The notes beneath the pieces are model-generated. The model was not told the origin of the DNA. It saw only the letters and a program-made list of their open reading frames with translations, and did not search any database. A DNA stretch of 64,000 nucleotides from Methylotuvimicrobium alcaliphilum 20Z. GTDB taxonomy: Bacteria > Pseudomonadota > Gammaproteobacteria > Methylococcales > Methylomonadaceae. The stretch spans positions 1,674,001 to 1,738,000 of the forward strand of contig NC_016112.1 of NCBI RefSeq assembly GCF_000968535.2, in the 5' to 3' direction. Below, in pieces: positions 1 to 64,000 of the stretch (the first letter of the stretch is position 1; each line of letters starts with the position of its first letter). The position numbers and the translations under genes are program-made.

Positions 1-2
1 TG

Positions 3-476
3 CTTTATTTTGGGACGATTGGCGCAGCAGTGACTGTTTATACCGGTTTGCAAGCCGGCGAAACGGTTGCGCACGGAGGTAATGTTCATGACATCATGGA
101 AAGGCATGAGCAAATTGGTATTATGGTGTTAAGCTTATCGGCGTTGTTATCGGTTTGGCGTCTGTTGGCCGGCAGTTCGCTTAAAGGTGCGGCTAACGGT
201 TTTTTTCTATTTCTGTCGGCGGGTCTGTCCGTGTTGGTCGTTTTGGGAGCCGATTTAGGCGGATTGATGGTCTATCGTTACGGTGTTGCGGTCGAAGGGG
301 CAATCGATCCTCAAGAAGCCAGTGTGCATGAGCACGGGCAACCGCAAGTCAATGAGCATAGACATGATTCCGGTGGTGAGCCCCCTCACTCTGATTCATC
401 TCAGAGCCATCACCCTAGTGAAAATCATTTACATCCTGACAATCACGAGCACTCCGAATCAAATCATACTCATTAG
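3..476 (+). CDS. DUF2231-type membrane protein, 5' end outside the window
   Basis: The reading frame is open to the left edge, so the true start lies upstream; only about 157 residues are visible. Two hydrophobic membrane segments are seen (around [13 protein letters not shown] and [20 protein letters not shown]), followed by the motif [12 protein letters not shown], which is typical of the DUF2231 family of small predicted inner-membrane proteins of unknown function. The last 55 residues are very rich in histidine, aspartate, serine and glutamate (many HEH, HSD, HHP clusters), which suggests metal binding in the periplasm or cytoplasm; that is inference. A GTG at 30 could be read as a start but it would cut the membrane domain. 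Followed by a palindrome and then the trp genes. Confidence 0.7.
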
Positions 477-509
477 TCGTTGTATTGCTCATCGGAGAAA
501 AAAATTCGG

Positions 510-535
510 CCCCTCACCTAGCGTTAGGTGAGGGG
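510..535. repeat. Perfect 11-bp-arm palindrome downstream of the DUF2231 gene
   Basis: Arms CCCCTCACCTA (510-520) and TAGGTGAGGGG (525-535) with a 4-nt loop. There is no T-run after either arm, so a classic intrinsic terminator is not supported. The same CCTCACCTA/TAGGTGAGG motif bounds the nested palindrome at 39322-39490, so this is a dispersed repeat that might still act as an mRNA 3' end. Confidence 0.7.
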
Positions 536-647
536 CGCTGAGGTCTCTGAATTGGGAATTGCCGTAGGCCATTTTAGCCTTAGCTTAGGGCTTTTGTTTT
601 ATGGTATTCTATTCGGCTAAATTTTTTATTAAGTATCTTATCTCTTT

Positions 648-1274
648 ATGCGTACTCGCGTTAAAATTTGCGGCTTTACCCGGGTTAATGACGCAGTCCG
701 TGCGGCGCATCTAGGCGTGGATGCGATCGGGTTGGTTTTTTATCCGCCTAGCCCGAGAAATGTTGATATTGATCAGGCGCTTGCGATTGTCGAGGCATTG
801 CCGCCCTTTACCAGTGTTATCGGTTTATTTGTCGACGAGCAAGAGGCGCGTATTCGTGAAGTGTTGAGTCGGGTGCCGATCGACTGTTTGCAATTTCACG
901 GCGATGAGACGCCAGATGCTTGCGAGCTGTACAATAAACCTTATATCAAGGCAATTAGGATGCGGGAAGGCGTTGATATAGCCGATTTGGCTAATCGGTA
1001 TTCCGGAGCCGCCGGTTTGTTACTCGATGCTTATCATCCGGGAGTGAAAGGCGGTTCTGGAAACCGTTTCGATTGGGATTTGATTCCGCAAGATTGCGCA
1101 AAACCGATTATTTTGGCCGGCGGTTTGGAACCCGGCAATGTCAGGCAGGCAATGGAATCGGTCGGCCCTTATGCATTGGACGTCAGCAGCGGCGTAGAGT
1201 CGGAAAAAGGTATTAAGGATGCCGGTAAAATGGCGGCATTCGTAAGAATAATTAACGAGGGTAATAGAAGTTAG
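648..1274 (+). CDS. trpF: Phosphoribosylanthranilate isomerase
   Basis: Catalyses the Amadori rearrangement of phosphoribosylanthranilate to CdRP, the third step of tryptophan synthesis from chorismate, in the cytoplasm. The 208-residue length is normal. The N-terminal KICGFTR motif contains the catalytic cysteine; DAIGLVF, QFHGDE and the phosphate-binding [10 protein letters not shown] and ALDVSSGVE loops of the TIM barrel are all present. It is the first gene of a trpF-trpB-trpA run; trpB starts four bases after its stop, so the three are surely co-transcribed. An AT-rich stretch (600-647) before the ATG may hold the promoter but no clean -35/-10 pair was identified. Confidence 0.97.
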
Positions 1275-1278
1275 TAAC

Positions 1279-2481
1279 ATGACACAGCATTATAACTTGC
1301 CGGACGAGCGCGGACATTTCGGTCCTTATGGCGGAAAATTCGTTGCCGAAACATTAATGGGGCCTATTCAAGAGTTAGAAGAGGCTTATCTGCGCTATAT
1401 GCAGGATCCTGAATTTTTAACCGAATTAGATGCCGATTTGCAGCATTATGTCGGACGCCCTTCACCGCTTTACCATGCCGAACGCTGGAGTCGGCATTTA
1501 GGCGGAGCGCAGCTTTATTTGAAACGAGAAGACCTCAATCATACCGGCGCGCATAAAGTTAATAATACGATCGGACAGGCGTTATTGGCTAAGCGCATGG
1601 GAAAAACCCGGATCATCGCTGAAACCGGCGCGGGTCAGCATGGCGTGGCTACAGCTACGGTCGCTGCGAGACTGGGACTCGAGTGCGTTGTTTATATGGG
1701 GGCGGTCGATGTCGCGCGACAGTCCTTGAATGTTTACCGAATGAAACTGCTTGGCGCAAAAGTCGTTGCGGTCGAATCGGGTTCGAAGACTTTGAAAGAC
1801 GCGTTAAACGAAGCGCTCCGTGATTGGGTTACCAATGTCGACAATACATTCTACATTATTGGAACGGTAGCAGGGCCGCATCCTTATCCCGCGATGGTGC
1901 GCGATTTTCAAACCGTGATCGGCCGTGAAGCCAAAGAACAATGCTTGACCATGACCGGGCGGTTGCCCGATGCGCTGGTCGCTTGTGTCGGGGGGGGGTC
2001 GAACGCGATCGGTTTGTTTTATCCTTTTATCGACGATGCGTCGGTCAAAATGTACGGCGTCGAAGCGGCCGGAGACGGCGTCGAAACCGGACGTCATTCT
2101 GCTCCGCTTTGCGCGGGACGTCCGGGAGTTTTGCACGGCAATCGGACTTATTTGATCGAGGACGATGATGGTGAAATCATCGAAACGCATTCAATCTCGG
2201 CGGGCTTGGATTATCCCGGCGTCGGACCCGAGCATGCTTGGTTGAAAGACAGCGGGCGCGCCGAATATGTCAATATAACCGATGATGAAGCCTTGAAGGG
2301 GTTCCATGATCTAACCGAAATGGAAGGCATTATCCCTGCGCTGGAATCGAGTCATGCGATTGCTTATACGACAAAGCTGGCGCCGACCATGCCCAAAGAC
2401 AGCATTATTATTATCAATCTTTCCGGTCGTGGCGATAAAGATATCATGACCTTGGCGCAACGCGAGGGAATAGAACTGTGA
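1279..2481 (+). CDS. trpB: Tryptophan synthase beta chain
   Basis: PLP enzyme that condenses indole with L-serine to form tryptophan, working in the alpha2-beta2 complex with TrpA. The 400-residue protein has the canonical start ([13 protein letters not shown]), the PLP lysine motif HTGAHKVNN, the glutamate/GAGQHG loop, the phosphate-binding GGGSNA and the C-terminal SGRGDKD. Its stop overlaps the GTG start of trpA by four bases (GTGA at 2478-2481), indicating translational coupling. Nothing is unusual. Confidence 0.98.
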
Positions 2482-3281
2482 GCCGTTTAGCCGCAAAATT
2501 CGATGAGCTTTCCAAATCAGGCCGTAAGGCTTTAATTCCATTTTTGACGGCCGGCGATCCGCATCCGAATTTTACCGTGCCGATGATGCATGCGATGGTG
2601 GAAGCGGGCGTTGATATTATTGAGCTTGGCGTACCGTTTTCCGATCCGATGGCAGACGGGCCGGTTATTCAGAAAGCCAGTGAACGTGCCTTGGCGCATA
2701 AAATGAGTTTAAGAAAAGTACTCAATATAGTCGCCGAATTCAGAAGAAAGGATGACCAAACGCCGGTTGTGTTGATGGGCTATTTAAATCCGATCGAGGC
2801 AATGGGTTACGAAGACTTTGCCAATGCGGCGCAACGCGTAGAAATCGATGGTGTGCTGACGGTTGATTTGCCGCCTGAGGAGGCCGATTTCTGTGTTTCG
2901 TTGCTGAATGAACGCGGTATCGATCCGGTTTTTTTGTTGGCGCCTAATAGTAATGAAGAACGCATTCGTAAAATGGATGCGGCGGGCAGTGGCTATATTT
3001 ACTACGTTTCACTCAAAGGTGTGACCGGTGCCGGGCACTTGAATACCGCCGATGTCGAGGAAAGGCTGAAGTTAATTCGTGCGAATACTCGATTGCCGAT
3101 CGGTATCGGCTTCGGTGTCAAGGATGCCGAAACGGCAAAGACAGTGGCTCATTTAGGTGATGGTGTCGTTGTCGGTAGCGCCTTGATCAGTAAAATCGAA
3201 GCGAATTTGGATAATCCGGAGCAGGCCTGTTCCGAAATAGTCGATTTACTTAAAGCCATGCGCGCCGCAATGGATGAATAA
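2478..3281 (+). CDS. trpA: Tryptophan synthase alpha chain
   Basis: Cleaves indole-3-glycerol phosphate to indole and glyceraldehyde 3-phosphate and channels indole to TrpB. 267 residues, TIM barrel. The catalytic glutamate lies in [10 protein letters not shown] and the catalytic aspartate in [10 protein letters not shown]; the phosphate-binding GIGFGVKD and GVVVGSAL loops are present. GTG start at 2478, chosen because it overlaps the trpB stop and gives the usual [10 protein letters not shown] amino end. Confidence 0.98.
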
Positions 3282-3317
3282 GTCGTCGATCACATGAGCG
3301 AATTCGGAGTTTAAAAT

Positions 3318-4262
3318 ATGAGTTGGTTTGAAAAACTGGTCCCCTCAACAATCAGAACAGACGGGACTAACAAGAAAAAAGGCGCTGTGCCAGAGGGCTT
3401 ATGGACCAAATGTCCGAGTTGTAACGCGATTCTCTATAACAACGAATTGGAACGAAATTCCAGTGTGTGCCCTAAATGCAATCATCACATGCGGATATCG
3501 GCAAGAGTACGTTTGGAATTATTTCTCGATGAGCAGGATCAAGAAGAAATCGGTCAACATATCAAACCGACCGACCCGCTTAGATTCAAGGATTCCAAAC
3601 GCTATAAAGACCGTATCAGCCAAGCGCAAAAACAGACCAAGGAAAGCGATGCCCTCGTAGTGATTAAGGGTAAGCTCAAGAATAAAGATATCGTAGCCGC
3701 TGCGTTCGATTTTAGTTTTATGGGCGGTTCGATGGGGTCGGTGGTCGGTGAGCGTTTCGTGCGAGGCGTGAATGAGAGTCTCGAAATGGGTGCGCCGTTC
3801 ATTGTTTTTACCGCCAGCGGCGGCGCTCGCATGCAGGAATCGTTGTTTTCATTGTTTCAAATGGCGAAAACCAGTGCGGCCTTGACTAGGTTGTCGGAAG
3901 CGGGATTGCCGTTTATTTCGTGTATGACCGACCCGACGATGGGCGGTGTTTCCGCAAGTTTGGCGATGCTTGGCGATATTAATGTCGCCGAACCGAATGC
4001 CTTAATTGGTTTTGCAGGGCCTCGCGTCATCGAGCAAACCGTTCGAGAAAAGTTGCCGGAAGGTTTTCAACGTAGCGAGTTTTTGCAAGAGCACGGCGCT
4101 ATCGACATGATTGTCGATAGGCGTGAAATGCGCGATAAAATTGCTGCAATGCTGGCGATTTTGATGGCTTCGCGGATGGAAACGAAAATATGCCCGACTA
4201 TAGAAGAGCCTCTTATCTTGGCCGAATCCGAGCCTTTGCCTGCCGTTCAGGATTCAGTGTAA
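3318..4262 (+). CDS. accD: Acetyl-CoA carboxylase carboxyltransferase subunit beta
   Basis: Beta subunit of the carboxyltransferase that moves CO2 from biotin to acetyl-CoA to make malonyl-CoA for fatty acid synthesis; pairs with AccA. 314 residues. The N-terminal four-cysteine zinc ribbon (CPSCNAILY ... [11 protein letters not shown], residues about 32-55) and the crotonase-fold core with GGARMQES and the PTMGGVSAS loop are complete. Lies between trpA and folC as in many gammaproteobacteria. The C-terminal tail after about residue 285 is poorly conserved, as usual. Confidence 0.97.
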
Positions 4263-4317
4263 TTATAATAAATTGGCAGCAATTATAATCGGCAGAATGA
4301 TTCTACAGTTGCGGTTA

Positions 4318-4449
4318 GACCACGATAAGCACGAAAGACACAACAAAAATCGGTCCGCGATAGGGCTTAAGTTTGCAGTTATTGGATGTGGCGATCCACG
4401 ACTGGCTATTACGTTGGCGCTTTCGTGCTTTTTTGTGTTTTCGTGGACC
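4318..4449. repeat. Inverted-repeat-bounded intergenic element (CACGA-rich type)
   Basis: The accD-folC gap is bounded by an imperfect inverted repeat: left GACCACGATAAGCACGAAAG, right (reverse complement) GTCCACGAAAACACAAAAAA. Related TTTTCGTGGAC sequences occur at about 10713-10732 and at both ends of 37570-37833. It looks like a small non-coding dispersed repeat. Frames that read through it (e.g. from 4373) add no recognisable protein sequence and were not used for folC. Confidence 0.5.
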
Positions 4450-4465
4450 CCATAATTTTTCTGAG

Positions 4466-5737
4466 ATGAAGCATTTCGATACGCTTGAGGGCTGGCTGAA
4501 GTGGCAGGAAGGTTTGCATCCGCAAACGATCGATCTAGGCTTGGAGCGAGTGCAGAGCGTATTTCGAGCATTGCAACCGGATTACGATAAACCGACGACG
4601 ATCACGGTAGCAGGGACCAATGGCAAAGGTTCATGCGTGGCTTTCTTAGAATTCATTTATCGGGCTCAAGGTTATCGAGTCGGTACATATACTTCTCCGC
4701 ATATTCTAAGTTATAACGAACGTATAAAAATAAACGGCAAACCGGTTAGCAACGATTTGATCTGTTCGGCTTTCGAGCGAATTGAATCGGTTCGAGCCGG
4801 TGTATCGTTGAGTTACTTCGAATTCGGTACCTTGGCCGCGCTCGATATTTTTTCCAGGGCTAATCTCGATGTGCAATTGTTGGAGGTAGGTTTGGGCGGG
4901 CGTCTTGATGCCGTCAATATTGTGGACCCCGACGTTTCTATTATTTCCAGCATCGGGATCGATCATGCGGACTGGCTCGGCGAAACGCGCGAGCTGATCG
5001 GTCGTGAAAAGGCCGGTATTTTTAGAAAGCACGTTCCTGCGATTATCAGCGATCCTGAATCACCTGACTCGATATACGAATATGCAAACGAAATTGAGGC
5101 CCCGGCTTTTTTCATCGGGTGCGATTTTGCGTATCGTAAGCAGCCGAAAGGTTGGATATGGTATACACCCGATCGGCAGATCGAAGAATTGCCGGAACCT
5201 AATCTCAAAGGCGAGCATCAATATCGAAATGCGGCTGCTGTGGTAATGGCCGTGACCCTAATGTCTTCACGACTGCCGATTAGTGTGGATTCGATAAGGC
5301 AGGGCATCGAATCCGTTGAACTAATCGGGCGTTTTCAAATCATTCATGACGAGATACCTGTCCTACTCGATGTCGGGCATAATCCGCAAGCCGTTCAGAC
5401 CTTGGCCGACTATCTGAGTGATAATTTTTCCGGCAAACGCATTCATGCCGTGTTTACGATGATGAAGGATAAAGATATTCCTGGCGTTATCAGTATCATG
5501 AAACCATTGGTTCATCAGTGGTACTTTGTGCCGTTAAAAGACAATCCTCGGTGCGCTTCCGAGGCAATGATGCAAGATTATTTTGAACAGTGCAAAATTA
5601 CGGCTGTCGATTTCGGTTTTTCAGGATTGCAAGATGCATTGGATAGCGCCAAGACTAAAGCCGGAAAAAACGATTTATTATTGGTTTTCGGTTCTTTCTT
5701 TTTAGTATCTGAATATTTAGGAATATGCACAAGATAA
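4466..5737 (+). CDS. folC: Bifunctional dihydrofolate synthase / folylpolyglutamate synthase
   Basis: Adds glutamate to dihydropteroate and to tetrahydrofolates (folate synthesis and retention), ATP-dependent, Mur-ligase superfamily. The chosen ATG at 4466 gives 423 residues starting MKHFDTLEGWLKWQEGLHP, the usual N-terminus; the longer open frame upstream is repeat-derived. Visible are the P-loop TVAGTNGKGSC, TSPHILSYNERI, GLGGRLDAVN, the central-domain SSIGIDHADWLG and the C-terminal-domain DVGHNPQA. The stop is followed at once by a palindromic repeat. Confidence 0.95.
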   Translation: MKHFDTLEGWLKWQEGLHPQTIDLGLERVQSVFRALQPDYDKPTTITVAGTNGKGSCVAFLEFIYRAQGYRVGTYTSPHILSYNERIKINGKPVSNDLICSAFERIESVRAGVSLSYFEFGTLAALDIFSRANLDVQLLEVGLGGRLDAVNIVDPDVSIISSIGIDHADWLGETRELIGREKAGIFRKHVPAIISDPESPDSIYEYANEIEAPAFFIGCDFAYRKQPKGWIWYTPDRQIEELPEPNLKGEHQYRNAAAVVMAVTLMSSRLPISVDSIRQGIESVELIGRFQIIHDEIPVLLDVGHNPQAVQTLADYLSDNFSGKRIHAVFTMMKDKDIPGVISIMKPLVHQWYFVPLKDNPRCASEAMMQDYFEQCKITAVDFGFSGLQDALDSAKTKAGKNDLLLVFGSFFLVSEYLGICTR

Positions 5738-5762
5738 CTTCTACAAGTAATGCGCTGTGCAG

Positions 5763-5862
5763 CGGTTCGGTGGCTCGCTTGACAGGACGCTGTAAATGCG
5801 TCCATGTAGGCTTGACGGAAGCTACCCCTGCCGCCGATACCTGCCAATCGAGCCGCCGACTC
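5763..5862. repeat. Palindromic intergenic repeat, unoccupied copy
   Basis: Core GACAGGACGCTGTAAATGCG then TCCATGTAGGCTTGACGG, flanked by arms GGTTCGGTGGCTCGCTTGACAG and CTGCCAATCGAGCCGCCGAC. It is the same family as 10383-10557, 12506-12672, 26276-26435 and 33232-33337, but lacks the 65-bp element found in three of those. A 64-codon frame across it (5725-5919) is a translation of the repeat, not a gene. Confidence 0.75.
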
Positions 5863-5928
5863 TTCTTCCAACCGTTGTCGAAGTTATTTCATGCTCGTTC
5901 TTTAGCTCGTTTAGCTTAGAGGTTAACG

Positions 5929-6927
5929 ATGGACCAGGAATTAAAACAAAGATTGATCGGCGCAGTTGTCATCACCGCGTTGGCCGCTATTTTTGTACCG
6001 ATGCTGTTTGACGATCCGATTGAGGAGAGCGGTCAATTGGTCAACGAATTAGCCTTGCCTGAGCCGCCAGTGCAGGAATTTGCCAAGACTGCCGAGCGTC
6101 TTCCGGACAGCAGTTGGTCTCAATGGGCCGAAGAGTCGGTTGACGAGCCCGAGCCTGATGCCGATGAAGTAGAGGGTTTGACTCCTGAAGAGCTCGAATA
6201 CATTGGGCCTGTCGATGACGGGTCTGAGCTTAAGCCTATTGATAAGAAAAAATTGCCGGCCTCTTTGACGGAAACGGATAAGCCGGCTGTGATAGCTGAG
6301 AAGGCTCCGGTTTCCGAAGTCAGGGTTCCGGAAACGAAAACGGAGTCGGTGGCGGCATTGCCGATTGCGGAACTTGTGACTTGGTATATACAGCCGGGCA
6401 GTTTTAGTAAGAAAGATAATGCATTTGCATTGCGCGATAAATTGCGCTCTCAAGGTTTTCCCGCTGCGGTCGAGGAGATCGATATCCGAGGCGGAAAATC
6501 CTATCGGGTCTTGGTGGGGCCTGAAACCGATAAAAGCAAAGCCCAGGCGCTTAAAACGCGACTGGATGCCGACAATAATCTCAAGAGTCTGTTATTGTCG
6601 GTCAATAAACCCAAGGCCATCGAACCGGCAGCGGCCAGTGCTCAAGTAAGTCAAGCGGCGCCTCAACAAAGCGGTCCGGCTGCAAGCACGGGCCTGGTTA
6701 AGTGGTATATACAATTAGGCAGTTTCAGTAAACAGGAAAATGCCGATTCACTCCGTGATAAACTGCGCGCAAAAGGTTTTCCTGCCTTCGTTACCGAAGT
6801 CGATACCGCACAAGGTAAGGCGTATCGTCTTCGTGTCGGTCCCGAGCTCGATAAAAAACGGGCTGAAACCCAACTGATGCAATTGGACAGCCAACATAGT
6901 CTGAAAGGTTTTCTGGTTTCCGAATGA
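5929..6927 (+). CDS. DedD-like SPOR-domain protein with two SPOR repeats
   Basis: Predicted single-pass inner-membrane protein that binds denuded septal peptidoglycan through SPOR domains, a role known for DedD/FtsN-type proteins in cell division. 332 residues: short cytoplasmic start, membrane helix LIGAVVITALAAIFVPMLF (about residues 9-27), an acidic, proline-rich linker, then two SPOR domains (about 145-225 and 255-332), each opening with a WYIQxGSFS motif and closing with RVLVGPE or RLRVGPE. Most DedD proteins have one SPOR domain, so the duplication is noteworthy. Strong RBS (AGAGG at 5918-5922). The stop overlaps the reading region of the cvpA leader. Confidence 0.88.
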   Translation: MDQELKQRLIGAVVITALAAIFVPMLFDDPIEESGQLVNELALPEPPVQEFAKTAERLPDSSWSQWAEESVDEPEPDADEVEGLTPEELEYIGPVDDGSELKPIDKKKLPASLTETDKPAVIAEKAPVSEVRVPETKTESVAALPIAELVTWYIQPGSFSKKDNAFALRDKLRSQGFPAAVEEIDIRGGKSYRVLVGPETDKSKAQALKTRLDADNNLKSLLLSVNKPKAIEPAAASAQVSQAAPQQSGPAASTGLVKWYIQLGSFSKQENADSLRDKLRAKGFPAFVTEVDTAQGKAYRLRVGPELDKKRAETQLMQLDSQHSLKGFLVSE

Positions 6928-6947
6928 GCTTTATAGGAGATGCGGAT

Positions 6948-7439
6948 ATGATCTGGGTCGATTATGCCATTTTGGGGTTGATTTCCATTTCTTTGGTGAT
7001 CGGTTTATTTAGAGGCTTTATCGAAGAAGCATTCTCGCTGGTATTGTGGGTCGTCGCGATTTGGCTCGGGTTAACGTTTAGTCGGGAGTTTTCCTCGCTT
7101 TTGGAGCCGGTTTTTAGCGTGCCTTCGGCCCGTGTTGCCGCAGCCTTTGCGGCATTGTTTTTTGCCGTGTTGATTGGCGGTGCATTGATCAATTTAATGT
7201 TACGAAAATTGGTCAAGCAAACCGGATTGACCGGGTCGGATCGTTTCGCCGGAATGATTTTCGGTATCGCTCGCGGATTGTTGGTCGTCACGGTTTGCAT
7301 TATGTTGGCCGGTTTGACGCCGCTTCCGGAGGATGCTTGGTGGAAAGAGTCGACTTTGATTCCGCCTTTTCAATCGCTTGCCGTTTGGTTACGGGATCAT
7401 ATCCCGGCAGACGTGGTGAGCTATGTTAATTATCGTTGA
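6948..7439 (+). CDS. cvpA: CvpA family membrane protein
   Basis: 163-residue protein with four hydrophobic segments (e.g. YAILGLISISLVIGLFRGF, VAAAFAALFFAVLIGGALI), the CvpA/colicin V production family; in gammaproteobacteria it commonly precedes purF, as here, and has been linked to envelope integrity. I chose the ATG at 6948 because AGGAGA (6935-6940) lies seven bases before it; an earlier ATG at 6924 overlaps the previous stop (ATGA) but has no RBS and adds only eight residues. Confidence 0.9.
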   Translation: MIWVDYAILGLISISLVIGLFRGFIEEAFSLVLWVVAIWLGLTFSREFSSLLEPVFSVPSARVAAAFAALFFAVLIGGALINLMLRKLVKQTGLTGSDRFAGMIFGIARGLLVVTVCIMLAGLTPLPEDAWWKESTLIPPFQSLAVWLRDHIPADVVSYVNYR

Positions 7440-7460
7440 TTAAAATTTTAGGTTTAAAGC

Positions 7461-8969
7461 ATGTGTGGTATTGCCGGTATTGTTGCTCATAACAACGTTA
7501 ATCAAGAACTGTATGATGCGTTGACCGTATTGCAGCATAGGGGGCAGGATGCGAGCGGCATCGTGACCTGTGAAAACGGACGTTTGCATTTACGTAAGGA
7601 TAACGGCTTGGTTCGGGATGTTTTTACGACCAGTCAAATGTTGAAACTCAAGGGTAATATGGGCATCGGTCATGTGCGCTATCCAACCGCCGGATGCACG
7701 AGCTCGGCCGAAGCACAGCCTTTTTATGTGAATTCTCCGTTCGGCTTGACGCTGGCTCATAACGGCAATTTAACCAACACCGAAGCGTTGAAGCACGTTT
7801 TATTCATCGAAGATCAGCGTCATATCAATACCGACTCCGATTCTGAAGTATTGCTCAATGTGTTTGCGCATGAGTTGCAGCAATTACGTAAGCTGAAATT
7901 GACTGTGGAAGATGTGTTTACCGCGGTTTCCAGAGTTCATCAGCGTGTACGCGGCGCTTATGCTGTCGTCGTAATGATAGCGGGCTTCGGTATTCTAGGA
8001 TTTCGCGACCCGCATGGTATTCGGCCTATTGTATTCGGCGAAAGAAAAACCGATAAAGGCAGCGAATTCATGATCGCTTCCGAAAGCGTCGCGCTGGATG
8101 TCTTGGGCTTTGATCTGATTCGGGACATCGAGCCCGGAGAGGCGGTGTTCATCGAGGAATCGGGTGCATTGCATACCAAGCAATGTTCCGATTTCGTCGA
8201 TCATTGTCCTTGTATGTTCGAATATGTTTATTTTGCTCGACCCGACTCGATCATCGACGATATCCAGGTTTATAAGGCCCGCTTGAGAATGGGTGAAAAA
8301 TTGGCCGACAAAATTATGCGGATTTGGCCGGATCACGATATCGATGTGGTGATTCCGATTCCTGATACCAGTCGAACCGCGGCATTGCAGCTGGCTAACA
8401 AACTTCATGTCAAATATCGGGAAGGTTTTATCAAAAACCGTTATATCGGCCGTACGTTCATCATGCCGGGTCAACAAAAGCGCAAAAAATCGGTTAAGCA
8501 AAAGCTCAATGCAATCGATTTGGAATTCGACGGTAAAAATGTTCTGCTAATAGACGACTCTGTCGTCAGAGGAACGACTTCGGAGCAAATCATACAAATG
8601 GCCCGTGAAGCCGGTGCTAAAAAAGTTTATTTTGCATCGGCGGCACCGCCGGTCAGATATCCTAATGTCTACGGTATCGATATGCCGGTAGTGGAAGAAT
8701 TAATTGCGCACGGCCGTACCGAAGACGAGGTTTGTGAAGCGATCGGTGCAGATCGTTTAATTTATCAGGATTTAGAGGACTTGATTGAGGCGGTAAGAAG
8801 AGGCAATAGAGATATTCAGCATTTCGATACATCGTGCTTCAGCCGCGAATATATTACCGGCGATATCGACGATGCCTATTTGGAGAATGTTCAAGCCTTG
8901 CGTAACGATGACGCTCAGGCAAAAAGAAATTCGGAAAATTTTATTATAGAAATGCAGAATTCAGACTGA
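7461..8969 (+). CDS. purF: Amidophosphoribosyltransferase
   Basis: First committed step of purine synthesis: PRPP plus glutamine to 5-phosphoribosylamine. 502 residues. The N-terminal nucleophile Cys2 (MCGIAGIV, exposed after Met removal), the glutaminase motifs [20 protein letters not shown] and HNGNL, and the PRPP loop [11 protein letters not shown] are complete. The cvpA-purF-metZ order is conserved in gammaproteobacteria. No anomaly. Confidence 0.98.
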
Positions 8970-9025
8970 GCAAGGTCTATGCTCGAAACTTATAGAAACG
9001 TCTCACCGGTTAGAACAGGAGTAAC

Positions 9026-10216
9026 ATGAAAGATACCGATTGGAACGATTATTCGCTGGAAACTCAAGCTATTAGAGCGGGGCATCGGCGCACGGGCGAA
9101 GCAGAACATAGCATTCCGATATTTATGACTTCCAGTTATGTGTTTGACAGCGCCGAAGAAGCCTCATTGAAGTTTACCGGGCAAATTCCCGGTAATATCT
9201 ATTCCCGCTTTACCAATCCGACTGTCAATGCATTCCAGGAAAGATTGGCCTGGATGGAAAATGGTGAGCGGTGTCTGGCTTTTGCGTCGGGCATGGCCGC
9301 CATTATGGCGGTCGGCATGGGTTTGTTAAAATCGGGCGATCATGTGGTGGTTTCGCGGGGTGTATTCGGCAATACCGTGTTGATGTTTCAAAATTATTTT
9401 GCCAAGTTCGGGGTGGAGAGTGATTTTGTCGCCTTAACCGATTTGGCCGCTTGGGAAGCGGCGATCAAACCGAATACCCGTTTTTTGTTTTTGGAGACGC
9501 CGTCTAATCCGTTGACTGAAATCGCCGATATTCAAGCGCTTGCCGACTTAGCGCATCGGCATGATTGCTTGCTCATTGTCGACAATTGTTTCTGTACGCC
9601 GGCACTGCAAAAACCGCTTGACCTCGGCGCCGATATCATCGTGCATTCGGCGACCAAATATATCGATGGTCATGGCCGTTGTGTCGGCGGAGCAGTTGTC
9701 GCTTCCGATGAAATCATCGAAAAAGCTATTTATCCTTATTTGCGCACAGGCGGCGCTACGATGAGTCCTTTTAATGCCTGGGCTTTTCTGTCGGGGCTCG
9801 AAACGCTAGCACTGCGGATGGAAAAACATTGCGCCAATGCTTTGGATTTAGCCCGTTGGTTGGAAAGGCAACCGGGAGTTGAAAGGGTTCATTATCCAGG
9901 GCTGGTATCGCATCCGCAACATGAGTTGGCAAAGCGTCAGCAAACCGGATTCGGCGGCATCGTTAGTTTCGAATTGAAGGGCGGTAAGGAGCCGGCCTGG
10001 AATTTAATCGATTCGACGCGCATGATATCGATTACGGCAAATCTCGGCGATGTCAAAAGCACTATCACGCATCCTGCGACCACCACACACGGGCGCTTGA
10101 CGCCAGAGGCGCGGGACGCTGCGGGAATCAAGGATGGTTTGGTGCGTATTTCGGTCGGTCTCGAAAACATCGAGGACATCAAAAAAGATTTGTCGGCTGT
10201 GAATGCTTTTGTTTAG
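9026..10216 (+). CDS. metZ: O-succinylhomoserine sulfhydrylase
   Basis: PLP enzyme of the Cys/Met metabolism family that makes homocysteine directly from O-succinylhomoserine and sulfide. 396 residues. The PLP lysine motif HSATKYIDGHGR, YSRFTNPTV and the C-terminal SVGLENIEDI are present; the GGAVVAS segment after the lysine fits MetZ better than MetB/MetC. It follows purF by 56 bases with a GGAG RBS (9017-9020) and ends a co-directional run. Distinction from cystathionine gamma-synthase is by motif and synteny only. Confidence 0.92.
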   Translation: MKDTDWNDYSLETQAIRAGHRRTGEAEHSIPIFMTSSYVFDSAEEASLKFTGQIPGNIYSRFTNPTVNAFQERLAWMENGERCLAFASGMAAIMAVGMGLLKSGDHVVVSRGVFGNTVLMFQNYFAKFGVESDFVALTDLAAWEAAIKPNTRFLFLETPSNPLTEIADIQALADLAHRHDCLLIVDNCFCTPALQKPLDLGADIIVHSATKYIDGHGRCVGGAVVASDEIIEKAIYPYLRTGGATMSPFNAWAFLSGLETLALRMEKHCANALDLARWLERQPGVERVHYPGLVSHPQHELAKRQQTGFGGIVSFELKGGKEPAWNLIDSTRMISITANLGDVKSTITHPATTTHGRLTPEARDAAGIKDGLVRISVGLENIEDIKKDLSAVNAFV

Positions 10217-10326
10217 GATTTCGTAACAAATTATTTTTCGGAGTTATGGCTTTGTAGCGGGTCACTGCTGCCCCCACAATATAGAAATTATTTATCCTTA
10301 ATTCGGCATTCGCTCCAAGAAATACA

Positions 10327-10637
10327 CTAACGTTCATGAAGGCCTAGCCATCGCCCCGGCAAATGAAAGTTCTCTGGTGGCGGAGGGTGCGGTCACTCGC
10401 CCGACAGGACGCCGTGAACCCAGCACCTAAATTATCCAAGATAGTTAACCATAACCAATGGGCTATGGAATTTAGGTGCTGGGTGAATACGTCCATGTAG
10501 GCTCGACGGCGGCTCCCTGCCGCCGACGCCTGTCGATCGAGCAACCGCACCCTCTCTGGAACCGGTATTGCCTGCACAGAGTTTTGTATGTCGAAAAATT
10601 AGATAAAGTGTCCAAATCTACGAACTTTCACAGTAAA
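10327..10637. repeat. 311-bp duplicated intergenic unit (copy 1), occupied by a 65-bp element
   Basis: Nearly the same sequence occurs in reverse orientation at 33142-33383. It contains a palindromic core (arms GAGGGTGCGGTCACTCGCCC and, reversed, GAGGGTGCGGTTGCTCGATC) with an internal GGCGGC/GCCGCC hairpin. This copy is 69 bp longer than the other, exactly the 65-bp insert plus a 4-bp duplication. It fills the metZ to 10896 gap together with a TTTTCGTGGAC-type repeat near 10713-10732; no gene is visible there. Confidence 0.85.
10419..10483. mobile_element. 65-bp inverted-repeat element (MITE-like), copy A
   Basis: Perfect 15-bp terminal inverted repeats CCCAGCACCTAAATT (10419-10433) and AATTTAGGTGCTGGG (10469-10483) with a smaller CCATA/TATGG hairpin inside. 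Flanked by TGAA direct repeats (10415-10418 and 10484-10487). The unoccupied version of the same host repeat at 33142-33383 has one TGAA and lacks the element. The sequence is identical to copy B at 12539-12603. Too short to encode a protein, so it would depend on a transposase in trans. Confidence 0.8.
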
Positions 10638-10848
10638 GTATTCATGCGGTTCCATAAATCTTTTTAAGCCCTCATTGGGTGAGCGGCTTGGAACGTATAG
10701 TTAATTGAATATTTTCGTGGTTTTCGTGGACAGAATATACTTTTTATAAGTTTATGAACAAATCCTTGGCGCATGAATTCAGGAAAAATTCAGGTGCTTT
10801 TTTGCAGTATTAACCCTCGACTCGTTTTTAGCGATCGGTGTTTTGGCA

Positions 10849-10854
10849 TATAAT
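10849..10854 (+). promoter_or_regulatory. Likely -10 box of the MxaD-like gene
   Basis: Perfect TATAAT 41 bases before the start codon at 10896; the region 17 bases upstream (TTTTTA) is only a weak -35. An AGGA RBS lies at 10884-10887. Confidence 0.5.
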
Positions 10855-10895
10855 AGCCAGCTATCTTTTCACTTTTCCGCAATAGGAAGTCAATA

Positions 10896-11456
10896 ATGAA
10901 AAAATTTACGCTCTTAGTTTCAGCTTTGTTTTTGTTTGCAGCCGGCGCCCATGCTCATGGCCCGGTGCGTCAGAAAGTAAAGCAGGATATCACCATTAAT
11001 GCACCGGCTGATAAAGTCTGGGCGTTGATTAAAAATTTCGACGATATGTCATGGTTGCCGGCAGTGGCCAGCACAACAGGTGAGGGCGGCAACAAAAAAG
11101 GCGCGACCCGTGTTTTAACGCTAAAAGACGGGGGGACTATAAAAGAAGAATTGAAAAAGCATGACGATAAAAAGATGAGTTATGCTTATAAAATCAAAGA
11201 TATGAGTGCTGCAAAAACCATAACGCATTCCGGCCAAGACGAAGAGGTGCCGGTATTGCCGGTCAGTAACTATGCTGCAAGCATCGACGTCAAGGCTAAA
11301 GGCGATAAAACGCAGGTAATCTGGAAAGCCGGTTACTACCGCGCATACATGAACAACAACCCACCGGATGAAATGAACGAAGAAGCGGCCAACACTGCCG
11401 TTAACGCGATTTTTAAAGAAGGTTTGGAAAACCTGAAAGCCTTAGCCGAAAAATAA
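10896..11456 (+). CDS. Secreted SRPBCC-family protein, MxaD-like
   Basis: 186 residues with a clear Sec signal peptide (MKKFTLLVSALFLFAAGAHA, cut before HGPV). The mature part has the SRPBCC/START-like fold signature: QDITINAPADKVWALIKNFDDMSWLPAV, then the ATRVLTLKDGG strand and a long C-terminal helix (FKEGLENLKALAEK). Periplasmic SRPBCC proteins of this form in methylotrophs are called MxaD and are associated with methanol dehydrogenase function; whether this one is the true MxaD cannot be told because the rest of an mxa cluster is not in view. Followed after 11 bases by a beta-propeller gene, probably in one transcript. Own promoter likely. Confidence 0.75.
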   Translation: MKKFTLLVSALFLFAAGAHAHGPVRQKVKQDITINAPADKVWALIKNFDDMSWLPAVASTTGEGGNKKGATRVLTLKDGGTIKEELKKHDDKKMSYAYKIKDMSAAKTITHSGQDEEVPVLPVSNYAASIDVKAKGDKTQVIWKAGYYRAYMNNNPPDEMNEEAANTAVNAIFKEGLENLKALAEK

Positions 11457-11467
11457 GGTTATTTGCA

Positions 11468-12430
11468 GTGTTTTTAACGCATGTCAATAACGCGGCGACT
11501 TTGGTCGCCGCGTTTTTTTTATCCCTGCCATTGGCCGCCGCGCCGCGCGCCTATATCACCAATCAACTTGGCGATAGCGTATCGGTTATCGACACTGTGT
11601 CAAATACGGTTATCGAAACTATCGAGGTACCCGGCAAACCGGCAGGTATCGCAGTTGCGCCGGACGGTAGCCGTGTCTATGTCACGACGCCGAAATCGGG
11701 CGAAGTAGCCGTGATCGATACCGTGAGCAACAAATTGATCGCTCAGGTTCCGGTCAGTGCCGGCGCATTGGGCATCACGACGGACCGGGCCGGCAAGACG
11801 ATCTTCATCGCCGACTGGTACAAAAACATCGTATCGGTAGTCGATGCCGAAAGCCTGGAAGTTAAGAAAACGATTCCGGTCGGACAATCGCCGTCCGGTC
11901 TTGCGGTAAGTCCCGATAACCGCTGGCTCTATGTCGCGAACCGGCTGGATAATTCGGTGTCTCAGATCGATCTTGAAACGCTGCGTATCCGCAACACGAC
12001 CAAGGTCGGCGAACATCCGTTCGGTTTAACGATCGATAGCCGAGGCGAGAAGATCTATGTCGCGAACGTCGAAAGTGACGATGTGACGGTCTTGAGTCGC
12101 GATCATCTGAAAAGAATCGGCACTGTCAAGGTCAAGATGCTGCCATATGCCGCTTCTCTGGCACAAAACGATAGCTTGTTGTTCGTGACCAATCAGGACG
12201 ACGGTACCGTATCGGTGATCGATACTGAAACGTTACAAGAAAAGGCCGTAATCAGTGTTGGCGATAAACCCGAAGGTATAGACACGCTGCCAGGGGGACG
12301 TTTTGTCTATGTCGCGAATTGGTTCGATGACAATGTATCGGTCATTGATGCGTTGAGTCTTGAAGTGATCGATACGATCGAAACAGGCGGCGGCAGCCGC
12401 GCCTTCGGTCAGTTTATCGTAGGCGATTGA
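11468..12430 (+). CDS. Periplasmic YVTN beta-propeller protein
   Basis: 320 residues with a signal peptide (hydrophobic AATLVAAFFLSLPLAAA, cut before PRAYITN). About seven blades of roughly 40 residues, each with the YVAN/YVTN and VSVIDT signature (e.g. RAYITNQLGDSVSVID, FVYVANWFDDNVSVID). Such propellers are protein-interaction or ligand scaffolds; many in methylotrophs lie near PQQ-dehydrogenase genes. GTG start at 11468 follows the MxaD-like gene closely. Specific function not known. Confidence 0.75.
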   Translation: MFLTHVNNAATLVAAFFLSLPLAAAPRAYITNQLGDSVSVIDTVSNTVIETIEVPGKPAGIAVAPDGSRVYVTTPKSGEVAVIDTVSNKLIAQVPVSAGALGITTDRAGKTIFIADWYKNIVSVVDAESLEVKKTIPVGQSPSGLAVSPDNRWLYVANRLDNSVSQIDLETLRIRNTTKVGEHPFGLTIDSRGEKIYVANVESDDVTVLSRDHLKRIGTVKVKMLPYAASLAQNDSLLFVTNQDDGTVSVIDTETLQEKAVISVGDKPEGIDTLPGGRFVYVANWFDDNVSVIDALSLEVIDTIETGGGSRAFGQFIVGD

Positions 12431-12505
12431 CTTAAAGTGCCTCGCGCAGCGCCTCTACGTGAGAGTCGTGAAAAATAATTTCCTGGGGCTATGAGTATTG
12501 TAGCG

Positions 12506-12672
12506 GATTCGGTAACTCGCTTGACAGGACGCCGTGAACCCAGCACCTAAATTATCCAAGATAGTTAACCATAACCAATGGGCTATGGAATTTAGGTGCT
12601 GGGTGAATACGTCCATGTAGGCTTGACGGCGGCTTTCCCTGCCGCTGACACCTGTCAATCGAGCAACCGAAC
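12506..12672. repeat. Palindromic intergenic repeat, occupied copy
   Basis: Arms GATTCGGTAACTCGCTTGAC and, reversed, GGTTCGGTTGCTCGATTGAC around the shared GGACGCCGTGAA/TACGTCCATGTAGGC core. It carries the 65-bp element (12539-12603) at the same internal position as the 10.4 kb copy. No gene is visible in 12431-12885. Confidence 0.75.
12539..12603. mobile_element. 65-bp inverted-repeat element, copy B
   Basis: Identical to copy A, with TGAA duplications at 12535-12538 and 12604-12607. Because host repeat and insertion point are the same as in copy A, the two may descend from one insertion followed by spread of the compound repeat, rather than two jumps. Confidence 0.75.
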
Positions 12673-12763
12673 CTGCTTACCGTGCATTAAAAACAGGGAA
12701 GTTATTTATACCGAATTCTAAGAATAAAAGGCATGGGATGAGTCTATCGAGGTCCGCCGTTCA

Positions 12764-12872
12764 TCCAGCACCTAAATTTCATAGGTCTTTGGCAATGATT
12801 CAAAACCATGGCTTATTTAGGTGCTGGGCCTTTGACGGACATCCCGGTGCCGAATTTTGATCTGCGATGGGT
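12764..12872. repeat. Related inverted-repeat element plus repeat arm
   Basis: CCAGCACCTAAAT (12764-12776) and ATTTAGGTGCTGG pair around a different loop from the 65-bp elements, so it is a diverged relative. It is followed by CCGGTGCCGAATTTTGATCT (12845-12864), the reverse complement of a segment also found at 23742-23761 and 26258-26276. Confidence 0.6.
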
Positions 12873-12885
12873 ATAATAATTTCGC

Positions 12886-13434
12886 TCAAAACAAGCCGAG
12901 TTGCACTTGCGCGACTTCCGACATCATGTGTCTCGACCAGGGCGGATCGAGTACGACTTCAACATTGACCCTTTCGACGCCGGGCAGTGCGCGTATCGCT
13001 TTTTCGACATCGCTTTGAATGACGGGACCCATGCCGCAACCGGGTGCGGTCAACGTCATTTGTATGTCGACCCTGTTTTTGCCTTCCCCGGTCGGTGTGA
13101 CCACGCAATTATAAACCAGTCCCAAATCAACGATGTTAACGGGGATTTCCGGGTCATAGACCGTTTTCATGACCTCCCAACAGTTTTTCTCGACTGCGTC
13201 AGGATCCGTGTCGCGGACTAAGGTGTGGAGCTCGTGAGGCTCTTTGCCCAATGCGTCGGCATCGGCGCTGTTGATGCGAACCATGTGTCCGTAATCGGTG
13301 ACAACCGTGTAGTTGTTACCGAGCGATTGATGAATCGTGACGACGGTGCCTTTATTTAAGGTGCCGTTATTGCCGTCGGGAATCGTGACGATATTGACAT
13401 CCCGCGTTAAAACGATGCTTTCTCTTTCAGCCAT
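12886..13434 (-). CDS. sufT: Putative Fe-S cluster assembly protein SufT
   Basis: 182 residues from the ATG at 13434; a longer frame upstream overlaps the SDR gene and was rejected. The N-terminal half (ESIVLTRDVNIVTIPDG, LGNNYTVVTDYGHMVRI) is the SufT-specific region; the C-terminal half is the MIP18/DUF59 domain with DPEIPVNIVDLGLVY and the conserved cysteine in LTAPGCGMGP. SufT helps maturation of Fe-S proteins under high demand. The gene is last in the ubiG-mupP-yciK-sufT string. Confidence 0.9.
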   Translation of the reverse strand: MAERESIVLTRDVNIVTIPDGNNGTLNKGTVVTIHQSLGNNYTVVTDYGHMVRINSADADALGKEPHELHTLVRDTDPDAVEKNCWEVMKTVYDPEIPVNIVDLGLVYNCVVTPTGEGKNRVDIQMTLTAPGCGMGPVIQSDVEKAIRALPGVERVNVEVVLDPPWSRHMMSEVAQVQLGLF

Positions 13435-13435
13435 G

Positions 13436-14176
13436 CTAATTCGTTGGTTGTTGCTTAAAGGTTTGCGCGTCGATGATGCGACCGGTAAGACCGATACTGT
13501 CGGCGCTGAAAAGATAGGTATAAATCTCATTTAATGAGGACATTGCCGGTAGCAGGCTTTTATCCTCGGCCGGGTAGGCTTTTTTTCGAAATGGCGAATC
13601 GATAGGTCCCGGAATCAAGGTATTAACCCTGATTTTTCCTTCCGACTCCAATTCTTCCGCCAGTATCTTGGCCAAGCCCTCCAGCGCGATTTTCGATACG
13701 CCGTAAGACGCCGAATAGGCCTGGCCGGTTCTCGCCTTGGAATCGGATGTAAATACAATGGCGGCGGAATCGCTTTTTTGCATGACCGGTAACAAGACTT
13801 TACATAATATAAAGGGCGCATTTAGATTAACATTCAACGAATGCCCCCAGTCTTTGGTTTTATGCAAGACTAAAGGCTCGAATGCACTGAATTCGACAGC
13901 CGAATGCAGCAAGCCGTCCAGCGAGCCGTATTTTGCTTCGATCCGGTCGGCGAGTTCCTGGTAATCGTTTTCGTTTGCGCCGGCTAAGTCAAAAGGGTAC
14001 ATGATCGGTTCCGGTGCGCCGGCAGCGACGATCTTGTCGTAAACCGATTCCAGTTTAGTGATGATTTTGTCCAGTAAAATAACCTGAGCGCCTTGTTTGG
14101 CGAGAGCCAAGGCAGCCGTACCGCCAAGGCCACCGCCCGCGCCGGTGATCAGAATGACCTTTCCTGTTAATTGCAT
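13436..14176 (-). CDS. Short-chain dehydrogenase/reductase, YciK-like
   Basis: 246 residues from the ATG at 14176. Rossmann NAD(P) motif ITGAGGGLGG, the NVNLNAPF strand, catalytic Ser in VFTSDS and the YGVSK active-site motif. Closest in pattern to YciK-family oxidoreductases of unknown substrate, which follow ubiG and mupP in Pseudomonas as they do here. A slightly upstream ATG (14194) is possible; both overlap the end of the preceding gene, suggesting coupling. Confidence 0.85.
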   Translation of the reverse strand: MQLTGKVILITGAGGGLGGTAALALAKQGAQVILLDKIITKLESVYDKIVAAGAPEPIMYPFDLAGANENDYQELADRIEAKYGSLDGLLHSAVEFSAFEPLVLHKTKDWGHSLNVNLNAPFILCKVLLPVMQKSDSAAIVFTSDSKARTGQAYSASYGVSKIALEGLAKILAEELESEGKIRVNTLIPGPIDSPFRKKAYPAEDKSLLPAMSSLNEIYTYLFSADSIGLTGRIIDAQTFKQQPTN

Positions 14177-14847
14177 AATGTTGACTTTATCCATGAATCG
14201 ATTTGGCGGGGATGATCGATCAAGGCATCGGCGCCCCAATTCTCGGGAACATCCTCCGGCTTTAAATAGCCGTATAACGCGGCCAAGGTTTTCATGCCGA
14301 CATTTTTTCCGGCCTCGATATCGTGTCTCGCATCGCCGATATAAACGCATTCGTGTGGCTTTACTTCGGCCAGTCGGCAGCCTTCCAGCATCGGTTCGGG
14401 GTGCGGTTTGCTGTTGCCGGTGCTATCGCCGCTGACGATACAGGCTGCTCGTTGCGTCAGGTCGAGTGCTTGCATCAGCGGATCGGTGTAGCGTTTAAGC
14501 TTATTGGTCACGACGCCCCATTTAAGACCTTGTGACTCGATGGCTTCGAGTAATTGCGGCATGCCGTCGAAAAAAACCGTGAATTCGGCGATATTGTCTT
14601 GATATCGGTCGAGCATTGTTTTCAGAACCGCCTGCCGAATTTCATCATGGACGGTATCGCCAATGCTGGCTTTAACCATCGCTGCGGCGCCATATGAGAT
14701 ATAGGGCTTAACCGATTCGTTAGGGATATTTACAAAGCCGTGTTCAAGCAAGGCGTGATTCAGGCAGGCAATTAGGTCCGGAGCGGTGTCGACAAGTGTT
14801 CCGTCGAGATCGAATAGCACGCAAGAAAGCTTAAAATCGCAGACCAT
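14167..14847 (-). CDS. mupP: HAD phosphatase, MupP-like (N-acetylmuramate 6-phosphate phosphatase) or phosphoglycolate phosphatase
   Basis: 226 residues. HAD motif I FDLDGTLVDT, motif II VVTNK, and motif III/IV SKPHPEP ... YIGDARHDIEAG. Many annotations call this Gph. The location directly after ubiG and before the YciK-like SDR, plus the C-terminal YGYLKPEDVPENWGAD segment, match the Pseudomonas MupP arrangement, where the enzyme works in cell-wall recycling. The assignment by synteny is inference; substrate cannot be read from sequence alone. Confidence 0.75.
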   Translation of the reverse strand: MVCDFKLSCVLFDLDGTLVDTAPDLIACLNHALLEHGFVNIPNESVKPYISYGAAAMVKASIGDTVHDEIRQAVLKTMLDRYQDNIAEFTVFFDGMPQLLEAIESQGLKWGVVTNKLKRYTDPLMQALDLTQRAACIVSGDSTGNSKPHPEPMLEGCRLAEVKPHECVYIGDARHDIEAGKNVGMKTLAALYGYLKPEDVPENWGADALIDHPRQIDSWIKSTLCN

Positions 14848-14849
14848 AG

Positions 14850-15557
14850 TCAGTCGACTCGTTTGAAAGCGGCAAGATAATTAACGTCGATGTCTTTGCC
14901 GAGACTGAAACGCTTGGTTAACGGATTGTATTCGATGCCTGCCATGCTTTGTAGCTCAAGCCCGGTTTCGCGTGCCCAGCGGCTCAACTCCGAAGGTTTA
15001 ATAAAGGTTTTGAAATCGTGCGTTCCTTTAGGTAGCATTCTCAATACATACTCCGCTGCAACGATGGCCAATAAATAGGCTTTCGGCTTACGGTTTAGCG
15101 TCGAGAAAAACACCGTGCCGCCGGGCTTAACCAGCTTCGCGCAGGCTCTGACGATAGATGCCGGGTCGGGTACGTGTTCGAGCATTTCCATGCAAGTGAC
15201 ATGGTCGAAACCTTCGGGTTGTTCATCGGCCAAGGCTTCGGCGCTAATTTTGCGGTAATGCGCGTTGATGCCGGATTCCAGTCCGTGTAGATCGGCGATA
15301 TCGATCAATTCCTCGCTCAAGTCGATGCCGAGCATATCTGCGCCGTTTTTGGCCAGTCCTTCGGAAAGAATGCCGCCGCCGCAACCGACATCCACGATAC
15401 GCTTGCCGTTAATCTCAGCATGCTCTTGAATGAAACGGATTCGCAGCGGGTTGATGTCGTGGAGAGTTTTGAACTCGCCGCTAGTATCCCACCAGCGTTC
15501 CGCAAGCGAGCCGAATTTATTGATTTCGTGAAGATGTACGTTGTCTGTAACTGTCAT
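14850..15557 (-). CDS. ubiG: Ubiquinone biosynthesis O-methyltransferase
   Basis: SAM-dependent enzyme that performs both O-methylations of ubiquinone synthesis at the inner membrane. 235 residues: typical N-terminus with EINKFGSLAERWWD, SAM motif I VDVGCGGGILSEGLA, and MEMLEHVPDP. First gene of the minus-strand run ubiG-mupP-SDR-sufT. A TATAGT hexamer on the minus strand at 15595-15590 may be its -10 box. Confidence 0.95.
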   Translation of the reverse strand: MTVTDNVHLHEINKFGSLAERWWDTSGEFKTLHDINPLRIRFIQEHAEINGKRIVDVGCGGGILSEGLAKNGADMLGIDLSEELIDIADLHGLESGINAHYRKISAEALADEQPEGFDHVTCMEMLEHVPDPASIVRACAKLVKPGGTVFFSTLNRKPKAYLLAIVAAEYVLRMLPKGTHDFKTFIKPSELSRWARETGLELQSMAGIEYNPLTKRFSLGKDIDVNYLAAFKRVD

Positions 15558-15637
15558 GATAGTGAACCGTTTAGGTTGAATAATTGTATACTATATTACT
15601 AGGTTATTGCTAGCGGCGGATTTAACGGCAGTATGAA

Positions 15638-16948
15638 TTACCGAGACAAGCGCTGCCGCCATAGGTCGATCTTGAGTGTTAAATCGGCCAGGTCAAGTGT
15701 TGTCAGGCGCCGTTGTTTCAATAAGCGTTTGCCGGACACCCAAACGTCGGTAACGTTGTGTCTGCTTGCCGCGTAGACGATTTGCGAGACCGGGCAATAT
15801 ATGGGCTGGGTTTCGATGCCGCTCAAATCGATCGCTACGATATCGGCCGACTTGCCGATAGCCAACGATCCGATTTCGTTGTCGAGGCCCAAGGCTTTGG
15901 CGCCGTTGATTGTTGCCATTTTAAGCGCGGTCATGGCCGGTATCGCTGATGCGTCGTTCGCGACGGCTTTCCCTAGCAGTGCGGCGCTCCGCATTTCGCC
16001 GAACATATCCAGGTCGTTATTGCTGGCGGCCCCGTCTGTACCCAGAGCGACATTGATACCTGCATCGAGGCATTTCGCGACCGAACAAAAGCCGCTGGCC
16101 AGTTTTAAGTTGGATTCCGGACAATGGACGATATGGGCTCCGGAGCTGGCGAACAATTCGATTTCGTCGTCGAGCAATTGAGTCATGTGCACAGCGACGA
16201 AAGAGGGGTTAATCAGGCCGAATTCATTGAGTCTTGTTATCGGGCGCGTACCGGATTTTTCGAATGCCTCATCGACTTCATGTTTCGTTTCGTGAACATG
16301 CATGTGTACCGGAACATCGAGTTCATCGGCGAAAGTTCTGACTTTCTGCAGCGGTTCGTCTGAGACCGTGTAAGGTGCATGCGGCGCAAACGGAGTTATG
16401 ATCAATGGTTCGTGGCGGAGACGGTCGTGCAGTTCTAAGCCTTTTTCGATATAACGATCGGCATTTTCGGCCCAAGCGGACGGAAAGTCGATGAGAATCA
16501 TGCCTATCCCGGCGCGTATGCCATGATGTATAGCCTGTTGCGCGGTGATTTCCGGAAAAAAATACATATCGTTAAAACAGGTCGTACCGCCGCGTATCAT
16601 TTCTGCGATCGCCAGATCGGTTCCGTCCCGGACGAAAGCTTCGCCGACCCATTGGTGTTCGAGCGGCCAGATATGATTTTGCAGCCAGTCCATTAAATGT
16701 AAATCGTCGGCAATGCCGCGCAATAGCGTCATCGCGGCATGAGTATGGCAGTTGATTAGGCCGGGAATAAGGGCGTGTCGGTCGAGATTCTCCACCGAAT
16801 CGGCTTGGTATTTTTGCGAGGCTTCCGTTGTCGGCAATAGGTCGACGATTCGACCTTTGTCGATAATCAACGTATGGTGCTCGTAGGTTACGGATTCGGG
16901 CTCAACAGGTATAATCCAGCGGGCATTGATAGCAATATCGACTTTCAT
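15638..16948 (-). CDS. mtaD: TRZ/ATZ-family amidohydrolase; 5'-methylthioadenosine (SAH) deaminase
   Basis: 436 residues from the ATG at 16948 (MKVDIAINARWIIPVEP); the longer frame upstream overlaps the mtnA promoter area. Metal-binding motifs of the amidohydrolase superfamily are present: CHTHAAMTLLRG, HMHVHETKHEV, and the aspartate in GTDGAASNNDLDMF. It deaminates methylthioadenosine to methylthioinosine in the methionine salvage variant known from Pseudomonas, where mtaD is also beside ubiG and mtnA. Divergent from mtnA with about 107 bp between starts, which must hold both promoters. Confidence 0.88.
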   Translation of the reverse strand: MKVDIAINARWIIPVEPESVTYEHHTLIIDKGRIVDLLPTTEASQKYQADSVENLDRHALIPGLINCHTHAAMTLLRGIADDLHLMDWLQNHIWPLEHQWVGEAFVRDGTDLAIAEMIRGGTTCFNDMYFFPEITAQQAIHHGIRAGIGMILIDFPSAWAENADRYIEKGLELHDRLRHEPLIITPFAPHAPYTVSDEPLQKVRTFADELDVPVHMHVHETKHEVDEAFEKSGTRPITRLNEFGLINPSFVAVHMTQLLDDEIELFASSGAHIVHCPESNLKLASGFCSVAKCLDAGINVALGTDGAASNNDLDMFGEMRSAALLGKAVANDASAIPAMTALKMATINGAKALGLDNEIGSLAIGKSADIVAIDLSGIETQPIYCPVSQIVYAASRHNVTDVWVSGKRLLKQRRLTTLDLADLTLKIDLWRQRLSR

Positions 16949-17055
16949 GAACGGTTTCCAATTTAAATGAATAGCCTGCGTGCAATGTGTGTCGATAGAA
17001 TGCATCGCAAGATAAAACCGAATTATAACTTTTTTTCCTACCTATTCGATAAACA

Positions 17056-18090
17056 ATGACTGAACCCAAACAATTAGCGGTACAAGCCCTGCAATGGACA
17101 GGCGATTCGTTAAAAGTCCTGGATCAAAGGCTGCTTCCCGAAACTATCGCTTATGAAGACTACCGCGATGCGCAGGGCGTCGCTGAAGCGATAAAAACGA
17201 TGCGTGTGCGCGGTGCGCCCGCGATCGGTATTGCGGCGGCCTACGGTGTGGCGTTATCGGTGAAGCTGCATTGCTATGATCGTTCGGTAAATTGGTCTGA
17301 CCAGGTGTTTGCCGATATCGAACGGCTGGCGGCATCGCGCCCGACCGCAGTCAATTTATTTTGGGCCTTGGACCGGATGAAAGCTCTTTTAAATTCCCAG
17401 CCGGAAGATCCGGTGGCGGCAACACAAGCCTTGGCCGTAGAAATTCATCAGGACGATATTGCCGCGAATCATCGAATAGGCGAGTTAGGCGCCGACATTA
17501 TCGGTGGGGCTAAAGGCGTTTTGACGCATTGTAACGCCGGCGCCTTGGCGACAGGCGGTTACGGTACCGCGCTCGGCGTGATTCGAAGCGCCTGCCGGCG
17601 AGGCTTAAATAAAGTTTTTGCAGGAGAAACCCGCCCTTGGTTACAAGGCGCCCGACTGACCGTTTGGGAATTGGCTCAAGACGGTATTGCGGCGACCTTG
17701 ATAGCCGATTCAGCGGCCGCCTGGTTGATGAAGTCGGGTGCGGTCGATTGGATCGTCGTCGGTGCCGATCGGATTGCGGCGAACGGCGATACCGCAAACA
17801 AAATCGGCACTTATTCGCTTGCGGTACTGGCCAAACAGCATGGCGTCAAGGTAATGGTAGCGGCTCCGTTATCGACGATCGATTGGAATCTTGCCGATGG
17901 TAGCGGTATTGAAATCGAACAGCGCGAACCTAATGAACTGTTACCGGATAGTTATAATCAGGAATCCTTGGTCAGCGCTTGGAATCCGGTTTTTGATGTG
18001 ACGCCGGTCGAATTAATTGCGGCGATCGTGACCGAACGCGGCGTGGTAGTGAATCCATCAGAAAATGGCATGGGGAGTCTTAAATCATGA
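17056..18090 (+). CDS. mtnA: S-methyl-5-thioribose-1-phosphate isomerase
   Basis: Isomerises methylthioribose 1-phosphate to methylthioribulose 1-phosphate in methionine salvage. 344 residues with RVRGAPAIGIAAAYG, the catalytic cysteine in LTHCNAGALATGGYG, the ETRPWLQGARLTVWE motif and the catalytic aspartate in GADRIAANGD. Works with the neighbouring deaminase. Its stop overlaps the next ATG (ATGA at 18087-18090). Confidence 0.96.
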   Translation: MTEPKQLAVQALQWTGDSLKVLDQRLLPETIAYEDYRDAQGVAEAIKTMRVRGAPAIGIAAAYGVALSVKLHCYDRSVNWSDQVFADIERLAASRPTAVNLFWALDRMKALLNSQPEDPVAATQALAVEIHQDDIAANHRIGELGADIIGGAKGVLTHCNAGALATGGYGTALGVIRSACRRGLNKVFAGETRPWLQGARLTVWELAQDGIAATLIADSAAAWLMKSGAVDWIVVGADRIAANGDTANKIGTYSLAVLAKQHGVKVMVAAPLSTIDWNLADGSGIEIEQREPNELLPDSYNQESLVSAWNPVFDVTPVELIAAIVTERGVVVNPSENGMGSLKS

Positions 18091-18818
18091 AATTTTCCAA
18101 AAGGGGCAATAATCCGGCTTGGGCAGTGAGTTGTTTTTTTCGCGGCCTGCGTTGGGCGTTTAAGCCGGAATTGCGCAAATTCATCGTGATTCCGGTTTTG
18201 ATTAATCTCGTGCTCTATAGCGCGGTGTTGGTACTCGGGTATTATTATGTTGCCGACCTCATAGCGCATTTTATGCCGGACTGGTTGTCATGGTTAAGCT
18301 GGGTTTTATGGCCGCTGTTTTTTCTCAGTTTTTTTATCGCCGGATTTTTCACGTTTACCATTTTGGCGAATTTGATTGCGGCGCCGTTTTACGGCGCATT
18401 GTCGGCAAAATCGGCAGAACTCATTACGGGCCGAAAGCTTGAGATTGGCGAGCACTCCGTCAACAAAATCATACTGGCCGAATTCAAACGTTTCGGTTAT
18501 TTGGGTAGCAGGGCATTGCCGTTGTTAATTGTGTCGATCATTCCCGGCATCAATATCGCGGCGCCTTTTTTATGGGGTTTGTTCGGTGCCTGGGGTGCGG
18601 CATTGGAATACATGGCTTATCCATTGGAAAATGCCGGTTTGTTATTTTCCGAGCAACGTAAAATACTCAAAAGCATTCGTCTCGGTTCGATGAGCTTCGG
18701 CGGCGTCACGATGGTAGGATTAACCTTACCGATAGTAAATATCATCGTCGCGCCGGCCGCCGTGATTGGAGCGACTATTTATGTGTTGCAGGCTGGGGAA
18801 GGCGAGACTATGACATGA
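18087..18818 (+). CDS. CysZ/EI24-family membrane protein
   Basis: 243 residues with about four to six hydrophobic segments and the family signatures SCFFRGLRWAF, FKPELRKFIVIPVLINLVLY and AAPFYGALSAKSAEL. CysZ is a sulfate importer in Escherichia coli, but family members also occur without that role. Overlaps mtnA by four bases, so probably co-transcribed; a link to sulfur handling fits the methionine salvage neighbours but is inference. Confidence 0.8.
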   Translation: MKFSKRGNNPAWAVSCFFRGLRWAFKPELRKFIVIPVLINLVLYSAVLVLGYYYVADLIAHFMPDWLSWLSWVLWPLFFLSFFIAGFFTFTILANLIAAPFYGALSAKSAELITGRKLEIGEHSVNKIILAEFKRFGYLGSRALPLLIVSIIPGINIAAPFLWGLFGAWGAALEYMAYPLENAGLLFSEQRKILKSIRLGSMSFGGVTMVGLTLPIVNIIVAPAAVIGATIYVLQAGEGETMT

Positions 18819-19110
18819 AGCAAGGATTAGTGCTACGGATAGCTCAATGTTCCGGTATTGCGAGACAGAACGCGGTGCGATAAACGTTAACGTGATTACT
18901 TACTCCCTTTATCCTAGAAAAAGCATTTCACTATGAAGATCATGAAGAATGAAATTTTAATTCAATAACTTGTTACGTTTTCGTATAAAACTTTCGCTCA
19001 TCCGATAGGTTAGCAGGGATACTCAGGCAAGCTCTTGAGTTATACCGTAGATCGAAATTCGACACCGGCGGTCCTTGCTAGATGCATTTCATACCTTTTA
19101 TTCGGCTTCC

Positions 19111-19275
19111 CACTTAAGGCGGGACAAAAGCGCTAAGAATTAACCGTTCGCCCTGAGTTCTTCGGCTGCGCTCAGGAGAGCCCTATCGAAGGGTGGATGG
19201 TTAATCCGCCCATGGTTCGACAGACTCACTACGAACGAATTAACCTTAAACTGTCCCGCGTTAAGTGAGTAGCCT
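19111..19275. repeat. Imperfect long palindrome in the 18.8-19.4 kb gap
   Basis: CTTAAGGCGGGACA near 19113 pairs with TGTCCCGCGTTAAG near 19252, enclosing GTTCGCCCTGAG...CTCAGGAGAGCCCT and GGTTCGACAGACTCACTACG. The inner sequences recur at 27987-28066 and 39322-39490, so this is one of a dispersed palindrome family. Nothing gene-like is seen elsewhere between 18819 and 19442. Confidence 0.65.
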
Positions 19276-19442
19276 TTTATGCTTAGGCGGTTTTTCGATC
19301 AAAAGGGAGTATGCTGTTAGGTCGAACCGTTGTTTAAGGTTTATCTGCTATGATGCTCAATGAAATTAAGCCGTTCCGGTGGTGGCTTCGTATGTCATTC
19401 TTAAAAGCCCAAGAATAATCTTCCTCTATTAAATTGTTCGAT

Positions 19443-22400
19443 ATGCTTCTGCTGCGCTTAATTATCTTGTTTTTATTGTCGATGTTGCTCTTGAGACCGG
19501 CGTCTGTTGTCGCGGACGATACGGTACGTATCGGCGTATTGGCGAATCGGGGCAAGGACCGCGCTTTGGTCGAATGGTTGCCGACGGCCGAGTATTTGGC
19601 GAATGAAATATCCAGTCGAAACTTTTCCATCGTTCCGTTAGATTTTAACGAAATCGATAAAGCTGTCGCTTCGGGCGCAGTCGATTTTTTTGTCGCGAAC
19701 TCGGGAATCTATGTCGATTTCGAGGCGCGTTATGGCGCGGGGCGTATCGCTACAATGCGTAAGCGTAATGGTGGGCGCGGCAATACATTTTTTAGCGGCG
19801 TGATATTCGCGCGCGCGGACCGGGATGACATAAATACAATCGCCGACTTGAAAGGCAAGCGTTTCGCAGCAGTGAGCGAATCGTCATTAGGCGGATATCT
19901 GGCGGCCTGGCGTGAAATGCAGGCTCAGGGCGTGATGCCGGAGAAGCATACTCGGTTAAGTTTTCTTAATACCCATGATGCGACCGTTCGAGCGGTTTTA
20001 GATGGAGTTGTCGATGCCGGGACCGCGCGTAGCGATACTTTGGAGCAAATGCATAAAGAAGGTGAGATCGATCTGAATGAACTGAAAATCATCAACCCAA
20101 TACAGCATGAAAATTTCAGTTATTTAAGCAGCACTCGCCTTTATCCCGAATGGCCATTCGCCAAACTCTCCGATACACCCGAGTCTTTGAGTCTCGAAGT
20201 TGCCTCGGCGTTAATGTTGATGTCAAACGATAGTTCTGCAGCTCAAGCAGCGGGAATTACCGGTTGGACTGTAGCTTATAACTACCGCCCGGTGCATGAC
20301 TTATTGCGTGAGCTTCGTTTGAGCCCATATGAAGGTGTTGGCCGGATCGGTTTTGAGGATTTTCTGCGTCATTATTGGCATTGGTTGTTATTGTCGATAC
20401 TGACGCCGTTGGTATTAAGCCTCGTTGTTGTTTATTTCATACGTCTGAATGGCCGCCTGCGCAAAACTGAAATCGAATTGATCGACGCGCGCGATTATTT
20501 AGCGGATAGAGTTAGGGAAAGAACCGCCGAATTGGAAGAAAGTCGGCGACGATTGGAGCGCATTAGCAAAGATTGGAACGATGCTTTCGATGCGATTGGC
20601 GATCCTATCTTCATTCACGATGCCGCGATGCGCATCGTTAGAGCCAACCCCGCTTATTGCGATCGTGCGGGAATGACACTGGATCAAGTCATTGGGCGCA
20701 TGTATTTCGAATTATTCCCGAAACTGAATGAACCGATGCCCGCATGCCGTAATTTTCCGGAAGACAGTTTTGCAAAAGCAAACGAATTACAACTACCTAA
20801 TGGAGATATATTCGTTTCGCGCTCCTTCGGGATTATGCATGCGGATAGAAGCGTCAAGAGTGCGATTCATATTTTGGAAGACGTAACCGAGTTGCGCAAG
20901 ACAGAGGCGCGTCGAAGAATATTGAACCGAGCCCTAGAGCAGGCTGGCGAAGGTATTATGATATTGGATTGCGAGCGCCGGGTGATTTTTTGCAACCCGA
21001 GTTTGAGGGCTCTTCTAGGCTGCGATTCGCACGAACCCGAGTGCAACAAGCGCTTGTTTAATAAGGGAGACTGTTTATTGGTCACGGCCTATTTCATGTC
21101 GCAGTTGCAAGCGCTATTCGATAAAGCCGAGCGAGACGGCGAAGATTTTTCGGCCGAAATGGAATTGAATGTGCCGAACGGTCTTGGGTTGCCGGTTTTT
21201 ATAACGGTTGCGGGAATTGTAAACGATAACGATGAGCGAGAAGGTTTTGTCTTGACCGTTCTGGACCTTAGCGAAGTCAAGCAGGCCGAACAGGCACTGA
21301 CCTATCGTATCGGTTTAGAAGCCTTGATTGCCGAAATCGCTTCGAACTTGAGTAACGCTAGACCGGAACAAGTCAATGAAGTGGTTTTGAAAACCCTCAC
21401 GCAATTAGGCCGGTTTTTAGACGTCGATCGGGTGTATATTTTCGATTACGACGATACCGAAGATATTTTTGGGCATACTCACGAGTGGTGTGCGGAAGGC
21501 ATCGAGCCGCAAATCGATTCGCTAAGCAAATTTACGGTCGAATCCTTTCCGTGGTTGTTCGGAGAGCTGATGAGCGGAAGGAGCGTAAAGATAGAAGATG
21601 TTAATCGCTTGCCTTCCGTCGCTATCCTCGAGCGCGAGGAGTTCAAGCGGGAGAATATACTTTCGCTACTTTCTGCACCATTTAATTACGGCGGCGTTTT
21701 CTCGGGGTTTATCGGCATCGATTCCGTCAAGCGTCTTCGTCGTTGGAACGAAGAAGAAGAGCGTCTACTGCAAACGGTTGGCGAGATGATTGTCAACACC
21801 CTCCGCCGCATCAAGACGATGATTCATTTGCAGATCAGTGAAACGAACTTGGCCGCGGCTCAACACATCGCTCATCTAGGCAGTTGGGAATGGAATATTG
21901 TCACCGACGAGTTGTCGTGGTCCGACGAAGTGTACCGCATGTTCGGTTTCAAGCCGCAACAATTCGTTGCGACCTATCGAAGGTTTCTTGAGTCGATATC
22001 GCCGAAGGATCGCGACTTTGTGGCCGATGCCGTGCAAAATGCCTTCTCGCGAGGCGATGAGTATGAGCTCGATCACCGTATTCGACGTGCTGATGGTGTC
22101 GAGCGAGTGCTTCACGAAATCGGAGAAGTGATTGTCAACGATGCGGGAGAACCGATCCGTATGATCGGCACGGTACAGGATGTTACCGAGTTGCGTCAGG
22201 CCGAGAGTGAAATGCGTAGGCTCAACCGGGCATTGCGCACGCTGAGCCTGTGCAATACCACGCTTGTCCATGCGCAACAAGAACAAACTTTGATGAACGA
22301 TATATGCCGTATCTTGATCGACAGCGGCGGTTACCGTTTTGCATGGGTCGGCTATGCGGAACACGACGATCGAAAAACGATTCGTCCGATGGCTTTTGCC

Positions 22401-23723
22401 GGGGGCGATATCGACTTGATTACCTCGGCCGAGCTGTCTTGGGCCGATGATGCAAGCGGACGTAATCCGGCCGCCTACGCCATTCGCAACAAGGAAACGT
22501 TTATTCTGAAAGATATCGTCAATAATGCTCATGATTTTGCCCCTGCATGGCGAGAAGCCGCGTTGGCACAAGGTTATGCGTCAGTGGTCGCGCTACCGTT
22601 GATTTCGGATGACGAAACCTTAGGTGCGATCACGCTCGATTCTGCTGAGCCGGATGCCTTCGATCAAGCCGAGTTGAGATTGCTCGAAGAAATGGCTGGC
22701 GACTTGGCGTTCGGTATCCGAGCATTGCGTATTCGACAAGAGCGCGAGCACACCGAGTCGGTATTGAAAGTCGCCGAGAATCGATACGAGGAATTATACG
22801 AAAACGCGCCTAATGCTTATGTATCTGTTGCACCCAAAAACGGAGTTTTGTTGCAGTTCAATCAGTCGTTATGCGAGATGTTGGGATATGACAGGGCTAT
22901 TTTGGAAACGAACACGATTTTCGATCTGTTCGGGGAAACGGAAGTCGGGAAATTATTCGCCGGCGAGCAAAGCATTCGCGATATCGAGCTCAATATGCGC
23001 CGTGCCGATGGGCGCGGGCTGTGGGTTAGTCTTAGCATCGATCCAATAAAAGACGAAACAGGCTGCGTTGCCGAATACCGGGCCAGTATCATCGATATTT
23101 CGGTGCGCAAACATGCCGAGGAAGAACAGCAGCGTTTTGCCGAGAAATTGCAAGGCTCATTGATACAAACCATTCGCGCGATAGCCATGACGATTGAAAA
23201 GCGCGATCCGTATACCGCCGGGCACCAAGAGCGAGTTGCCGAGTTGGCCGTGCAAATCGGCAGGCGTATGGGTTTCGATGCTTATCGCTTGGAAGGATTG
23301 CGGTTAGGTGCGACGATACACGATATCGGTAAGATCGCCGTACCGATCGAAATACTCAATCGACCCGGTAAGCTAGAACCGATGTTGTTTACTATCATTA
23401 AAAGCCATCCGTCGATCGGTTATGAAATTGTCAAAGGCATCGAATTTCCATGGCCGATAGCCGAGATGGTTGTTCAACATCATGAACGTTTGGATGGCAG
23501 CGGTTATCCTCATGGACTCAAGGGCGATGAGATTTCTTTGGAATCGCGCATTCTCGCTGTCGCCGATGTTGTTGAAGCGATGGCCTCGCACCGTCCCTAT
23601 CGGGCGGCTTTAGGAGTGCAAGCGGCTTTGAACGAGATTGAGCGAGGCAAGGGTTCTATCTATGATGCGAGTGTCGTAGAATTTTGCCATGAGGTCTTTG
23701 AGGACGGCGGAATGCCCTGGTGA
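19443..23723 (+). CDS. Multi-sensor cyclic-di-GMP phosphodiesterase: PhnD-like binding domain, PAS/GAF array, HD-GYP
   Basis: 1426 residues from ATG 19443. Order: signal peptide (1-26); periplasmic phosphonate/phosphite-binding PhnD-like domain (about 30-290; VRIGVLANRG, LKGKRFAAVSESS); membrane helix LLLSILTPLVLSLVVVYFI (about 315-335); coiled coil (REKR-rich, to about 380); PAS1; PAS2; GAF1 (LGRFLDVDRVYIFD); PAS3 with PAC (HLGSWEWNIVTDELSWSDEVY); GAF2 (GYRFAWVGYAEHD); PAS4 (YENAPNAYVSVAP); C-terminal HD-GYP (about 1225-1426) with HDIGK and the full HHERLDGSGYP signature. HD-GYP domains hydrolyse c-di-GMP; this one has intact metal ligands. No GGDEF or kinase domain is present. Monocistronic; no close neighbour hints at the ligand. 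Confidence 0.88.
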   Translation: MLLLRLIILFLLSMLLLRPASVVADDTVRIGVLANRGKDRALVEWLPTAEYLANEISSRNFSIVPLDFNEIDKAVASGAVDFFVANSGIYVDFEARYGAGRIATMRKRNGGRGNTFFSGVIFARADRDDINTIADLKGKRFAAVSESSLGGYLAAWREMQAQGVMPEKHTRLSFLNTHDATVRAVLDGVVDAGTARSDTLEQMHKEGEIDLNELKIINPIQHENFSYLSSTRLYPEWPFAKLSDTPESLSLEVASALMLMSNDSSAAQAAGITGWTVAYNYRPVHDLLRELRLSPYEGVGRIGFEDFLRHYWHWLLLSILTPLVLSLVVVYFIRLNGRLRKTEIELIDARDYLADRVRERTAELEESRRRLERISKDWNDAFDAIGDPIFIHDAAMRIVRANPAYCDRAGMTLDQVIGRMYFELFPKLNEPMPACRNFPEDSFAKANELQLPNGDIFVSRSFGIMHADRSVKSAIHILEDVTELRKTEARRRILNRALEQAGEGIMILDCERRVIFCNPSLRALLGCDSHEPECNKRLFNKGDCLLVTAYFMSQLQALFDKAERDGEDFSAEMELNVPNGLGLPVFITVAGIVNDNDEREGFVLTVLDLSEVKQAEQALTYRIGLEALIAEIASNLSNARPEQVNEVVLKTLTQLGRFLDVDRVYIFDYDDTEDIFGHTHEWCAEGIEPQIDSLSKFTVESFPWLFGELMSGRSVKIEDVNRLPSVAILEREEFKRENILSLLSAPFNYGGVFSGFIGIDSVKRLRRWNEEEERLLQTVGEMIVNTLRRIKTMIHLQISETNLAAAQHIAHLGSWEWNIVTDELSWSDEVYRMFGFKPQQFVATYRRFLESISPKDRDFVADAVQNAFSRGDEYELDHRIRRADGVERVLHEIGEVIVNDAGEPIRMIGTVQDVTELRQAESEMRRLNRALRTLSLCNTTLVHAQQEQTLMNDICRILIDSGGYRFAWVGYAEHDDRKTIRPMAFAGGDIDLITSAELSWADDASGRNPAAYAIRNKETFILKDIVNNAHDFAPAWREAALAQGYASVVALPLISDDETLGAITLDSAEPDAFDQAELRLLEEMAGDLAFGIRALRIRQEREHTESVLKVAENRYEELYENAPNAYVSVAPKNGVLLQFNQSLCEMLGYDRAILETNTIFDLFGETEVGKLFAGEQSIRDIELNMRRADGRGLWVSLSIDPIKDETGCVAEYRASIIDISVRKHAEEEQQRFAEKLQGSLIQTIRAIAMTIEKRDPYTAGHQERVAELAVQIGRRMGFDAYRLEGLRLGATIHDIGKIAVPIEILNRPGKLEPMLFTIIKSHPSIGYEIVKGIEFPWPIAEMVVQHHERLDGSGYPHGLKGDEISLESRILAVADVVEAMASHRPYRAALGVQAALNEIERGKGSIYDASVVEFCHEVFEDGGMPW

Positions 23724-23735
23724 TGCTTCTTATAC

Positions 23736-23891
23736 TCATCGTAGATCAAAATTCGGCACCAGGTGCCCGTCAAAGGACGTCGTGAACCCAGCGCCTAAAT
23801 TATCCAAGATAGTTAATCATAGCCCTATGATCTCTCATCTTTCGCTAGGCGAGGGGCTGTCAAAGCTTTTGCCGAAACTCCCTGCACCTCC
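23736..23891. repeat. Degraded compound palindromic repeat
   Basis: TCGTAGATCAAAATTCGGCA, then GTCAAAGGACGTCGTGAA and the left half of the 65-bp element (CCCAGCGCCTAAATT from 23787). The right half of the insert is replaced by unrelated sequence with TCGCTAGGCGAGGGG. No gene is visible between 23724 and 24064. Confidence 0.65.
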
Positions 23892-24064
23892 ATAATCCAA
23901 TATTGGAATTTGATGAAGCAATAAGTATATTCTTGATTAACCTCAGGCGCTTGACAAGAGTGTGCTCAATTGCCATTATCCCCGGCGCAGAGTGCTAGTT
24001 TACTGTTTCAAGGCTCGCATCCTGTCTTAAAATCCTTCCTATTCACCATTTGCTCCAAAATCAC

Positions 24065-26248
24065 ATGTCCGAGCTCGTCATACGTTTCCTCAAACCCGCC
24101 GATTGGGCGGATTCCGTTCATATCCATTACTGGAATACCTATCCGAGCGGCGATAGCACAGATTGGCCGGGCGAGCCGGTAACGGCCGATGGCGACGGCT
24201 GGTTTGTTTACCGCTTCAACGACGCGAAGTCCGCCAGCGTGGTCTTCAGCGATGGCAATGGTTCGCAGACTGAGGATTTGCACTGCGCCTGCAGCGGCTA
24301 TTACGCGAACGGGCATTGGTATGAATGCGAAGAGAACGTCGATCCGCGAGTGGCCGCCTTTAGCGGGATTTCAGCCGCGACACGGTCGAGCTCAAACGCT
24401 TCGGCGAAGCCTTTACATGTTCCGGTCGATCCGAACGGGCCATTGGGCGATTTTCGTGAGGAAACGATCTATTTCTTGCTGACCGCTCGTTTCAATGAAG
24501 GCGACCCGAGCATCAGTTTTTTCTGCCGCGACCGCATCAAGTTCAATCCTGAAACCGGAGAACCGGAAGACCCGCATTGGCGCGGCGATTTCAAAGGTTT
24601 GATCGAACGTCTCGACTACCTCCGCGATCTCGGCTTCACAGCGATCTGGATCACGCCGCCGGTCGAGAACCGTAGCGGTTTGGATTATCACGGTTATCAC
24701 GCCTACGATTGGACCCGTATCGATCCACGCCTAGAATCGCCCGATGCTACCTATCAGGATTTGATCGACGAAGCCCATAAACGCGGCATCAAAATCATTC
24801 AGGATGTCGTCGTCAATCATTCCTGCCAGTACGGTATTCGCGGCAAGGTGCACATCGATCATCTGCCGATCAAATATTATGTACCGCAAGGTTCGGAGCA
24901 AGGTCGGGTCGACCACGGGCCGTATCAAGGCCATCTTGGCAATTACACTTGGCCGAACCGCGACGACATCGACAACCCGTTGGCTCCTGACTGGTATCGT
25001 GAAAGGCATCATAGCGATCCCGAAGGCAAGTTGCCGCTGCAAGATCCCAAGACCGGCGAAACGATTCCGAAACCCGGTTACGATCCCGGCCGTTTTTTCG
25101 GCATCGACGCGCAAGCTCTCGATCCCGAATGGTACATGCAGCACGGCTTTATCTGCGGCGGCGATTGGGAAAGCGAGGCCGTTCAGAAGAAACATATCGC
25201 CGGCGATTGCATCAACCTCGCGACCGACCGTCAAAACGTCAAGGATTATCTGATCGGCGCGGTCAACCGTTATCTCGACATGGGTGTCGACGCGCTACGC
25301 ATCGACACGGTCAAGCATGTGCCGCGCGACAATCTATTGGAATACGTCAATGCCTGGAAGGCGCACAAGCCGGGGCTGTTCGTGTTCGGGGAAAATTTGG
25401 TCAAGGGCTACGGTTGGGGCGATCTCGGCGGCGGCGACAACGGGCCTTCGTTTATTCGTCCGTGGTGGTATACACGCTTGGGTCACGATCCGCGTAATCC
25501 GCATTCCGGCGGCGATTCCGGTTTTCCGCAACTCGATTTCGGATTGTTCTCGACCTTTCGCGATAATCTGAGTCGGGGCAGCTTCGAAGGTGTGGCTAGG
25601 GTGCTGGAAATGGATTGGATCTACGGCAATGCCTCGACGCTGGTGACCTTTCTACAGAATCACGATGTCGGGCCTGACAACGACTTTCGTTTCCGCTTTA
25701 AAGGCGAGCAGTGGATGGCGGCGGCCGCTTATAATTTGTTGTGGACCGTGCGCGGCATTCCTTGCTTGTACTACGGCGAGGAAATCGAGTTCATGAAAGG
25801 TGCGCCGCAGGATGTTATCGGTAACGACGACACGCTCGATCAAACCGGTAGGGCCTATTTCGGCGATCATCTGACCGACGAGAACATTGGTACGACCCAA
25901 AGCCATCCGCTATATCAACACATCAAGCGCTTGAATCAGATCCGGCGAGCGATACCCGCATTGCAAAAGGGCGAAATGAGCCAAATCCATGAGTGGGGAA
26001 GCGGCATGCGATTCGTACGCGATTTTCAAGATGGAGCGAGCTATGCCGTGGTCGGCCTGTCAATCGGAAGTGATCAGGACATTGCGGTTGAAAATATCCG
26101 TAACGGCGTTTATCGCGACGCAATCACCGGGAAGGAAATGTCGGTCGGTAACGGCTGTCTGGGTTTTCATGTGCCAGCCAATTCGGCAGGTATTTATGTG
26201 TTGAACGGAGCGGGGAAGATTGGTTCGGACGGGGTTTATCTTCGCTAA
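24065..26248 (+). CDS. GH13 alpha-amylase-family glycoside hydrolase with N-terminal starch-binding-like domain
   Basis: 727 residues from ATG 24065 (a TTG at 24050 is the only earlier in-frame start). About residues 1-90 resemble a small carbohydrate-binding module (VHIHYWNTYPSGDSTDWPGEP, YANGHWYEC). The GH13 barrel follows: ETIYFLLTARFNEG, IIQDVVVNH, catalytic nucleophile in VDALRIDTVKHV, acid/base in FVFGENLV, and the third carboxylate in TFLQNHDVG. No signal peptide is visible, so it is probably cytoplasmic, acting on glycogen or maltodextrin. Exact specificity (alpha-amylase, CGTase-like, other) is not resolved. It stands alone between repeats; no RBS of note. Confidence 0.85.
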   Translation: MSELVIRFLKPADWADSVHIHYWNTYPSGDSTDWPGEPVTADGDGWFVYRFNDAKSASVVFSDGNGSQTEDLHCACSGYYANGHWYECEENVDPRVAAFSGISAATRSSSNASAKPLHVPVDPNGPLGDFREETIYFLLTARFNEGDPSISFFCRDRIKFNPETGEPEDPHWRGDFKGLIERLDYLRDLGFTAIWITPPVENRSGLDYHGYHAYDWTRIDPRLESPDATYQDLIDEAHKRGIKIIQDVVVNHSCQYGIRGKVHIDHLPIKYYVPQGSEQGRVDHGPYQGHLGNYTWPNRDDIDNPLAPDWYRERHHSDPEGKLPLQDPKTGETIPKPGYDPGRFFGIDAQALDPEWYMQHGFICGGDWESEAVQKKHIAGDCINLATDRQNVKDYLIGAVNRYLDMGVDALRIDTVKHVPRDNLLEYVNAWKAHKPGLFVFGENLVKGYGWGDLGGGDNGPSFIRPWWYTRLGHDPRNPHSGGDSGFPQLDFGLFSTFRDNLSRGSFEGVARVLEMDWIYGNASTLVTFLQNHDVGPDNDFRFRFKGEQWMAAAAYNLLWTVRGIPCLYYGEEIEFMKGAPQDVIGNDDTLDQTGRAYFGDHLTDENIGTTQSHPLYQHIKRLNQIRRAIPALQKGEMSQIHEWGSGMRFVRDFQDGASYAVVGLSIGSDQDIAVENIRNGVYRDAITGKEMSVGNGCLGFHVPANSAGIYVLNGAGKIGSDGVYLR

Positions 26249-26253
26249 GTATG

Positions 26254-26435
26254 CACATCGCAGATCAAAATTCGGCGCAGGGGTGTCCGTCAAAGGACGC
26301 CGTAAACCCAGCACCTAAATTATCCAAGACAATTAATCCTAGCCAATGGGCTGTGGAATTTAGGTGCTGGGTGAATACATCCCTGTAGGCTCTATGCCAG
26401 CTCCATGCTGGCAAAGCCTTTGCCGCACACCCCGG
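26254..26435. repeat. Palindromic repeat with alternative arms, occupied copy
   Basis: Begins CATCGCAGATCAAAATTCGG, then GGGGTGTCCGTCAAAGGACG and, on the far side, GCAAAGCCTTTGCCGCACAC, which pair imperfectly. The core GCCGTAAA/TGAATACATCCCTGTAGGCTC matches the other family members. The internal position is occupied by the 65-bp element. Confidence 0.7.
26307..26371. mobile_element. 65-bp inverted-repeat element, copy C
   Basis: Same length and the same perfect 15-bp ends as copies A and B, with a few internal substitutions. Flanks are TAAA and TGAA, so one duplication copy has mutated or the unit is older. Confidence 0.7.
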
Positions 26436-26603
26436 CGCCTCCTCAGATACTGCCGAAATTTGAAGTGTGAAAGGTATAACTGTCTATCATTTATTTACCG
26501 AAGTTTAGCGTAACGCGCCCGAGAAAAATCGGGAGGCAGTTTTTAAACAGTTACTTAGCCAATGAGACTTCGATATCATTTGTTGGCGTTTAACGCTCAC
26601 GGC

Positions 26604-26687
26604 CTCGAAATCGCGACGAAGGTGTCGCTCCCGCAAAAGGGTTGGGTGCTCTGTGGGAGCGATCCCCAGATCGCGATGTTGAGGCCG
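26604..26687. repeat. Palindromic repeat (GCGACGAAGG type), intron-free copy
   Basis: CCTCGAAATCGCGACGAAGG then GTCGCTCCC, a short spacer, and GGGAGCGAT...ATCGCGAT...TTGAGG, giving an imperfect long hairpin. The same repeat at about 26982-27012 plus 27780-27832 is split by the group II intron. Two further hairpins (CCAAGCTCCAGCTTGG near 26755 and GGAAGCTCTAGCTTCC near 26774) follow. No gene is seen in 26249-27012. Confidence 0.65.
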
Positions 26688-27012
26688 AGAATACCAAGTT
26701 ACAATAAATGGTATCGAGGTTACAAAGACTAAAATATGCTGTTACCCAAGCTCCAGCTTGGGTAATCTGTCCAGGAAGCTCTAGCTTCCCGATAATCAAG
26801 GAACATAGAGCGAGTAAGTCGGGGTTGATTGAGAATGCGTGGAGGTTGTGTCGGTCTCAGGAAGCGGGAGCTCTCGTCTTTATACATAAGTATAAATATA
26901 CCTAATTGTGCAAAAAGTAGCGACCGAGCGCTAAATTGTTGTGTTGTCCGGAAAGGCTATTGGTGTTTGAGGGTTACTGGCTTCGATAGTCGCGACGAAG
27001 GCGTCGCTCCCA

Positions 27013-27779
27013 GTGCGCCCAGGAGGGCACAAAATCAGCAGGGTGTAAGTCCCTGTCGGCGTAAGCCATAACGTCGTAGCTGAAAGTAACTGCGTCACCG
27101 CGAGGTGGGGTGGAGAGCAACTGGAGGCAAAAGAGCAGTCCGCAGTAAAGCGAATCCGATTCGGCGGGGTAAGGCGGCGAGTCCCCTGGGAGTCGACGAA
27201 GCCTGAAAACCATCATTTACGTTGTTGTGGCAGATAAAACGATAAATGGGCCTACCTTGTGGTTGGGAGTGGAATGTTCAGAAGGTATTGTGAAGAAACT
27301 GGGGAGACCTGTTACGGAGGTGACCGTGGCAGGAGTCAGAACCCTTATATTACCGTAAGTCGAGGAAGCTCAAGGCAAGGCGAGGATAGTGTGGCACCGC
27401 TGGGAAACCAGGCGCAAACAGAGAAAACAAACACGAGCCTAAACCGAGAGGGGAAAAGATGGTAAAAGCCGGCTAGCAAAACCGGCCATAGGAAAGAAGG
27501 GTAGGAAGGTGGAAACGAGGTAGCGTTCGGTGTCACGGCCATTAAGCCAACCTCAGGTAAAAGGCTTAAAGAGGCTCAGCCGTTGAAGGGAGCCGAAGGT
27601 AACGAATCAAACCGAGTTTGCGGGCTGACGTGGTAACGCGGAGTAATGGGGTTCACCAATTAATAACACCATTGCTCACCAGCTTGTCCCGATGAGGAAA
27701 CCACCGACTGGAGAGCCGTGTGCGGGAGAACCGCATGCACGGTTCGGAGGGAGGGGAGAGAAATCTTCCCTACCCCTAT
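27013..27779 (+). mobile_element. Group II intron lacking an intron-encoded protein
   Basis: Starts GTGCGCCCAGGAGGGCAC, the GUGYG-type 5' end of bacterial group II introns, and ends in CCTACCCCTAT, a domain VI-like arm with a bulged A and an AY 3' end. Domain V is clear (separate entry). The 767-bp length equals a ribozyme core; no reverse transcriptase/maturase frame exists in it (the 68-codon frame at 27259-27465 has no RT motif), so splicing or mobility would need help in trans. It sits within a palindromic repeat. Boundaries are judged from end motifs and comparison with the uninterrupted repeat at 26604-26687. Confidence 0.82.
27713..27745 (+). ncRNA. Group II intron domain V
   Basis: A 33-nt hairpin GAGCCGTGTGCGG - GAGA - ACCGCATGCACGGTTC: AGC catalytic triad at 27714-27716, GNRA-type GAGA tetraloop, and a bulge in the expected place. 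Its integrity suggests the ribozyme core may still be active. Confidence 0.85.
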
Positions 27780-27837
27780 CAGAGAGCTGCGGCCGCTCTG
27801 TGAGAGCGATCCTCTGATCGCGATCTCGAGGCCGAAA

Positions 27838-27918
27838 GTCTTAAGTCACAATAAATGGTATCGAGGTCTCATTGGTTAAGGTTGCAAAAGGGTAATTTTT
27901 GACTTATGCATAACGATG
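27838..27918. repeat. About 80-bp dispersed repeat, inverted relative to 31284-31362
   Basis: Contains CACAATAAATGGTATCGAGG, TCTCATTGGTTAAGGTTGCA and GACTTATGCATAACGATG. The reverse complement is found almost unchanged at 31284-31362; shorter matches occur at 26560-26590 and 26702-26725. Confidence 0.75.
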
Positions 27919-27986
27919 AGAGCGGGGGCTTGGGAAATAGCGAAGTGGTTTAACTTCAACTATTAACCTGAAAAGAGCAATTGAGA

Positions 27987-28066
27987 GCCTCAAACTCCCG
28001 TTCGCCCTGAGCCCCTTCGGCTACGCTCAGGAGAGCCCTGTCGAAGGGCGAACGGGAGTTTGAGGC
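27987..28066. repeat. Perfect 22-bp-arm palindrome before leuB 3' end
   Basis: Left arm 27987-28008 (GCCTCAAACTCCCG then TTCGCCCT) pairs perfectly with 28045-28066; the loop holds CTTCGGCTACGCTCAGGAGA. Located about 95 bp downstream of the leuB stop on the minus strand, so it may also serve as an mRNA 3' barrier, though there is no T-run. Confidence 0.75.
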
Positions 28067-28160
28067 TTCACCAGGCCGGTGAAAGTGTTGTAGACCCTTC
28101 ATGCTTCGACTTTACTCAGCACGAACGGTCTACAACACATGCCAACTGCTCTTTCTAGGA

Positions 28161-29267
28161 TTAAGCTTTGGGCATATTCCGCAATTTTTCCACGACTTTG
28201 TCACCAAATTGTTCGGTACTGATCATCGTCACGCCGCTGCCGGGTTTCGACAAATCGGCGGTGGAGTAACCGTCGCCGAAAACACCTTGCATCGCATCCC
28301 ATACATTTTTAGCTTCAGCAGCCATATCGAAGCTGTTTTCCAGCATCATCGCGACCGAACCGATCATGGAATAAGGATTCGCGATGTTTTTACCGGCGAT
28401 ATCCGGTGCTGAACCGTGCGACGGTTCGTAATAGGCTTTATCGGGACCGATGCAGGCCGAAGGCATCAAGCCGAGAGATCCCAATATGCCGCCGCCTTGG
28501 TCGCTGAGAATATCGCCGAACATGTTTTCCATGACCATGACATCGAACTGGATCGGGTTCAGGCATAAGGCTGTTGCCGCCGCGTCGACCAGGAAGTTGA
28601 CGACCTTGACGTCCGGATATTCCTTGGCCACTTCTTCCATGACTTCGTTCCATAACACGCTGGATTTCAGTACGTTGCTTTTGTGAATATTGTGCAGCAA
28701 CTTGCGGCGTTTACTGGCCAATTTGAATGCTTCGTGCATGATACGACGAATTTGTTCCTCATCGTATTCCAGCGTTTCACGGACATAACGCAGTCCTTTG
28801 TCGTTGACACCCATTTCTTTTTCGCCGAAATACAGGCCGCCGACCAATTCGCGCACGATGATCAGATCGATCCCTTCGCCGATAATTTCAGGCTTGAGCG
28901 GTGAAAAATGCGCCAGAGATTTCGGTAGAGAAACCGGGCGGAAATTTGCGTAGGTATTGTAGCGACGGCGCATCGGCAGTAAAGCGCCGCGCTCGGGTTG
29001 TTGGTCGATGGGGATTTTTTTTGCTTCTTCATGGCTCAAGCCGATCGGGCCTTTCAGAATCGCATCGGCTTGGTCGCATATATCGATGGTCGCTTGCGGG
29101 AAGGCGTCGCCGGTTTCGAAGTAGGCGCAAGCTCCGAACGAGGCGGGCATCAATTCGAAGGTAACATCGTTACGTTCTTCGATGACTTTGAGAACCTTGA
29201 GGGCTTCGTGGGTGATTTCGGGGCCGATGCCGTCGCCGGCCAATACTGCGATTTTATAATGCTTCAT
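28161..29267 (-). CDS. leuB: 3-isopropylmalate dehydrogenase
   Basis: NAD-dependent oxidative decarboxylation of 3-isopropylmalate in leucine synthesis. 368 residues with AVLAGDGIGPEI, the NFRPV and RELVGGLYFGE substrate loops, the catalytic lysine/aspartate regions (VDAAATALCL, FDVMVMENMFGDILSDQ) and GSAPDIAGKNIANP. The HKSNVLKSS segment also occurs in related isocitrate/tartrate dehydrogenases, but length and neighbour support LeuB. It lies 89 bp downstream of the LeuA-like gene. leuC and leuD are not in the window. Confidence 0.9.
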   Translation of the reverse strand: MKHYKIAVLAGDGIGPEITHEALKVLKVIEERNDVTFELMPASFGACAYFETGDAFPQATIDICDQADAILKGPIGLSHEEAKKIPIDQQPERGALLPMRRRYNTYANFRPVSLPKSLAHFSPLKPEIIGEGIDLIIVRELVGGLYFGEKEMGVNDKGLRYVRETLEYDEEQIRRIMHEAFKLASKRRKLLHNIHKSNVLKSSVLWNEVMEEVAKEYPDVKVVNFLVDAAATALCLNPIQFDVMVMENMFGDILSDQGGGILGSLGLMPSACIGPDKAYYEPSHGSAPDIAGKNIANPYSMIGSVAMMLENSFDMAAEAKNVWDAMQGVFGDGYSTADLSKPGSGVTMISTEQFGDKVVEKLRNMPKA

Positions 29268-29356
29268 TTTTTATGTTTTTAAGTGAATGGAAAAATTTAA
29301 AACTCAATACATCGTGAATTAGACTGTTGTCGAGTTTGTGTTCACGGAGTCTGCCG

Positions 29357-30901
29357 CTATTCAGCGGAGGATTTCATTTCATGTAATTGAATGTTGATCA
29401 GTTTAATCGTGGCCATGATTCCAGAAAATACTTGATTGACGTGGACGCCTCGAGTTTTGCGTAATTCGTTCCCGCAATTCCACGTTATTACGCATTCGGT
29501 CAATGCATTGGCGTGGCCGCCCTTCGGTATGCGGACTTCATAATCGGCTAGTTCGGGTAATCGGTAGTCGTATTTTTTGAGCACCTTGCTGATTGCGTCG
29601 ATGAAGGCATCGAAGCCGCCGCTGCCGGCGCCGGTAGCTTGGTGGTTTTCGCCTTGGATTTCGACGCGAAGGCTGACCGTGGATTGGAGGTCCAAGCCGC
29701 TATTGAGCGAGCAATTCAGCAATTTAATATGTTGATAGCTCTTGCTTTCGAGAACATCGGCGATGATGAACGGTAGATCGTCGGTCGTGATGGTTTGTTT
29801 GGAGTCGCCGAGGCTAACAATGCGTGCGAGAACTTTCTTCTGGTCTTCTTCGGAAAGTTCGACTTCGAGTCGTTCGAGATTCTTTTTCAGCGAGGCCTTG
29901 CCGCTCATTTTGCCTAAGGCATAACTATGAGTTCGGGAAAAGCGTTCCGGTCCTAAGCGGGTTTTGTATAGACCGCCTTTTTGGTCGCCGTCGGCATGGA
30001 TGCCCGCGGTCTGTGTAAAGACATCGGCGCCGACGATCGGCGCATTTGCGGCAACGCGCTTGCCGGAAAAATTTTCCACCATGTTGCTGATGCGTACCAA
30101 ATGACTTTCGTCGATGGACAATTGCATGTTCATTTTATCGCGGAGGACCACGGCGACTTCAGCCAGGGATGCGTTGCCCGCGCGTTCGCCTAAACAATTG
30201 ATGGTGCAATGTACGGCGCTGATGCCGGCCCTAACCGCAGCCATAACATTGGCAGTCGCCAAACCGTAATCGTTGTGCGGATGAAAATCGAACAATAAAT
30301 CCGGGTAGCGCCCGCACATATCGTGGAAGCTGTTGAAAACTTCGTCCGGAGCCATGACGCCTAATGTGTCCGGCAGCATGAAGTGGCTGACCGGGCTATG
30401 CCGCAAGCGGTCCACGAGCCCATAGACATAATCGGGACTATCTTTGTAGCCGTTCGACCAGTCCTCCAGGTAGATGTTGATTTTCAGGCCTTGTTCGTGA
30501 GCATAGGCGATGGTTTGCAGAACTTCGGTGCTGTGTTGTTCGAGCGTCTTGCCGAGTTGTTCGCGGCAGTGTTTTTCGCTGCCTTTGGCCAGCAGGTTGA
30601 TGACCGATCCGCCCGTAGATCGAATCCAATCGACACTGCGCGTATGATCGACGAAGCCTAATACTTCGACGCGGTCGGCGAAACCTTCTTGCCGGGCCCA
30701 CTGATTGATTTGGCTGACGGCTTCTTTTTCACCTTCCGACACTCGAGCCGAAGCGACTTCGATTCGATCGACGCGCAAAAACTGCAACAAGGCCTTGGCA
30801 ATACTGACTTTTTCGGTCGGCGTGAAGGCGACGCCTTGCGTTTGCTCGCCGTCACGCAGGGTAGTGTCCATCAACTGAATGTGTCTTGACTCTATTGACA
30901 T
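29357..30901 (-). CDS. 2-isopropylmalate synthase / citramalate synthase-like enzyme (LeuA family)
   Basis: 514 residues. Claisen-condensing DRE-TIM enzyme: DTTLRDGEQTQGVAF at the N-terminus, the metal ligands in FHPHNDYGLATAN, the CINCLGERAGNAS loop and the FTQTAGIHADGD region, followed from about residue 380 by an allosteric LeuA dimer domain. Whether it uses ketoisovalerate (2-isopropylmalate) or pyruvate (citramalate) is not decidable by eye; the adjacent leuB supports the leucine pathway. The RVDRIEVASARVSEGE block differs from the usual proteobacterial LeuA and recalls a LeuA clade common in Bacteroidetes, so transfer is possible (inference). Confidence 0.82.
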   Translation of the reverse strand: MSIESRHIQLMDTTLRDGEQTQGVAFTPTEKVSIAKALLQFLRVDRIEVASARVSEGEKEAVSQINQWARQEGFADRVEVLGFVDHTRSVDWIRSTGGSVINLLAKGSEKHCREQLGKTLEQHSTEVLQTIAYAHEQGLKINIYLEDWSNGYKDSPDYVYGLVDRLRHSPVSHFMLPDTLGVMAPDEVFNSFHDMCGRYPDLLFDFHPHNDYGLATANVMAAVRAGISAVHCTINCLGERAGNASLAEVAVVLRDKMNMQLSIDESHLVRISNMVENFSGKRVAANAPIVGADVFTQTAGIHADGDQKGGLYKTRLGPERFSRTHSYALGKMSGKASLKKNLERLEVELSEEDQKKVLARIVSLGDSKQTITTDDLPFIIADVLESKSYQHIKLLNCSLNSGLDLQSTVSLRVEIQGENHQATGAGSGGFDAFIDAISKVLKKYDYRLPELADYEVRIPKGGHANALTECVITWNCGNELRKTRGVHVNQVFSGIMATIKLINIQLHEMKSSAE

Positions 30902-31268
30902 GATTTTCGCCTGTGGTTTCGATGCGAGTTAATGTGTGGAATGATGAAGGCCAAAGCCGATGCTCTCGTTTATGCTTTTCGAAAAGCATAAGCTACACGA
31001 AACCGCCTATTTTCCCCTAAAAGCACTTCATTTTGCAATTTTGAATCGACGCATGAAATGGAGTGCAACGGAATAATCGTATTTCTTCTGGCTCCCTTTA
31101 TTGTTTTTCAGATTGCAATATCCCGGCGCCTCCTAAGGCACTGCTGAAATTTGAAGTGCGAAAGGTATAAATTCGTCAGTATAACCATGAAGCACATGAA
31201 GTATTTCAATAGAATACCTAAATATTCCCTCTAATCTATTGGATAGTAATTATTCACACCCCCTATCA

Positions 31269-31303
31269 TTCCCACGCTCCGGCGCTCATCGTTATACATA
31301 AGT
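31269..31303. repeat. Left arm of a long inverted repeat around the IS at 31.4 kb
   Basis: CATTCCCACGCTCCGGCGCT followed by CATCGTTATACATAA matches the reverse complement of 32937-32971 with few differences. A second inner pair (31398-31418 with 32912-32932, GTAGGGTACGCT...GTACC) has one mismatch in 21. The IS therefore landed between the arms of an older palindrome. 30902-31268 contains no gene. Confidence 0.7.
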
Positions 31304-31427
31304 CAAAAACTACCCTTTTGCAATCTTAACCAATGAGACCTCGATACCATTTATTGTCACTTAACATTAGCGGATCACCTAACGCCAGACGAACCGCGTA
31401 GGGTACGCTGTGCGTACCATGGCAACC

Positions 31428-32857
31428 CATAAGCGCCAACTTAAGACGCAAGGCATTGATTCACAGTTGAAAAATCAAGATGTGGCCACAACATAGAGTA
31501 TTTTTACCGACGAAAGTGAAAATCCCTATGAAGCAGCCACAGCTAACAGATACCCTTTTTGATGACTTTTTGCAAGAGCTCCCAGCAGATTTCCAGGAGC
31601 AGGCCTATGAATTACAGGCGTTTGCACGGGCACGGAAAATCCGATCACCGTTGCAATTATTGCAGTTAGTCCTGTTGTATTGCGGACAGGACTTGTCGTT
31701 GCGCAGCTGTGCCGGCGAAGTTGCCAAGCTTCAAGGCTATTTGAGCGACACGGCGGTGACCAAGCGACTGGCGGCCTGCGTGGTGTGGATCAAGTCGTTA
31801 CTGAAGCGTGTGTTCGGATTGGATAAACAGATCAACAATGGCTCCTTGAATTTCATTGTGATTGACGGTTCGACCGTGCAAGAACCCGGCGCGAAAGAAA
31901 CAACGTATCGCTTGCATGTGGCGATCGACTTGATGAGCTTGACACTTCGCGAGGTCAACGTCACGACCGATAAAGTCGGCGAGAGCTTGGATCACTATCA
32001 GTTGACTGCAGGTGATGTCGCGTTGGTTGATCGAGGCTACAACCAACCGAAGTCTTTAGTCCCGCTCATTGATCGCGGCGGCCACGTCGTACTGCGCTAC
32101 AATCCACACAGCATGACGCTTTACGAACGGTGCAACGAACCGAAAGTGTTAAAATCGATTGGGAACAGCGCATACGCGATTTGAATGGTCAGCCGGGTGC
32201 GATACCGGTTTATCTGTGCCATCAAGACAAACGTATTGAAGGCGTGGTGCATGCGATGCCGTTACCGCCGGAACAGGCGCGCAAGCACGCCGCAAAGCGA
32301 AACAACGCGCGCGTGATAAAGGTCGCACGGCGAGCCAAAAGACCTTGATGCTGAGCGGCTGGGTGTTGATTTTTACTTCGCTCCCCGAAGCGCTGCTCGA
32401 CACGAAATCAATCGCTGAGCTCTACCGGGTTCGCTGGCAAGTGGAGCTGGTCATAAAGCGGCTAAAGAGCTTGCTTGATATCGACCGGCTACGCGCCCGA
32501 AAAGACAGCAAGCTGGCGGATTTATATTTGCACGGCAAGTTACTGTTTGCTGCAGTGACTCAAAAAATAGCGCAGCGCCGATTCGGCCGGGCGGCTACCA
32601 CAATGGACGGTGATCGTTCGATTACCCATTGGCGTTTATGGCGCACGATCGCCAATGAGATCAAGGCAGGACTTACGGCTTGTTTTCCAAAAAATGAGCG
32701 CTTTATTGATGACCACGTAAAAAGCCTTTGTGAACGTCCGCGCAAGAGAAAGCTTCAGGGTTTGCCGGGGCGTGTTTTGGAGCTCATTATTGAAGGTCGG
32801 GGAGGTGGCGTTAGTCTTACTTAATCAAATACTTAGATTCTTAAGTTGGCGCTTATG
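31428..32857 (+). mobile_element. IS4-family insertion sequence, copy 1 (decayed), 1430 bp
   Basis: Ends CATAAGCGCCAACTTAAGA and its inverted copy, identical to those of the intact element at 54314-55745. Flanked by an 11-bp target duplication CCATGGCAACC (31417-31427 and 32858-32868). It is two bases shorter than copy 2 because of two single-base deletions in the transposase gene (about 32146 and 32278). Confidence 0.92.
31528..32824 (+). pseudogene. IS4-family transposase, frameshifted
   Basis: Aligns along its whole length with the 432-residue transposase at 54414-55712. A lost G near 32146 ends the first frame shortly after ERCNEPKV; a second lost G near 32278 precedes the frame that continues from about 32345 with the YRVRWQVELVIKRLK signature. 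The first frame retains only two of the acidic residues and the second the third, so the product is not functional; it could be moved by copy 2 in trans because the ends are intact. Confidence 0.9.
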
Positions 32858-32936
32858 CCATGGCAACCCCGCAATGTTCATGTGCCAACCGAACCTCCAG
32901 GGCACGGCTTTGGTACGCGCAGCGTACCCTACAATT

Positions 32937-32971
32937 TATGTATAATGATGAGCGCTCCGGCGTGGGAATGA
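32937..32971. repeat. Right arm of the long inverted repeat around the IS at 31.4 kb
   Basis: Partner of 31269-31303. Beyond it, 32972-33141 has another short palindrome set (ACCGCTGGAGCGGTACTCAG) and TTTACGGGGGACTGAATAGT, which resembles 50571-50592. No gene is visible in 32858-33708. Confidence 0.65.
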
Positions 32972-33141
32972 AAACCGAGACGCTTTAGCATCTTGTACCG
33001 CTGGAGCGGTACTCAGGCGTTCCCCCGCAGAGCGTGGGAACGATAATTTACGGGGGACTGAATAGTTACATTGGATAAATTAAAGTTCTATACAAATGAA
33101 TCAACTTCTTATTCTCCATGATCTTCATGGTGAAATGTTTT

Positions 33142-33383
33142 TTTACTGTGAAAGTTCGTAGATTTGGACACTTTATCTAATTTTTCGATATACAAAGCTC
33201 TGTGCTGGCAATACCGGTTCCAGAGAGGGTGCGGTTGCTCGATCGACAGGCGTCGGCGGCAGGGAGCCGCCGTCGAGCCTACATGGACGTATTCACGGCG
33301 TCCTGTCGGGCGAGTGACCGCACCCTCCGCCACCAGAGAACTTTCATTTGCCAGGGCGATGGCTAGGCCTTCATGAACGTTAG
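33142..33383. repeat. 242-bp duplicated intergenic unit (copy 2, inverted), empty site for the 65-bp element
   Basis: Reverse complement of 10327-10637 minus 69 bp. At the junction this copy reads GGACGCCGTGAATACGTCC on the minus strand, with a single TGAA, and so preserves the pre-insertion state. The rest is nearly identical, including the AGATAAAGTGTCCAAATCTA flank. Confidence 0.88.
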
Positions 33384-33708
33384 GTTTAAGCATTGCTTGC
33401 TCAGATTAGGCGCTAGGTATTAGTAGCCTCAATACTATTAAATTGGGTTAATAAGCTTGAATGCGATATGTCGGGTTGCATAATTTAGCCGCTAGAACAT
33501 AAAATCTAGTCTACACTCTATGTGGTAAGTTATTTATTGATCAGGTAAATAATCGATATTACAAAGGGTTGGCGTTAAATAAAAACAATAAAAACTCAAT
33601 TTGAAAGCTAGCTTTTAACCCAGGCTGAATGGCTCTGTTAGGCTTGCACTAAACCGGCAACCGCCTTGATAAAGTCATTTATTTGTAATTTAGAGGATAA
33701 CAGCCGTT

Positions 33709-36700
33709 TTGAATACACTACTCAATCGTTCAAGCAAGCACGATCCTTATCAAACGACTTTAGGTCGAGGCCGATTTTTTAAGGATTTTATGCTGCTATT
33801 TCTGCCCGTTAGCTTTTTAGTCATGGCAGGTACTTTGTTGTTGGGCGAATCGCGCATTCATGCCGAATTATCTATGCTGATGGCCGACGAAACAATTTTT
33901 GTCGAGTTGGGGCAAGGTCGCTTGGATCAAGAGTTGGCTGTTCCAATAGGTCATTTGATGAGCTTAATCGATGAAAATCCGGTTCGCAGGGTTTATCAGG
34001 CCCCGAATGGCTCGGACACGAGCTCTATGCAAGAAGCATTTTTTTCGTTAATGACGCGTAACCCAATTTATGACAAAGTACGCTGGATCGACGAACAAGG
34101 AATAGAGCAAGTGCGAGTCAATAACAGAAGAGGGCGCCCGATCGTCGTTCCTCACGACGAATTACAGGCTAAAGTCGATCGCTATTTTTTTACCGATACC
34201 ATGCTGCTGAAGCAAGGGGAGATTTATATTTCCCCGCTCGATTTGAATATGGACGACGGCCGTATCGAGATTCCTTACAAGCCGACGATAAGGGTCTCAA
34301 GCCCAGTATTTGATGTGGCAGGTAAACCTCGAGGCATTCTCATCATTAATATAATGGCAAAATCCATGCTGGATGCTTTCGTCCAAAGCGCCGGCCCCGC
34401 CATTGACAGGTTGATGTTGGTCAATGACGAGGGCTATTGGCTAAAAAGCCCCAATGCAGAGGATGAATGGGGTTTCATGTTTCAACGGAAAGCGACTCTG
34501 GCTACACGGTATCCTCAAGTGTGGGAAGCAATAACCCGGCAGAAAAAAGGCCAGATCAGACTTGACGACGGGCTTTGGACATGGAGTTCCGTTTTGCTAA
34601 CGCCCATACAAGATGCTCGCTTATCGCACAACATACATTGGAAAGTGATTAGCCATTTACCAATGGAAAAATTATCGACGGTGGAAAATAATGTTTGGTC
34701 GGCTAAGGTCGCGAGTGCTTCGGTGATCTTGCTATTGTTTGCGATAGGCATAGGGCGTCTAATTCAGGCAAAATCGGCGCGCGCTCTGGCCGAGAAGGAA
34801 GCGGCTCTGGCGCGGGGCGAAGCGGAGTCGGCGACTCGTTTACAAGAGGCTCAAGCGTGTTTTCAAATGTTATTCGAAGCAAATGCCAGCGGCTTGTTGG
34901 TCGTCGATGCCGAAGGGAAAATAGTCATGGCTAACCCGGCCTTCGAGAATCTATTCGGCTATCAAGTATCGGAAGTGATCAATAGACCCGTGGAAATATT
35001 GCTTCCCGAAAAGTTTCGTTCACGCCATGCCAGGCAGCGTAAAGATTATTTACAAAACCCAACGACTCGGGCGATGGGTGAGGGAAGAGACTTATATGGA
35101 ACTCGCAAGGACGGTTCTATATTTCCGATAGAAATCGGCTTGAGTCCCTATCGGAGCGATAATCAACTTTTTGTCGTGGCAACCATTGTCGATATCTCCG
35201 AACGCAAGCGGATCCAAGATGCCTTGCTTCGAATGAATGAAACCTTGGAGCGAAACGTGGTCGAGCGTACCGCTGAATTACAGGCGGCAAAACAGGAGGC
35301 CGAACGGCTTGCCAGTGTTAAAGGCAACTTTTTGGCCAATATGAGTCATGAGATACGGACCCCAATGAACGCGATACTTGGATTGGCCTATTTATTGGAA
35401 AAAGCCGAACTTGGTACCGATGAACTTAATTTGGTGAAGAAAATTCGCATAGCCGGCCGGTCGTTGCTTGGAATCATCAACGATATTCTGGATTTTTCCA
35501 AAATAGAATCGGGGCGACTGGAAATCGAGCACGCGCCATTTCGGCTGAGCGATGTTCTGGACAACTTAGCCACGCTCATGTCGTCCATCGAATACAGCAA
35601 TAAAGTCGAATTGATTATGGGGCCGGCTCCCGAGGGTATCGAGTTTCTTCGGGGCGATGCGCTTCGGCTCGAACAAATATTGGTTAATTTGACCAGTAAT
35701 GCGCTTAAATTCACACAGCAGGGGAGCGTTACGATCTCCGTCATCAAATTACCGCCCAAGGATGGCCGGGATTATCTACGTTTCAGCGTCCGCGATACTG
35801 GCATGGGTATTCCTATTGAAAAACAAGCGGAAATTTTTAATGCTTTTTCTCAGGAAGACACTTCGACGACACGCCGTTTCGGCGGAACAGGGCTGGGTTT
35901 ATCGATATGTCGGTATTTGGTGCAAATGATGGGCGGAGAACTCGGCGTCAACAGCGAGCTTGGTATCGGCAGCGAGTTTTGGTTGATGCTGCCGATAGAG
36001 CGGGTTGAGCCTCAAGAGTATGTGCATCCGTCCATCGCGTTTCAAAACGTATTGATCGCCGACGATCATCCCGTGGCCAGGGAAATGTTGGCGGCAACGG
36101 TGCGTAGCTTGGGCTGGACTCCCGAGGTCGTCGAGTCGGGCGAAGAAGTTGTGGAGCGTATGATCGAACGAGCACGGAATAATAAACTCCCCGATATTGT
36201 ATTATTGGATTGGTGTATGCCCGGTGTTAATGGTCTCGAAGCCGGCAAACGCATAAGACAGGAGCTTGGCGATATTGCCGATGCTCCGATCATCGTTATT
36301 GCCACCGCTCATGACCGCGATGCATTGCTACGCGAACCGGATGTGGCAATAGCCGATGCCGTCTTGCACAAACCGATTACCGCTTCTTCGCTCTATAATG
36401 CCGTATCCGATGCCAAACAGCGTCGTCAAGGCGAAAGGTCAATACAGCATAACAATACAACGCCATCCGAGAAACGTCTCAACGGCTTAAATCTGCTACT
36501 GGTCGATGATAGTGAGATAAACCGCGATATGGCAAGGCGTATTTTGGAAGCCGAAGGGGCTACCGTTTATTTGGCGGACGAGGGTCATGCGGCCTTGCAA
36601 TGGTTAAGACTGAATCCGGATTTGGCCGATGTAGTATTGATGGATATACAAATGCCGCTCATGGATGGTTATGAAGCGACTCGGCAAATTCGTGAAGTCC

Positions 36701-37254
36701 TTGGCCTGACTCTGTTGCCTATTGTGGCGCTGACCGCCGGTGCATTCAAGAATCAACAGGCTGCAGCGCTCAATGCCGGGATGAATGGATTCATTGCCAA
36801 ACCGTTCGATGTCGAGGAATTAATCGCTTATTTGCAACAATATGTTACCGGTCCACAAGTAACGGCTGATTCTAAGAATGAGCCGATCGCTTCAGCTAAG
36901 AAAGACGATTCACAGTTTCCCATGATAGATATAGACAGAGGCCTTAATAATTGGGGGGATGCTGCAACTTACTATAAATACTTACAAAAGTTTGCCGAAT
37001 CGCACGGATATGACGGAGACGAAATCGCCAAAATGATGGCTCAAGGCGAGCGGGAAAGTGCTCTTGCCTTGGCGCATAAATTGAAAGGAACGGCAGGAAA
37101 CTTGGCGCTGATACAAGTGTGGAAGTTGGCTGAAAAGATCGAGTCTAGTCTTTTAAAAGACGGAGCTACGATAGATGAGTCGATTCAACAGTTGCAGCTT
37201 ATATTGAACGATACGTTGCGCGGAATCGGCCGTCTGAATGGTAAAGATAAGTAA
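33709..37254 (+). CDS. Hybrid sensor histidine kinase (sensor-PAS-HisKA-HATPase-REC-REC-HPt)
   Basis: 1181 residues from a TTG at 33709 with AGAGGA upstream (33692-33697); a later in-frame Met (residue 28) is an alternative. Two membrane helices (FMLLFLPVSFLVMAGTLLLG and VASASVILLLFAIGIGRLI) bracket a 280-residue periplasmic sensor, probably Cache-like. Then PAS (about 385-500), HisKA with the phospho-His in MSHEIRTPMNAILG, HATPase with NLTSNALKF, DTGMGIP and GGTGLGLSI, REC1 (Asp in LLDWCMPG), REC2 (Asp in LMDIQMPLMDGYEA) and HPt (His in LALAHKLKGTAGNLAL). A full phosphorelay is therefore in one chain. The normal C-terminal tail is displaced by a frameshift just after the stop (see next entry). 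Signal unknown. Confidence 0.88.
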   Translation: MNTLLNRSSKHDPYQTTLGRGRFFKDFMLLFLPVSFLVMAGTLLLGESRIHAELSMLMADETIFVELGQGRLDQELAVPIGHLMSLIDENPVRRVYQAPNGSDTSSMQEAFFSLMTRNPIYDKVRWIDEQGIEQVRVNNRRGRPIVVPHDELQAKVDRYFFTDTMLLKQGEIYISPLDLNMDDGRIEIPYKPTIRVSSPVFDVAGKPRGILIINIMAKSMLDAFVQSAGPAIDRLMLVNDEGYWLKSPNAEDEWGFMFQRKATLATRYPQVWEAITRQKKGQIRLDDGLWTWSSVLLTPIQDARLSHNIHWKVISHLPMEKLSTVENNVWSAKVASASVILLLFAIGIGRLIQAKSARALAEKEAALARGEAESATRLQEAQACFQMLFEANASGLLVVDAEGKIVMANPAFENLFGYQVSEVINRPVEILLPEKFRSRHARQRKDYLQNPTTRAMGEGRDLYGTRKDGSIFPIEIGLSPYRSDNQLFVVATIVDISERKRIQDALLRMNETLERNVVERTAELQAAKQEAERLASVKGNFLANMSHEIRTPMNAILGLAYLLEKAELGTDELNLVKKIRIAGRSLLGIINDILDFSKIESGRLEIEHAPFRLSDVLDNLATLMSSIEYSNKVELIMGPAPEGIEFLRGDALRLEQILVNLTSNALKFTQQGSVTISVIKLPPKDGRDYLRFSVRDTGMGIPIEKQAEIFNAFSQEDTSTTRRFGGTGLGLSICRYLVQMMGGELGVNSELGIGSEFWLMLPIERVEPQEYVHPSIAFQNVLIADDHPVAREMLAATVRSLGWTPEVVESGEEVVERMIERARNNKLPDIVLLDWCMPGVNGLEAGKRIRQELGDIADAPIIVIATAHDRDALLREPDVAIADAVLHKPITASSLYNAVSDAKQRRQGERSIQHNNTTPSEKRLNGLNLLLVDDSEINRDMARRILEAEGATVYLADEGHAALQWLRLNPDLADVVLMDIQMPLMDGYEATRQIREVLGLTLLPIVALTAGAFKNQQAAALNAGMNGFIAKPFDVEELIAYLQQYVTGPQVTADSKNEPIASAKKDDSQFPMIDIDRGLNNWGDAATYYKYLQKFAESHGYDGDEIAKMMAQGERESALALAHKLKGTAGNLALIQVWKLAEKIESSLLKDGATIDESIQQLQLILNDTLRGIGRLNGKDK

Positions 37255-37259
37255 AATGA

Positions 37260-37415
37260 TGCGATGTTGCCGAACCCGTATTGCTCGAGCTTGAAAAAAC
37301 TTTGCCTCGGCAGATGCTGAGACCTATTCAGGAATTAGTGGATAGCTTCGATCTTCGTGCCGCCGAGGAACAAACCGGGCAACTAATTTATCGCTTGAGC
37401 AATGATATGGAGTGA
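37260..37415 (+). pseudogene. Frameshifted C-terminal tail of the histidine kinase
   Basis: In another frame right after the kinase stop the DNA reads DVAEPVLLELEKTLPRQMLR ... ELVDSFDLRAAEEQTGQLIY then a TGA. This is the usual tail that follows the HPt domain in large hybrid kinases, with FDLRAAE as in family members. A small indel plus stop therefore shortened the kinase by about 50 residues; all catalytic domains remain upstream. Confidence 0.6.
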
Positions 37416-37420
37416 AGACC

Positions 37421-37576
37421 ATGATGGTAAATGGTCCGATTTTATGTGCCGACGACGAATCTTATAACTTAGGTATATTGAGAATGGCGTTGAAAGAACA
37501 TCACTCACTGGTATTCGCTCGTAGCGGCAGGGAAACCCTGCTTGCCGTCGCGAAACATCGCCCCGCTTTTTGTCCA
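37421..37576 (+). pseudogene. Truncated response-regulator gene
   Basis: Starts directly after the kinase tail with an ATG (37421 or 37424) and encodes the first half of a receiver domain: ILCADDESYNLGILRMALKE with the acidic pair, then AKHRPAF. The frame then runs into the inverted-repeat sequence GTCCACGAAACACACGAAAA, before the phosphorylated aspartate. The rest of the gene is missing up to cysG, so the cognate regulator of the kinase was probably lost. Confidence 0.7.
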
Positions 37577-37833
37577 CGAAACACACGAAAATATTTAATT
37601 ACTGGGAAAGTTCGTTGCCCGTATGCAGCGTAAGCGGAATACGGGGATTGCGTGACCTCGAACGTCCCGGATTGCACTTGCGCTCCATCCGGGCTACGCG
37701 GTTAAGCTTTCATTTGCTGGGGCGATTGCCAGGCTTTCCTGAACGTTAGTTATACTCTCCAAGTTGCTCACCCAATAGAAGGTTCAAAAGATTTATGTAA
37801 CAACCGTGTGTATTTTGTGATTTTCGTGGACAA
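37570..37833. repeat. Inverted-repeat-bounded segment that truncates the response regulator
   Basis: Left end GTCCACGAAACACACGAAAA and right end TTTTGTGATTTTCGTGGAC form terminal inverted repeats, as at 4318-4449. The interior includes TTTCATTTGCTGGGGCGATT and CTGAACGTTAG, a degraded relative of the flank of the 33142-33383 unit. No gene is visible in it. Confidence 0.55.
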
Positions 37834-37843
37834 ATCTTCGAAT

Positions 37844-39226
37844 CTAGGTTGAAAACCAGTTCAATTGCCGATGCAGATTGACGACCGTACCGACGATGGT
37901 CAATGCCGGCGCATCGCTTTCGGCAAATTCCGAATAGGCAGGCCTATCGCTTAGCGTGCCGATGAACACGCGTTGCTTGTGTGTCGCGCCCGATTGAATC
38001 ACGGCGATAGGCAGGTCGGCAGGGCAGCCATGATCGATCAGAGACCGGCAAATGCTTTCAAGGCCCGATATCCCCATATAAATGATTACCGTTTGCTTGG
38101 GTTTGGCCAATTGCCGCCAATCGAGATCGATGCGGCCGTTTTGGATATGACCGGAGACAAAAGTGCAGGACTGTGCATGATCTCGGTGGGTCAACGGAAT
38201 GCCCGAATAGCTTGCGCAACCCGACGCTGCGGTAATGCCGGGAACGATTTGAAAGTGGATGCCCGATTGCATCAAGGTTTCGATTTCTTCGCCGCCCCGG
38301 CCGAATATGAAAGGATCGCCGCCCTTTAGACGCGCCACTTTTTTGCCCGATGAAGCCAGTTCCGCCAGCTGCCGATGGATGGCCGCCGGCGTCAGACTGT
38401 GATTACCGTCTTGTTGTCCGACAAAAATCGTTTCGGCATCGCTGTGCGCGAGTTTGAGAATTTCGCCGGAAACCGAGCGGTCGTAAACGATGACATCGGC
38501 TTGCCGTAGTAAGCGTAAGGCTTTGAACGTCAGTAAATCAGGATCGCCCGGGCCGGTGCCGATCAAGTAAACCTCGCCTTGTCTGTCTGCGGCGCCGGCA
38601 TGGTCCAGCTGCGTAAGCAATTGACTTTCCGCTTTTCGTTGCCGGCCGGCAAAAATTAATTCGGCGACGCGGCCTTGTACGATAGTCTCCCAGAAATTTC
38701 GTCGCTGACGGGCTTGGGGGATTTGTTGTAAGACTCGGGCTTTAAACTGTTCGATGAATCCTGCCAATAACCCGAAGGAGGCCGGAATCGCCGTTTCGAT
38801 CTTCGCGCGAAGCAGTCGCGACAAGACCGGCGATGCGCCGCTCGAAGAGACAGCAATCAGCAGCGGCGAACGATCGATGATCGCCGGAAAGATAAAACTG
38901 CATAGGTCCAGGTTATCGACGACATTGACTGGAATTCGGCGTTGCTTGGCTAGCGTTGCGACTTTAGCATTAGTGATACGATCGTTGGTTGCCGATACCA
39001 CCAAGCGCATGCCGTCGATATCGTCGCTCGTGAAGGCTTTTCGGCGAATAATGATGGCATGTTCGTCTTGAAGGGCGGCGACCGCTTCGCCGACTTCCAA
39101 CGCGACCACGACGACCTTGGCGCCCGCGCGAAGCAACAGTTCGATCTTACGGGCCGCGATATCGCCGGCGCCAACCACCAAGCAAGGTTGGTCTTTTATG
39201 TTCAAGAACAGCGGAAAGAAGTCCAT
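37844..39226 (-). CDS. cysG: Siroheme synthase (uroporphyrinogen-III methyltransferase / precorrin-2 dehydrogenase / ferrochelatase)
   Basis: 460 residues, two-part enzyme. Residues 1-210: NAD-binding dehydrogenase/chelatase half with VVGAGDIAARKIELLL and SATNDRITNAKV. Residues 217-460: SAM uroporphyrinogen methyltransferase half with LIGTGPGDPDLLTFKALRLL and LKGGDPFIFGRGGEE. It makes precorrin-2 and siroheme, so it can also feed the cobalamin operon just upstream on the same strand. The 385-bp gap with palindrome and tandem repeat before it suggests separate transcription. Confidence 0.95.
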   Translation of the reverse strand: MDFFPLFLNIKDQPCLVVGAGDIAARKIELLLRAGAKVVVVALEVGEAVAALQDEHAIIIRRKAFTSDDIDGMRLVVSATNDRITNAKVATLAKQRRIPVNVVDNLDLCSFIFPAIIDRSPLLIAVSSSGASPVLSRLLRAKIETAIPASFGLLAGFIEQFKARVLQQIPQARQRRNFWETIVQGRVAELIFAGRQRKAESQLLTQLDHAGAADRQGEVYLIGTGPGDPDLLTFKALRLLRQADVIVYDRSVSGEILKLAHSDAETIFVGQQDGNHSLTPAAIHRQLAELASSGKKVARLKGGDPFIFGRGGEEIETLMQSGIHFQIVPGITAASGCASYSGIPLTHRDHAQSCTFVSGHIQNGRIDLDWRQLAKPKQTVIIYMGISGLESICRSLIDHGCPADLPIAVIQSGATHKQRVFIGTLSDRPAYSEFAESDAPALTIVGTVVNLHRQLNWFST

Positions 39227-39321
39227 GACTATCGATTGTTAATGTGCGTTTGTATAAATCTGCATAGGTTTAGCCAATTCGATCTCGATAGCATTGATTG
39301 TATTCTGACGTTTGCGGCTTT

Positions 39322-39490
39322 CCCTCACCTAACGCTAGGTGACATTGCCATTAAGTTAAGCCGTTCGTGGTGAGCCTGTCGAACCATGGGCGGCTTAACT
39401 TATCGACCCAGGCTTTTCCATTCACCTTTCGACAGGCTCAGGGCGAACGGAAAAATCCTTAACTTAATGGCAGTGAACGCTAGGTGAGGG
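39322..39490. repeat. Nested 169-bp palindrome between cysG and the cob operon
   Basis: Outer arms CCCTCACCTAACGCTAGGTG and CGCTAGGTGAGGG; next CATTGCCATTAAGTTAAG with CTTAACTTAATGGCAGTG; inner CCGTTCG with CGAACGG and GAGCCTGTCGAAC with CTTTCGACAGGCTC. Several repeat families appear inserted one into another. It lies downstream of the cobalamin operon and upstream of cysG. Confidence 0.75.
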
Positions 39491-39563
39491 ACGATCAGGG
39501 AATCGCTCCCACAAAAGATGCCTAAGATGCGGTCTTGACAGGTGATTGAAATACCGCATCATT

Positions 39564-39619
39564 CACTGCTCACTGCTCACTGCTCACTGCTCACTGCTCA
39601 CTGCTCACTGCTCACTGCT
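39564..39619. repeat. Tandem repeat of a 7-mer, eight copies
   Basis: CACTGCT repeated eight times without error. The ferredoxin gene on the minus strand stops inside it: the last codons and TGA are read from the repeat (GAGCAGTGA). Such heptamer arrays change length readily; here the change would fall mostly after the stop. Confidence 0.9.
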
Positions 39620-39974
39620 CATCAGCAGAACAAGCGCGATGATAAATCAATTCCTCGACCGGTTTGCCGCCGAGCAAATGCTCGTCGATGATGCGTTGCA
39701 GATTGGTTTCGTTGACGTTGTAGTACCAAATGCCGTCGGGTTGCACGCACATGATCGGTCCGGATTTGCAGGTGGCGAAACAGTGCGTGCGGGTACGCTT
39801 GACTCTGAGCGCGCCTTTATCGATGCCGGCGGCTTTGAATTTTTCGCCCAAAGTTTCGAATAATGCCTGCGCTTCGCCGTCTTCGGTGCAGCGCGGACCG
39901 GTGCAAACTAGCAGATGGCGCTTGTAGTCGCCCATTTTGGGTTTTTCGGGCATGGAGGGTGTGTGATTAGTCAT
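39612..39974 (-). CDS. (2Fe-2S) ferredoxin-like protein of the cobalamin operon
   Basis: 120 residues, thioredoxin-fold 2Fe-2S ferredoxin: HLLVCTGPRCTEDGE, then the second cysteine pair in THCFATCKSGPIMCVQPDGIW. Similar proteins (sometimes named CbiW) occur next to cobJ/cbiH in other cobalamin clusters and may supply electrons for ring contraction; that role is inference. Its start overlaps the cobJ stop by eight bases, so it is the last operon gene. The stop codon lies in the 7-mer array. Confidence 0.82.
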   Translation of the reverse strand: MTNHTPSMPEKPKMGDYKRHLLVCTGPRCTEDGEAQALFETLGEKFKAAGIDKGALRVKRTRTHCFATCKSGPIMCVQPDGIWYYNVNETNLQRIIDEHLLGGKPVEELIYHRACSADEQ

Positions 39975-41325
39975 GATGAATATCCGATGTTAAGGTTTGG
40001 CATAATTCCTCGCGGTCGTCCCGGTAGCGCTGCAAGGCTCGGGCGTCGAATCCGGCATCGCCAGCGACCAGCCATAGATTGAACAACAAATCGCCCTGAG
40101 CATCGGTCACTTGAATGCCGTGAGCCTTCTCGCCGCGGCTGACGAACCAGGTTTGCCGGGCCTGACTCCAATCGATGTGTAAATGAAAGGCGTCGTTGAC
40201 AATGTTCAGCCAATCGTTTTTTTTCTGTAAATCGGCGCCGTCGATCAACAATTCGGCCACCGCACCGCCTTCGCTGCGAACCACGGCGCGTAATTTGCCC
40301 CAGTGCGGCAACGAATCCAACAAGCCGTCTTGCAGGTCCTGCCTCACTTGCCGCGCGGTGAAACTACCGGCTGACTCGTCAGGCGTCGACTGGCCGACGG
40401 CATCGAGTATTTCTGCCAGCGGTTGACCGAAATACTCCGCCGTTTTTTGCAGCGTCATTTCGGGGTTGTCGCGTAAATAACGGCGGACTGCGCCTTTCCA
40501 GCCGTCCAGACCCATGCTCAGCGAGCGGCCCGCTTGTTCGCCGTCCCGTGTTTCACCAGTCAGTGCATCGTATTTGTTGGCGTAGCCGCGCGGCGTTACC
40601 ATCAAGCCTTCGCGGACAAAGGTACTGCTGTTGCCGACCAATACAGTGGTCAACATGCCGATATCGCAATCGGCCATGTCGGCCAGCTTGACGAGTTGAA
40701 TGTTCTGCAAGGCGCGGTAGCCCGATTTGACGATGGCCACCGGCGTTTCCGGGCTGCGGTGGCGTAACAGGATACGTTGCGCTTCGACGATATGCTGGGT
40801 ACGATGGCCGCTTTTCGGATTATACAAGGCTACTACGAAGTCGCCTTGCGCGGCGCTTTCCAGACGCCGGGCAATGACCGGCCACGGCGTCAATAAATCG
40901 GACAACGAAATCGAACAAAAATCATGAGTCAACGGCGCGCCGACCAAGGAGGCGCAACTGGACAGCGCGGTGCTGCCGGGAACCACTTCCACTTCAATCG
41001 GATCGTCGGGCGTCCAGCCGCTGTCGAGCAATAATTCGTAAGTCGGGCCGGCCATGCCGTAGACGCCGATGTCGCCGGAGGAAATTAGCGCGACGGTCTT
41101 GCCTTGTTTGGCATGCTCGTAGGCTTCGATGCTGCGATCGAGTTCTTCGGTCATGCCTTTTTTGATCACTTCCTTGCCGTCGAGCAAGTCCTTGACCAGT
41201 TTGATATAGGTGCTGTAGCCGATCACGACATCGGCTTCGGCTATCGCTTCTCGGGCTCGAAAGGTCATGTGTTCGTGAGCGCCGGGACCGATGCCGACCA
41301 GTAAAATTTTTCCTGTTGGTGTCAT
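39967..41325 (-). CDS. cobJ: Precorrin-3B C17-methyltransferase fused to a HutX/ChuX-like domain
   Basis: 452 residues from the ATG at 41325, which overlaps the cobE stop (ATGA). Residues 1-245 are the CobJ/CbiH tetrapyrrole methylase (LLVGIGPGAHEHMTFRAREA, SSGDIGVYGMAG, VVPGSTALSSCASLVGAPL). Residues about 265-440 are an extra domain: NPEMTLQKTAEYFGQPLAEI, LPHWGKLRAVV, FHLHIDWSQARQTWFVSRG and GDLLFNLWLVAG, which follow the layout of HutX/ChuX haem-handling proteins. This is different from the Fe-S-bearing extension of CbiH60, since the tail has a single cysteine. CobJ contracts the corrin ring with methylation at C17. Confidence 0.88.
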   Translation of the reverse strand: MTPTGKILLVGIGPGAHEHMTFRAREAIAEADVVIGYSTYIKLVKDLLDGKEVIKKGMTEELDRSIEAYEHAKQGKTVALISSGDIGVYGMAGPTYELLLDSGWTPDDPIEVEVVPGSTALSSCASLVGAPLTHDFCSISLSDLLTPWPVIARRLESAAQGDFVVALYNPKSGHRTQHIVEAQRILLRHRSPETPVAIVKSGYRALQNIQLVKLADMADCDIGMLTTVLVGNSSTFVREGLMVTPRGYANKYDALTGETRDGEQAGRSLSMGLDGWKGAVRRYLRDNPEMTLQKTAEYFGQPLAEILDAVGQSTPDESAGSFTARQVRQDLQDGLLDSLPHWGKLRAVVRSEGGAVAELLIDGADLQKKNDWLNIVNDAFHLHIDWSQARQTWFVSRGEKAHGIQVTDAQGDLLFNLWLVAGDAGFDARALQRYRDDREELCQTLTSDIHHD

Positions 41326-41714
41326 GGTATTCTCGCTATCGACACGGTGGCGTTTTTGCCGTCCGCGCCTAGGTGTTTGTGTTTTTCGACCAGCAAATCT
41401 TGCATATCGCTGTTCGCGGCCAGTAAGGCGGCGGCTTCGGCCACGGCCGGAGTGCCCATGTATTTCAACACCACGGCCGACGGATTCGGCACCGGAATAC
41501 TCGCCAGCGCTTCGGCCGGGTAAAAATACAGCGGCCAATCCCGGCTTGCCGCCAGTTGCATTAACGCAGTCTCATCTTGTTTTTTGTCGATGCTGGCGAG
41601 CCCTGCAATCGCCGATTCGTCCAGGCCGCAGCTTTGCAAGGCCTGCGCCAAGGCTTCTTGCAAGGTGGCTAGACTCGCATGACGGTCGCAGCCGATGCCG
41701 ATCATGACTTTCAT
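41322..41714 (-). CDS. cobE: CobE / CbiG C-terminal-like protein
   Basis: 130 residues, MKVMIGIGCDRHASLATLQE at the start and LASIDKKQDETAL in the middle, typical of the CobE/CbiG C-terminal domain. The ATG overlaps the cbiG stop (ATGA at 41711-41714). In many anaerobic-type pathways this domain is fused to CbiG; here the two are separate, coupled genes. Its precise function is unsettled. Confidence 0.88.
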   Translation of the reverse strand: MKVMIGIGCDRHASLATLQEALAQALQSCGLDESAIAGLASIDKKQDETALMQLAASRDWPLYFYPAEALASIPVPNPSAVVLKYMGTPAVAEAAALLAANSDMQDLLVEKHKHLGADGKNATVSIARIP

Positions 41715-42448
41715 GACGGGTCCTGCGGCGGCCGGTAGACCACGAGCCTTTCTTCGAGCCGCTGCCAGACGGACGGATCGATTTCCCGGTGCGTGACCCA
41801 TAAAATCGACCGGTAGCGTTCGAGATCGACATCCTCGAAACGCTCGAAACGGTGTATGTTGTCCGGTAATGGCGTCGGTCGGGTCCACCAGTTTTTACTG
41901 CCGGCTTCCTGCACGAACGCGATCGGCAATTGATTGACCACATCCGCCGAAACGCGGGTGATGTTGATCTTTGGCGCTTCCACTCGCCAGCCTAGTTCGC
42001 GGCCGAGAATGTCCACCGGAATGGTCTTGCCGACATCGGACGCGGTTGTTAGCACCGGCGTCGCTGCGAGCAGCGCGGACACTTTTTCGGCATAGGCATT
42101 GGCACCGCCGACATGGCCCGAAAGCACCGGAATCACGAATTGCGCGGCATCGTCGATGATTAGTATGCCGGGGTCTTCGTCCTTGGACTTGAGATGCGGC
42201 GCGATTAAGCGCACGACCGCACCGAGCGACACCAAAAAAATGAGCTGATCGTAAGACTCGAATAAGTCTGCGATCTGCGCGCTCAATGCACCCTGATAAA
42301 CCTTACGGATATTGGCGAACTCGCCCAGATGTTCGGCCTGTTTGGCCGACACCACGACTTCGGCTTCCGGGATTTGCGGGGCCAAGCGGCTGGCGATGGC
42401 CGCGCCGTGTTTGGTGATCGCGATAATCGCAACGCGCACATCATGCAT
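41711..42448 (-). CDS. cbiG: Cobalt-precorrin-5A hydrolase, CbiG N-terminal domain
   Basis: 245 residues from the ATG at 42448 (HDVRVAIIAITKHGAAIA). VSLGAVVRLIAPHL and PVLSGHVGGANAYAEKVS are the CbiG motifs. It opens the delta-lactone of cobalt-precorrin-5A with loss of acetaldehyde, so its presence points to the early-cobalt branch. It overlaps cobI by eight bases. The C-terminal ~70 residues (WWTRPTPLPDNIHRF) are the usual extra region of CbiG. Confidence 0.9.
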   Translation of the reverse strand: MHDVRVAIIAITKHGAAIASRLAPQIPEAEVVVSAKQAEHLGEFANIRKVYQGALSAQIADLFESYDQLIFLVSLGAVVRLIAPHLKSKDEDPGILIIDDAAQFVIPVLSGHVGGANAYAEKVSALLAATPVLTTASDVGKTIPVDILGRELGWRVEAPKINITRVSADVVNQLPIAFVQEAGSKNWWTRPTPLPDNIHRFERFEDVDLERYRSILWVTHREIDPSVWQRLEERLVVYRPPQDPS

Positions 42449-43217
42449 CGGTAGTTTCCTTTTTCTTGCGGCAGCCGCGTTGCATCTCGCCACGCCGGCG
42501 GCCCGGGTTTTTGATAATCATCAGGGACAGATAATTAACCTTTTGCCCCCGTAAACTTGCCAGTTCATGCACGACGCGCTCTTCCGGCGCGCCGGCTTTT
42601 TCGATGAAATAGCCGTAGTCGAGTAAATCGCGGCGTTGCAAGAGCTCGATGATGTCGTCCAGTAAGGGTTTGACTTTCAGCAGCACCAGTGTATCGAAAT
42701 CGTTCAGCATGCGTTCGATCTGTTCGATGCCGTAGCCGGCCGGGACGATCGCGACAGTGTCGTCGACATCGGCCAACGGTTCGCCGCAACGCGCCGCGGC
42801 GGCGTGAAACGAGGCCACGCCGGGAATGACTTCGACCGGTACTCGGGGTTCCAGCGCGCGAACGCTCCGTTGCAAATGACCGAAGGTGGAATAGGTCGAG
42901 GCATCGCCTTCGACTAGAAATAGCACATCTTGGCCTTGTTGCAACCGTGTCAATACGGTTTGCGCCGCTTCTTGCCAATAACGCTCCAGGACTTCGCTGT
43001 CGTGGGTCATCGGAAAATGCAACGGGCTATGTTCGCCGGGCATCGCGAGTCCGGCGCGCAAGGCGATGTCCAGCGCATAGCTGTCGCTGTTTTTTTTGCG
43101 CACCGGGTAAGCCCAATGGCCGGGGCCGGAGAGTAAGTCCCAGGCGCGTCGAGTAACCAGGCCGGGGTCGCCGGGCCCGAGCGAGATGCCGTAGAGGGTG
43201 CCGAGTTTATTGTTCAT
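42441..43217 (-). CDS. cobI: Precorrin-2 C20-methyltransferase
   Basis: 258 residues, tetrapyrrole methylase: LYGISLGPGDPGLVTRRAWD, VLFLVEGDASTYSTFGHLQR and VIPGVASFHAAAARCGEPLA are the conserved SAM-site segments of CobI/CbiL. Methylates C20 of (cobalt-)precorrin-2. Start overlaps the 3' end of cobL by 11 bases. Confidence 0.93.
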   Translation of the reverse strand: MNNKLGTLYGISLGPGDPGLVTRRAWDLLSGPGHWAYPVRKKNSDSYALDIALRAGLAMPGEHSPLHFPMTHDSEVLERYWQEAAQTVLTRLQQGQDVLFLVEGDASTYSTFGHLQRSVRALEPRVPVEVIPGVASFHAAAARCGEPLADVDDTVAIVPAGYGIEQIERMLNDFDTLVLLKVKPLLDDIIELLQRRDLLDYGYFIEKAGAPEERVVHELASLRGQKVNYLSLMIIKNPGRRRGEMQRGCRKKKETTDA

Positions 43218-44487
43218 GATGAGGTATTGCTGAAATGATCCATACCGGGTTTTCCGCTTGTAATCGGTGCATATCGAGTATCGGACTGCTGCGCGATGCC
43301 TGAATTTGGCAGGCGTCCCAGTCCGCGCCCAAGCGCTTTAAAGTATCGATGGCCGTCGACAGGTTTTCCAGGGTCGCGAAGTTCATCACTAACCAGCCGC
43401 CGGGCCGCAAGCGCTGCAAACACAAGGCGATCAATTCGGCCAGTTCGCCGCCGGAACCGCCGATGAAGACCGCATCGGGGTCGGGCCAGGCGTCCAAAAA
43501 TTGCGGCGCCTTGCCGTGGACGACGCTGTAATTGCCGATGCGCCAATCGAGCCGGTTCTGCTCGATGTTGTCGATGTCGCCGGCATTTTTCTCGATCGCA
43601 TAGACATGACCGTCCGGGCATAAGCGCGCCGCTTCAAGCCCGACCGAGCCCGATCCGGCGCCGATGTCCCAGACGATGCTGCGGCGCGTCAACTGCATGC
43701 GCGCCAGCGAGACGGCGCGTATTTCGCGTTTGGTGATCAGGCCTTTTTCCGGTTTGCGCTGACGAAAACTCGCATCGCTCAAACCGAACAGCACCGGCGC
43801 CGGCGCCGGCGATTTGCGTTTCAGAATCGCTACATTGGGGTCGGCGTAGACGGCTTCGGCCGCTTCGGCGATGCCGATAAAGCCGGTGACGCGCTGTTCG
43901 TTTTGCCTCAGGCGCTGGGCAACCGCGATATCGAACTGGTCCGCCAAACCTTCGCTTTGCAACATGCGAGCGATGCGTGCCGGGGTATTGTCCGGACTGG
44001 TTAATACCGCCAGCAAGTCTTTGCTTCGACAATGCCGCATCAGTTCATACAGGCCATGTTGCGGCGTGGCTCCCGGCGTCCACTCGCCGGCATCCTTGCT
44101 ATGCACCGAGACGATGGTCGCCGATTGCCAGGGCAATCGCAGTTCGGCAAAGGCCAGTTGTATGCTGCTGAGATTCGGCAGTATTCGGACCCGGGCCGGG
44201 TCCAGTTTGCCGGTCAAATAACCCGCGATGCCGTGGCACAAAGGATCGCCGCTGGCCAAGACCGCCACCGGCTCCTCGTCGGCCAAGGCCGCGTCGATCC
44301 AGTCCGGCACTTGCGTGAGCCGGGCGGTCAAATCGTAATGCCGGGCTCCGGCGATGTCTTCCGCCAGTACCGCTAGCAAGCGGTTGCCGGCGATGACGTG
44401 CTTGGCTTCGCGCAACGATTGCAAGGACTCGCGGCTCAAGCTGGCGGCGCCGTCGTCGAGCACGCCGATGATAGTGCACAATGACAT
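43207..44487 (-). CDS. cobL: Precorrin-6Y C5,15-methyltransferase (CbiE-CbiT fusion)
   Basis: 426 residues. N-terminal CbiE methylase (about 1-210; TIIGVLDDGAASL, VLASGDPLCHGIAGYL) and C-terminal Rossmann CbiT methylase/decarboxylase (about 235-420; LTRRSIVWDIGAGSGSVGLE, DAVFIGGSGGEL). Methylates C5 and C15 and decarboxylates the C12 acetate. The fusion is the usual CobL form. Confidence 0.94.
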   Translation of the reverse strand: MSLCTIIGVLDDGAASLSRESLQSLREAKHVIAGNRLLAVLAEDIAGARHYDLTARLTQVPDWIDAALADEEPVAVLASGDPLCHGIAGYLTGKLDPARVRILPNLSSIQLAFAELRLPWQSATIVSVHSKDAGEWTPGATPQHGLYELMRHCRSKDLLAVLTSPDNTPARIARMLQSEGLADQFDIAVAQRLRQNEQRVTGFIGIAEAAEAVYADPNVAILKRKSPAPAPVLFGLSDASFRQRKPEKGLITKREIRAVSLARMQLTRRSIVWDIGAGSGSVGLEAARLCPDGHVYAIEKNAGDIDNIEQNRLDWRIGNYSVVHGKAPQFLDAWPDPDAVFIGGSGGELAELIALCLQRLRPGGWLVMNFATLENLSTAIDTLKRLGADWDACQIQASRSSPILDMHRLQAENPVWIISAIPHHEQ

Positions 44488-44492
44488 AGAGA

Positions 44493-45596
44493 TTAAGTCC
44501 TTCCGGCTTGCGCCAGTTTATTGCCGTCGAAGTCGCAAACCAAGACGCCGATGTCGAAACTCCCAGGGTAGCGCCGTTCCAATGTGGCGATCACCCGTTT
44601 GGCCAGTTCGATGTGGAATTCGTATTCCAAACCCAACTCGGCCATACATTCCGAGGCATAGCGAGCGGTTTCCTGCTCGGCGATGGCCCGGCAAACTGTC
44701 TCCGGAGCGCCGATGCTGCGGGCGATGTCGGCGACCAGTTCGACATCGACCGGATTACGTCCGGCATGCGTGATGGTTTCGCCTTGTGCCATTTTAGTGA
44801 GTTTGCCGACCATGCCGCCGATGATGATGTTGCGAATGTCGCAGCGTTCAGCGGTATCGAGCGCGGGGGTCAAAAAATCGCCCATTTGCACGAAACAGCT
44901 TTCATTCAATGCCGGCAATTCGCGCATCACGAATTTCTCGGTGCGCCCACCCGTGGTCAGAACGACGGTGTCTTGTCCTTGATTCGCGGCGACTTCGACG
45001 CCCTGTACCACGCTGGCGCGGAACGCGGCGGTGGAATAGGGGTGGACGATGCCGGTCGTACCCAGAATCGAAATACCGCCGATAATGCCTAAGCGGTAAT
45101 TGAGCGTTTTTTTGGCCATCGTTTCGCCGTCCGGCACCGAGATGGTCACTTGCAAACCACGGGTTTTCAAAGCCTCGGATGCGATGAGACGAATATTGTG
45201 TTCGATATTTTTGCGCGGTACCGGGTTGATCGCCGCGCTGCCGACTTCCAGCCCCAATCCTGGACGGGTTACTAGGCCGACACCTTCGCCGCCGTGCAGT
45301 ACGACCGTGTCCGGCTGCGCTATCCAAGCTACGTCGGCGGTCAGCCGGGCGTGATTGGTGCAATCCGGATCGTCGCCGGCATCTTTTTCAATGACCGCAT
45401 GCGCGCCATCGCTGTTGACCCAAGCCTCCGCCACCTTGAAGCGAACCGTCTCGCCGTTGGGCAGTTGGCATTCGACGGTCTCGGGAACCCTGCCTTCCAG
45501 CAAGCCGCACACGGCGGCCCGCGCGGCGGCAGCGGAACATGCGCCGGTGGTATAGCCTTTACGGGTACCTTTGGGTTTGCGTTCCGCCATCGCCAT
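44493..45596 (-). CDS. cbiD: Cobalt-precorrin-5B C1-methyltransferase
   Basis: 367 residues with the CbiD opening KGTRKGYTTGACSAAAARAA, the LVTRPGLGLEVGSAAINPVP segment and LGTTGIVHPYS. CbiD is specific to the cobalt-early pathway, so with CbiG and CbiX it classifies the route. Two residues of N-terminal uncertainty (MAMAERK) are possible. Four bases separate it from the cobH start's downstream partner. Confidence 0.95.
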   Translation of the reverse strand: MAMAERKPKGTRKGYTTGACSAAAARAAVCGLLEGRVPETVECQLPNGETVRFKVAEAWVNSDGAHAVIEKDAGDDPDCTNHARLTADVAWIAQPDTVVLHGGEGVGLVTRPGLGLEVGSAAINPVPRKNIEHNIRLIASEALKTRGLQVTISVPDGETMAKKTLNYRLGIIGGISILGTTGIVHPYSTAAFRASVVQGVEVAANQGQDTVVLTTGGRTEKFVMRELPALNESCFVQMGDFLTPALDTAERCDIRNIIIGGMVGKLTKMAQGETITHAGRNPVDVELVADIARSIGAPETVCRAIAEQETARYASECMAELGLEYEFHIELAKRVIATLERRYPGSFDIGVLVCDFDGNKLAQAGRT

Positions 45597-45600
45597 CGAA

Positions 45601-46269
45601 TCAGCCGTTTTGTTGCCGGCTTTCCGCCAAACTCAAGATCGCATGCAGCGCCGCTACGACCAGCGTCGAACCGCCTTTGCGGCCTCGGGTGATCAGCCAG
45701 GGAATATTTTTCGATGCGCTCAGCGCGTCTTTCGATTCGGCGGCGGACACGAAGCCGACCGGCATGCCGACAATCAGCGCCGGTTTGACGCCTTCTTCCT
45801 CGATCAGTCGCAAGACTTCCAACAAGGCGGTCGGCGCGTTGCCGACCGCGACGATGCCGCCGTTCAGCAAATCCAAGCGAGCGGCTTTACGCATTGCTTG
45901 TACCGCACGGGTGCTGTTGACTCGTTTGGCATCCGCGATCACGTCGTCATCGGCGATAAATTGATGCGTGTGCATGCCGAAATGAGCCAGGCGCGGCTTC
46001 GATAGGCCGACGCAAATCATTTCCACGTCGGCGATAATCGGCGCGCCGTTCAAAATCGCCGCGATACCGGCTTCGACCGCGTCATCGGAAAACTCGGCCA
46101 GGCCGTTGAATTCAAAGTCGGCGGTCGCGTGTATCATGCGCCGCACGACTTGCCATTGCGCACCGGTATAGTGATGAGCACCGGCTTCGCGGTCGACGAT
46201 CGCAAACGAATCGTGCTCGATTTGCTGTCCGGCTTGGGTCAGTTGTTCGGTCTTGATGTTTTGGGTCAT
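45601..46269 (-). CDS. cobH: Precorrin-8X methylmutase
   Basis: 222 residues. Moves the methyl group from C11 to C12 to yield (hydrogeno)cobyrinate. Motifs: MIHATADFEF with the catalytic histidine, CVGLSKPRLA and GMPVGFVSAAESKDAL. Named CbiC in cobalt-early systems. It lies between cbiX (9-bp gap) and cbiD (4-bp gap), so co-transcription is certain. Confidence 0.95.
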   Translation of the reverse strand: MTQNIKTEQLTQAGQQIEHDSFAIVDREAGAHHYTGAQWQVVRRMIHATADFEFNGLAEFSDDAVEAGIAAILNGAPIIADVEMICVGLSKPRLAHFGMHTHQFIADDDVIADAKRVNSTRAVQAMRKAARLDLLNGGIVAVGNAPTALLEVLRLIEEEGVKPALIVGMPVGFVSAAESKDALSASKNIPWLITRGRKGGSTLVVAALHAILSLAESRQQNG

Positions 46270-46278
46270 GGCTTTGCT

Positions 46279-47106
46279 TCAATGGTGATGATGGTGCTGA
46301 TGCGCGGCCTGTTCGCGGTATTGGCAGCCGTCGCATTCGAGCATTTTCGGCGAATTCGGGTCGGCGGCATCCTCGACGCGTCGGTCGAGTAGTTCGAATA
46401 CGCCCGGGTCGAAGCCGAAATAATTACCGCAAGCGATCGCGATTTGCGGATACTGTGTTTGCAATCGCTGTACTTGTCGTGCAATGCGTTCGATCAAGAG
46501 CCCGGTAAACAAATAGTAGGGCAGGATCGCGATTTGCGTCATGCCGAGACGCGCTTGACGCTGCACCGCAGTTTCCAGGCGCGGGTGAGTGATGCCGGTA
46601 AAGGCGATGTCGACCAATTCGTGTTCGGTGGCCTCGAACAGCCAGCGCGCCAGTTTCGCCAGTTCTCCGTTGGCGACCCGGTCCGACGAACCGCGTCCCA
46701 AGATAATGACGCCGGTCGTTTTTGGGTCGGGCATCGCCAGGGTTTTCAGCATGGCGTTTAATTGTTTTTTCAAGATTTCCAGCAGCGTCTCGTTACTGCC
46801 TAGATGCGGCGCATAAACGAATTCGACCTTCGGGTTCAGGGCTCGGGCTTCTTCGATGTGTTCGGGAATTTCCATCTTGACATGGCCGGCGGCGCTAATG
46901 ATCAGCGGCACGACGATGACCTTGTCGGAGTTTTGCGCCGCGCGGCGCAGGCCTTCGGGCAAGAGCACATCGGCCAGTTCGATATAGCATAATTCGATGC
47001 GCCATTCGGGGTGTCGGGCCTGCCATTGGCGTTGAAATTCGAGGATTTCGTCATTGCCTGCCTGGTTGCGCGAACCGTGGCCGACTAACAGTATCGTGGT
47101 TGTCAT
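46279..47106 (-). CDS. cbiX: Sirohydrochlorin cobaltochelatase with His-rich tail
   Basis: 275 residues, two-repeat class II chelatase (CbiX long type). Active-site motif LLVGHGSRNQAGNDE near the N-terminus with the metal-binding histidine, VVPLIISAAGHVKMEIPEH with a second one, and repeat two with ILGRGSSD and ILPYYLFTGLLIERI. The end is DGCQYREQAAHQHHHHH, a metal-binding tail known in several CbiX proteins. Inserts Co2+ into sirohydrochlorin, the first dedicated step. Confidence 0.93.
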   Translation of the reverse strand: MTTTILLVGHGSRNQAGNDEILEFQRQWQARHPEWRIELCYIELADVLLPEGLRRAAQNSDKVIVVPLIISAAGHVKMEIPEHIEEARALNPKVEFVYAPHLGSNETLLEILKKQLNAMLKTLAMPDPKTTGVIILGRGSSDRVANGELAKLARWLFEATEHELVDIAFTGITHPRLETAVQRQARLGMTQIAILPYYLFTGLLIERIARQVQRLQTQYPQIAIACGNYFGFDPGVFELLDRRVEDAADPNSPKMLECDGCQYREQAAHQHHHHH

Positions 47107-47115
47107 GCGTGTTCC

Positions 47116-47910
47116 TTAAGAATCTGATTGCTCGGCGCGGCGAAAACGATGCGTGAAGCCGGCGTCGTAAAGTTTGGATTTTTTTAAGTCCGGCCAATGG
47201 CGCGCGCCCAACGTGGGGCTGACGACGATCATCGCCTGACTGTTGATTTTGGCGGCGCGGCAGCGTTCGCGGATGTCGGCGAGCGTGCCGCGAATGATGT
47301 GTTGCTCGCCCGGCCAACTGGCCTTGTGCACGACCAGGACGGGCGATTCGTCGGTCCAGCCGGCGGCTTTCAGTTCGCGTTCGATGGTTGGCAGCAAGGT
47401 GATCGATAAAAACAAGCACAGCGTCGAATGATGGCCGGCCAATTCCCGAAGCGATTCGCCTTCCGGCATCGGCGTGCGGCCTTCGACACGGGTCAGGATC
47501 ACGGTTTGCGTGACTTCCGGCAAGGTCAGGCTTTCCACCGCGCAGGCCATCGCGGCCATTGCCGACGACACTCCCGGCACCACCTCGACGGCAACGCCGG
47601 CCTTATCCAGGGGTTGAACCATTTCGATCAGGGCGCCATAGAGGCCCGGATCGCCGGTTTGTAGGCGGATCACGGTCTTGCCGGGTTGCGCTTGGGCGAT
47701 CAACCAATCGGTGATCTGCTCCAGCGTCATGTCCTTGGAATCCTTGATCGCGCAATGCGCCGGCGCCCATTGCGTCGCGGCTTGTTGTACCAGGGAACCG
47801 GCGAACAGAATGGCGTCGGCCTTGGCAATCAAATCGCGGCCCTTGACAGTGATCAAATCCGGATCGCCGGGGCCGGCGCCGACAAACCAGACTTTTGCTA
47901 ATCCGGTCAT
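47116..47910 (-). CDS. cobM: Precorrin-4 C11-methyltransferase
   Basis: 264 residues. FVGAGPGDPDLITVKGRDLI, LQTGDPGLYGALIEM and VVPGVSSAMAAMACAVESL are the SAM-site segments of CobM/CbiF. Methylates C11. Its start overlaps the 3' end of cobB by four bases. Confidence 0.95.
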   Translation of the reverse strand: MTGLAKVWFVGAGPGDPDLITVKGRDLIAKADAILFAGSLVQQAATQWAPAHCAIKDSKDMTLEQITDWLIAQAQPGKTVIRLQTGDPGLYGALIEMVQPLDKAGVAVEVVPGVSSAMAAMACAVESLTLPEVTQTVILTRVEGRTPMPEGESLRELAGHHSTLCLFLSITLLPTIERELKAAGWTDESPVLVVHKASWPGEQHIIRGTLADIRERCRAAKINSQAMIVVSPTLGARHWPDLKKSKLYDAGFTHRFRRAEQSDS

Positions 47911-49208
47911 TGAAAAAATCCTGCGGCTTGTTGCGGGTTGAACGGAAAATAAGTATGCAGATAAGAGGCTTGCAACGATCCTACGCGGAAAAACTGTTCG
48001 CCTTGGCTGCGGTTGCGTTGCGGAATCGATACGGTCGAGGCTTCCTTATCGGTTTCCAGAAGCGAATGATGAAAACTATGGCCGCGTATTTCTCCGTGCT
48101 CCAGCTGCAAACTGTGCATGCCCAGATTGACCAGCCGGTTCTGCATTGTCGCGCGACCCGGCAACAGGCCCGTCATCGCGGCCGATTGTCCCTGTTTGTC
48201 GGTCAGCGTTTCCAAGAGGTATAAAAAACCGCCGCATTCGGCATAAATCGGTTTACCGGCGCGGTGATGATCATGCAAGGCCTGTTTCATCGCGCGATTA
48301 TCGGCGAGGGCCATTAGATGCAGTTCCGGATATCCGCCCGGAAGATAAAGGCTATCGACCTCCGGCAATTCGGTGTCGGTCAACGGCGAGAAGAAACACA
48401 GCTCGGCGCCCATGGCCTGCAAGCAATCGAGGTTGGCTTGGTAGATGAACGAAAAGGCCGAATCGCGGGCGATGCCGATGCGCTTGCCGGCAAGAAGGCG
48501 CGGCGTCGGCGTCGTTGCAACCGGAGCAAAGGCAACCGGTTCGGGCAAGCGGCATGGCGCGGATTCGGTCAATAATTTGGCGGCTCGAGCCAGTCTTCGG
48601 TCCAAATCGCCGATCTCGTCCGCTTGCAGTAAACCCAAATGCCGCGACGGCAAAGCGATATCCGCGTCTTTAGATAGGGCCGCCAGCAGGGGCATGTCTT
48701 CGGGCAGCGCTTCTTGCAGTAATCCGGCATGGCCTGGACTGCCGACCTTGTTGGCGATAACGCCGGAAAACCTTAGGTGCGGCCGGTAATGAGCCAAACC
48801 GTAGGCGACGGCGGCAAAGGTTTGCGCCATGCCTTGCGCGTCGATCACGGCGGCGACCGGTACCGACAACGCCTGTGCCAGATCGGCGCTGCTACTGTCG
48901 CCGTCGTAGAGGCCCATTACGCCTTCGATCAGGATGACATCGGCCTCGGCGGCGGCGCGATAGAGCAAGTCTCGGCAATGCGCCTCGCCCATCATCCACA
49001 AATCCAGCTGATAGACCGGCCGTCCCGAGGCATGAGCCAGAATCTGCGGATCGATGAAATCCGGGCCGGTTTTGAATACGCTGACCTTGCGGTTTTGACT
49101 TCGGTAATAGGCTGCCAGCGCGGCGGTAATGGTCGTCTTGCCTTGGCCGGAAGCGGGCGCGCTGATCAGCATGGCCGGACAATGGCGGACGGATGGGCTA
49201 GTGTTCAT
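47907..49208 (-). CDS. cobB: Cobyrinate a,c-diamide synthase
   Basis: 433 residues. ATP-dependent amidation of the a and c side chains of cobyrinate (CbiA in the cobalt-early nomenclature). P-loop ISAPASGQGKTTITAALAAY at the N-terminus, GLYDGDSSSADLA in the ATPase half and the glutamine-amidotransferase half with the catalytic cysteine in PIYAECGGFLYL. Two bases after cbtA. Confidence 0.95.
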   Translation of the reverse strand: MNTSPSVRHCPAMLISAPASGQGKTTITAALAAYYRSQNRKVSVFKTGPDFIDPQILAHASGRPVYQLDLWMMGEAHCRDLLYRAAAEADVILIEGVMGLYDGDSSSADLAQALSVPVAAVIDAQGMAQTFAAVAYGLAHYRPHLRFSGVIANKVGSPGHAGLLQEALPEDMPLLAALSKDADIALPSRHLGLLQADEIGDLDRRLARAAKLLTESAPCRLPEPVAFAPVATTPTPRLLAGKRIGIARDSAFSFIYQANLDCLQAMGAELCFFSPLTDTELPEVDSLYLPGGYPELHLMALADNRAMKQALHDHHRAGKPIYAECGGFLYLLETLTDKQGQSAAMTGLLPGRATMQNRLVNLGMHSLQLEHGEIRGHSFHHSLLETDKEASTVSIPQRNRSQGEQFFRVGSLQASYLHTYFPFNPQQAAGFFQ

Positions 49209-49210
49209 AA

Positions 49211-49858
49211 TCAGAGTTTGAGTTTGGTCATGCTGAATCCGGCTAAAGCGCCGAGGCTCAGCCAGAATAGGGCATTGCTAAAGGCGGACATCACTACGAA
49301 GCGTTGTTGTAAGGCTTCGGGCGCCAAGGCTTGCGCTATTTCCGGATGCGGGGCCCCGATCAAATGCGGGGCAGCCGCTAACATGCTGCCGGCGATTTGT
49401 AGGCCATGGTTTTTGCTCAATAAGAGTCCGTATAAACCGGCCGCGGTCGATGCCGCGGTGAACAGCCACCAGGCTTGCCGGCTGAGCAAAGCGGCGCTGT
49501 CGGTTCCGGGCAATTCCGGCGGTAGGCCCAATGAAGGCGCGGCGAAAAAAACCAAATACCCGGCCGAGCCCCACAATAAGCCGCGCCAATAGCCGCCTGT
49601 GCCGTGCCAATACATCGCCGCACTCAAGAGCAAGGCAAAGCCGAAGCCGCTCAGTCCGTTAAACAGTATCGTGAAGGCGAAGCGTTGCCAGCCGTTTTCC
49701 GGTTGCCATTCATGTTCGGAGCCGGTTGCGGGCGCTTCGAATTGTTCCGCGGCTAAAATCAGAGGTTGCGTCAGATAATACTGTAAGACGCTGAGCAGCA
49801 GGCCGGACAGGATTCCGGCCGCCAATGCGGCGATCACCAGTTTACGAAAATCGGCCAC
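49211..49858 (-). CDS. cbtA: CbtA family cobalt transporter subunit
   Basis: 215 residues with about five or six membrane segments (AALAAGILSGLLLSVLQYYL, WRGLLWGSAGYLVFFAAPSLGLPPELPGT, AFSNALFWLSLGALAGFSM). The LGLPPELPGT motif and the partnership with CbtB are typical. Predicted cobalt importer, usually under cobalamin riboswitch control, as here. Confidence 0.9.
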   Translation of the reverse strand: MADFRKLVIAALAAGILSGLLLSVLQYYLTQPLILAAEQFEAPATGSEHEWQPENGWQRFAFTILFNGLSGFGFALLLSAAMYWHGTGGYWRGLLWGSAGYLVFFAAPSLGLPPELPGTDSAALLSRQAWWLFTAASTAAGLYGLLLSKNHGLQIAGSMLAAAPHLIGAPHPEIAQALAPEALQQRFVVMSAFSNALFWLSLGALAGFSMTKLKL

Positions 49859-49860
49859 GC

Positions 49861-50037
49861 TTAATGACAGGGAAATGCGGCGCTATGGCGTCCGTCGTGT
49901 GCGGCATTATGAATGTAGTTGTTGGCGTCCTGCATGAAGCCGAGGCCTAGAATCACGGTCAAGCCCAATACGATGGCGCTCAAGCCCGGGAGAAATTTAG
50001 CGGAGTAAACGACGGAAGAGCCGGCGAGTGTTTTCAT
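49861..50037 (-). CDS. cbtB: CbtB cobalt transporter subunit
   Basis: 58 residues from the ATG at 50037; the longer frame upstream reads through the leader. One membrane helix (AIVLGLTVILGLGFM) and the C-terminal histidine signature HDGRHSAAFPCH that is diagnostic for CbtB and probably binds cobalt. First gene of the operon, about 263 bp from the riboswitch. Confidence 0.93.
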   Translation of the reverse strand: MKTLAGSSVVYSAKFLPGLSAIVLGLTVILGLGFMQDANNYIHNAAHDGRHSAAFPCH

Positions 50038-50150
50038 GGTGATTGTCCTTCCCAAGTCTGATTGACGGAAAAACGGAGGGGAAGACAAACCAAAAAAGAT
50101 TTGACAGATCGCCCGCCGCAATACTGTTCTGCAAGGCGATTTCCGGCGAA

Positions 50151-50277
50151 AAACATACCCAACTAACTGGTCTTTTTGTCCATCTACTGCAAACCGGAAA
50201 GGGTTACATAGCGCAACTATGCGCCCCTTTCCGGTTTTTGTAGCTGAACAAAAATCCTGCGTTATTTGGGTATGTTT
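50151..50277 (-). promoter_or_regulatory. Nested palindrome in the cob leader, possible riboswitch expression platform
   Basis: Outer arms AAACATACCCAA (50151-50162) and TTGGGTATGTTT (50266-50277) enclose a stronger stem AAACCGGAAAGGG (50191-50203) with CCCTTTCCGGTTT (50225-50237). It is between the riboswitch and cbtB. In the minus direction there is no good T-run after the stem, while in the plus direction TTTTT follows; so a minus-strand terminator is doubtful and it may be a dispersed repeat. Confidence 0.45.
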
Positions 50278-50299
50278 ATTCTTGTCAATCGCCTAAGTT

Positions 50300-50400
50300 T
50301 TAGGGCCTGTCTCCGGGCTCGTGAAAAATCACCTACCGTTGCGGGGGCAGCGCCGGCCTTTAACCGGCTTCCAGTTTCACCCGCGCAGTGCGGGAACCGT
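50300..50400 (-). ncRNA. Cobalamin (adenosylcobalamin) riboswitch
   Basis: Read on the minus strand: GGTTCCCGC...GGGTGAAACTGG-AAGCCGG, then GCTGCCCCCGCAACGGTA (about 50350-50333) and the B12-box AGCCCGGAGACAGGCC (50319-50304). These match the conserved blocks of cobalamin riboswitches in order. It should lower expression of cbtB and the following eleven genes when cobalamin is plentiful. Confidence 0.92.
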
Positions 50401-50414
50401 AAAACAAGCTGGGG

Positions 50415-50443
50415 ATTATAGGTTACCCATCAAAACCGTGCAA
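50415..50443 (-). promoter_or_regulatory. Promoter of the cobalamin operon
   Basis: Minus-strand TATAAT (50420-50415) with TTGCAC (50443-50438) 17 bases upstream. Transcription would begin about 50408, just before the first riboswitch stem. The -10 is perfect, the -35 has only the TTG. Confidence 0.65.
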
Positions 50444-50449
50444 ATGGAA

Positions 50450-50592
50450 TGTAAGTATTCAGTCACCTCTTTGAAAAAGAGGGGCTAGGGGAGATTTTAT
50501 AAATAAATCCCCCTCAATCCCACTTTTCAAAGGGGGAGGCCAACAATAAGCCTGGATTGCGGTAATTTGCCTACGGGGTCTGAATACTTACA
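50450..50592. repeat. 143-bp inverted-repeat element upstream of the NRPS gene
   Basis: Terminal TGTAAGTATTCAG (50450-50462) and its inverted copy CTGAATACTTACA (50580-50592). The interior has CCTCTTTGAAAAAGAGGGGC and its near-inverse TTTTCAAAGGGGGAGG, a motif common among dispersed bacterial repeats. No gene is visible between 50278 and 50952 apart from the riboswitch and this element. Confidence 0.65.
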
Positions 50593-50952
50593 ATGGAATG
50601 TGTCATTCTGCTAACCCGAACCGGTCGAGAGCTAAAGGCAAAAGTTTTGTTACGTAGAACATCTATGAGGAAAATATTCCGCTGAATCGTCTTCAATATA
50701 ATTCGACTTAAGTTGATTAAATGCGAATTTCTTGGTGAGTTGCCGTGTTTATCCAACTCGGCGCTCATCGGCAACCAATCACCCCGAACAAACAAAAACG
50801 CCGCTGTAGCTGAAAGAGTTGTAAGCACGACTGCACAAGATTCGATCGGTATGGATTTGAAGATCGCCAGTGTGTTGCCGAGACAACCGGGTAACGCCAA
50901 TCGATACGCGCGGCTTATACATGTTATCAGCTTCTATGAGTACGGAGGGTAT

Positions 50953-53900
50953 GTGTTAAACGATCGACCTAATTTTGACAGTTCCGTTATCGATGCCCCA
51001 TTACTCGACGGGGCAATATCCTTAACCGACATATTACAACGCCGCGCGGTATGCCATCCGCACCGAACCGCATATACATTCCTGGATTTCGGCGGCCCAA
51101 CCCCTCGTTCACTAACCTACGGCGAACTCAATCAAGAAGCTAGGCAATTGGCTTTTCAATTACATCGAATGGAACTACGAGGCGAGCGAGCGGTATTGCT
51201 CTATCCGCCCGGGCTGGACTATATCGTAGCGTTTTATGCGTGCTTGTATTCCGGCACTATTGCCGTTCCAGCCTATCCGCCCAGCAACAATCGGCATATG
51301 CCCAGGTTGCAGGCCATCATTGACGACAGCAAGGCGAAAATCATTCTGACTACCGGTCAAGTGGCGAATAGCATTCGCCAATTTGCCGGCGCCACGGAAA
51401 ATTTGTTAGATAGGCGCTGGGTTCAAACCGATACCCTCGAAACTCACGATACCGGCTTATGGCAAGCTTCGGTATTGCAAGAAAAGGATCTAGCCTTTCT
51501 GCAATATACCTCGGGCTCGACCGGAAACGCCAAGGGTGTCATGATCAGCCACGGCAACTTGATGGCCAATCAGCAATTGATCCAACGCCGATTCGGCCAC
51601 GACGAACGGTCGACGGTAGTCGGTTGGTTACCGCTTTATCATGATATGGGACTGATCGGCAATGTCATGCAGCCTCTGTATTGCGGGGCCAGCGCCGTTT
51701 TGATGTCTCCGATGGCATTTTTGGAAAAACCGTTACGCTGGCTGCAGGCGATTAGCGATTACCGGGCGCACACCAGCGGCGGTCCTAACTTTGCCTACGA
51801 TTTATGCACTCAAAAAATTAGCCGCGATGAACTGGAGGCTATTGACCTCGGTAGTTGGCAATTGGCATTTAACGGTGCAGAGCCGGTCAATCCTAAAACG
51901 TTGGAGCGATTCAGCCGGACCTTCGCAGACTGCGGATTTCAACGCTGCGCGTTCTATCCCTGTTACGGTCTGGCAGAAGCCACGTTATTGGCAACGGGAG
52001 GTACGAAACAATCTCCGCTGACAATAGCTGCGTTCGATCGAGCCGCCTTGGAAGACCGGACCGCTCGGCCGGTTGCAGACAATCATCCGAATGCCAAACA
52101 ATTCGTCGGTTGCGGAGCTGCCGATAGCCATGCCGGACAAGACTTACGTATTGTCGATCCCGATAACAATGAAATCTATGCGGATGGCAGAATCGGAGAG
52201 ATTTGGCTTAGCGGCCCGAGTATCGCCCAAGGTTATTGGAAAAATCCGGAAACCAGCCAAAAGACCTTTGTGAACGATACCGGCGGCAAACGCTGGTTAC
52301 GTACCGGCGATTTAGGCTTTATCAACGATGGAGAATTATTCGTTTCCGGTCGGCTAAAAGACTTGATCATCGTCCGCGGCCGTAATTATTACCCGCACGA
52401 CCTGGAATATGCCGTCGAATCGGCTACCGATGCGCTGAACCCGGCATCCACGGTCGCGTTTGCCCTTGCGGAAGACGAAGCCGAAAAAGTGATCGTGTTG
52501 GCCGAATTGAAGCGCAACCGGATCAGGCAAGGCGATTATCAACACGAATTCGCCGCCATTCGCGCCCGCTTGACAGAAGAATGCGGTATTCAGGCCGAAC
52601 GTATCGTATTGCTCAAGCCCGGCGCCATATTAAAAACCAGTAGCGGCAAACTGCGCCGCAGTGCGTGCAGGGACCTTTATGTGCAACAGGGTTTTGCATG
52701 CATCGCCGTCGACGCGCTGCAAGCAGCCAACGACACGACACCGCCGCCGGTGAATGTGGATAAAGGCACTCACGAGAGGCGCTTATTACGCCAGGCCTTG
52801 TTGTCGATGAATTGCACTCATGCCATCGATCTGTTGGCTGGACACCTTGCAATCAAAGCGGCCGAGTTATCCGGCGCGGCCGAAGACACTATCGAACCGA
52901 ATCATACCCTGACCGGCCTGGGTTTGGATTCGCTAAAAGCCGTGGAAATGAAATATTTCATCGACGAATTATTAGCGGTGGACATGCCGATTACCGGCTT
53001 ACTCGGCAACGCCACCCTGTTTGACAGTGCGCTAACGGCATTGAATTTGGCCAAGACTGTCGGCCAAGAGACACCGTCTCTTATCGATAAAGACGGCCAG
53101 GGTTCGAATACCGCCATGTCATACAACCAACAGGCGTTGTGGACACGGGCAAAAATAGAAAGTGACGAAGCAACGCTGTATCACATGCCGATCGCATTGC
53201 AAATACGGGGGGAATTGGATTACCCAGCGCTGGATCGCGCGCTGGCCGAATTGCACCGGCGTCATTCGCAATTATGCAGAGGCTTTGATCTAGGTGCCGA
53301 TAATCGTCCTATTAGCTTCCCGCTGGAACGATTGGAATCGTCGCCGGTACGCACTGTTTGTAGCGATTATGTTCAGCAAATGAAGGCGCTAGACGTTCTT
53401 ATCAACAAACCGTTCGATCTGCAACACGGGCCGCTGCTGCGATGCGGAATTTTCAGTTGCAGCGATGACGATCATATCCTGGCTTTTTGCGCCCATCACC
53501 TGATCGTCGATTTTCGGTCCTCACGGGTACTACTCGCCGAATTGCAGGCTTTATATGCGGGATACCTTAACGGCATCCCCGCCAACTTACCGCTGTCGCA
53601 AGCCGACTATGCCGAATTCGTGTCCTGGCAACGGGACTACCTGAATAGCGAAGCCGCCGAACAAGACCTTGATTATTGGCGCCGGCAACTGGCAGGCGAA
53701 TTGCCCAGGCTGGAGCTGCCAGGTTATTTCGTCACCGAACCGACGCAAGCAAGTTCTGCCGGCATGGAAAGACTGTCGATAGCAGCTGACACGCTCATTC
53801 GGCTGAAAAACTTGGCGGCTGAACAACACGTTACCTTATATACGTTGTTATTGACCGTATTCAAAATACTGTTGTATCGATACAGCTCTCAAAACGATCT

Positions 53901-54318
53901 AATTGTAGGGTCGCCAACGTTTGGCCGCCCATTAAGTCGATTTGCCGATCTGGTGGGTTACTTCGTAAATCCCGTTGCGTTGCGGAGCAAGCCGGGCGGC
54001 GGCTTAAGGTTCAGCGAATACCTAAGCGCCGTCAATACCGTGGTACTTGGCGCATTGGAGCATCAGCACTATCCGCAAACGCGCATCATTGAAAATTTAC
54101 GAAGCGAGAAGGGGCAAGGTACGCTAGAACTCTACCGCATTTTCTTCGCTTTGCAAGACGGTTCCGACCCAATGGCTGCCGCATTGGCAATCGGAAATGC
54201 CGGCATCAGTCTGCAATGGGCTGGCTTCGAAGCCGTAATTTGTAAATTGCCCAATACCGCCGAGGAATTCGATTTAGCCATGTTAGCCGCTGAAACCGGA
54301 GAAGGGTTATCGGCATAA
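50953..54318 (+). CDS. NRPS part 1: fatty acyl-AMP ligase, carrier protein and interrupted condensation domain
   Basis: About 1121 residues from GTG 50953 (GGAGGG just before); an in-frame TTG at 50713 and an ATG at 50851 are alternatives. FAAL domain (about 10-590): LQYTSGSTGNAKGVMISHGN, FYPCYGLAEATLLATGG and SSGKLRRS. Carrier domain with the phosphopantetheine serine in GLGLDSLKAVEM (Ser codon 52930-52932). C domain from about 53110, with HHLIVDF at the catalytic site. The last three codons (tail ...LSA then stop) come from the IS that begins at 54314; the C domain lacks its final ~40 residues. It would load a fatty acid as the lipid starter of a lipopeptide. Broken by the insertion, see findings. 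Confidence 0.85.
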   Translation: MLNDRPNFDSSVIDAPLLDGAISLTDILQRRAVCHPHRTAYTFLDFGGPTPRSLTYGELNQEARQLAFQLHRMELRGERAVLLYPPGLDYIVAFYACLYSGTIAVPAYPPSNNRHMPRLQAIIDDSKAKIILTTGQVANSIRQFAGATENLLDRRWVQTDTLETHDTGLWQASVLQEKDLAFLQYTSGSTGNAKGVMISHGNLMANQQLIQRRFGHDERSTVVGWLPLYHDMGLIGNVMQPLYCGASAVLMSPMAFLEKPLRWLQAISDYRAHTSGGPNFAYDLCTQKISRDELEAIDLGSWQLAFNGAEPVNPKTLERFSRTFADCGFQRCAFYPCYGLAEATLLATGGTKQSPLTIAAFDRAALEDRTARPVADNHPNAKQFVGCGAADSHAGQDLRIVDPDNNEIYADGRIGEIWLSGPSIAQGYWKNPETSQKTFVNDTGGKRWLRTGDLGFINDGELFVSGRLKDLIIVRGRNYYPHDLEYAVESATDALNPASTVAFALAEDEAEKVIVLAELKRNRIRQGDYQHEFAAIRARLTEECGIQAERIVLLKPGAILKTSSGKLRRSACRDLYVQQGFACIAVDALQAANDTTPPPVNVDKGTHERRLLRQALLSMNCTHAIDLLAGHLAIKAAELSGAAEDTIEPNHTLTGLGLDSLKAVEMKYFIDELLAVDMPITGLLGNATLFDSALTALNLAKTVGQETPSLIDKDGQGSNTAMSYNQQALWTRAKIESDEATLYHMPIALQIRGELDYPALDRALAELHRRHSQLCRGFDLGADNRPISFPLERLESSPVRTVCSDYVQQMKALDVLINKPFDLQHGPLLRCGIFSCSDDDHILAFCAHHLIVDFRSSRVLLAELQALYAGYLNGIPANLPLSQADYAEFVSWQRDYLNSEAAEQDLDYWRRQLAGELPRLELPGYFVTEPTQASSAGMERLSIAADTLIRLKNLAAEQHVTLYTLLLTVFKILLYRYSSQNDLIVGSPTFGRPLSRFADLVGYFVNPVALRSKPGGGLRFSEYLSAVNTVVLGALEHQHYPQTRIIENLRSEKGQGTLELYRIFFALQDGSDPMAAALAIGNAGISLQWAGFEAVICKLPNTAEEFDLAMLAAETGEGLSA

Positions 54319-55745
54319 GCGCCAACTTAAGACGCAAGGCATTGATTCACAGTTGAAAAATCAAGATGTGGCCACAACATAGAGTATTTTTACCGACGAA
54401 AGTGAAAATCCCTATGAAGCAGCCACAGCTAACAGATACCCTTTTTGATGACTTTTTGCAAGAGCTTCCAGCAGATTTCCAGGAGCAGGCCTATGAATTA
54501 CAGGCGTTTGCACGGGCACGGAAAATCCGATCACCGTTGCAATTATTGCAGTTAGTCCTGTTGTATTGCGGACAGGACTTGTCGTTGCGCAGCTGTGCCG
54601 GCGAAGTTGCCAAGCTTCAAGGCTATTTGAGCGACACGGCGGTGACCAAGCGACTGGCGGCCTGCTTGGCGTGGATCAAGTCGTTACTGAAGCGTGTGTT
54701 CGGATTGGATAAACAGATTAACAATGGCTCCTTGAATTTCATTGTGATTGACGGTTCGACCGTGCAAGAACCCGGCGCGAAAGAAACAACGTATCGCTTG
54801 CATGTGGCGATCGACTTGATGAGCTTGACACTTCGCGAGGTCAACGTCACGACCGATAAAGTCGGCGAGAGCTTAGATCACTATCAGTTAGCCGCAGGTG
54901 ATGTCGCGTTGCTTGATCGAGGCTACAACCAACCGAAGTCTTTAGTCCCGGTCATTGATCGCGGCGGCCACGTCGTGCTGCGCTACAACCCACACAGCAT
55001 GACCCTTTACGAACGGTGCAACGAACCGAAAGGTGTTAAAATCGATTGGGAACAGCGCATACGCGATTTGAATGGTCAGCCGGGTGCGATACCCGTTTAT
55101 CTGTGCCATCAAGACAAACGTATTGAAGGCGTGGTGCATGCGATGCCGTTACCGCCGGAACAGGCGGCGCAAGCACGCCGCAAAGCGAAACAACGCGCGC
55201 GTGATAAAGGTCGCACGGCGAGCCAAAAGACCTTGATGCTGAGCGGCTGGGTGTTGATTTTTACTTCGCTCCCCGAATCGCTGCTTGACACGAAAACAAT
55301 CGCTGAGCTCTATCGGGTTCGCTGGCAAGTGGAGCTGGTCATAAAGCGGCTAAAGAGCTTGCTTGATATCGACCGGTTACGCGCCCGAAAAGACAGCAAG
55401 CTGGCGGATTTATATTTGCATGGCAAGTTACTGTTTGCTGCAGTGACTCAAAAAATAGCGCAGCGCCGATTCGGCCGGGCGGCCACCACAATGGACGGTG
55501 ATCGTTCGATTACCCATTGGCGTTTATGGCGCACGATCGCCAATGAGATCAAGGCAGGACTTACGGCTTGTTTTCCAATAAATAAGCGATTTATCGATGA
55601 CTGCATAAAAAGCCTCTGTGAGCGTCCGCGCAAGAGAAAGCTTCAGGGTTTGCCGGGGCGTGTTTTGGAGCTCATTATTGAAGGTCGGGGAGGTGGCGTT
55701 AGTCTTACTTAATCAAATACTTAGATTCTTAAGTTGGCGCTTATG
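54314..55745 (+). mobile_element. IS4-family insertion sequence, copy 2 (intact), 1432 bp
   Basis: Terminal inverted repeats CATAAGCGCCAACTTAAGA at both ends. Flanked by the 11-bp duplication AGGGTTATCGG (54303-54313 and 55746-55756). It has one full transposase gene and lies in the same orientation as the NRPS gene. The other copy is at 31428-32857; the two are nearly identical apart from a small number of substitutions and two indels. Confidence 0.95.
54414..55712 (+). CDS. IS4-family DDE transposase
   Basis: 432 residues from ATG 54414 (MKQPQLTDTLFDDFLQELPA); an in-frame ATG at 54366 adds 16 residues. DDE catalytic residues in NFIVIDGSTVQ, VALLDRGYN and the Y-(2)-R-(3)-E-(6)-K signature in LYRVRWQVELVIKRLK. 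Full length and uninterrupted, so the element is probably mobile and could mobilise copy 1. Confidence 0.95.
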   Translation: MKQPQLTDTLFDDFLQELPADFQEQAYELQAFARARKIRSPLQLLQLVLLYCGQDLSLRSCAGEVAKLQGYLSDTAVTKRLAACLAWIKSLLKRVFGLDKQINNGSLNFIVIDGSTVQEPGAKETTYRLHVAIDLMSLTLREVNVTTDKVGESLDHYQLAAGDVALLDRGYNQPKSLVPVIDRGGHVVLRYNPHSMTLYERCNEPKGVKIDWEQRIRDLNGQPGAIPVYLCHQDKRIEGVVHAMPLPPEQAAQARRKAKQRARDKGRTASQKTLMLSGWVLIFTSLPESLLDTKTIAELYRVRWQVELVIKRLKSLLDIDRLRARKDSKLADLYLHGKLLFAAVTQKIAQRRFGRAATTMDGDRSITHWRLWRTIANEIKAGLTACFPINKRFIDDCIKSLCERPRKRKLQGLPGRVLELIIEGRGGGVSLT

Positions 55746-55756
55746 AGGGTTATCGG

Positions 55757-58700
55757 TAACATTCCGTTATCGCTGTGATGCATTGCAGCGCAAAACCGTA
55801 CTCCGGTTACTGGGGCATTTTCAATGCTTACTGCATGGCGTATTGGCCGATCCGGACTGCCTTTTGAGCGAACTGCCGCTATTGACCGTATCGGAACGCA
55901 GGCAGCAGATGGCATGGAATTCCACGGCATTCGATCATCCCGATATTCCTACTCTACATGGGTTGTTCGAAACCCAAACCGAGAAAACCCCGGACGCCAT
56001 CGCGCTGAGCTTTGGAGGCGATAGCCTAAGCTACGCCGAACTGAACGCCAAAGCCAACCAACTGGCACACTACCTGATCGAACTGGGCGTGGGACCGGAC
56101 GTACTGGTGGGCATCTGTCTGGAACGCTCGCTGAAGATGGTGATCGGTTTGCTAAGCATCTTGAAGGCCGGCGGGGCTTACGTGCCGCTCGATCCCAACT
56201 ATCCGGCCGAGCGGCGGGCATTGATATTGGCCGATGCCGGCGTCAAGCTATTGCTAACCCGCGAAGCACTGAACTCCGAACTCGCGGAGAATTCGGATTC
56301 GATGACGGCGCAAGGCGGAGTCGTCTACCTAGACCGCGACGGGCCGGCCATTGCCGCGTATCCCGCGACGAACCCGACGGTGAGCATACATCCCTTGCAT
56401 CTGGCCTATCTGATTTATACCTCCGGCTCGACCGGTCGCCCGAAAGGCGTGGCGGTCTGTCACGGCAACGCGGTGCATTCGACTCTTGCTCGTTTCCAAG
56501 CTTACCCCGATCCGGTCGAGGCCTATCTGCTGCTATCCTCGTTCGCCTTCGACAGCTCGGTGGCCGGCATTTTCTGGACCTTGGGCCAAGGCGGCCGCCT
56601 GTGCTTACCCAATGACGACGCCGGTAAGGATCCAGCCGAGCTAGCGGCCTTGATCGAACGCCATCGCGTCTCGCACCTGCTGGCCCTACCCTCGCTGTAT
56701 CGCCTGCTACAGGAACAACCGGCCACGCAATTGTCCGGACTGAAAGCCGTCATCGTCGCCGGCGAAGCCTGTACCACCGACGTGGTCCAGCACCATTTCG
56801 ACGTCTTGCCTGCCGTCAAACTCTACAACGAATACGGCCCAACCGAGGGCACGGTCTGGAGCAGCGTTTATCTCGCCGAACCGGACGACCTGGACCGGCC
56901 ATTAGCGATCGGCCGGCCCATCGCCAACGTTCGCCTCTACATCCTAGACCGGAACCTCAATTCGCTGCCGGCCGGCGTGGCCGGCGAACTGTACATCGGC
57001 GGCGCCGGTGTTGTGCGCGGTTACCTGCAGCGTCCGGCGCTGACGGCGGAACGCTTTATCCCCGATCCATTTCAAGCCGACGGCGGCCGTTTGTACAAAA
57101 CCGGCGACATCGCACGCTATCGGCCGGACGGCAACATCGACTACCTGGGCCGCATCGACCACCAAGTCAAAATTCGGGGTTTCCGCATCGAACTGGGCGA
57201 AATCGAAGCGCAATTGCTCAAGCAAGCGGAGATCAATGACGCCGTGGTGATTGCCAGAGAAGATCAACCCGGCGACAAGCGCTTGGTGGCTTATCTGGTT
57301 CCGCATGCAGAGGCCAACACCGAGGCCGTGCGAGCTAATGTCGATCGCCTTAAAGCCCAACTCAAACAACATCTGCCGGACTACATGGTGCCTAGTACCT
57401 TCGTAGTACTAGAGGCTATGCCACTGTCTGCTAACGGCAAGTTGGATAGGAAGCAGTTACCGGCGCCGGATCTCAGCGAACAACTGAAAAAGGCCTACAT
57501 AGCACCGCGCACGGAAACCGAACGAGTTCTGGCCGAGATTTGGCAGGAAGTCTTGGGAGTCGAACAAGTGGGCATAGAAGACGATTTTTTCGAATTGGGA
57601 GGGCATTCGTTGTTGGCCACGCAATTGATGTCGCGAATTACCAAGCGCTTTTCGATTGAATTACCGCTACGCGACCTATTCGAGCATGGCCAGATTGCGG
57701 CCTTGGCTGAAATGATAGCAAGACAGCAAGCCGACGGGAACGCACTACATGCGGTCACGATACTGCCCTACCCCCGCGACGCCCTGATCCCACTATCCTA
57801 TGCCCAACAACGCCTGTGGTTTCTGGACCAACTGGAGCCGGACAACCCCTTCTACAACATCCCGGTGGCTTTACGTCTAATCGGTTGCCTGGATATTGCC
57901 GCGCTGGCGCAAAGCTTCGCGGCCATCGTCCGCCGGCACGAAGTGCTGCGGACCGTGTTCGACACTGGCCCGGACGGCGAAGCCGTGCAACTCATTCTTC
58001 CGGACCTGATAGCGGAACTGGAACCCATCGACCTGACCGGTTTAGGAGCCGGTCAAGAGGATGCATGGCAAGCGTTATGCGGGCAAGAAGCCGCCGAACC
58101 TTTCGACTTGCGTAACGGCCCCTTGATCCGCGCTCGTTTGTTGCGGCTAAAAGATAATGCCGAACAGCAGGATGCGCTGCTGTTATTAACCATGCACCAC
58201 ATCGTCTCCGACGGTTGGTCGGCGGAACTGTTGGTCAAGGAATTCAGCGCGCTGTACCGGGCGTTTACACAAGGACTCGCCGCGCCGCTGGCGGAATTAC
58301 CGATTCAATACGCCGATTTTTCCTGCTGGCAGCGTCAGTGGTTGAACGGAGAGGTACTGGAGCGCCAGTTACATTACTGGCGGCAACAACTAGACGGCTC
58401 GCCGCTGGTGTTGGACCTGCCGACCGACCGACCGCGGCCAGCGGTAATGACCTACCGTGGTGCCACCTTATCGTTCGAGCTGCCGTTGGAAACGGCGCAA
58501 GCGATACGGGCGTTGAGCCGGCAACACAATGTCTCGTTGTTCATAGCGCTATTAGCCGTATTCCAACTACTGCTCAGCCGATACAGCGGCCAAGCGGATC
58601 TGTGCGTCGGCAGTCCGGTAGCCAACCGCAATCGACCGGAAATTGAAAGCGTGATCGGCTTTTTCGTCAACACCTTGGTCCTGCGCGCCGACCTCTCGAC

Positions 58701-61047
58701 CAACCCGACGGTGGCCGAATTGTTGGCGCAAATCAAAACCACGGTCCTGGATGCCCAACAGCACCAAGACCTGCCGTTCGAAAAACTGGTCGAAGCGCTG
58801 CAGCCTGAGCGCGACCCGAGCCGCAGTCCGCTGTTCCAAGTCATGTTCGTACTGGCCAAACAAGAGCCGCTGACGTTAAGGCTGCCGGATTTAAGCGTCG
58901 AATTGATCGAAGATTCCGGCAAGATAGCCAAATTCGACTTAACCCTGCATATTCAAGACTGGCCGGACGGCAGGATCAGCGGAAGCTGGGAATACAACAC
59001 CGACCTGTACGATGTTAGCAGTATCGAACGGCTGGAACGGCATTACCAACAACTGCTGCAAGCGATTGTTGCCCAGCCGCAGTGCAGAGTCAGTGAACTC
59101 CCGCTGCTGAGCGAAGCGGAAACCCGGCAAATTCTCATCGACTGGAACGCGACCGAAGTTGCCTATCCGCAGGGCCGCTGTATTCACCAGCTGTTCGAAG
59201 CGCAAGCCGAGAAAACTCCGGGTGCGATTGCGCTGAGCTTTGAAGATCAGCATCTCACCTACGCCGAATTGAATGCCCAAGCCAACCAACTGGCGCATTA
59301 CCTGATCGAGCGGGGTGTGAGCCCGGACGTGCTGGTCGGCATTTGCCTGGAACGCTCGCTGGAGATGGTCGTCGGCTTGCTGGGAATCTTGAAGGCTGGC
59401 GGGGCTTATGTACCGCTAGATCCTCACTATCCGGCCGAGCGGCGGGTGTTGATCTTTGCCGATGCCGGCATCGAGCTATTGCTAACCTGCGAAGCACTGA
59501 ACGCCGAACTTGCAGAGAATGCTGCGTACCCTACGGACTTGTTGACGAGAGATTGTATCATCCACCTAGACAGCGACGGGCCGGCTATGGCCGGGTATCC
59601 CGCCACGAACCCGTCAGTGAGCGTGCATCCTTTGCATTTGGCCTATCTAATCTACACCTCCGGTTCCACCGGCCGGCCCAAAGGCGTGGCGGTGAACCAC
59701 CGCAACGCGGTGCATTCCACTTGGGCCAGGCTCAGCGAATATCCCGAACAGGTGCAAGCTTATCTGTTGTTATCGTCGCTTGCTTTCGACAGCTCGGTGG
59801 CCGGCATCTTCTGGACCCTAGCTCAAGGCGGTTGTTTATGCCTACCCCATGAAGACAGCAGCAAAGACCCGGTGTCGCTGGCTGCCTTGATCGAGCGACA
59901 TGACATCTCCCACTTGTTGGCCTTGCCGTCGCTGTATGCGGTGCTCTTGGAACAAACTACCCAAGCCTTAAGCCGTCTGCAAGTCGCCATCGTCGCCGGC
60001 GAAGCCTGTCCGACTGATGTCGTTAAACGCCACCTTGCCGTTTTGCCCGATGCCAAACTCTACAACGAATACGGCCCGACCGAAGGCACTGTCTGGAGCA
60101 GCATCTATCTTGCCGGGCCAGACGACCAGGATCGGCCTTTAGCGATCGGCCGGCCGATCGCCAACGTCCGCCTTTACAACCTGGATCGCCAACTAAACCC
60201 AGCCCCAATCGGCGTGGCCGGCGAACTGTACATCGGCGGTGCCGGCATCGTGCCCGGCTACTGGCAACGCCCTGGCCTGACCGCCGAACGCTTCATCCCC
60301 GACCCCTTTGGCCCGGCCGACGGGCGGTTGTACAAAACAGGCGACCTTGTGCGCTATCGCGCCGACGGCGCAATCGAGTTCCTGGGACGACTCGACCACC
60401 AAGTCAAGATTCGCGGTTTTCGCATTGAACTGGGTGAAATCGAAGCCCAATTGTTGCAACAACCGGAGATCAAGGACGCCGTAGTGGTTGCACGAGAAGA
60501 CCAACCCGGCGACAAACGGTTGGTGGCTTATGTGGTTCCACTTCCGACGGAAGCAGACACAGAGACCGAGCGCAACCTCGCCGAGCACCTCAAAACCATG
60601 CTCAAACAACATCTGCCGGATTACATGGTGCCCAGCGCCTTCGTGGTACTGAAGGCCATGCCGCTGTCCGCCAACGGCAAACTCGACCGCAAACGGCTAC
60701 CGACACCGGATTTCATTGGCTTCGGCAATCGCGAATACGTAGCGCCGACTGGCGAAACCGAAGAAGCTATAGCCGAAGTCTGGCAGCAATTGCTGGGTGT
60801 TGAACGTATTAGCCGCAACGATCATTTCTTCGAATTGGGCGGGCATTCATTGCTAGTCATTCAACTCATTCAACGTCTTTCGGTACTCGAGATGACGATA
60901 GACGCGAGAACTGTATTTATTACGCCGATATTGGCAAATATGGCATCGGCAGTAACCGTTCGCCAAAACAATTTTGAAATTCCGCCCAATTTGCTTGACC
61001 AAGCGGAATACGAGCCCGAAGAAACGCTAGAGGAATTCAGATTATGA
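55757..61047 (+). pseudogene. NRPS part 2: end of C domain, then A-PCP-C-A-PCP, separated from its start by the IS
   Basis: Continues the part 1 frame exactly (after one target-duplication copy); a TTG at 55783 is the first internal start but has no RBS. Domains: last ~40 residues of C1; A1 (LIYTSGSTGRPKGVAV, YNEYGPTEGTVW, YKTGDIARY, NGKLDRK); PCP1 (FELGGHSLLATQL); C2 (MHHIVSDGWS, complete HHxxxDG); A2 with the same core motifs; PCP2 (FELGGHSLLVIQL); an acidic tail ending ETLEEFRL. Core motifs are complete in both A domains. It extends a lipid-primed peptide by two residues. The stop overlaps the next ATG (ATGA at 61044-61047). If read at all, it needs a transcript from within the IS or the upstream promoter. 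Confidence 0.85.
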
Positions 61048-64000
61048 GTTTGGAACAGGTTATCGCCAGGATACAAGAAAAAAATATCGGGGTATTGTTG
61101 GACGGCGGGGAATTGGTGATCCGCGCTCCGCAAGGGGCGATGGACGCGGAGACTATGTGCTTGCTAAAACATCACAAACAATCGCTGATCGAGTTGCTGC
61201 AAACATGGAACGACGATTCGATCAGAATAAAAAGTGCACCGTCGTCCGCAAGTATCACCCCCACCAAATTGCCGTTGATTGAGTTGTCGCAAACCGACAT
61301 CGACCGCATTGTCGAGACCGCGCCGGGCGGCATCGGTAATATTCAAGACATTTATCCGTTAGCGCCGCTGCAATCGGGCATCTTATTTCACCACTTGATG
61401 GACGCCGAAGGCGACACTTACTTATCAAGATCAATCCTTGCCTTCGATAGCCGCGAAAGGGTGGATCGCTTCGTTGCGGCATTGCAGCAAGTCATCGAGC
61501 GGCACGATATACTCCGTACCTCTTTGGCTTGGCAGGATTTGCCTCAGCCGGTGCAGGTGGTTTGTCGAAAAGCATTATTGCCGCTTCATGAGTTGGCTGC
61601 TCCGAGCGGCGGCGCATTGGTGTCATTATTGGCTGCTAGCGACCCAAGCCATGTGCGCTTGGATTTGGGTAAAGCGCCTTTGTTAGCGGCATACGTGATA
61701 GCCGAGCCGCAAAACGGCGAATGGTTATTGGCACTGCTAAACCACCATATCGTTTGCGACCATATCAGCCTGGAATTCATTATTGGCGAAATTCGTTTAC
61801 TGCTGAATGGGCGCGCTAATGAGTTGCCGCCAGCGTTTCCCTATCGCAATTTCATCGCTCAGCTTCGATTGCTGGATCCCGACAAACACGAATGCTATTT
61901 CCGCGAACAGCTTGGCGACGTTATCGAGCCAACGGCACCGTTCGACATACTGGATATGAAAAATTGCGGCGAGATTACCGAAGCGAAAACGGCCATTGCG
62001 GACAGTCTGACGGGACGGATCCGAACCCAAATCAAGCGCTACGGCGTCAGCGCAGCGGTATTGTATCATTTGGCCTGGGCCAGAGTCTTGGCGCAATGTT
62101 GCGGGCAAGACGACGTCGTATTCGGTACGGTCTTAACCGGCCGCATGTGGGGTGGTGAGGGGATCGAACGGACGGTGGGGATGTTTATCAATACTTTGCC
62201 GCTTAGAATCCGGGTGGGCGAGGTTTCTGTCGCAAAGGCGTTGGCTGCTACCCAACAACAATTGACCGTGCTGATCGCGCATGAGCAAGCCTCGCTAGCG
62301 TTGGCGCAGCGCTGTAGCGGCGTAGATTCGGGATTGCCGTTGTATACCGCGCTACTGAACTACCGGCACAGCCAACAGACCGATGAAGACAGCGCTAATC
62401 CGTGGCCGGGAATGAGGGTTGTGGTGGGCGGCGAAGAGCGAACCAACTACCCGATTACGCTAACGGTAGACGATTTCGGCGACGGTTACGCGTTAACGAT
62501 GCAATGCGTCCGGAGTTTGCAGCCTGACAAGCTCAACGAGTATATGTCGACGTCGTTGGAAGACATCGTAAGCGCGCTAGAAACGAATCCTCAGCTGCTA
62601 ATGCGCACGATCTCGGTGGTTGGGGGCATCGAACGCCGGCAAATCCTAGTCGACTGGAACGTGTCCGAAGTTAACTACCCGCAAGACCGCTGCATTTACC
62701 AATTGTTCGAAGCGCAAGCCGAGAAAACTCCGGATGCGATTGCGCTGAGCTTTGAAGATCAGCATCTCACCTACGCCGGACTGAATGCCCACGCCAACCA
62801 ACTGGCGCACTACCTGATCGAGCGGGGTGTGGGCCCGGACGTGCTGGTCGGCATCTGCCTGGAACGCTCGCTGGACATGGTGATCGGCTTACTGGGCATC
62901 TTGAAGGCTGGTGGGGCTTATGTGCCGCTCGATCCGGGGTATCCCGAGGAACGTTTGGCCTTCATGCTGACCGACATTGCGCCCAGCGTGGTCTTGACTC
63001 AAGACCGATTCGCCGGGCTGGACTTTGCCGGAGCTCAAGCGCTCATCTTGGATAGCGATTGGGCGAATGTAGCGGTTCACCCCGCCGAAAATCCACGCCC
63101 CAATCTAATGCGCGGCAATCTGGCTTATTGCATCTATACCTCCGGCTCCACCGGAAAACCCAAAGGCGCCGGCGTGCCGCATCAAGGTATTTTGAACCGT
63201 CTGCAATGGATGCAGGACGAATACGGCTTAGATGACACGGACGCTGTCCTGCAAAAAACCCCGTACAGCTTCGATGTGTCGGTCTGGGAATTCTTCTGGC
63301 CGTTGATGACCGGCGCCCGTTTGGTCGTAGCGGCACCGGATTTGCACAAAGACAGCCAAGGCTTGATCGAACTGATCCGGCGCACAGACATCACCACCAT
63401 CCACTTCGTCCCGTCCATGCTGCAAGCCTTCGTCGATACGCCGGGCGTCGAACGCTGCACAAACCTGAAACGGGTTATCTGTAGCGGTGAAGCGTTGCCG
63501 GCAGAACTGGTACGACGCTTCCAGCAAAAACTGCCGGCCGCGTTGCACAATCTGTACGGCCCAACCGAAGCTTCGATCGACGTCAGCTATTGGGCCTGTC
63601 CGCAAAATTGCCAAGAAACCGCGATTCCGATCGGCAAACCGATTGCCAATATCCGTCTGCACATTCTCGACAGTAGCCTGAACCCGGTGCCGATCGGTAC
63701 ACTCGGCGAACTGCACATCGGCGGCATCGGCTTGGGCCGCGGTTACCTAAACCGTCCCGATTTAACGGCGGAAAAATTCATTCCTGATCCGTTCGGCCCG
63801 GCAGGCAGCCGGCTGTACAAAACCGGCGACCTCACACGCTACCGGCCGGACGGCGATATCGAGTACCTGGATCGCATCGACCACCAAGTCAAAATTCGGG
63901 GTTTCCGCATCGAATTGGGCGAAATCGAAGCACAAATGCTGGCGTATCCAAGCATTAAGGAAGCCGTGGTGCTGGCACGGGAGGATCAACCTAATGACAA
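61044..64000 (+). CDS. Second NRPS: TubC-type docking domain, dual-type C domain, serine-type A domain (3' end outside the window)
   Basis: The open frame runs off the right edge (more than 985 residues). Residues 1-55 (SLEQVIARIQEKNIGVLLDG, MCLLKHHKQSLIELL) form a TubC-type N-terminal docking domain, which should bind the tail of the preceding synthetase. Then a condensation domain starting IYPLAPLQSGILFHHLMDAE-GD, where HHLxxxxGD is the extra motif of dual epimerization/condensation domains, with HHIVCDH at the catalytic site. Then A3 (CIYTSGSTGKPKG, FDVSVWEFF, NLYGPTEASID, YKTGDLTRY). By alignment its pocket residues are D-V-W-H-I-S-L-I-D, close to the known serine code. Confidence 0.88.
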   Translation, partial: MSLEQVIARIQEKNIGVLLDGGELVIRAPQGAMDAETMCLLKHHKQSLIELLQTWNDDSIRIKSAPSSASITPTKLPLIELSQTDIDRIVETAPGGIGNIQDIYPLAPLQSGILFHHLMDAEGDTYLSRSILAFDSRERVDRFVAALQQVIERHDILRTSLAWQDLPQPVQVVCRKALLPLHELAAPSGGALVSLLAASDPSHVRLDLGKAPLLAAYVIAEPQNGEWLLALLNHHIVCDHISLEFIIGEIRLLLNGRANELPPAFPYRNFIAQLRLLDPDKHECYFREQLGDVIEPTAPFDILDMKNCGEITEAKTAIADSLTGRIRTQIKRYGVSAAVLYHLAWARVLAQCCGQDDVVFGTVLTGRMWGGEGIERTVGMFINTLPLRIRVGEVSVAKALAATQQQLTVLIAHEQASLALAQRCSGVDSGLPLYTALLNYRHSQQTDEDSANPWPGMRVVVGGEERTNYPITLTVDDFGDGYALTMQCVRSLQPDKLNEYMSTSLEDIVSALETNPQLLMRTISVVGGIERRQILVDWNVSEVNYPQDRCIYQLFEAQAEKTPDAIALSFEDQHLTYAGLNAHANQLAHYLIERGVGPDVLVGICLERSLDMVIGLLGILKAGGAYVPLDPGYPEERLAFMLTDIAPSVVLTQDRFAGLDFAGAQALILDSDWANVAVHPAENPRPNLMRGNLAYCIYTSGSTGKPKGAGVPHQGILNRLQWMQDEYGLDDTDAVLQKTPYSFDVSVWEFFWPLMTGARLVVAAPDLHKDSQGLIELIRRTDITTIHFVPSMLQAFVDTPGVERCTNLKRVICSGEALPAELVRRFQQKLPAALHNLYGPTEASIDVSYWACPQNCQETAIPIGKPIANIRLHILDSSLNPVPIGTLGELHIGGIGLGRGYLNRPDLTAEKFIPDPFGPAGSRLYKTGDLTRYRPDGDIEYLDRIDHQVKIRGFRIELGEIEAQMLAYPSIKEAVVLAREDQPND

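What the first reader, a model, noticed from the sequence alone, without database searches (positions are those of the whole stretch)
50953..61047. A lipopeptide synthetase gene split by a fresh IS4-family insertion; removing the IS restores one frame
The sequence shows identical 11-bp duplications (AGGGTTATCGG) on either side of a 1432-bp IS. Joining base 54313 to 55757 gives an unbroken frame (LSVTFRYRCDALQRKTVLRL) that completes the first condensation domain. So a single FAAL-PCP-C-A-PCP-C-A-PCP protein of about 2,900 residues became two fragments. This strain is probably a natural non-producer, or a mixed population.
Basis: partly seen in the sequence, partly recalled or inferred. Interest (0 to 1): 0.75.

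Follow-up and report, generated by a model that had tools for sequence, protein, structure and literature searches.

The report
Mobile element splits siderophore-type peptide synthetase
In this methane-eating bacterium a jumping DNA element has landed inside the first enzyme gene of what looks like a metal-scavenging peptide pathway, most likely stopping production while leaving the export, uptake and control genes readable; a near relative has a different wreck at the same place.

Summary
Observation confirmed. A 1432-bp IS4-family element (54314-55745; 19-bp perfect inverted ends, open transposase frame, exact 11-bp duplication) sits in the first condensation domain of a FAAL-NRPS. Without joining the flanks, relatives show it: 48 of 104 fetched loci hold both halves, and in 46 of these 48 (32 distinct places) the halves form one unbroken frame. 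"Fresh" is not shown: this copy differs by at least 15 bases from each of 11 copies compared.

New: the setting resembles a pyoverdine pathway (second NRPS with reductase, TonB receptor, PepSY, phosphopantetheinyl transferase, FecI/FecR-like pair, cyclic-peptide exporter, amidase, RND pump), so the lipid may only prime a peptide. The closest sister (upstream flank 98.5% identical) has at the same locus a diverged core that is also broken: no FAAL found, an insertion carrying a group II intron, a frameshift; its export and control genes are 97-99.7% identical. Two other congeners have a long open FAAL-NRPS there. Best reading: a structural non-producer by IS insertion, at a locus whose biosynthetic core is swapped and lost. 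Ordinary mechanism, interesting locus.

The parts
   Evidence: FAAL structures are the best solved-structure matches; Condensation profile 7-403 of 456; carrier LGLDSL and HHLIVDF motifs kept
54303..54313 (.). left copy of the 11-bp target duplication AGGGTTATCGG
54314..55745 (+). IS4-family insertion sequence, 1432 bp, 19-bp perfect inverted ends
   Evidence: 8 near-full copies in the genome
54366..55712 (+). transposase, 448 aa, DDE_Tnp_1, YREK signature YRVRWQVELVIKRLK
55746..55756 (.). right copy of the target duplication
55757..61047 (+). right fragment of the first synthetase: end of the condensation domain, A (core 55966-57027), PCP (57526-57717), C (57787-59136, HHIVSDG), A, PCP; first in-frame start codon of the ATG/GTG/TTG kind TTG 55783, first ATG 55909
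61044..64000 (+). second synthetase, runs past the window to window-equivalent 65708: docking-C-A-PCP-reductase

Best explanation
An IS4-family element with IS231-type ends inserted, by the cut-and-paste route known for the family, into the first condensation domain of a FAAL-NRPS gene, duplicating 11 bp. Shown: the insertion, the broken frame, the continuity of the gene in relatives, the open frames around it. Inferred: the split condensation domain cannot pass the fatty acyl group to the first amino acid, and the right half has no good start, so no product is made. Inferred from neighbours: the pathway works like pyoverdine synthesis (acyl-primed peptide, export to the periplasm, removal of the acyl tail, secretion by an RND pump, uptake by a TonB receptor under FecI/FecR-type control), with predicted building blocks His, His, Ser and reductive release. 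The strain is then a structural non-producer that keeps uptake, export and control.
For: Exact ends and duplication; YREK signature and published family features (PMC2266710, passages seen); both halves contiguous in 46 of 48 loci and in 12 of 12 relatives' proteins; no internal stop in the 17 own genes or gene parts of the locus that were translated; neighbours; open frames of 3468 and 3485 codons with a FAAL match at the same chromosomal place in two congeners (domains scanned in G002 only).
Against: No held genome searched has the same gene uninterrupted at strain-level identity: the best named relative is 72% over the left part and 52% over about 1200 residues of the right part. Catalytic motifs of the fragments are kept, so residual function of split parts is not excluded. 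The receptor, FecI-, FecR- and PvdQ-type models score under their curated cut-offs. The His and Ser assignments of the A domains are recalled.
Confidence: 0.8

Rival explanations
1. The two fragments still work together as a two-protein synthetase: the left FAAL-PCP-partial C and the right A-PCP-C-A-PCP are both translated and associate.
For: No stop in 8658 nt of fragments and motifs kept. If the 11 private IS changes arose in place (0.77%), 2.4 stops would be expected without selection, chance of none 0.09.
Against: The cut removes the end of the condensation domain (profile 403 of 456). The right half's first start is TTG 55783 without a convincing ribosome site (by eye) and no plus-strand promoter-like site was listed near the right IS end. 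Recent insertion explains the open frames equally well.
Confidence: 0.06
2. The pathway makes a free lipopeptide (surfactant or antibiotic) and not a siderophore-type metallophore; the neighbours are unrelated.
For: FAAL start, reductase end and sulfotransferase also fit other lipopeptides; the window part of the second synthetase scores best with the SolG model, at about half its cut-off (1114 of 2200). The own TonB receptor scores 172 against a cut-off of 223.5.
Against: TonB receptor, PepSY, FecI/FecR-type pair, cyclic-peptide exporter (455 against cut-off 286), Penicil_amidase and RND pump all lie in the same locus, with TonB, PepSY, amidase, ABC and RND genes also beside the synthetase of congener G002.
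Confidence: 0.2
3. The element is present in only part of the culture or is an assembly artefact.
For: No reads were available; 8 similar copies could mislead an assembly.
Against: The copy differs by at least 15 bases from each of 11 other copies compared and has its own exact duplication, which a mis-join would not create. This speaks against an artefact, not against a mixed culture.
Confidence: 0.05

Closest known systems
IS4 family, IS231 subgroup (De Palmenaer et al. 2008, PMC2266710, passages seen)
   Same: CAT ends with AA at 11-12 and TAA at 15-17 as in the printed IS231 consensus; YREK; single-frame transposase; 11-bp duplication (printed range 10-12)
   Different: 1432 bp, just under the printed 1450-5400 range; no transposase tree across subgroups was made
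Pyoverdine pathway of Pseudomonas (PvdL, PvdE, PvdQ, PvdRT-OpmQ, FpvA; roles recalled)
   Same: acyl-primed NRPS, cyclic-peptide exporter, Penicil_amidase-type enzyme, tripartite pump, TonB receptor with STN domain, FecI/FecR-type regulators
   Different: no chromophore modules seen; predicted His-His-Ser and reductive release; AcrB-type pump where the Pvd pump is, as recalled, MacB-type
Structural siderophore non-producers in natural Pseudomonas (PMC5583256, passages seen)
   Same: synthesis broken, receptor and regulator kept
   Different: there large regions of the synthesis machinery are missing; here one IS in a locus that is otherwise open
Replacement of pyoverdine NRPS sets (PMC11366639, part of abstract and passages seen)
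   Same: core synthetases replaced while the pathway is kept
   Different: here in methanotrophs, and both versions compared are broken

Membership tests
IS4 family | DDE transposase in a single frame with Y(2)R(3)E(6)K | tested here: met
   DDE_Tnp_1 in one frame; YRVRWQVELVIKRLK at residue 316. The spacing of the DDE residues was not measured
IS4 family | target duplication about 10 bp | tested here: met
   11 bp in 7 of 8 copies; L004 has none
IS231 subgroup | ends CAT-------AA--TAA--- | tested here: met
   CATAAGCGCCAACTTAAGA fits
IS231 subgroup | size 1450-5400 bp | tested here: not met
   1432 bp, 18 bp short; therefore called IS231-type ends only
FAAL-initiated NRPS | fatty acyl-AMP ligase, carrier domain, condensation domain | tested here: met
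Pyoverdine synthesis | exporter of the cyclic-peptide type | tested here: met
   TIGR01194 455 bits, cut-off 286
Pyoverdine synthesis | PvdQ acylase | tested here: inconclusive
   Penicil_amidase 527 bits, but the PvdQ model 55.7 against cut-off 950
Pyoverdine synthesis | chromophore modules Glu, Tyr, Dab (recalled) | tested here: not met
   codes DSAAIAEVWK, DSAAIAEV-K (one position unaligned), DVWHISLIDK; read from memory these are not Glu, Tyr or Dab. Not filed as a pyoverdine
Siderophore locus | product binds and delivers iron | not testable with these tools
   needs chemistry

The most novel reading that the evidence does not exclude
In these methanotrophs one fixed chromosomal site between the cobalamin genes and an export/control block holds an exchangeable metallophore core (synthetases, receptor, tailoring genes) that is repeatedly replaced by diverged versions and repeatedly broken by mobile elements, while the export and control block is kept: a social-loss hotspot outside Pseudomonas and Vibrio.
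Probability: 0.3. Interest if true: 0.55.

Novelty: new member of a known kind. Interest (0 to 1): 0.35.

Why it matters
If right, a methanotroph (from memory a laboratory and industrial strain) lacks a metallophore that its ancestors made, which would bear on metal supply in culture and explain a missing product in genome mining. The contrast with the sister's different wreck and two congeners with open frames makes loss of a shared metal scavenger testable in these methanotrophs.

Tried and rejected
Rejected: that the two parts are ancestrally separate genes (46 of 48 loci contiguous). In 9 of 14 relatives listed the first gene does end after one module (1774-1973 aa), in 4 of 14 it exceeds 3000 aa and in 1 it is cut by the contig end (a fifteenth row, L040, repeats L106); but that break lies about 2 kb downstream of the IS, not at it. 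Rejected as shown: 'fresh'. The copy in the gene is 15 bases from its nearest neighbours, while five other copies lie within 0-4 of each other. Its 11 private changes are clustered (three within 4 bp, P 0.0016; four within 19 bp, P 0.0023 against uniform placing), which suggests exchange with a diverged copy, so they date nothing. Decay test: at 324 positions invariant in 12 relatives the window differs at 8; five relatives taken as controls differ at 7, 2, 3, 1 and 2 (of 323, 318, 319, 317 and 318). The window is thus the highest of six, just above one control: weak at best as a sign of decay. Led nowhere: promoter and terminator counts at chance level; paper searches, seen as listings, of which 51, 52 and 53 returned nothing; two papers on methanotroph metabolites and on siderophores opened for passages, without anything on this locus in them; a plasmid search to name the host, which found only partial matches; a DNA search with 1001 bases right of the IS, in which no other of 101 genomes has a near-identical copy.

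Full report
Host. The relatives of the gene centre on one family. The assembly is 4,668,296 + 128,415 bases, which from memory fits Methylotuvimicrobium alcaliphilum 20Z; no call names it. It is not a pathogen by this reading.

The insertion. Window 54314-55745 is a 1432-base element with 19-base perfect inverted ends and the 11-base duplication AGGGTTATCGG on both sides. The transposase frame is open (448 aa from ATG 54366, DDE_Tnp_1) and has the YREK signature. The genome holds 8 near-full copies, 7 of 8 with their own perfect 11-base duplication; L004 has none. Ends and duplication length fit the IS231 subgroup as printed in PMC2266710 (passages), though the element is 18 bases short of the printed size range.

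The broken gene. The left fragment is FAAL-PCP-C. Solved FAAL structures are its best matches, ahead of CoA ligases. Its condensation match stops at profile position 403 of 456. The right fragment carries the rest, then A-PCP-C-A-PCP. I tested continuity without joining: the last 250 residues left of the element and the first 250 right of it were searched separately in 104 fetched loci. 48 had both; in 46 they are adjacent, same strand, in frame, no stop. These 46 are 32 distinct places: 13 are second fetches and L040 repeats L014. 29 of the 32 are in the host family (28 by kinship, L039 by its name). The two exceptions are L038, where the contig ends inside the condensation domain, and L042, a cyanobacterial record with a 29% match of the left half. 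39 loci matched only the right part and 17 neither. The proteins of 12 of 12 relatives tested run across the site with a 2-4 residue overlap, the trace of the duplication. Without the insert, 2883 codons would remain from 50953.

Relatives. The closest named protein, Methylomonas sp. WSC-6, is 72% identical left of the site, 79% over the best segment just right of it and 52% over the longer right segment; its frame runs 3075 codons to the contig end. Among 14 distinct relatives listed, the first gene ends after FAAL-PCP-C-A-PCP in 9 (1774-1973 aa), exceeds 3000 codons in 4, and is cut in 1; domains were scanned in two of them (L039, L104), the rest is read from lengths and alignments. In L104 the next gene is a CmlA-like hydroxylase; frames of similar length follow in others (not scanned). 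So module number varies, but the C-A joint that the element cuts does not.

The pathway. Downstream lie a second synthetase with a terminal reductase domain, a TonB receptor with STN domain, a PepSY_TM protein, a sulfotransferase, a Cupin_8 protein, a phosphopantetheinyl transferase and a sigma factor, then a cyclic-peptide ABC exporter above its cut-off, a FecR-like protein and an outer-membrane channel, a Penicil_amidase protein, a membrane-fusion protein and an AcrB-type pump. The A-domain codes read DSAAIAEVWK, DSAAIAEV-K and DVWHISLIDK; I recall the first type as histidine-like and the last as serine. This is the logic of pyoverdine assembly, without its chromophore modules. I therefore read the lipid as a possible priming group that is later cut off, and the product as a metal scavenger; that is inference.

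The same site in the genus (6 genomes held, own included). The flank upstream of the gene was found in own, G001, G002, G004 and G005; G003 (79% complete) matched only repeated elements in the listed rows. G001: upstream flank 98.5% identical over 3.5 kb. Between the flanks is a diverged core: 79-94% residue identity over the second condensation and A domains of the first synthetase, 65-89% in Cupin_8 pieces, 46% to the second synthetase and 23-27% for the receptor. It has no FAAL match at 1e-100 in the genome, two transposase genes, a 2.2-kb insertion carrying a group II intron in the condensation active-site motif, a frameshift about 220 bases further on, and a transposase piece between the two Cupin_8 parts. 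Synonymous divergence is 0.30 and 0.20 in the two core pieces measured against 0.005-0.048 in seven export and control genes, which are open in both, 97.4-99.7% identical, dN/dS 0.13-0.29. In the same call the phosphopantetheinyl transferase had no synonymous change (ratio undefined), the upstream CbtA gene gave 0.96 and the CobB-like gene 0.13. G002 and G005: open frames of 3468 and 3485 codons with FAAL matches at the same place; only G002 was scanned for domains. G004: the contig ends about 2.3 kb beyond the flank and that stretch was not analysed; G003 and G004 have no FAAL match at that threshold. So in two nearly identical sisters the core differs and is broken in both, by different lesions. 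Which of the two cores is the older resident is not known.

Age. The copy in the gene is 15-17 bases from the group of five near-identical copies (0-4 apart) and 31-32 from the other two own copies. Its private changes are clustered, so they need not have arisen in place. The open frames are compatible with a young insertion; if the private changes were all in place, absence of stops would have chance 0.09. Age is open.

Verdict. The added value is the locus: a pyoverdine-like pathway with an exchanged and twice-broken core beside conserved export and control genes. Prior art: ten searches of the held library, seen as listings with the starts of abstracts, showed no title on this insertion; five papers were opened for passages only. 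Listed papers were not read through, and subscription journals are mostly not held.

Noticed in passing
window 50133-50296 and 50451-50591: Members of two short repeated families (about 160 and 145 bases); the second has several to many copies in each of the 6 genus genomes (list cut).
   Followed up: no
window 50287-50416, minus strand: Cobalamin riboswitch (RF00174, 78.1 bits) ahead of a cobalamin synthesis operon on the minus strand.
   Followed up: no
window 31428-32857: Second copy of the same IS with a broken transposase frame (237 + 194 codons) and duplication CCATGGCAACC.
   Followed up: partly
window 27711-27779: Group II intron domain match (RF00029, 58.4 bits).
   Followed up: no
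L004: An IS copy identical to L005 and L006 but without a target duplication, suggesting a later rearrangement or deletion.
   Followed up: no
L117 1045-5709 (window-equivalent 61044-65708): The condensation domain of the second synthetase reads HHIVCDH where the domains aligned with it read HHxxxDG or HHxxxDA; variant or lesion is open.
   Followed up: partly
window 55783-61047: The two A-PCP units of the right fragment are 75.9% identical in DNA over 1671 aligned positions, as after a module duplication.
   Followed up: no
G119:C68:1130-4535: Another family member has its FAAL match in pieces with a stop inside; sequencing error not excluded.
   Followed up: no
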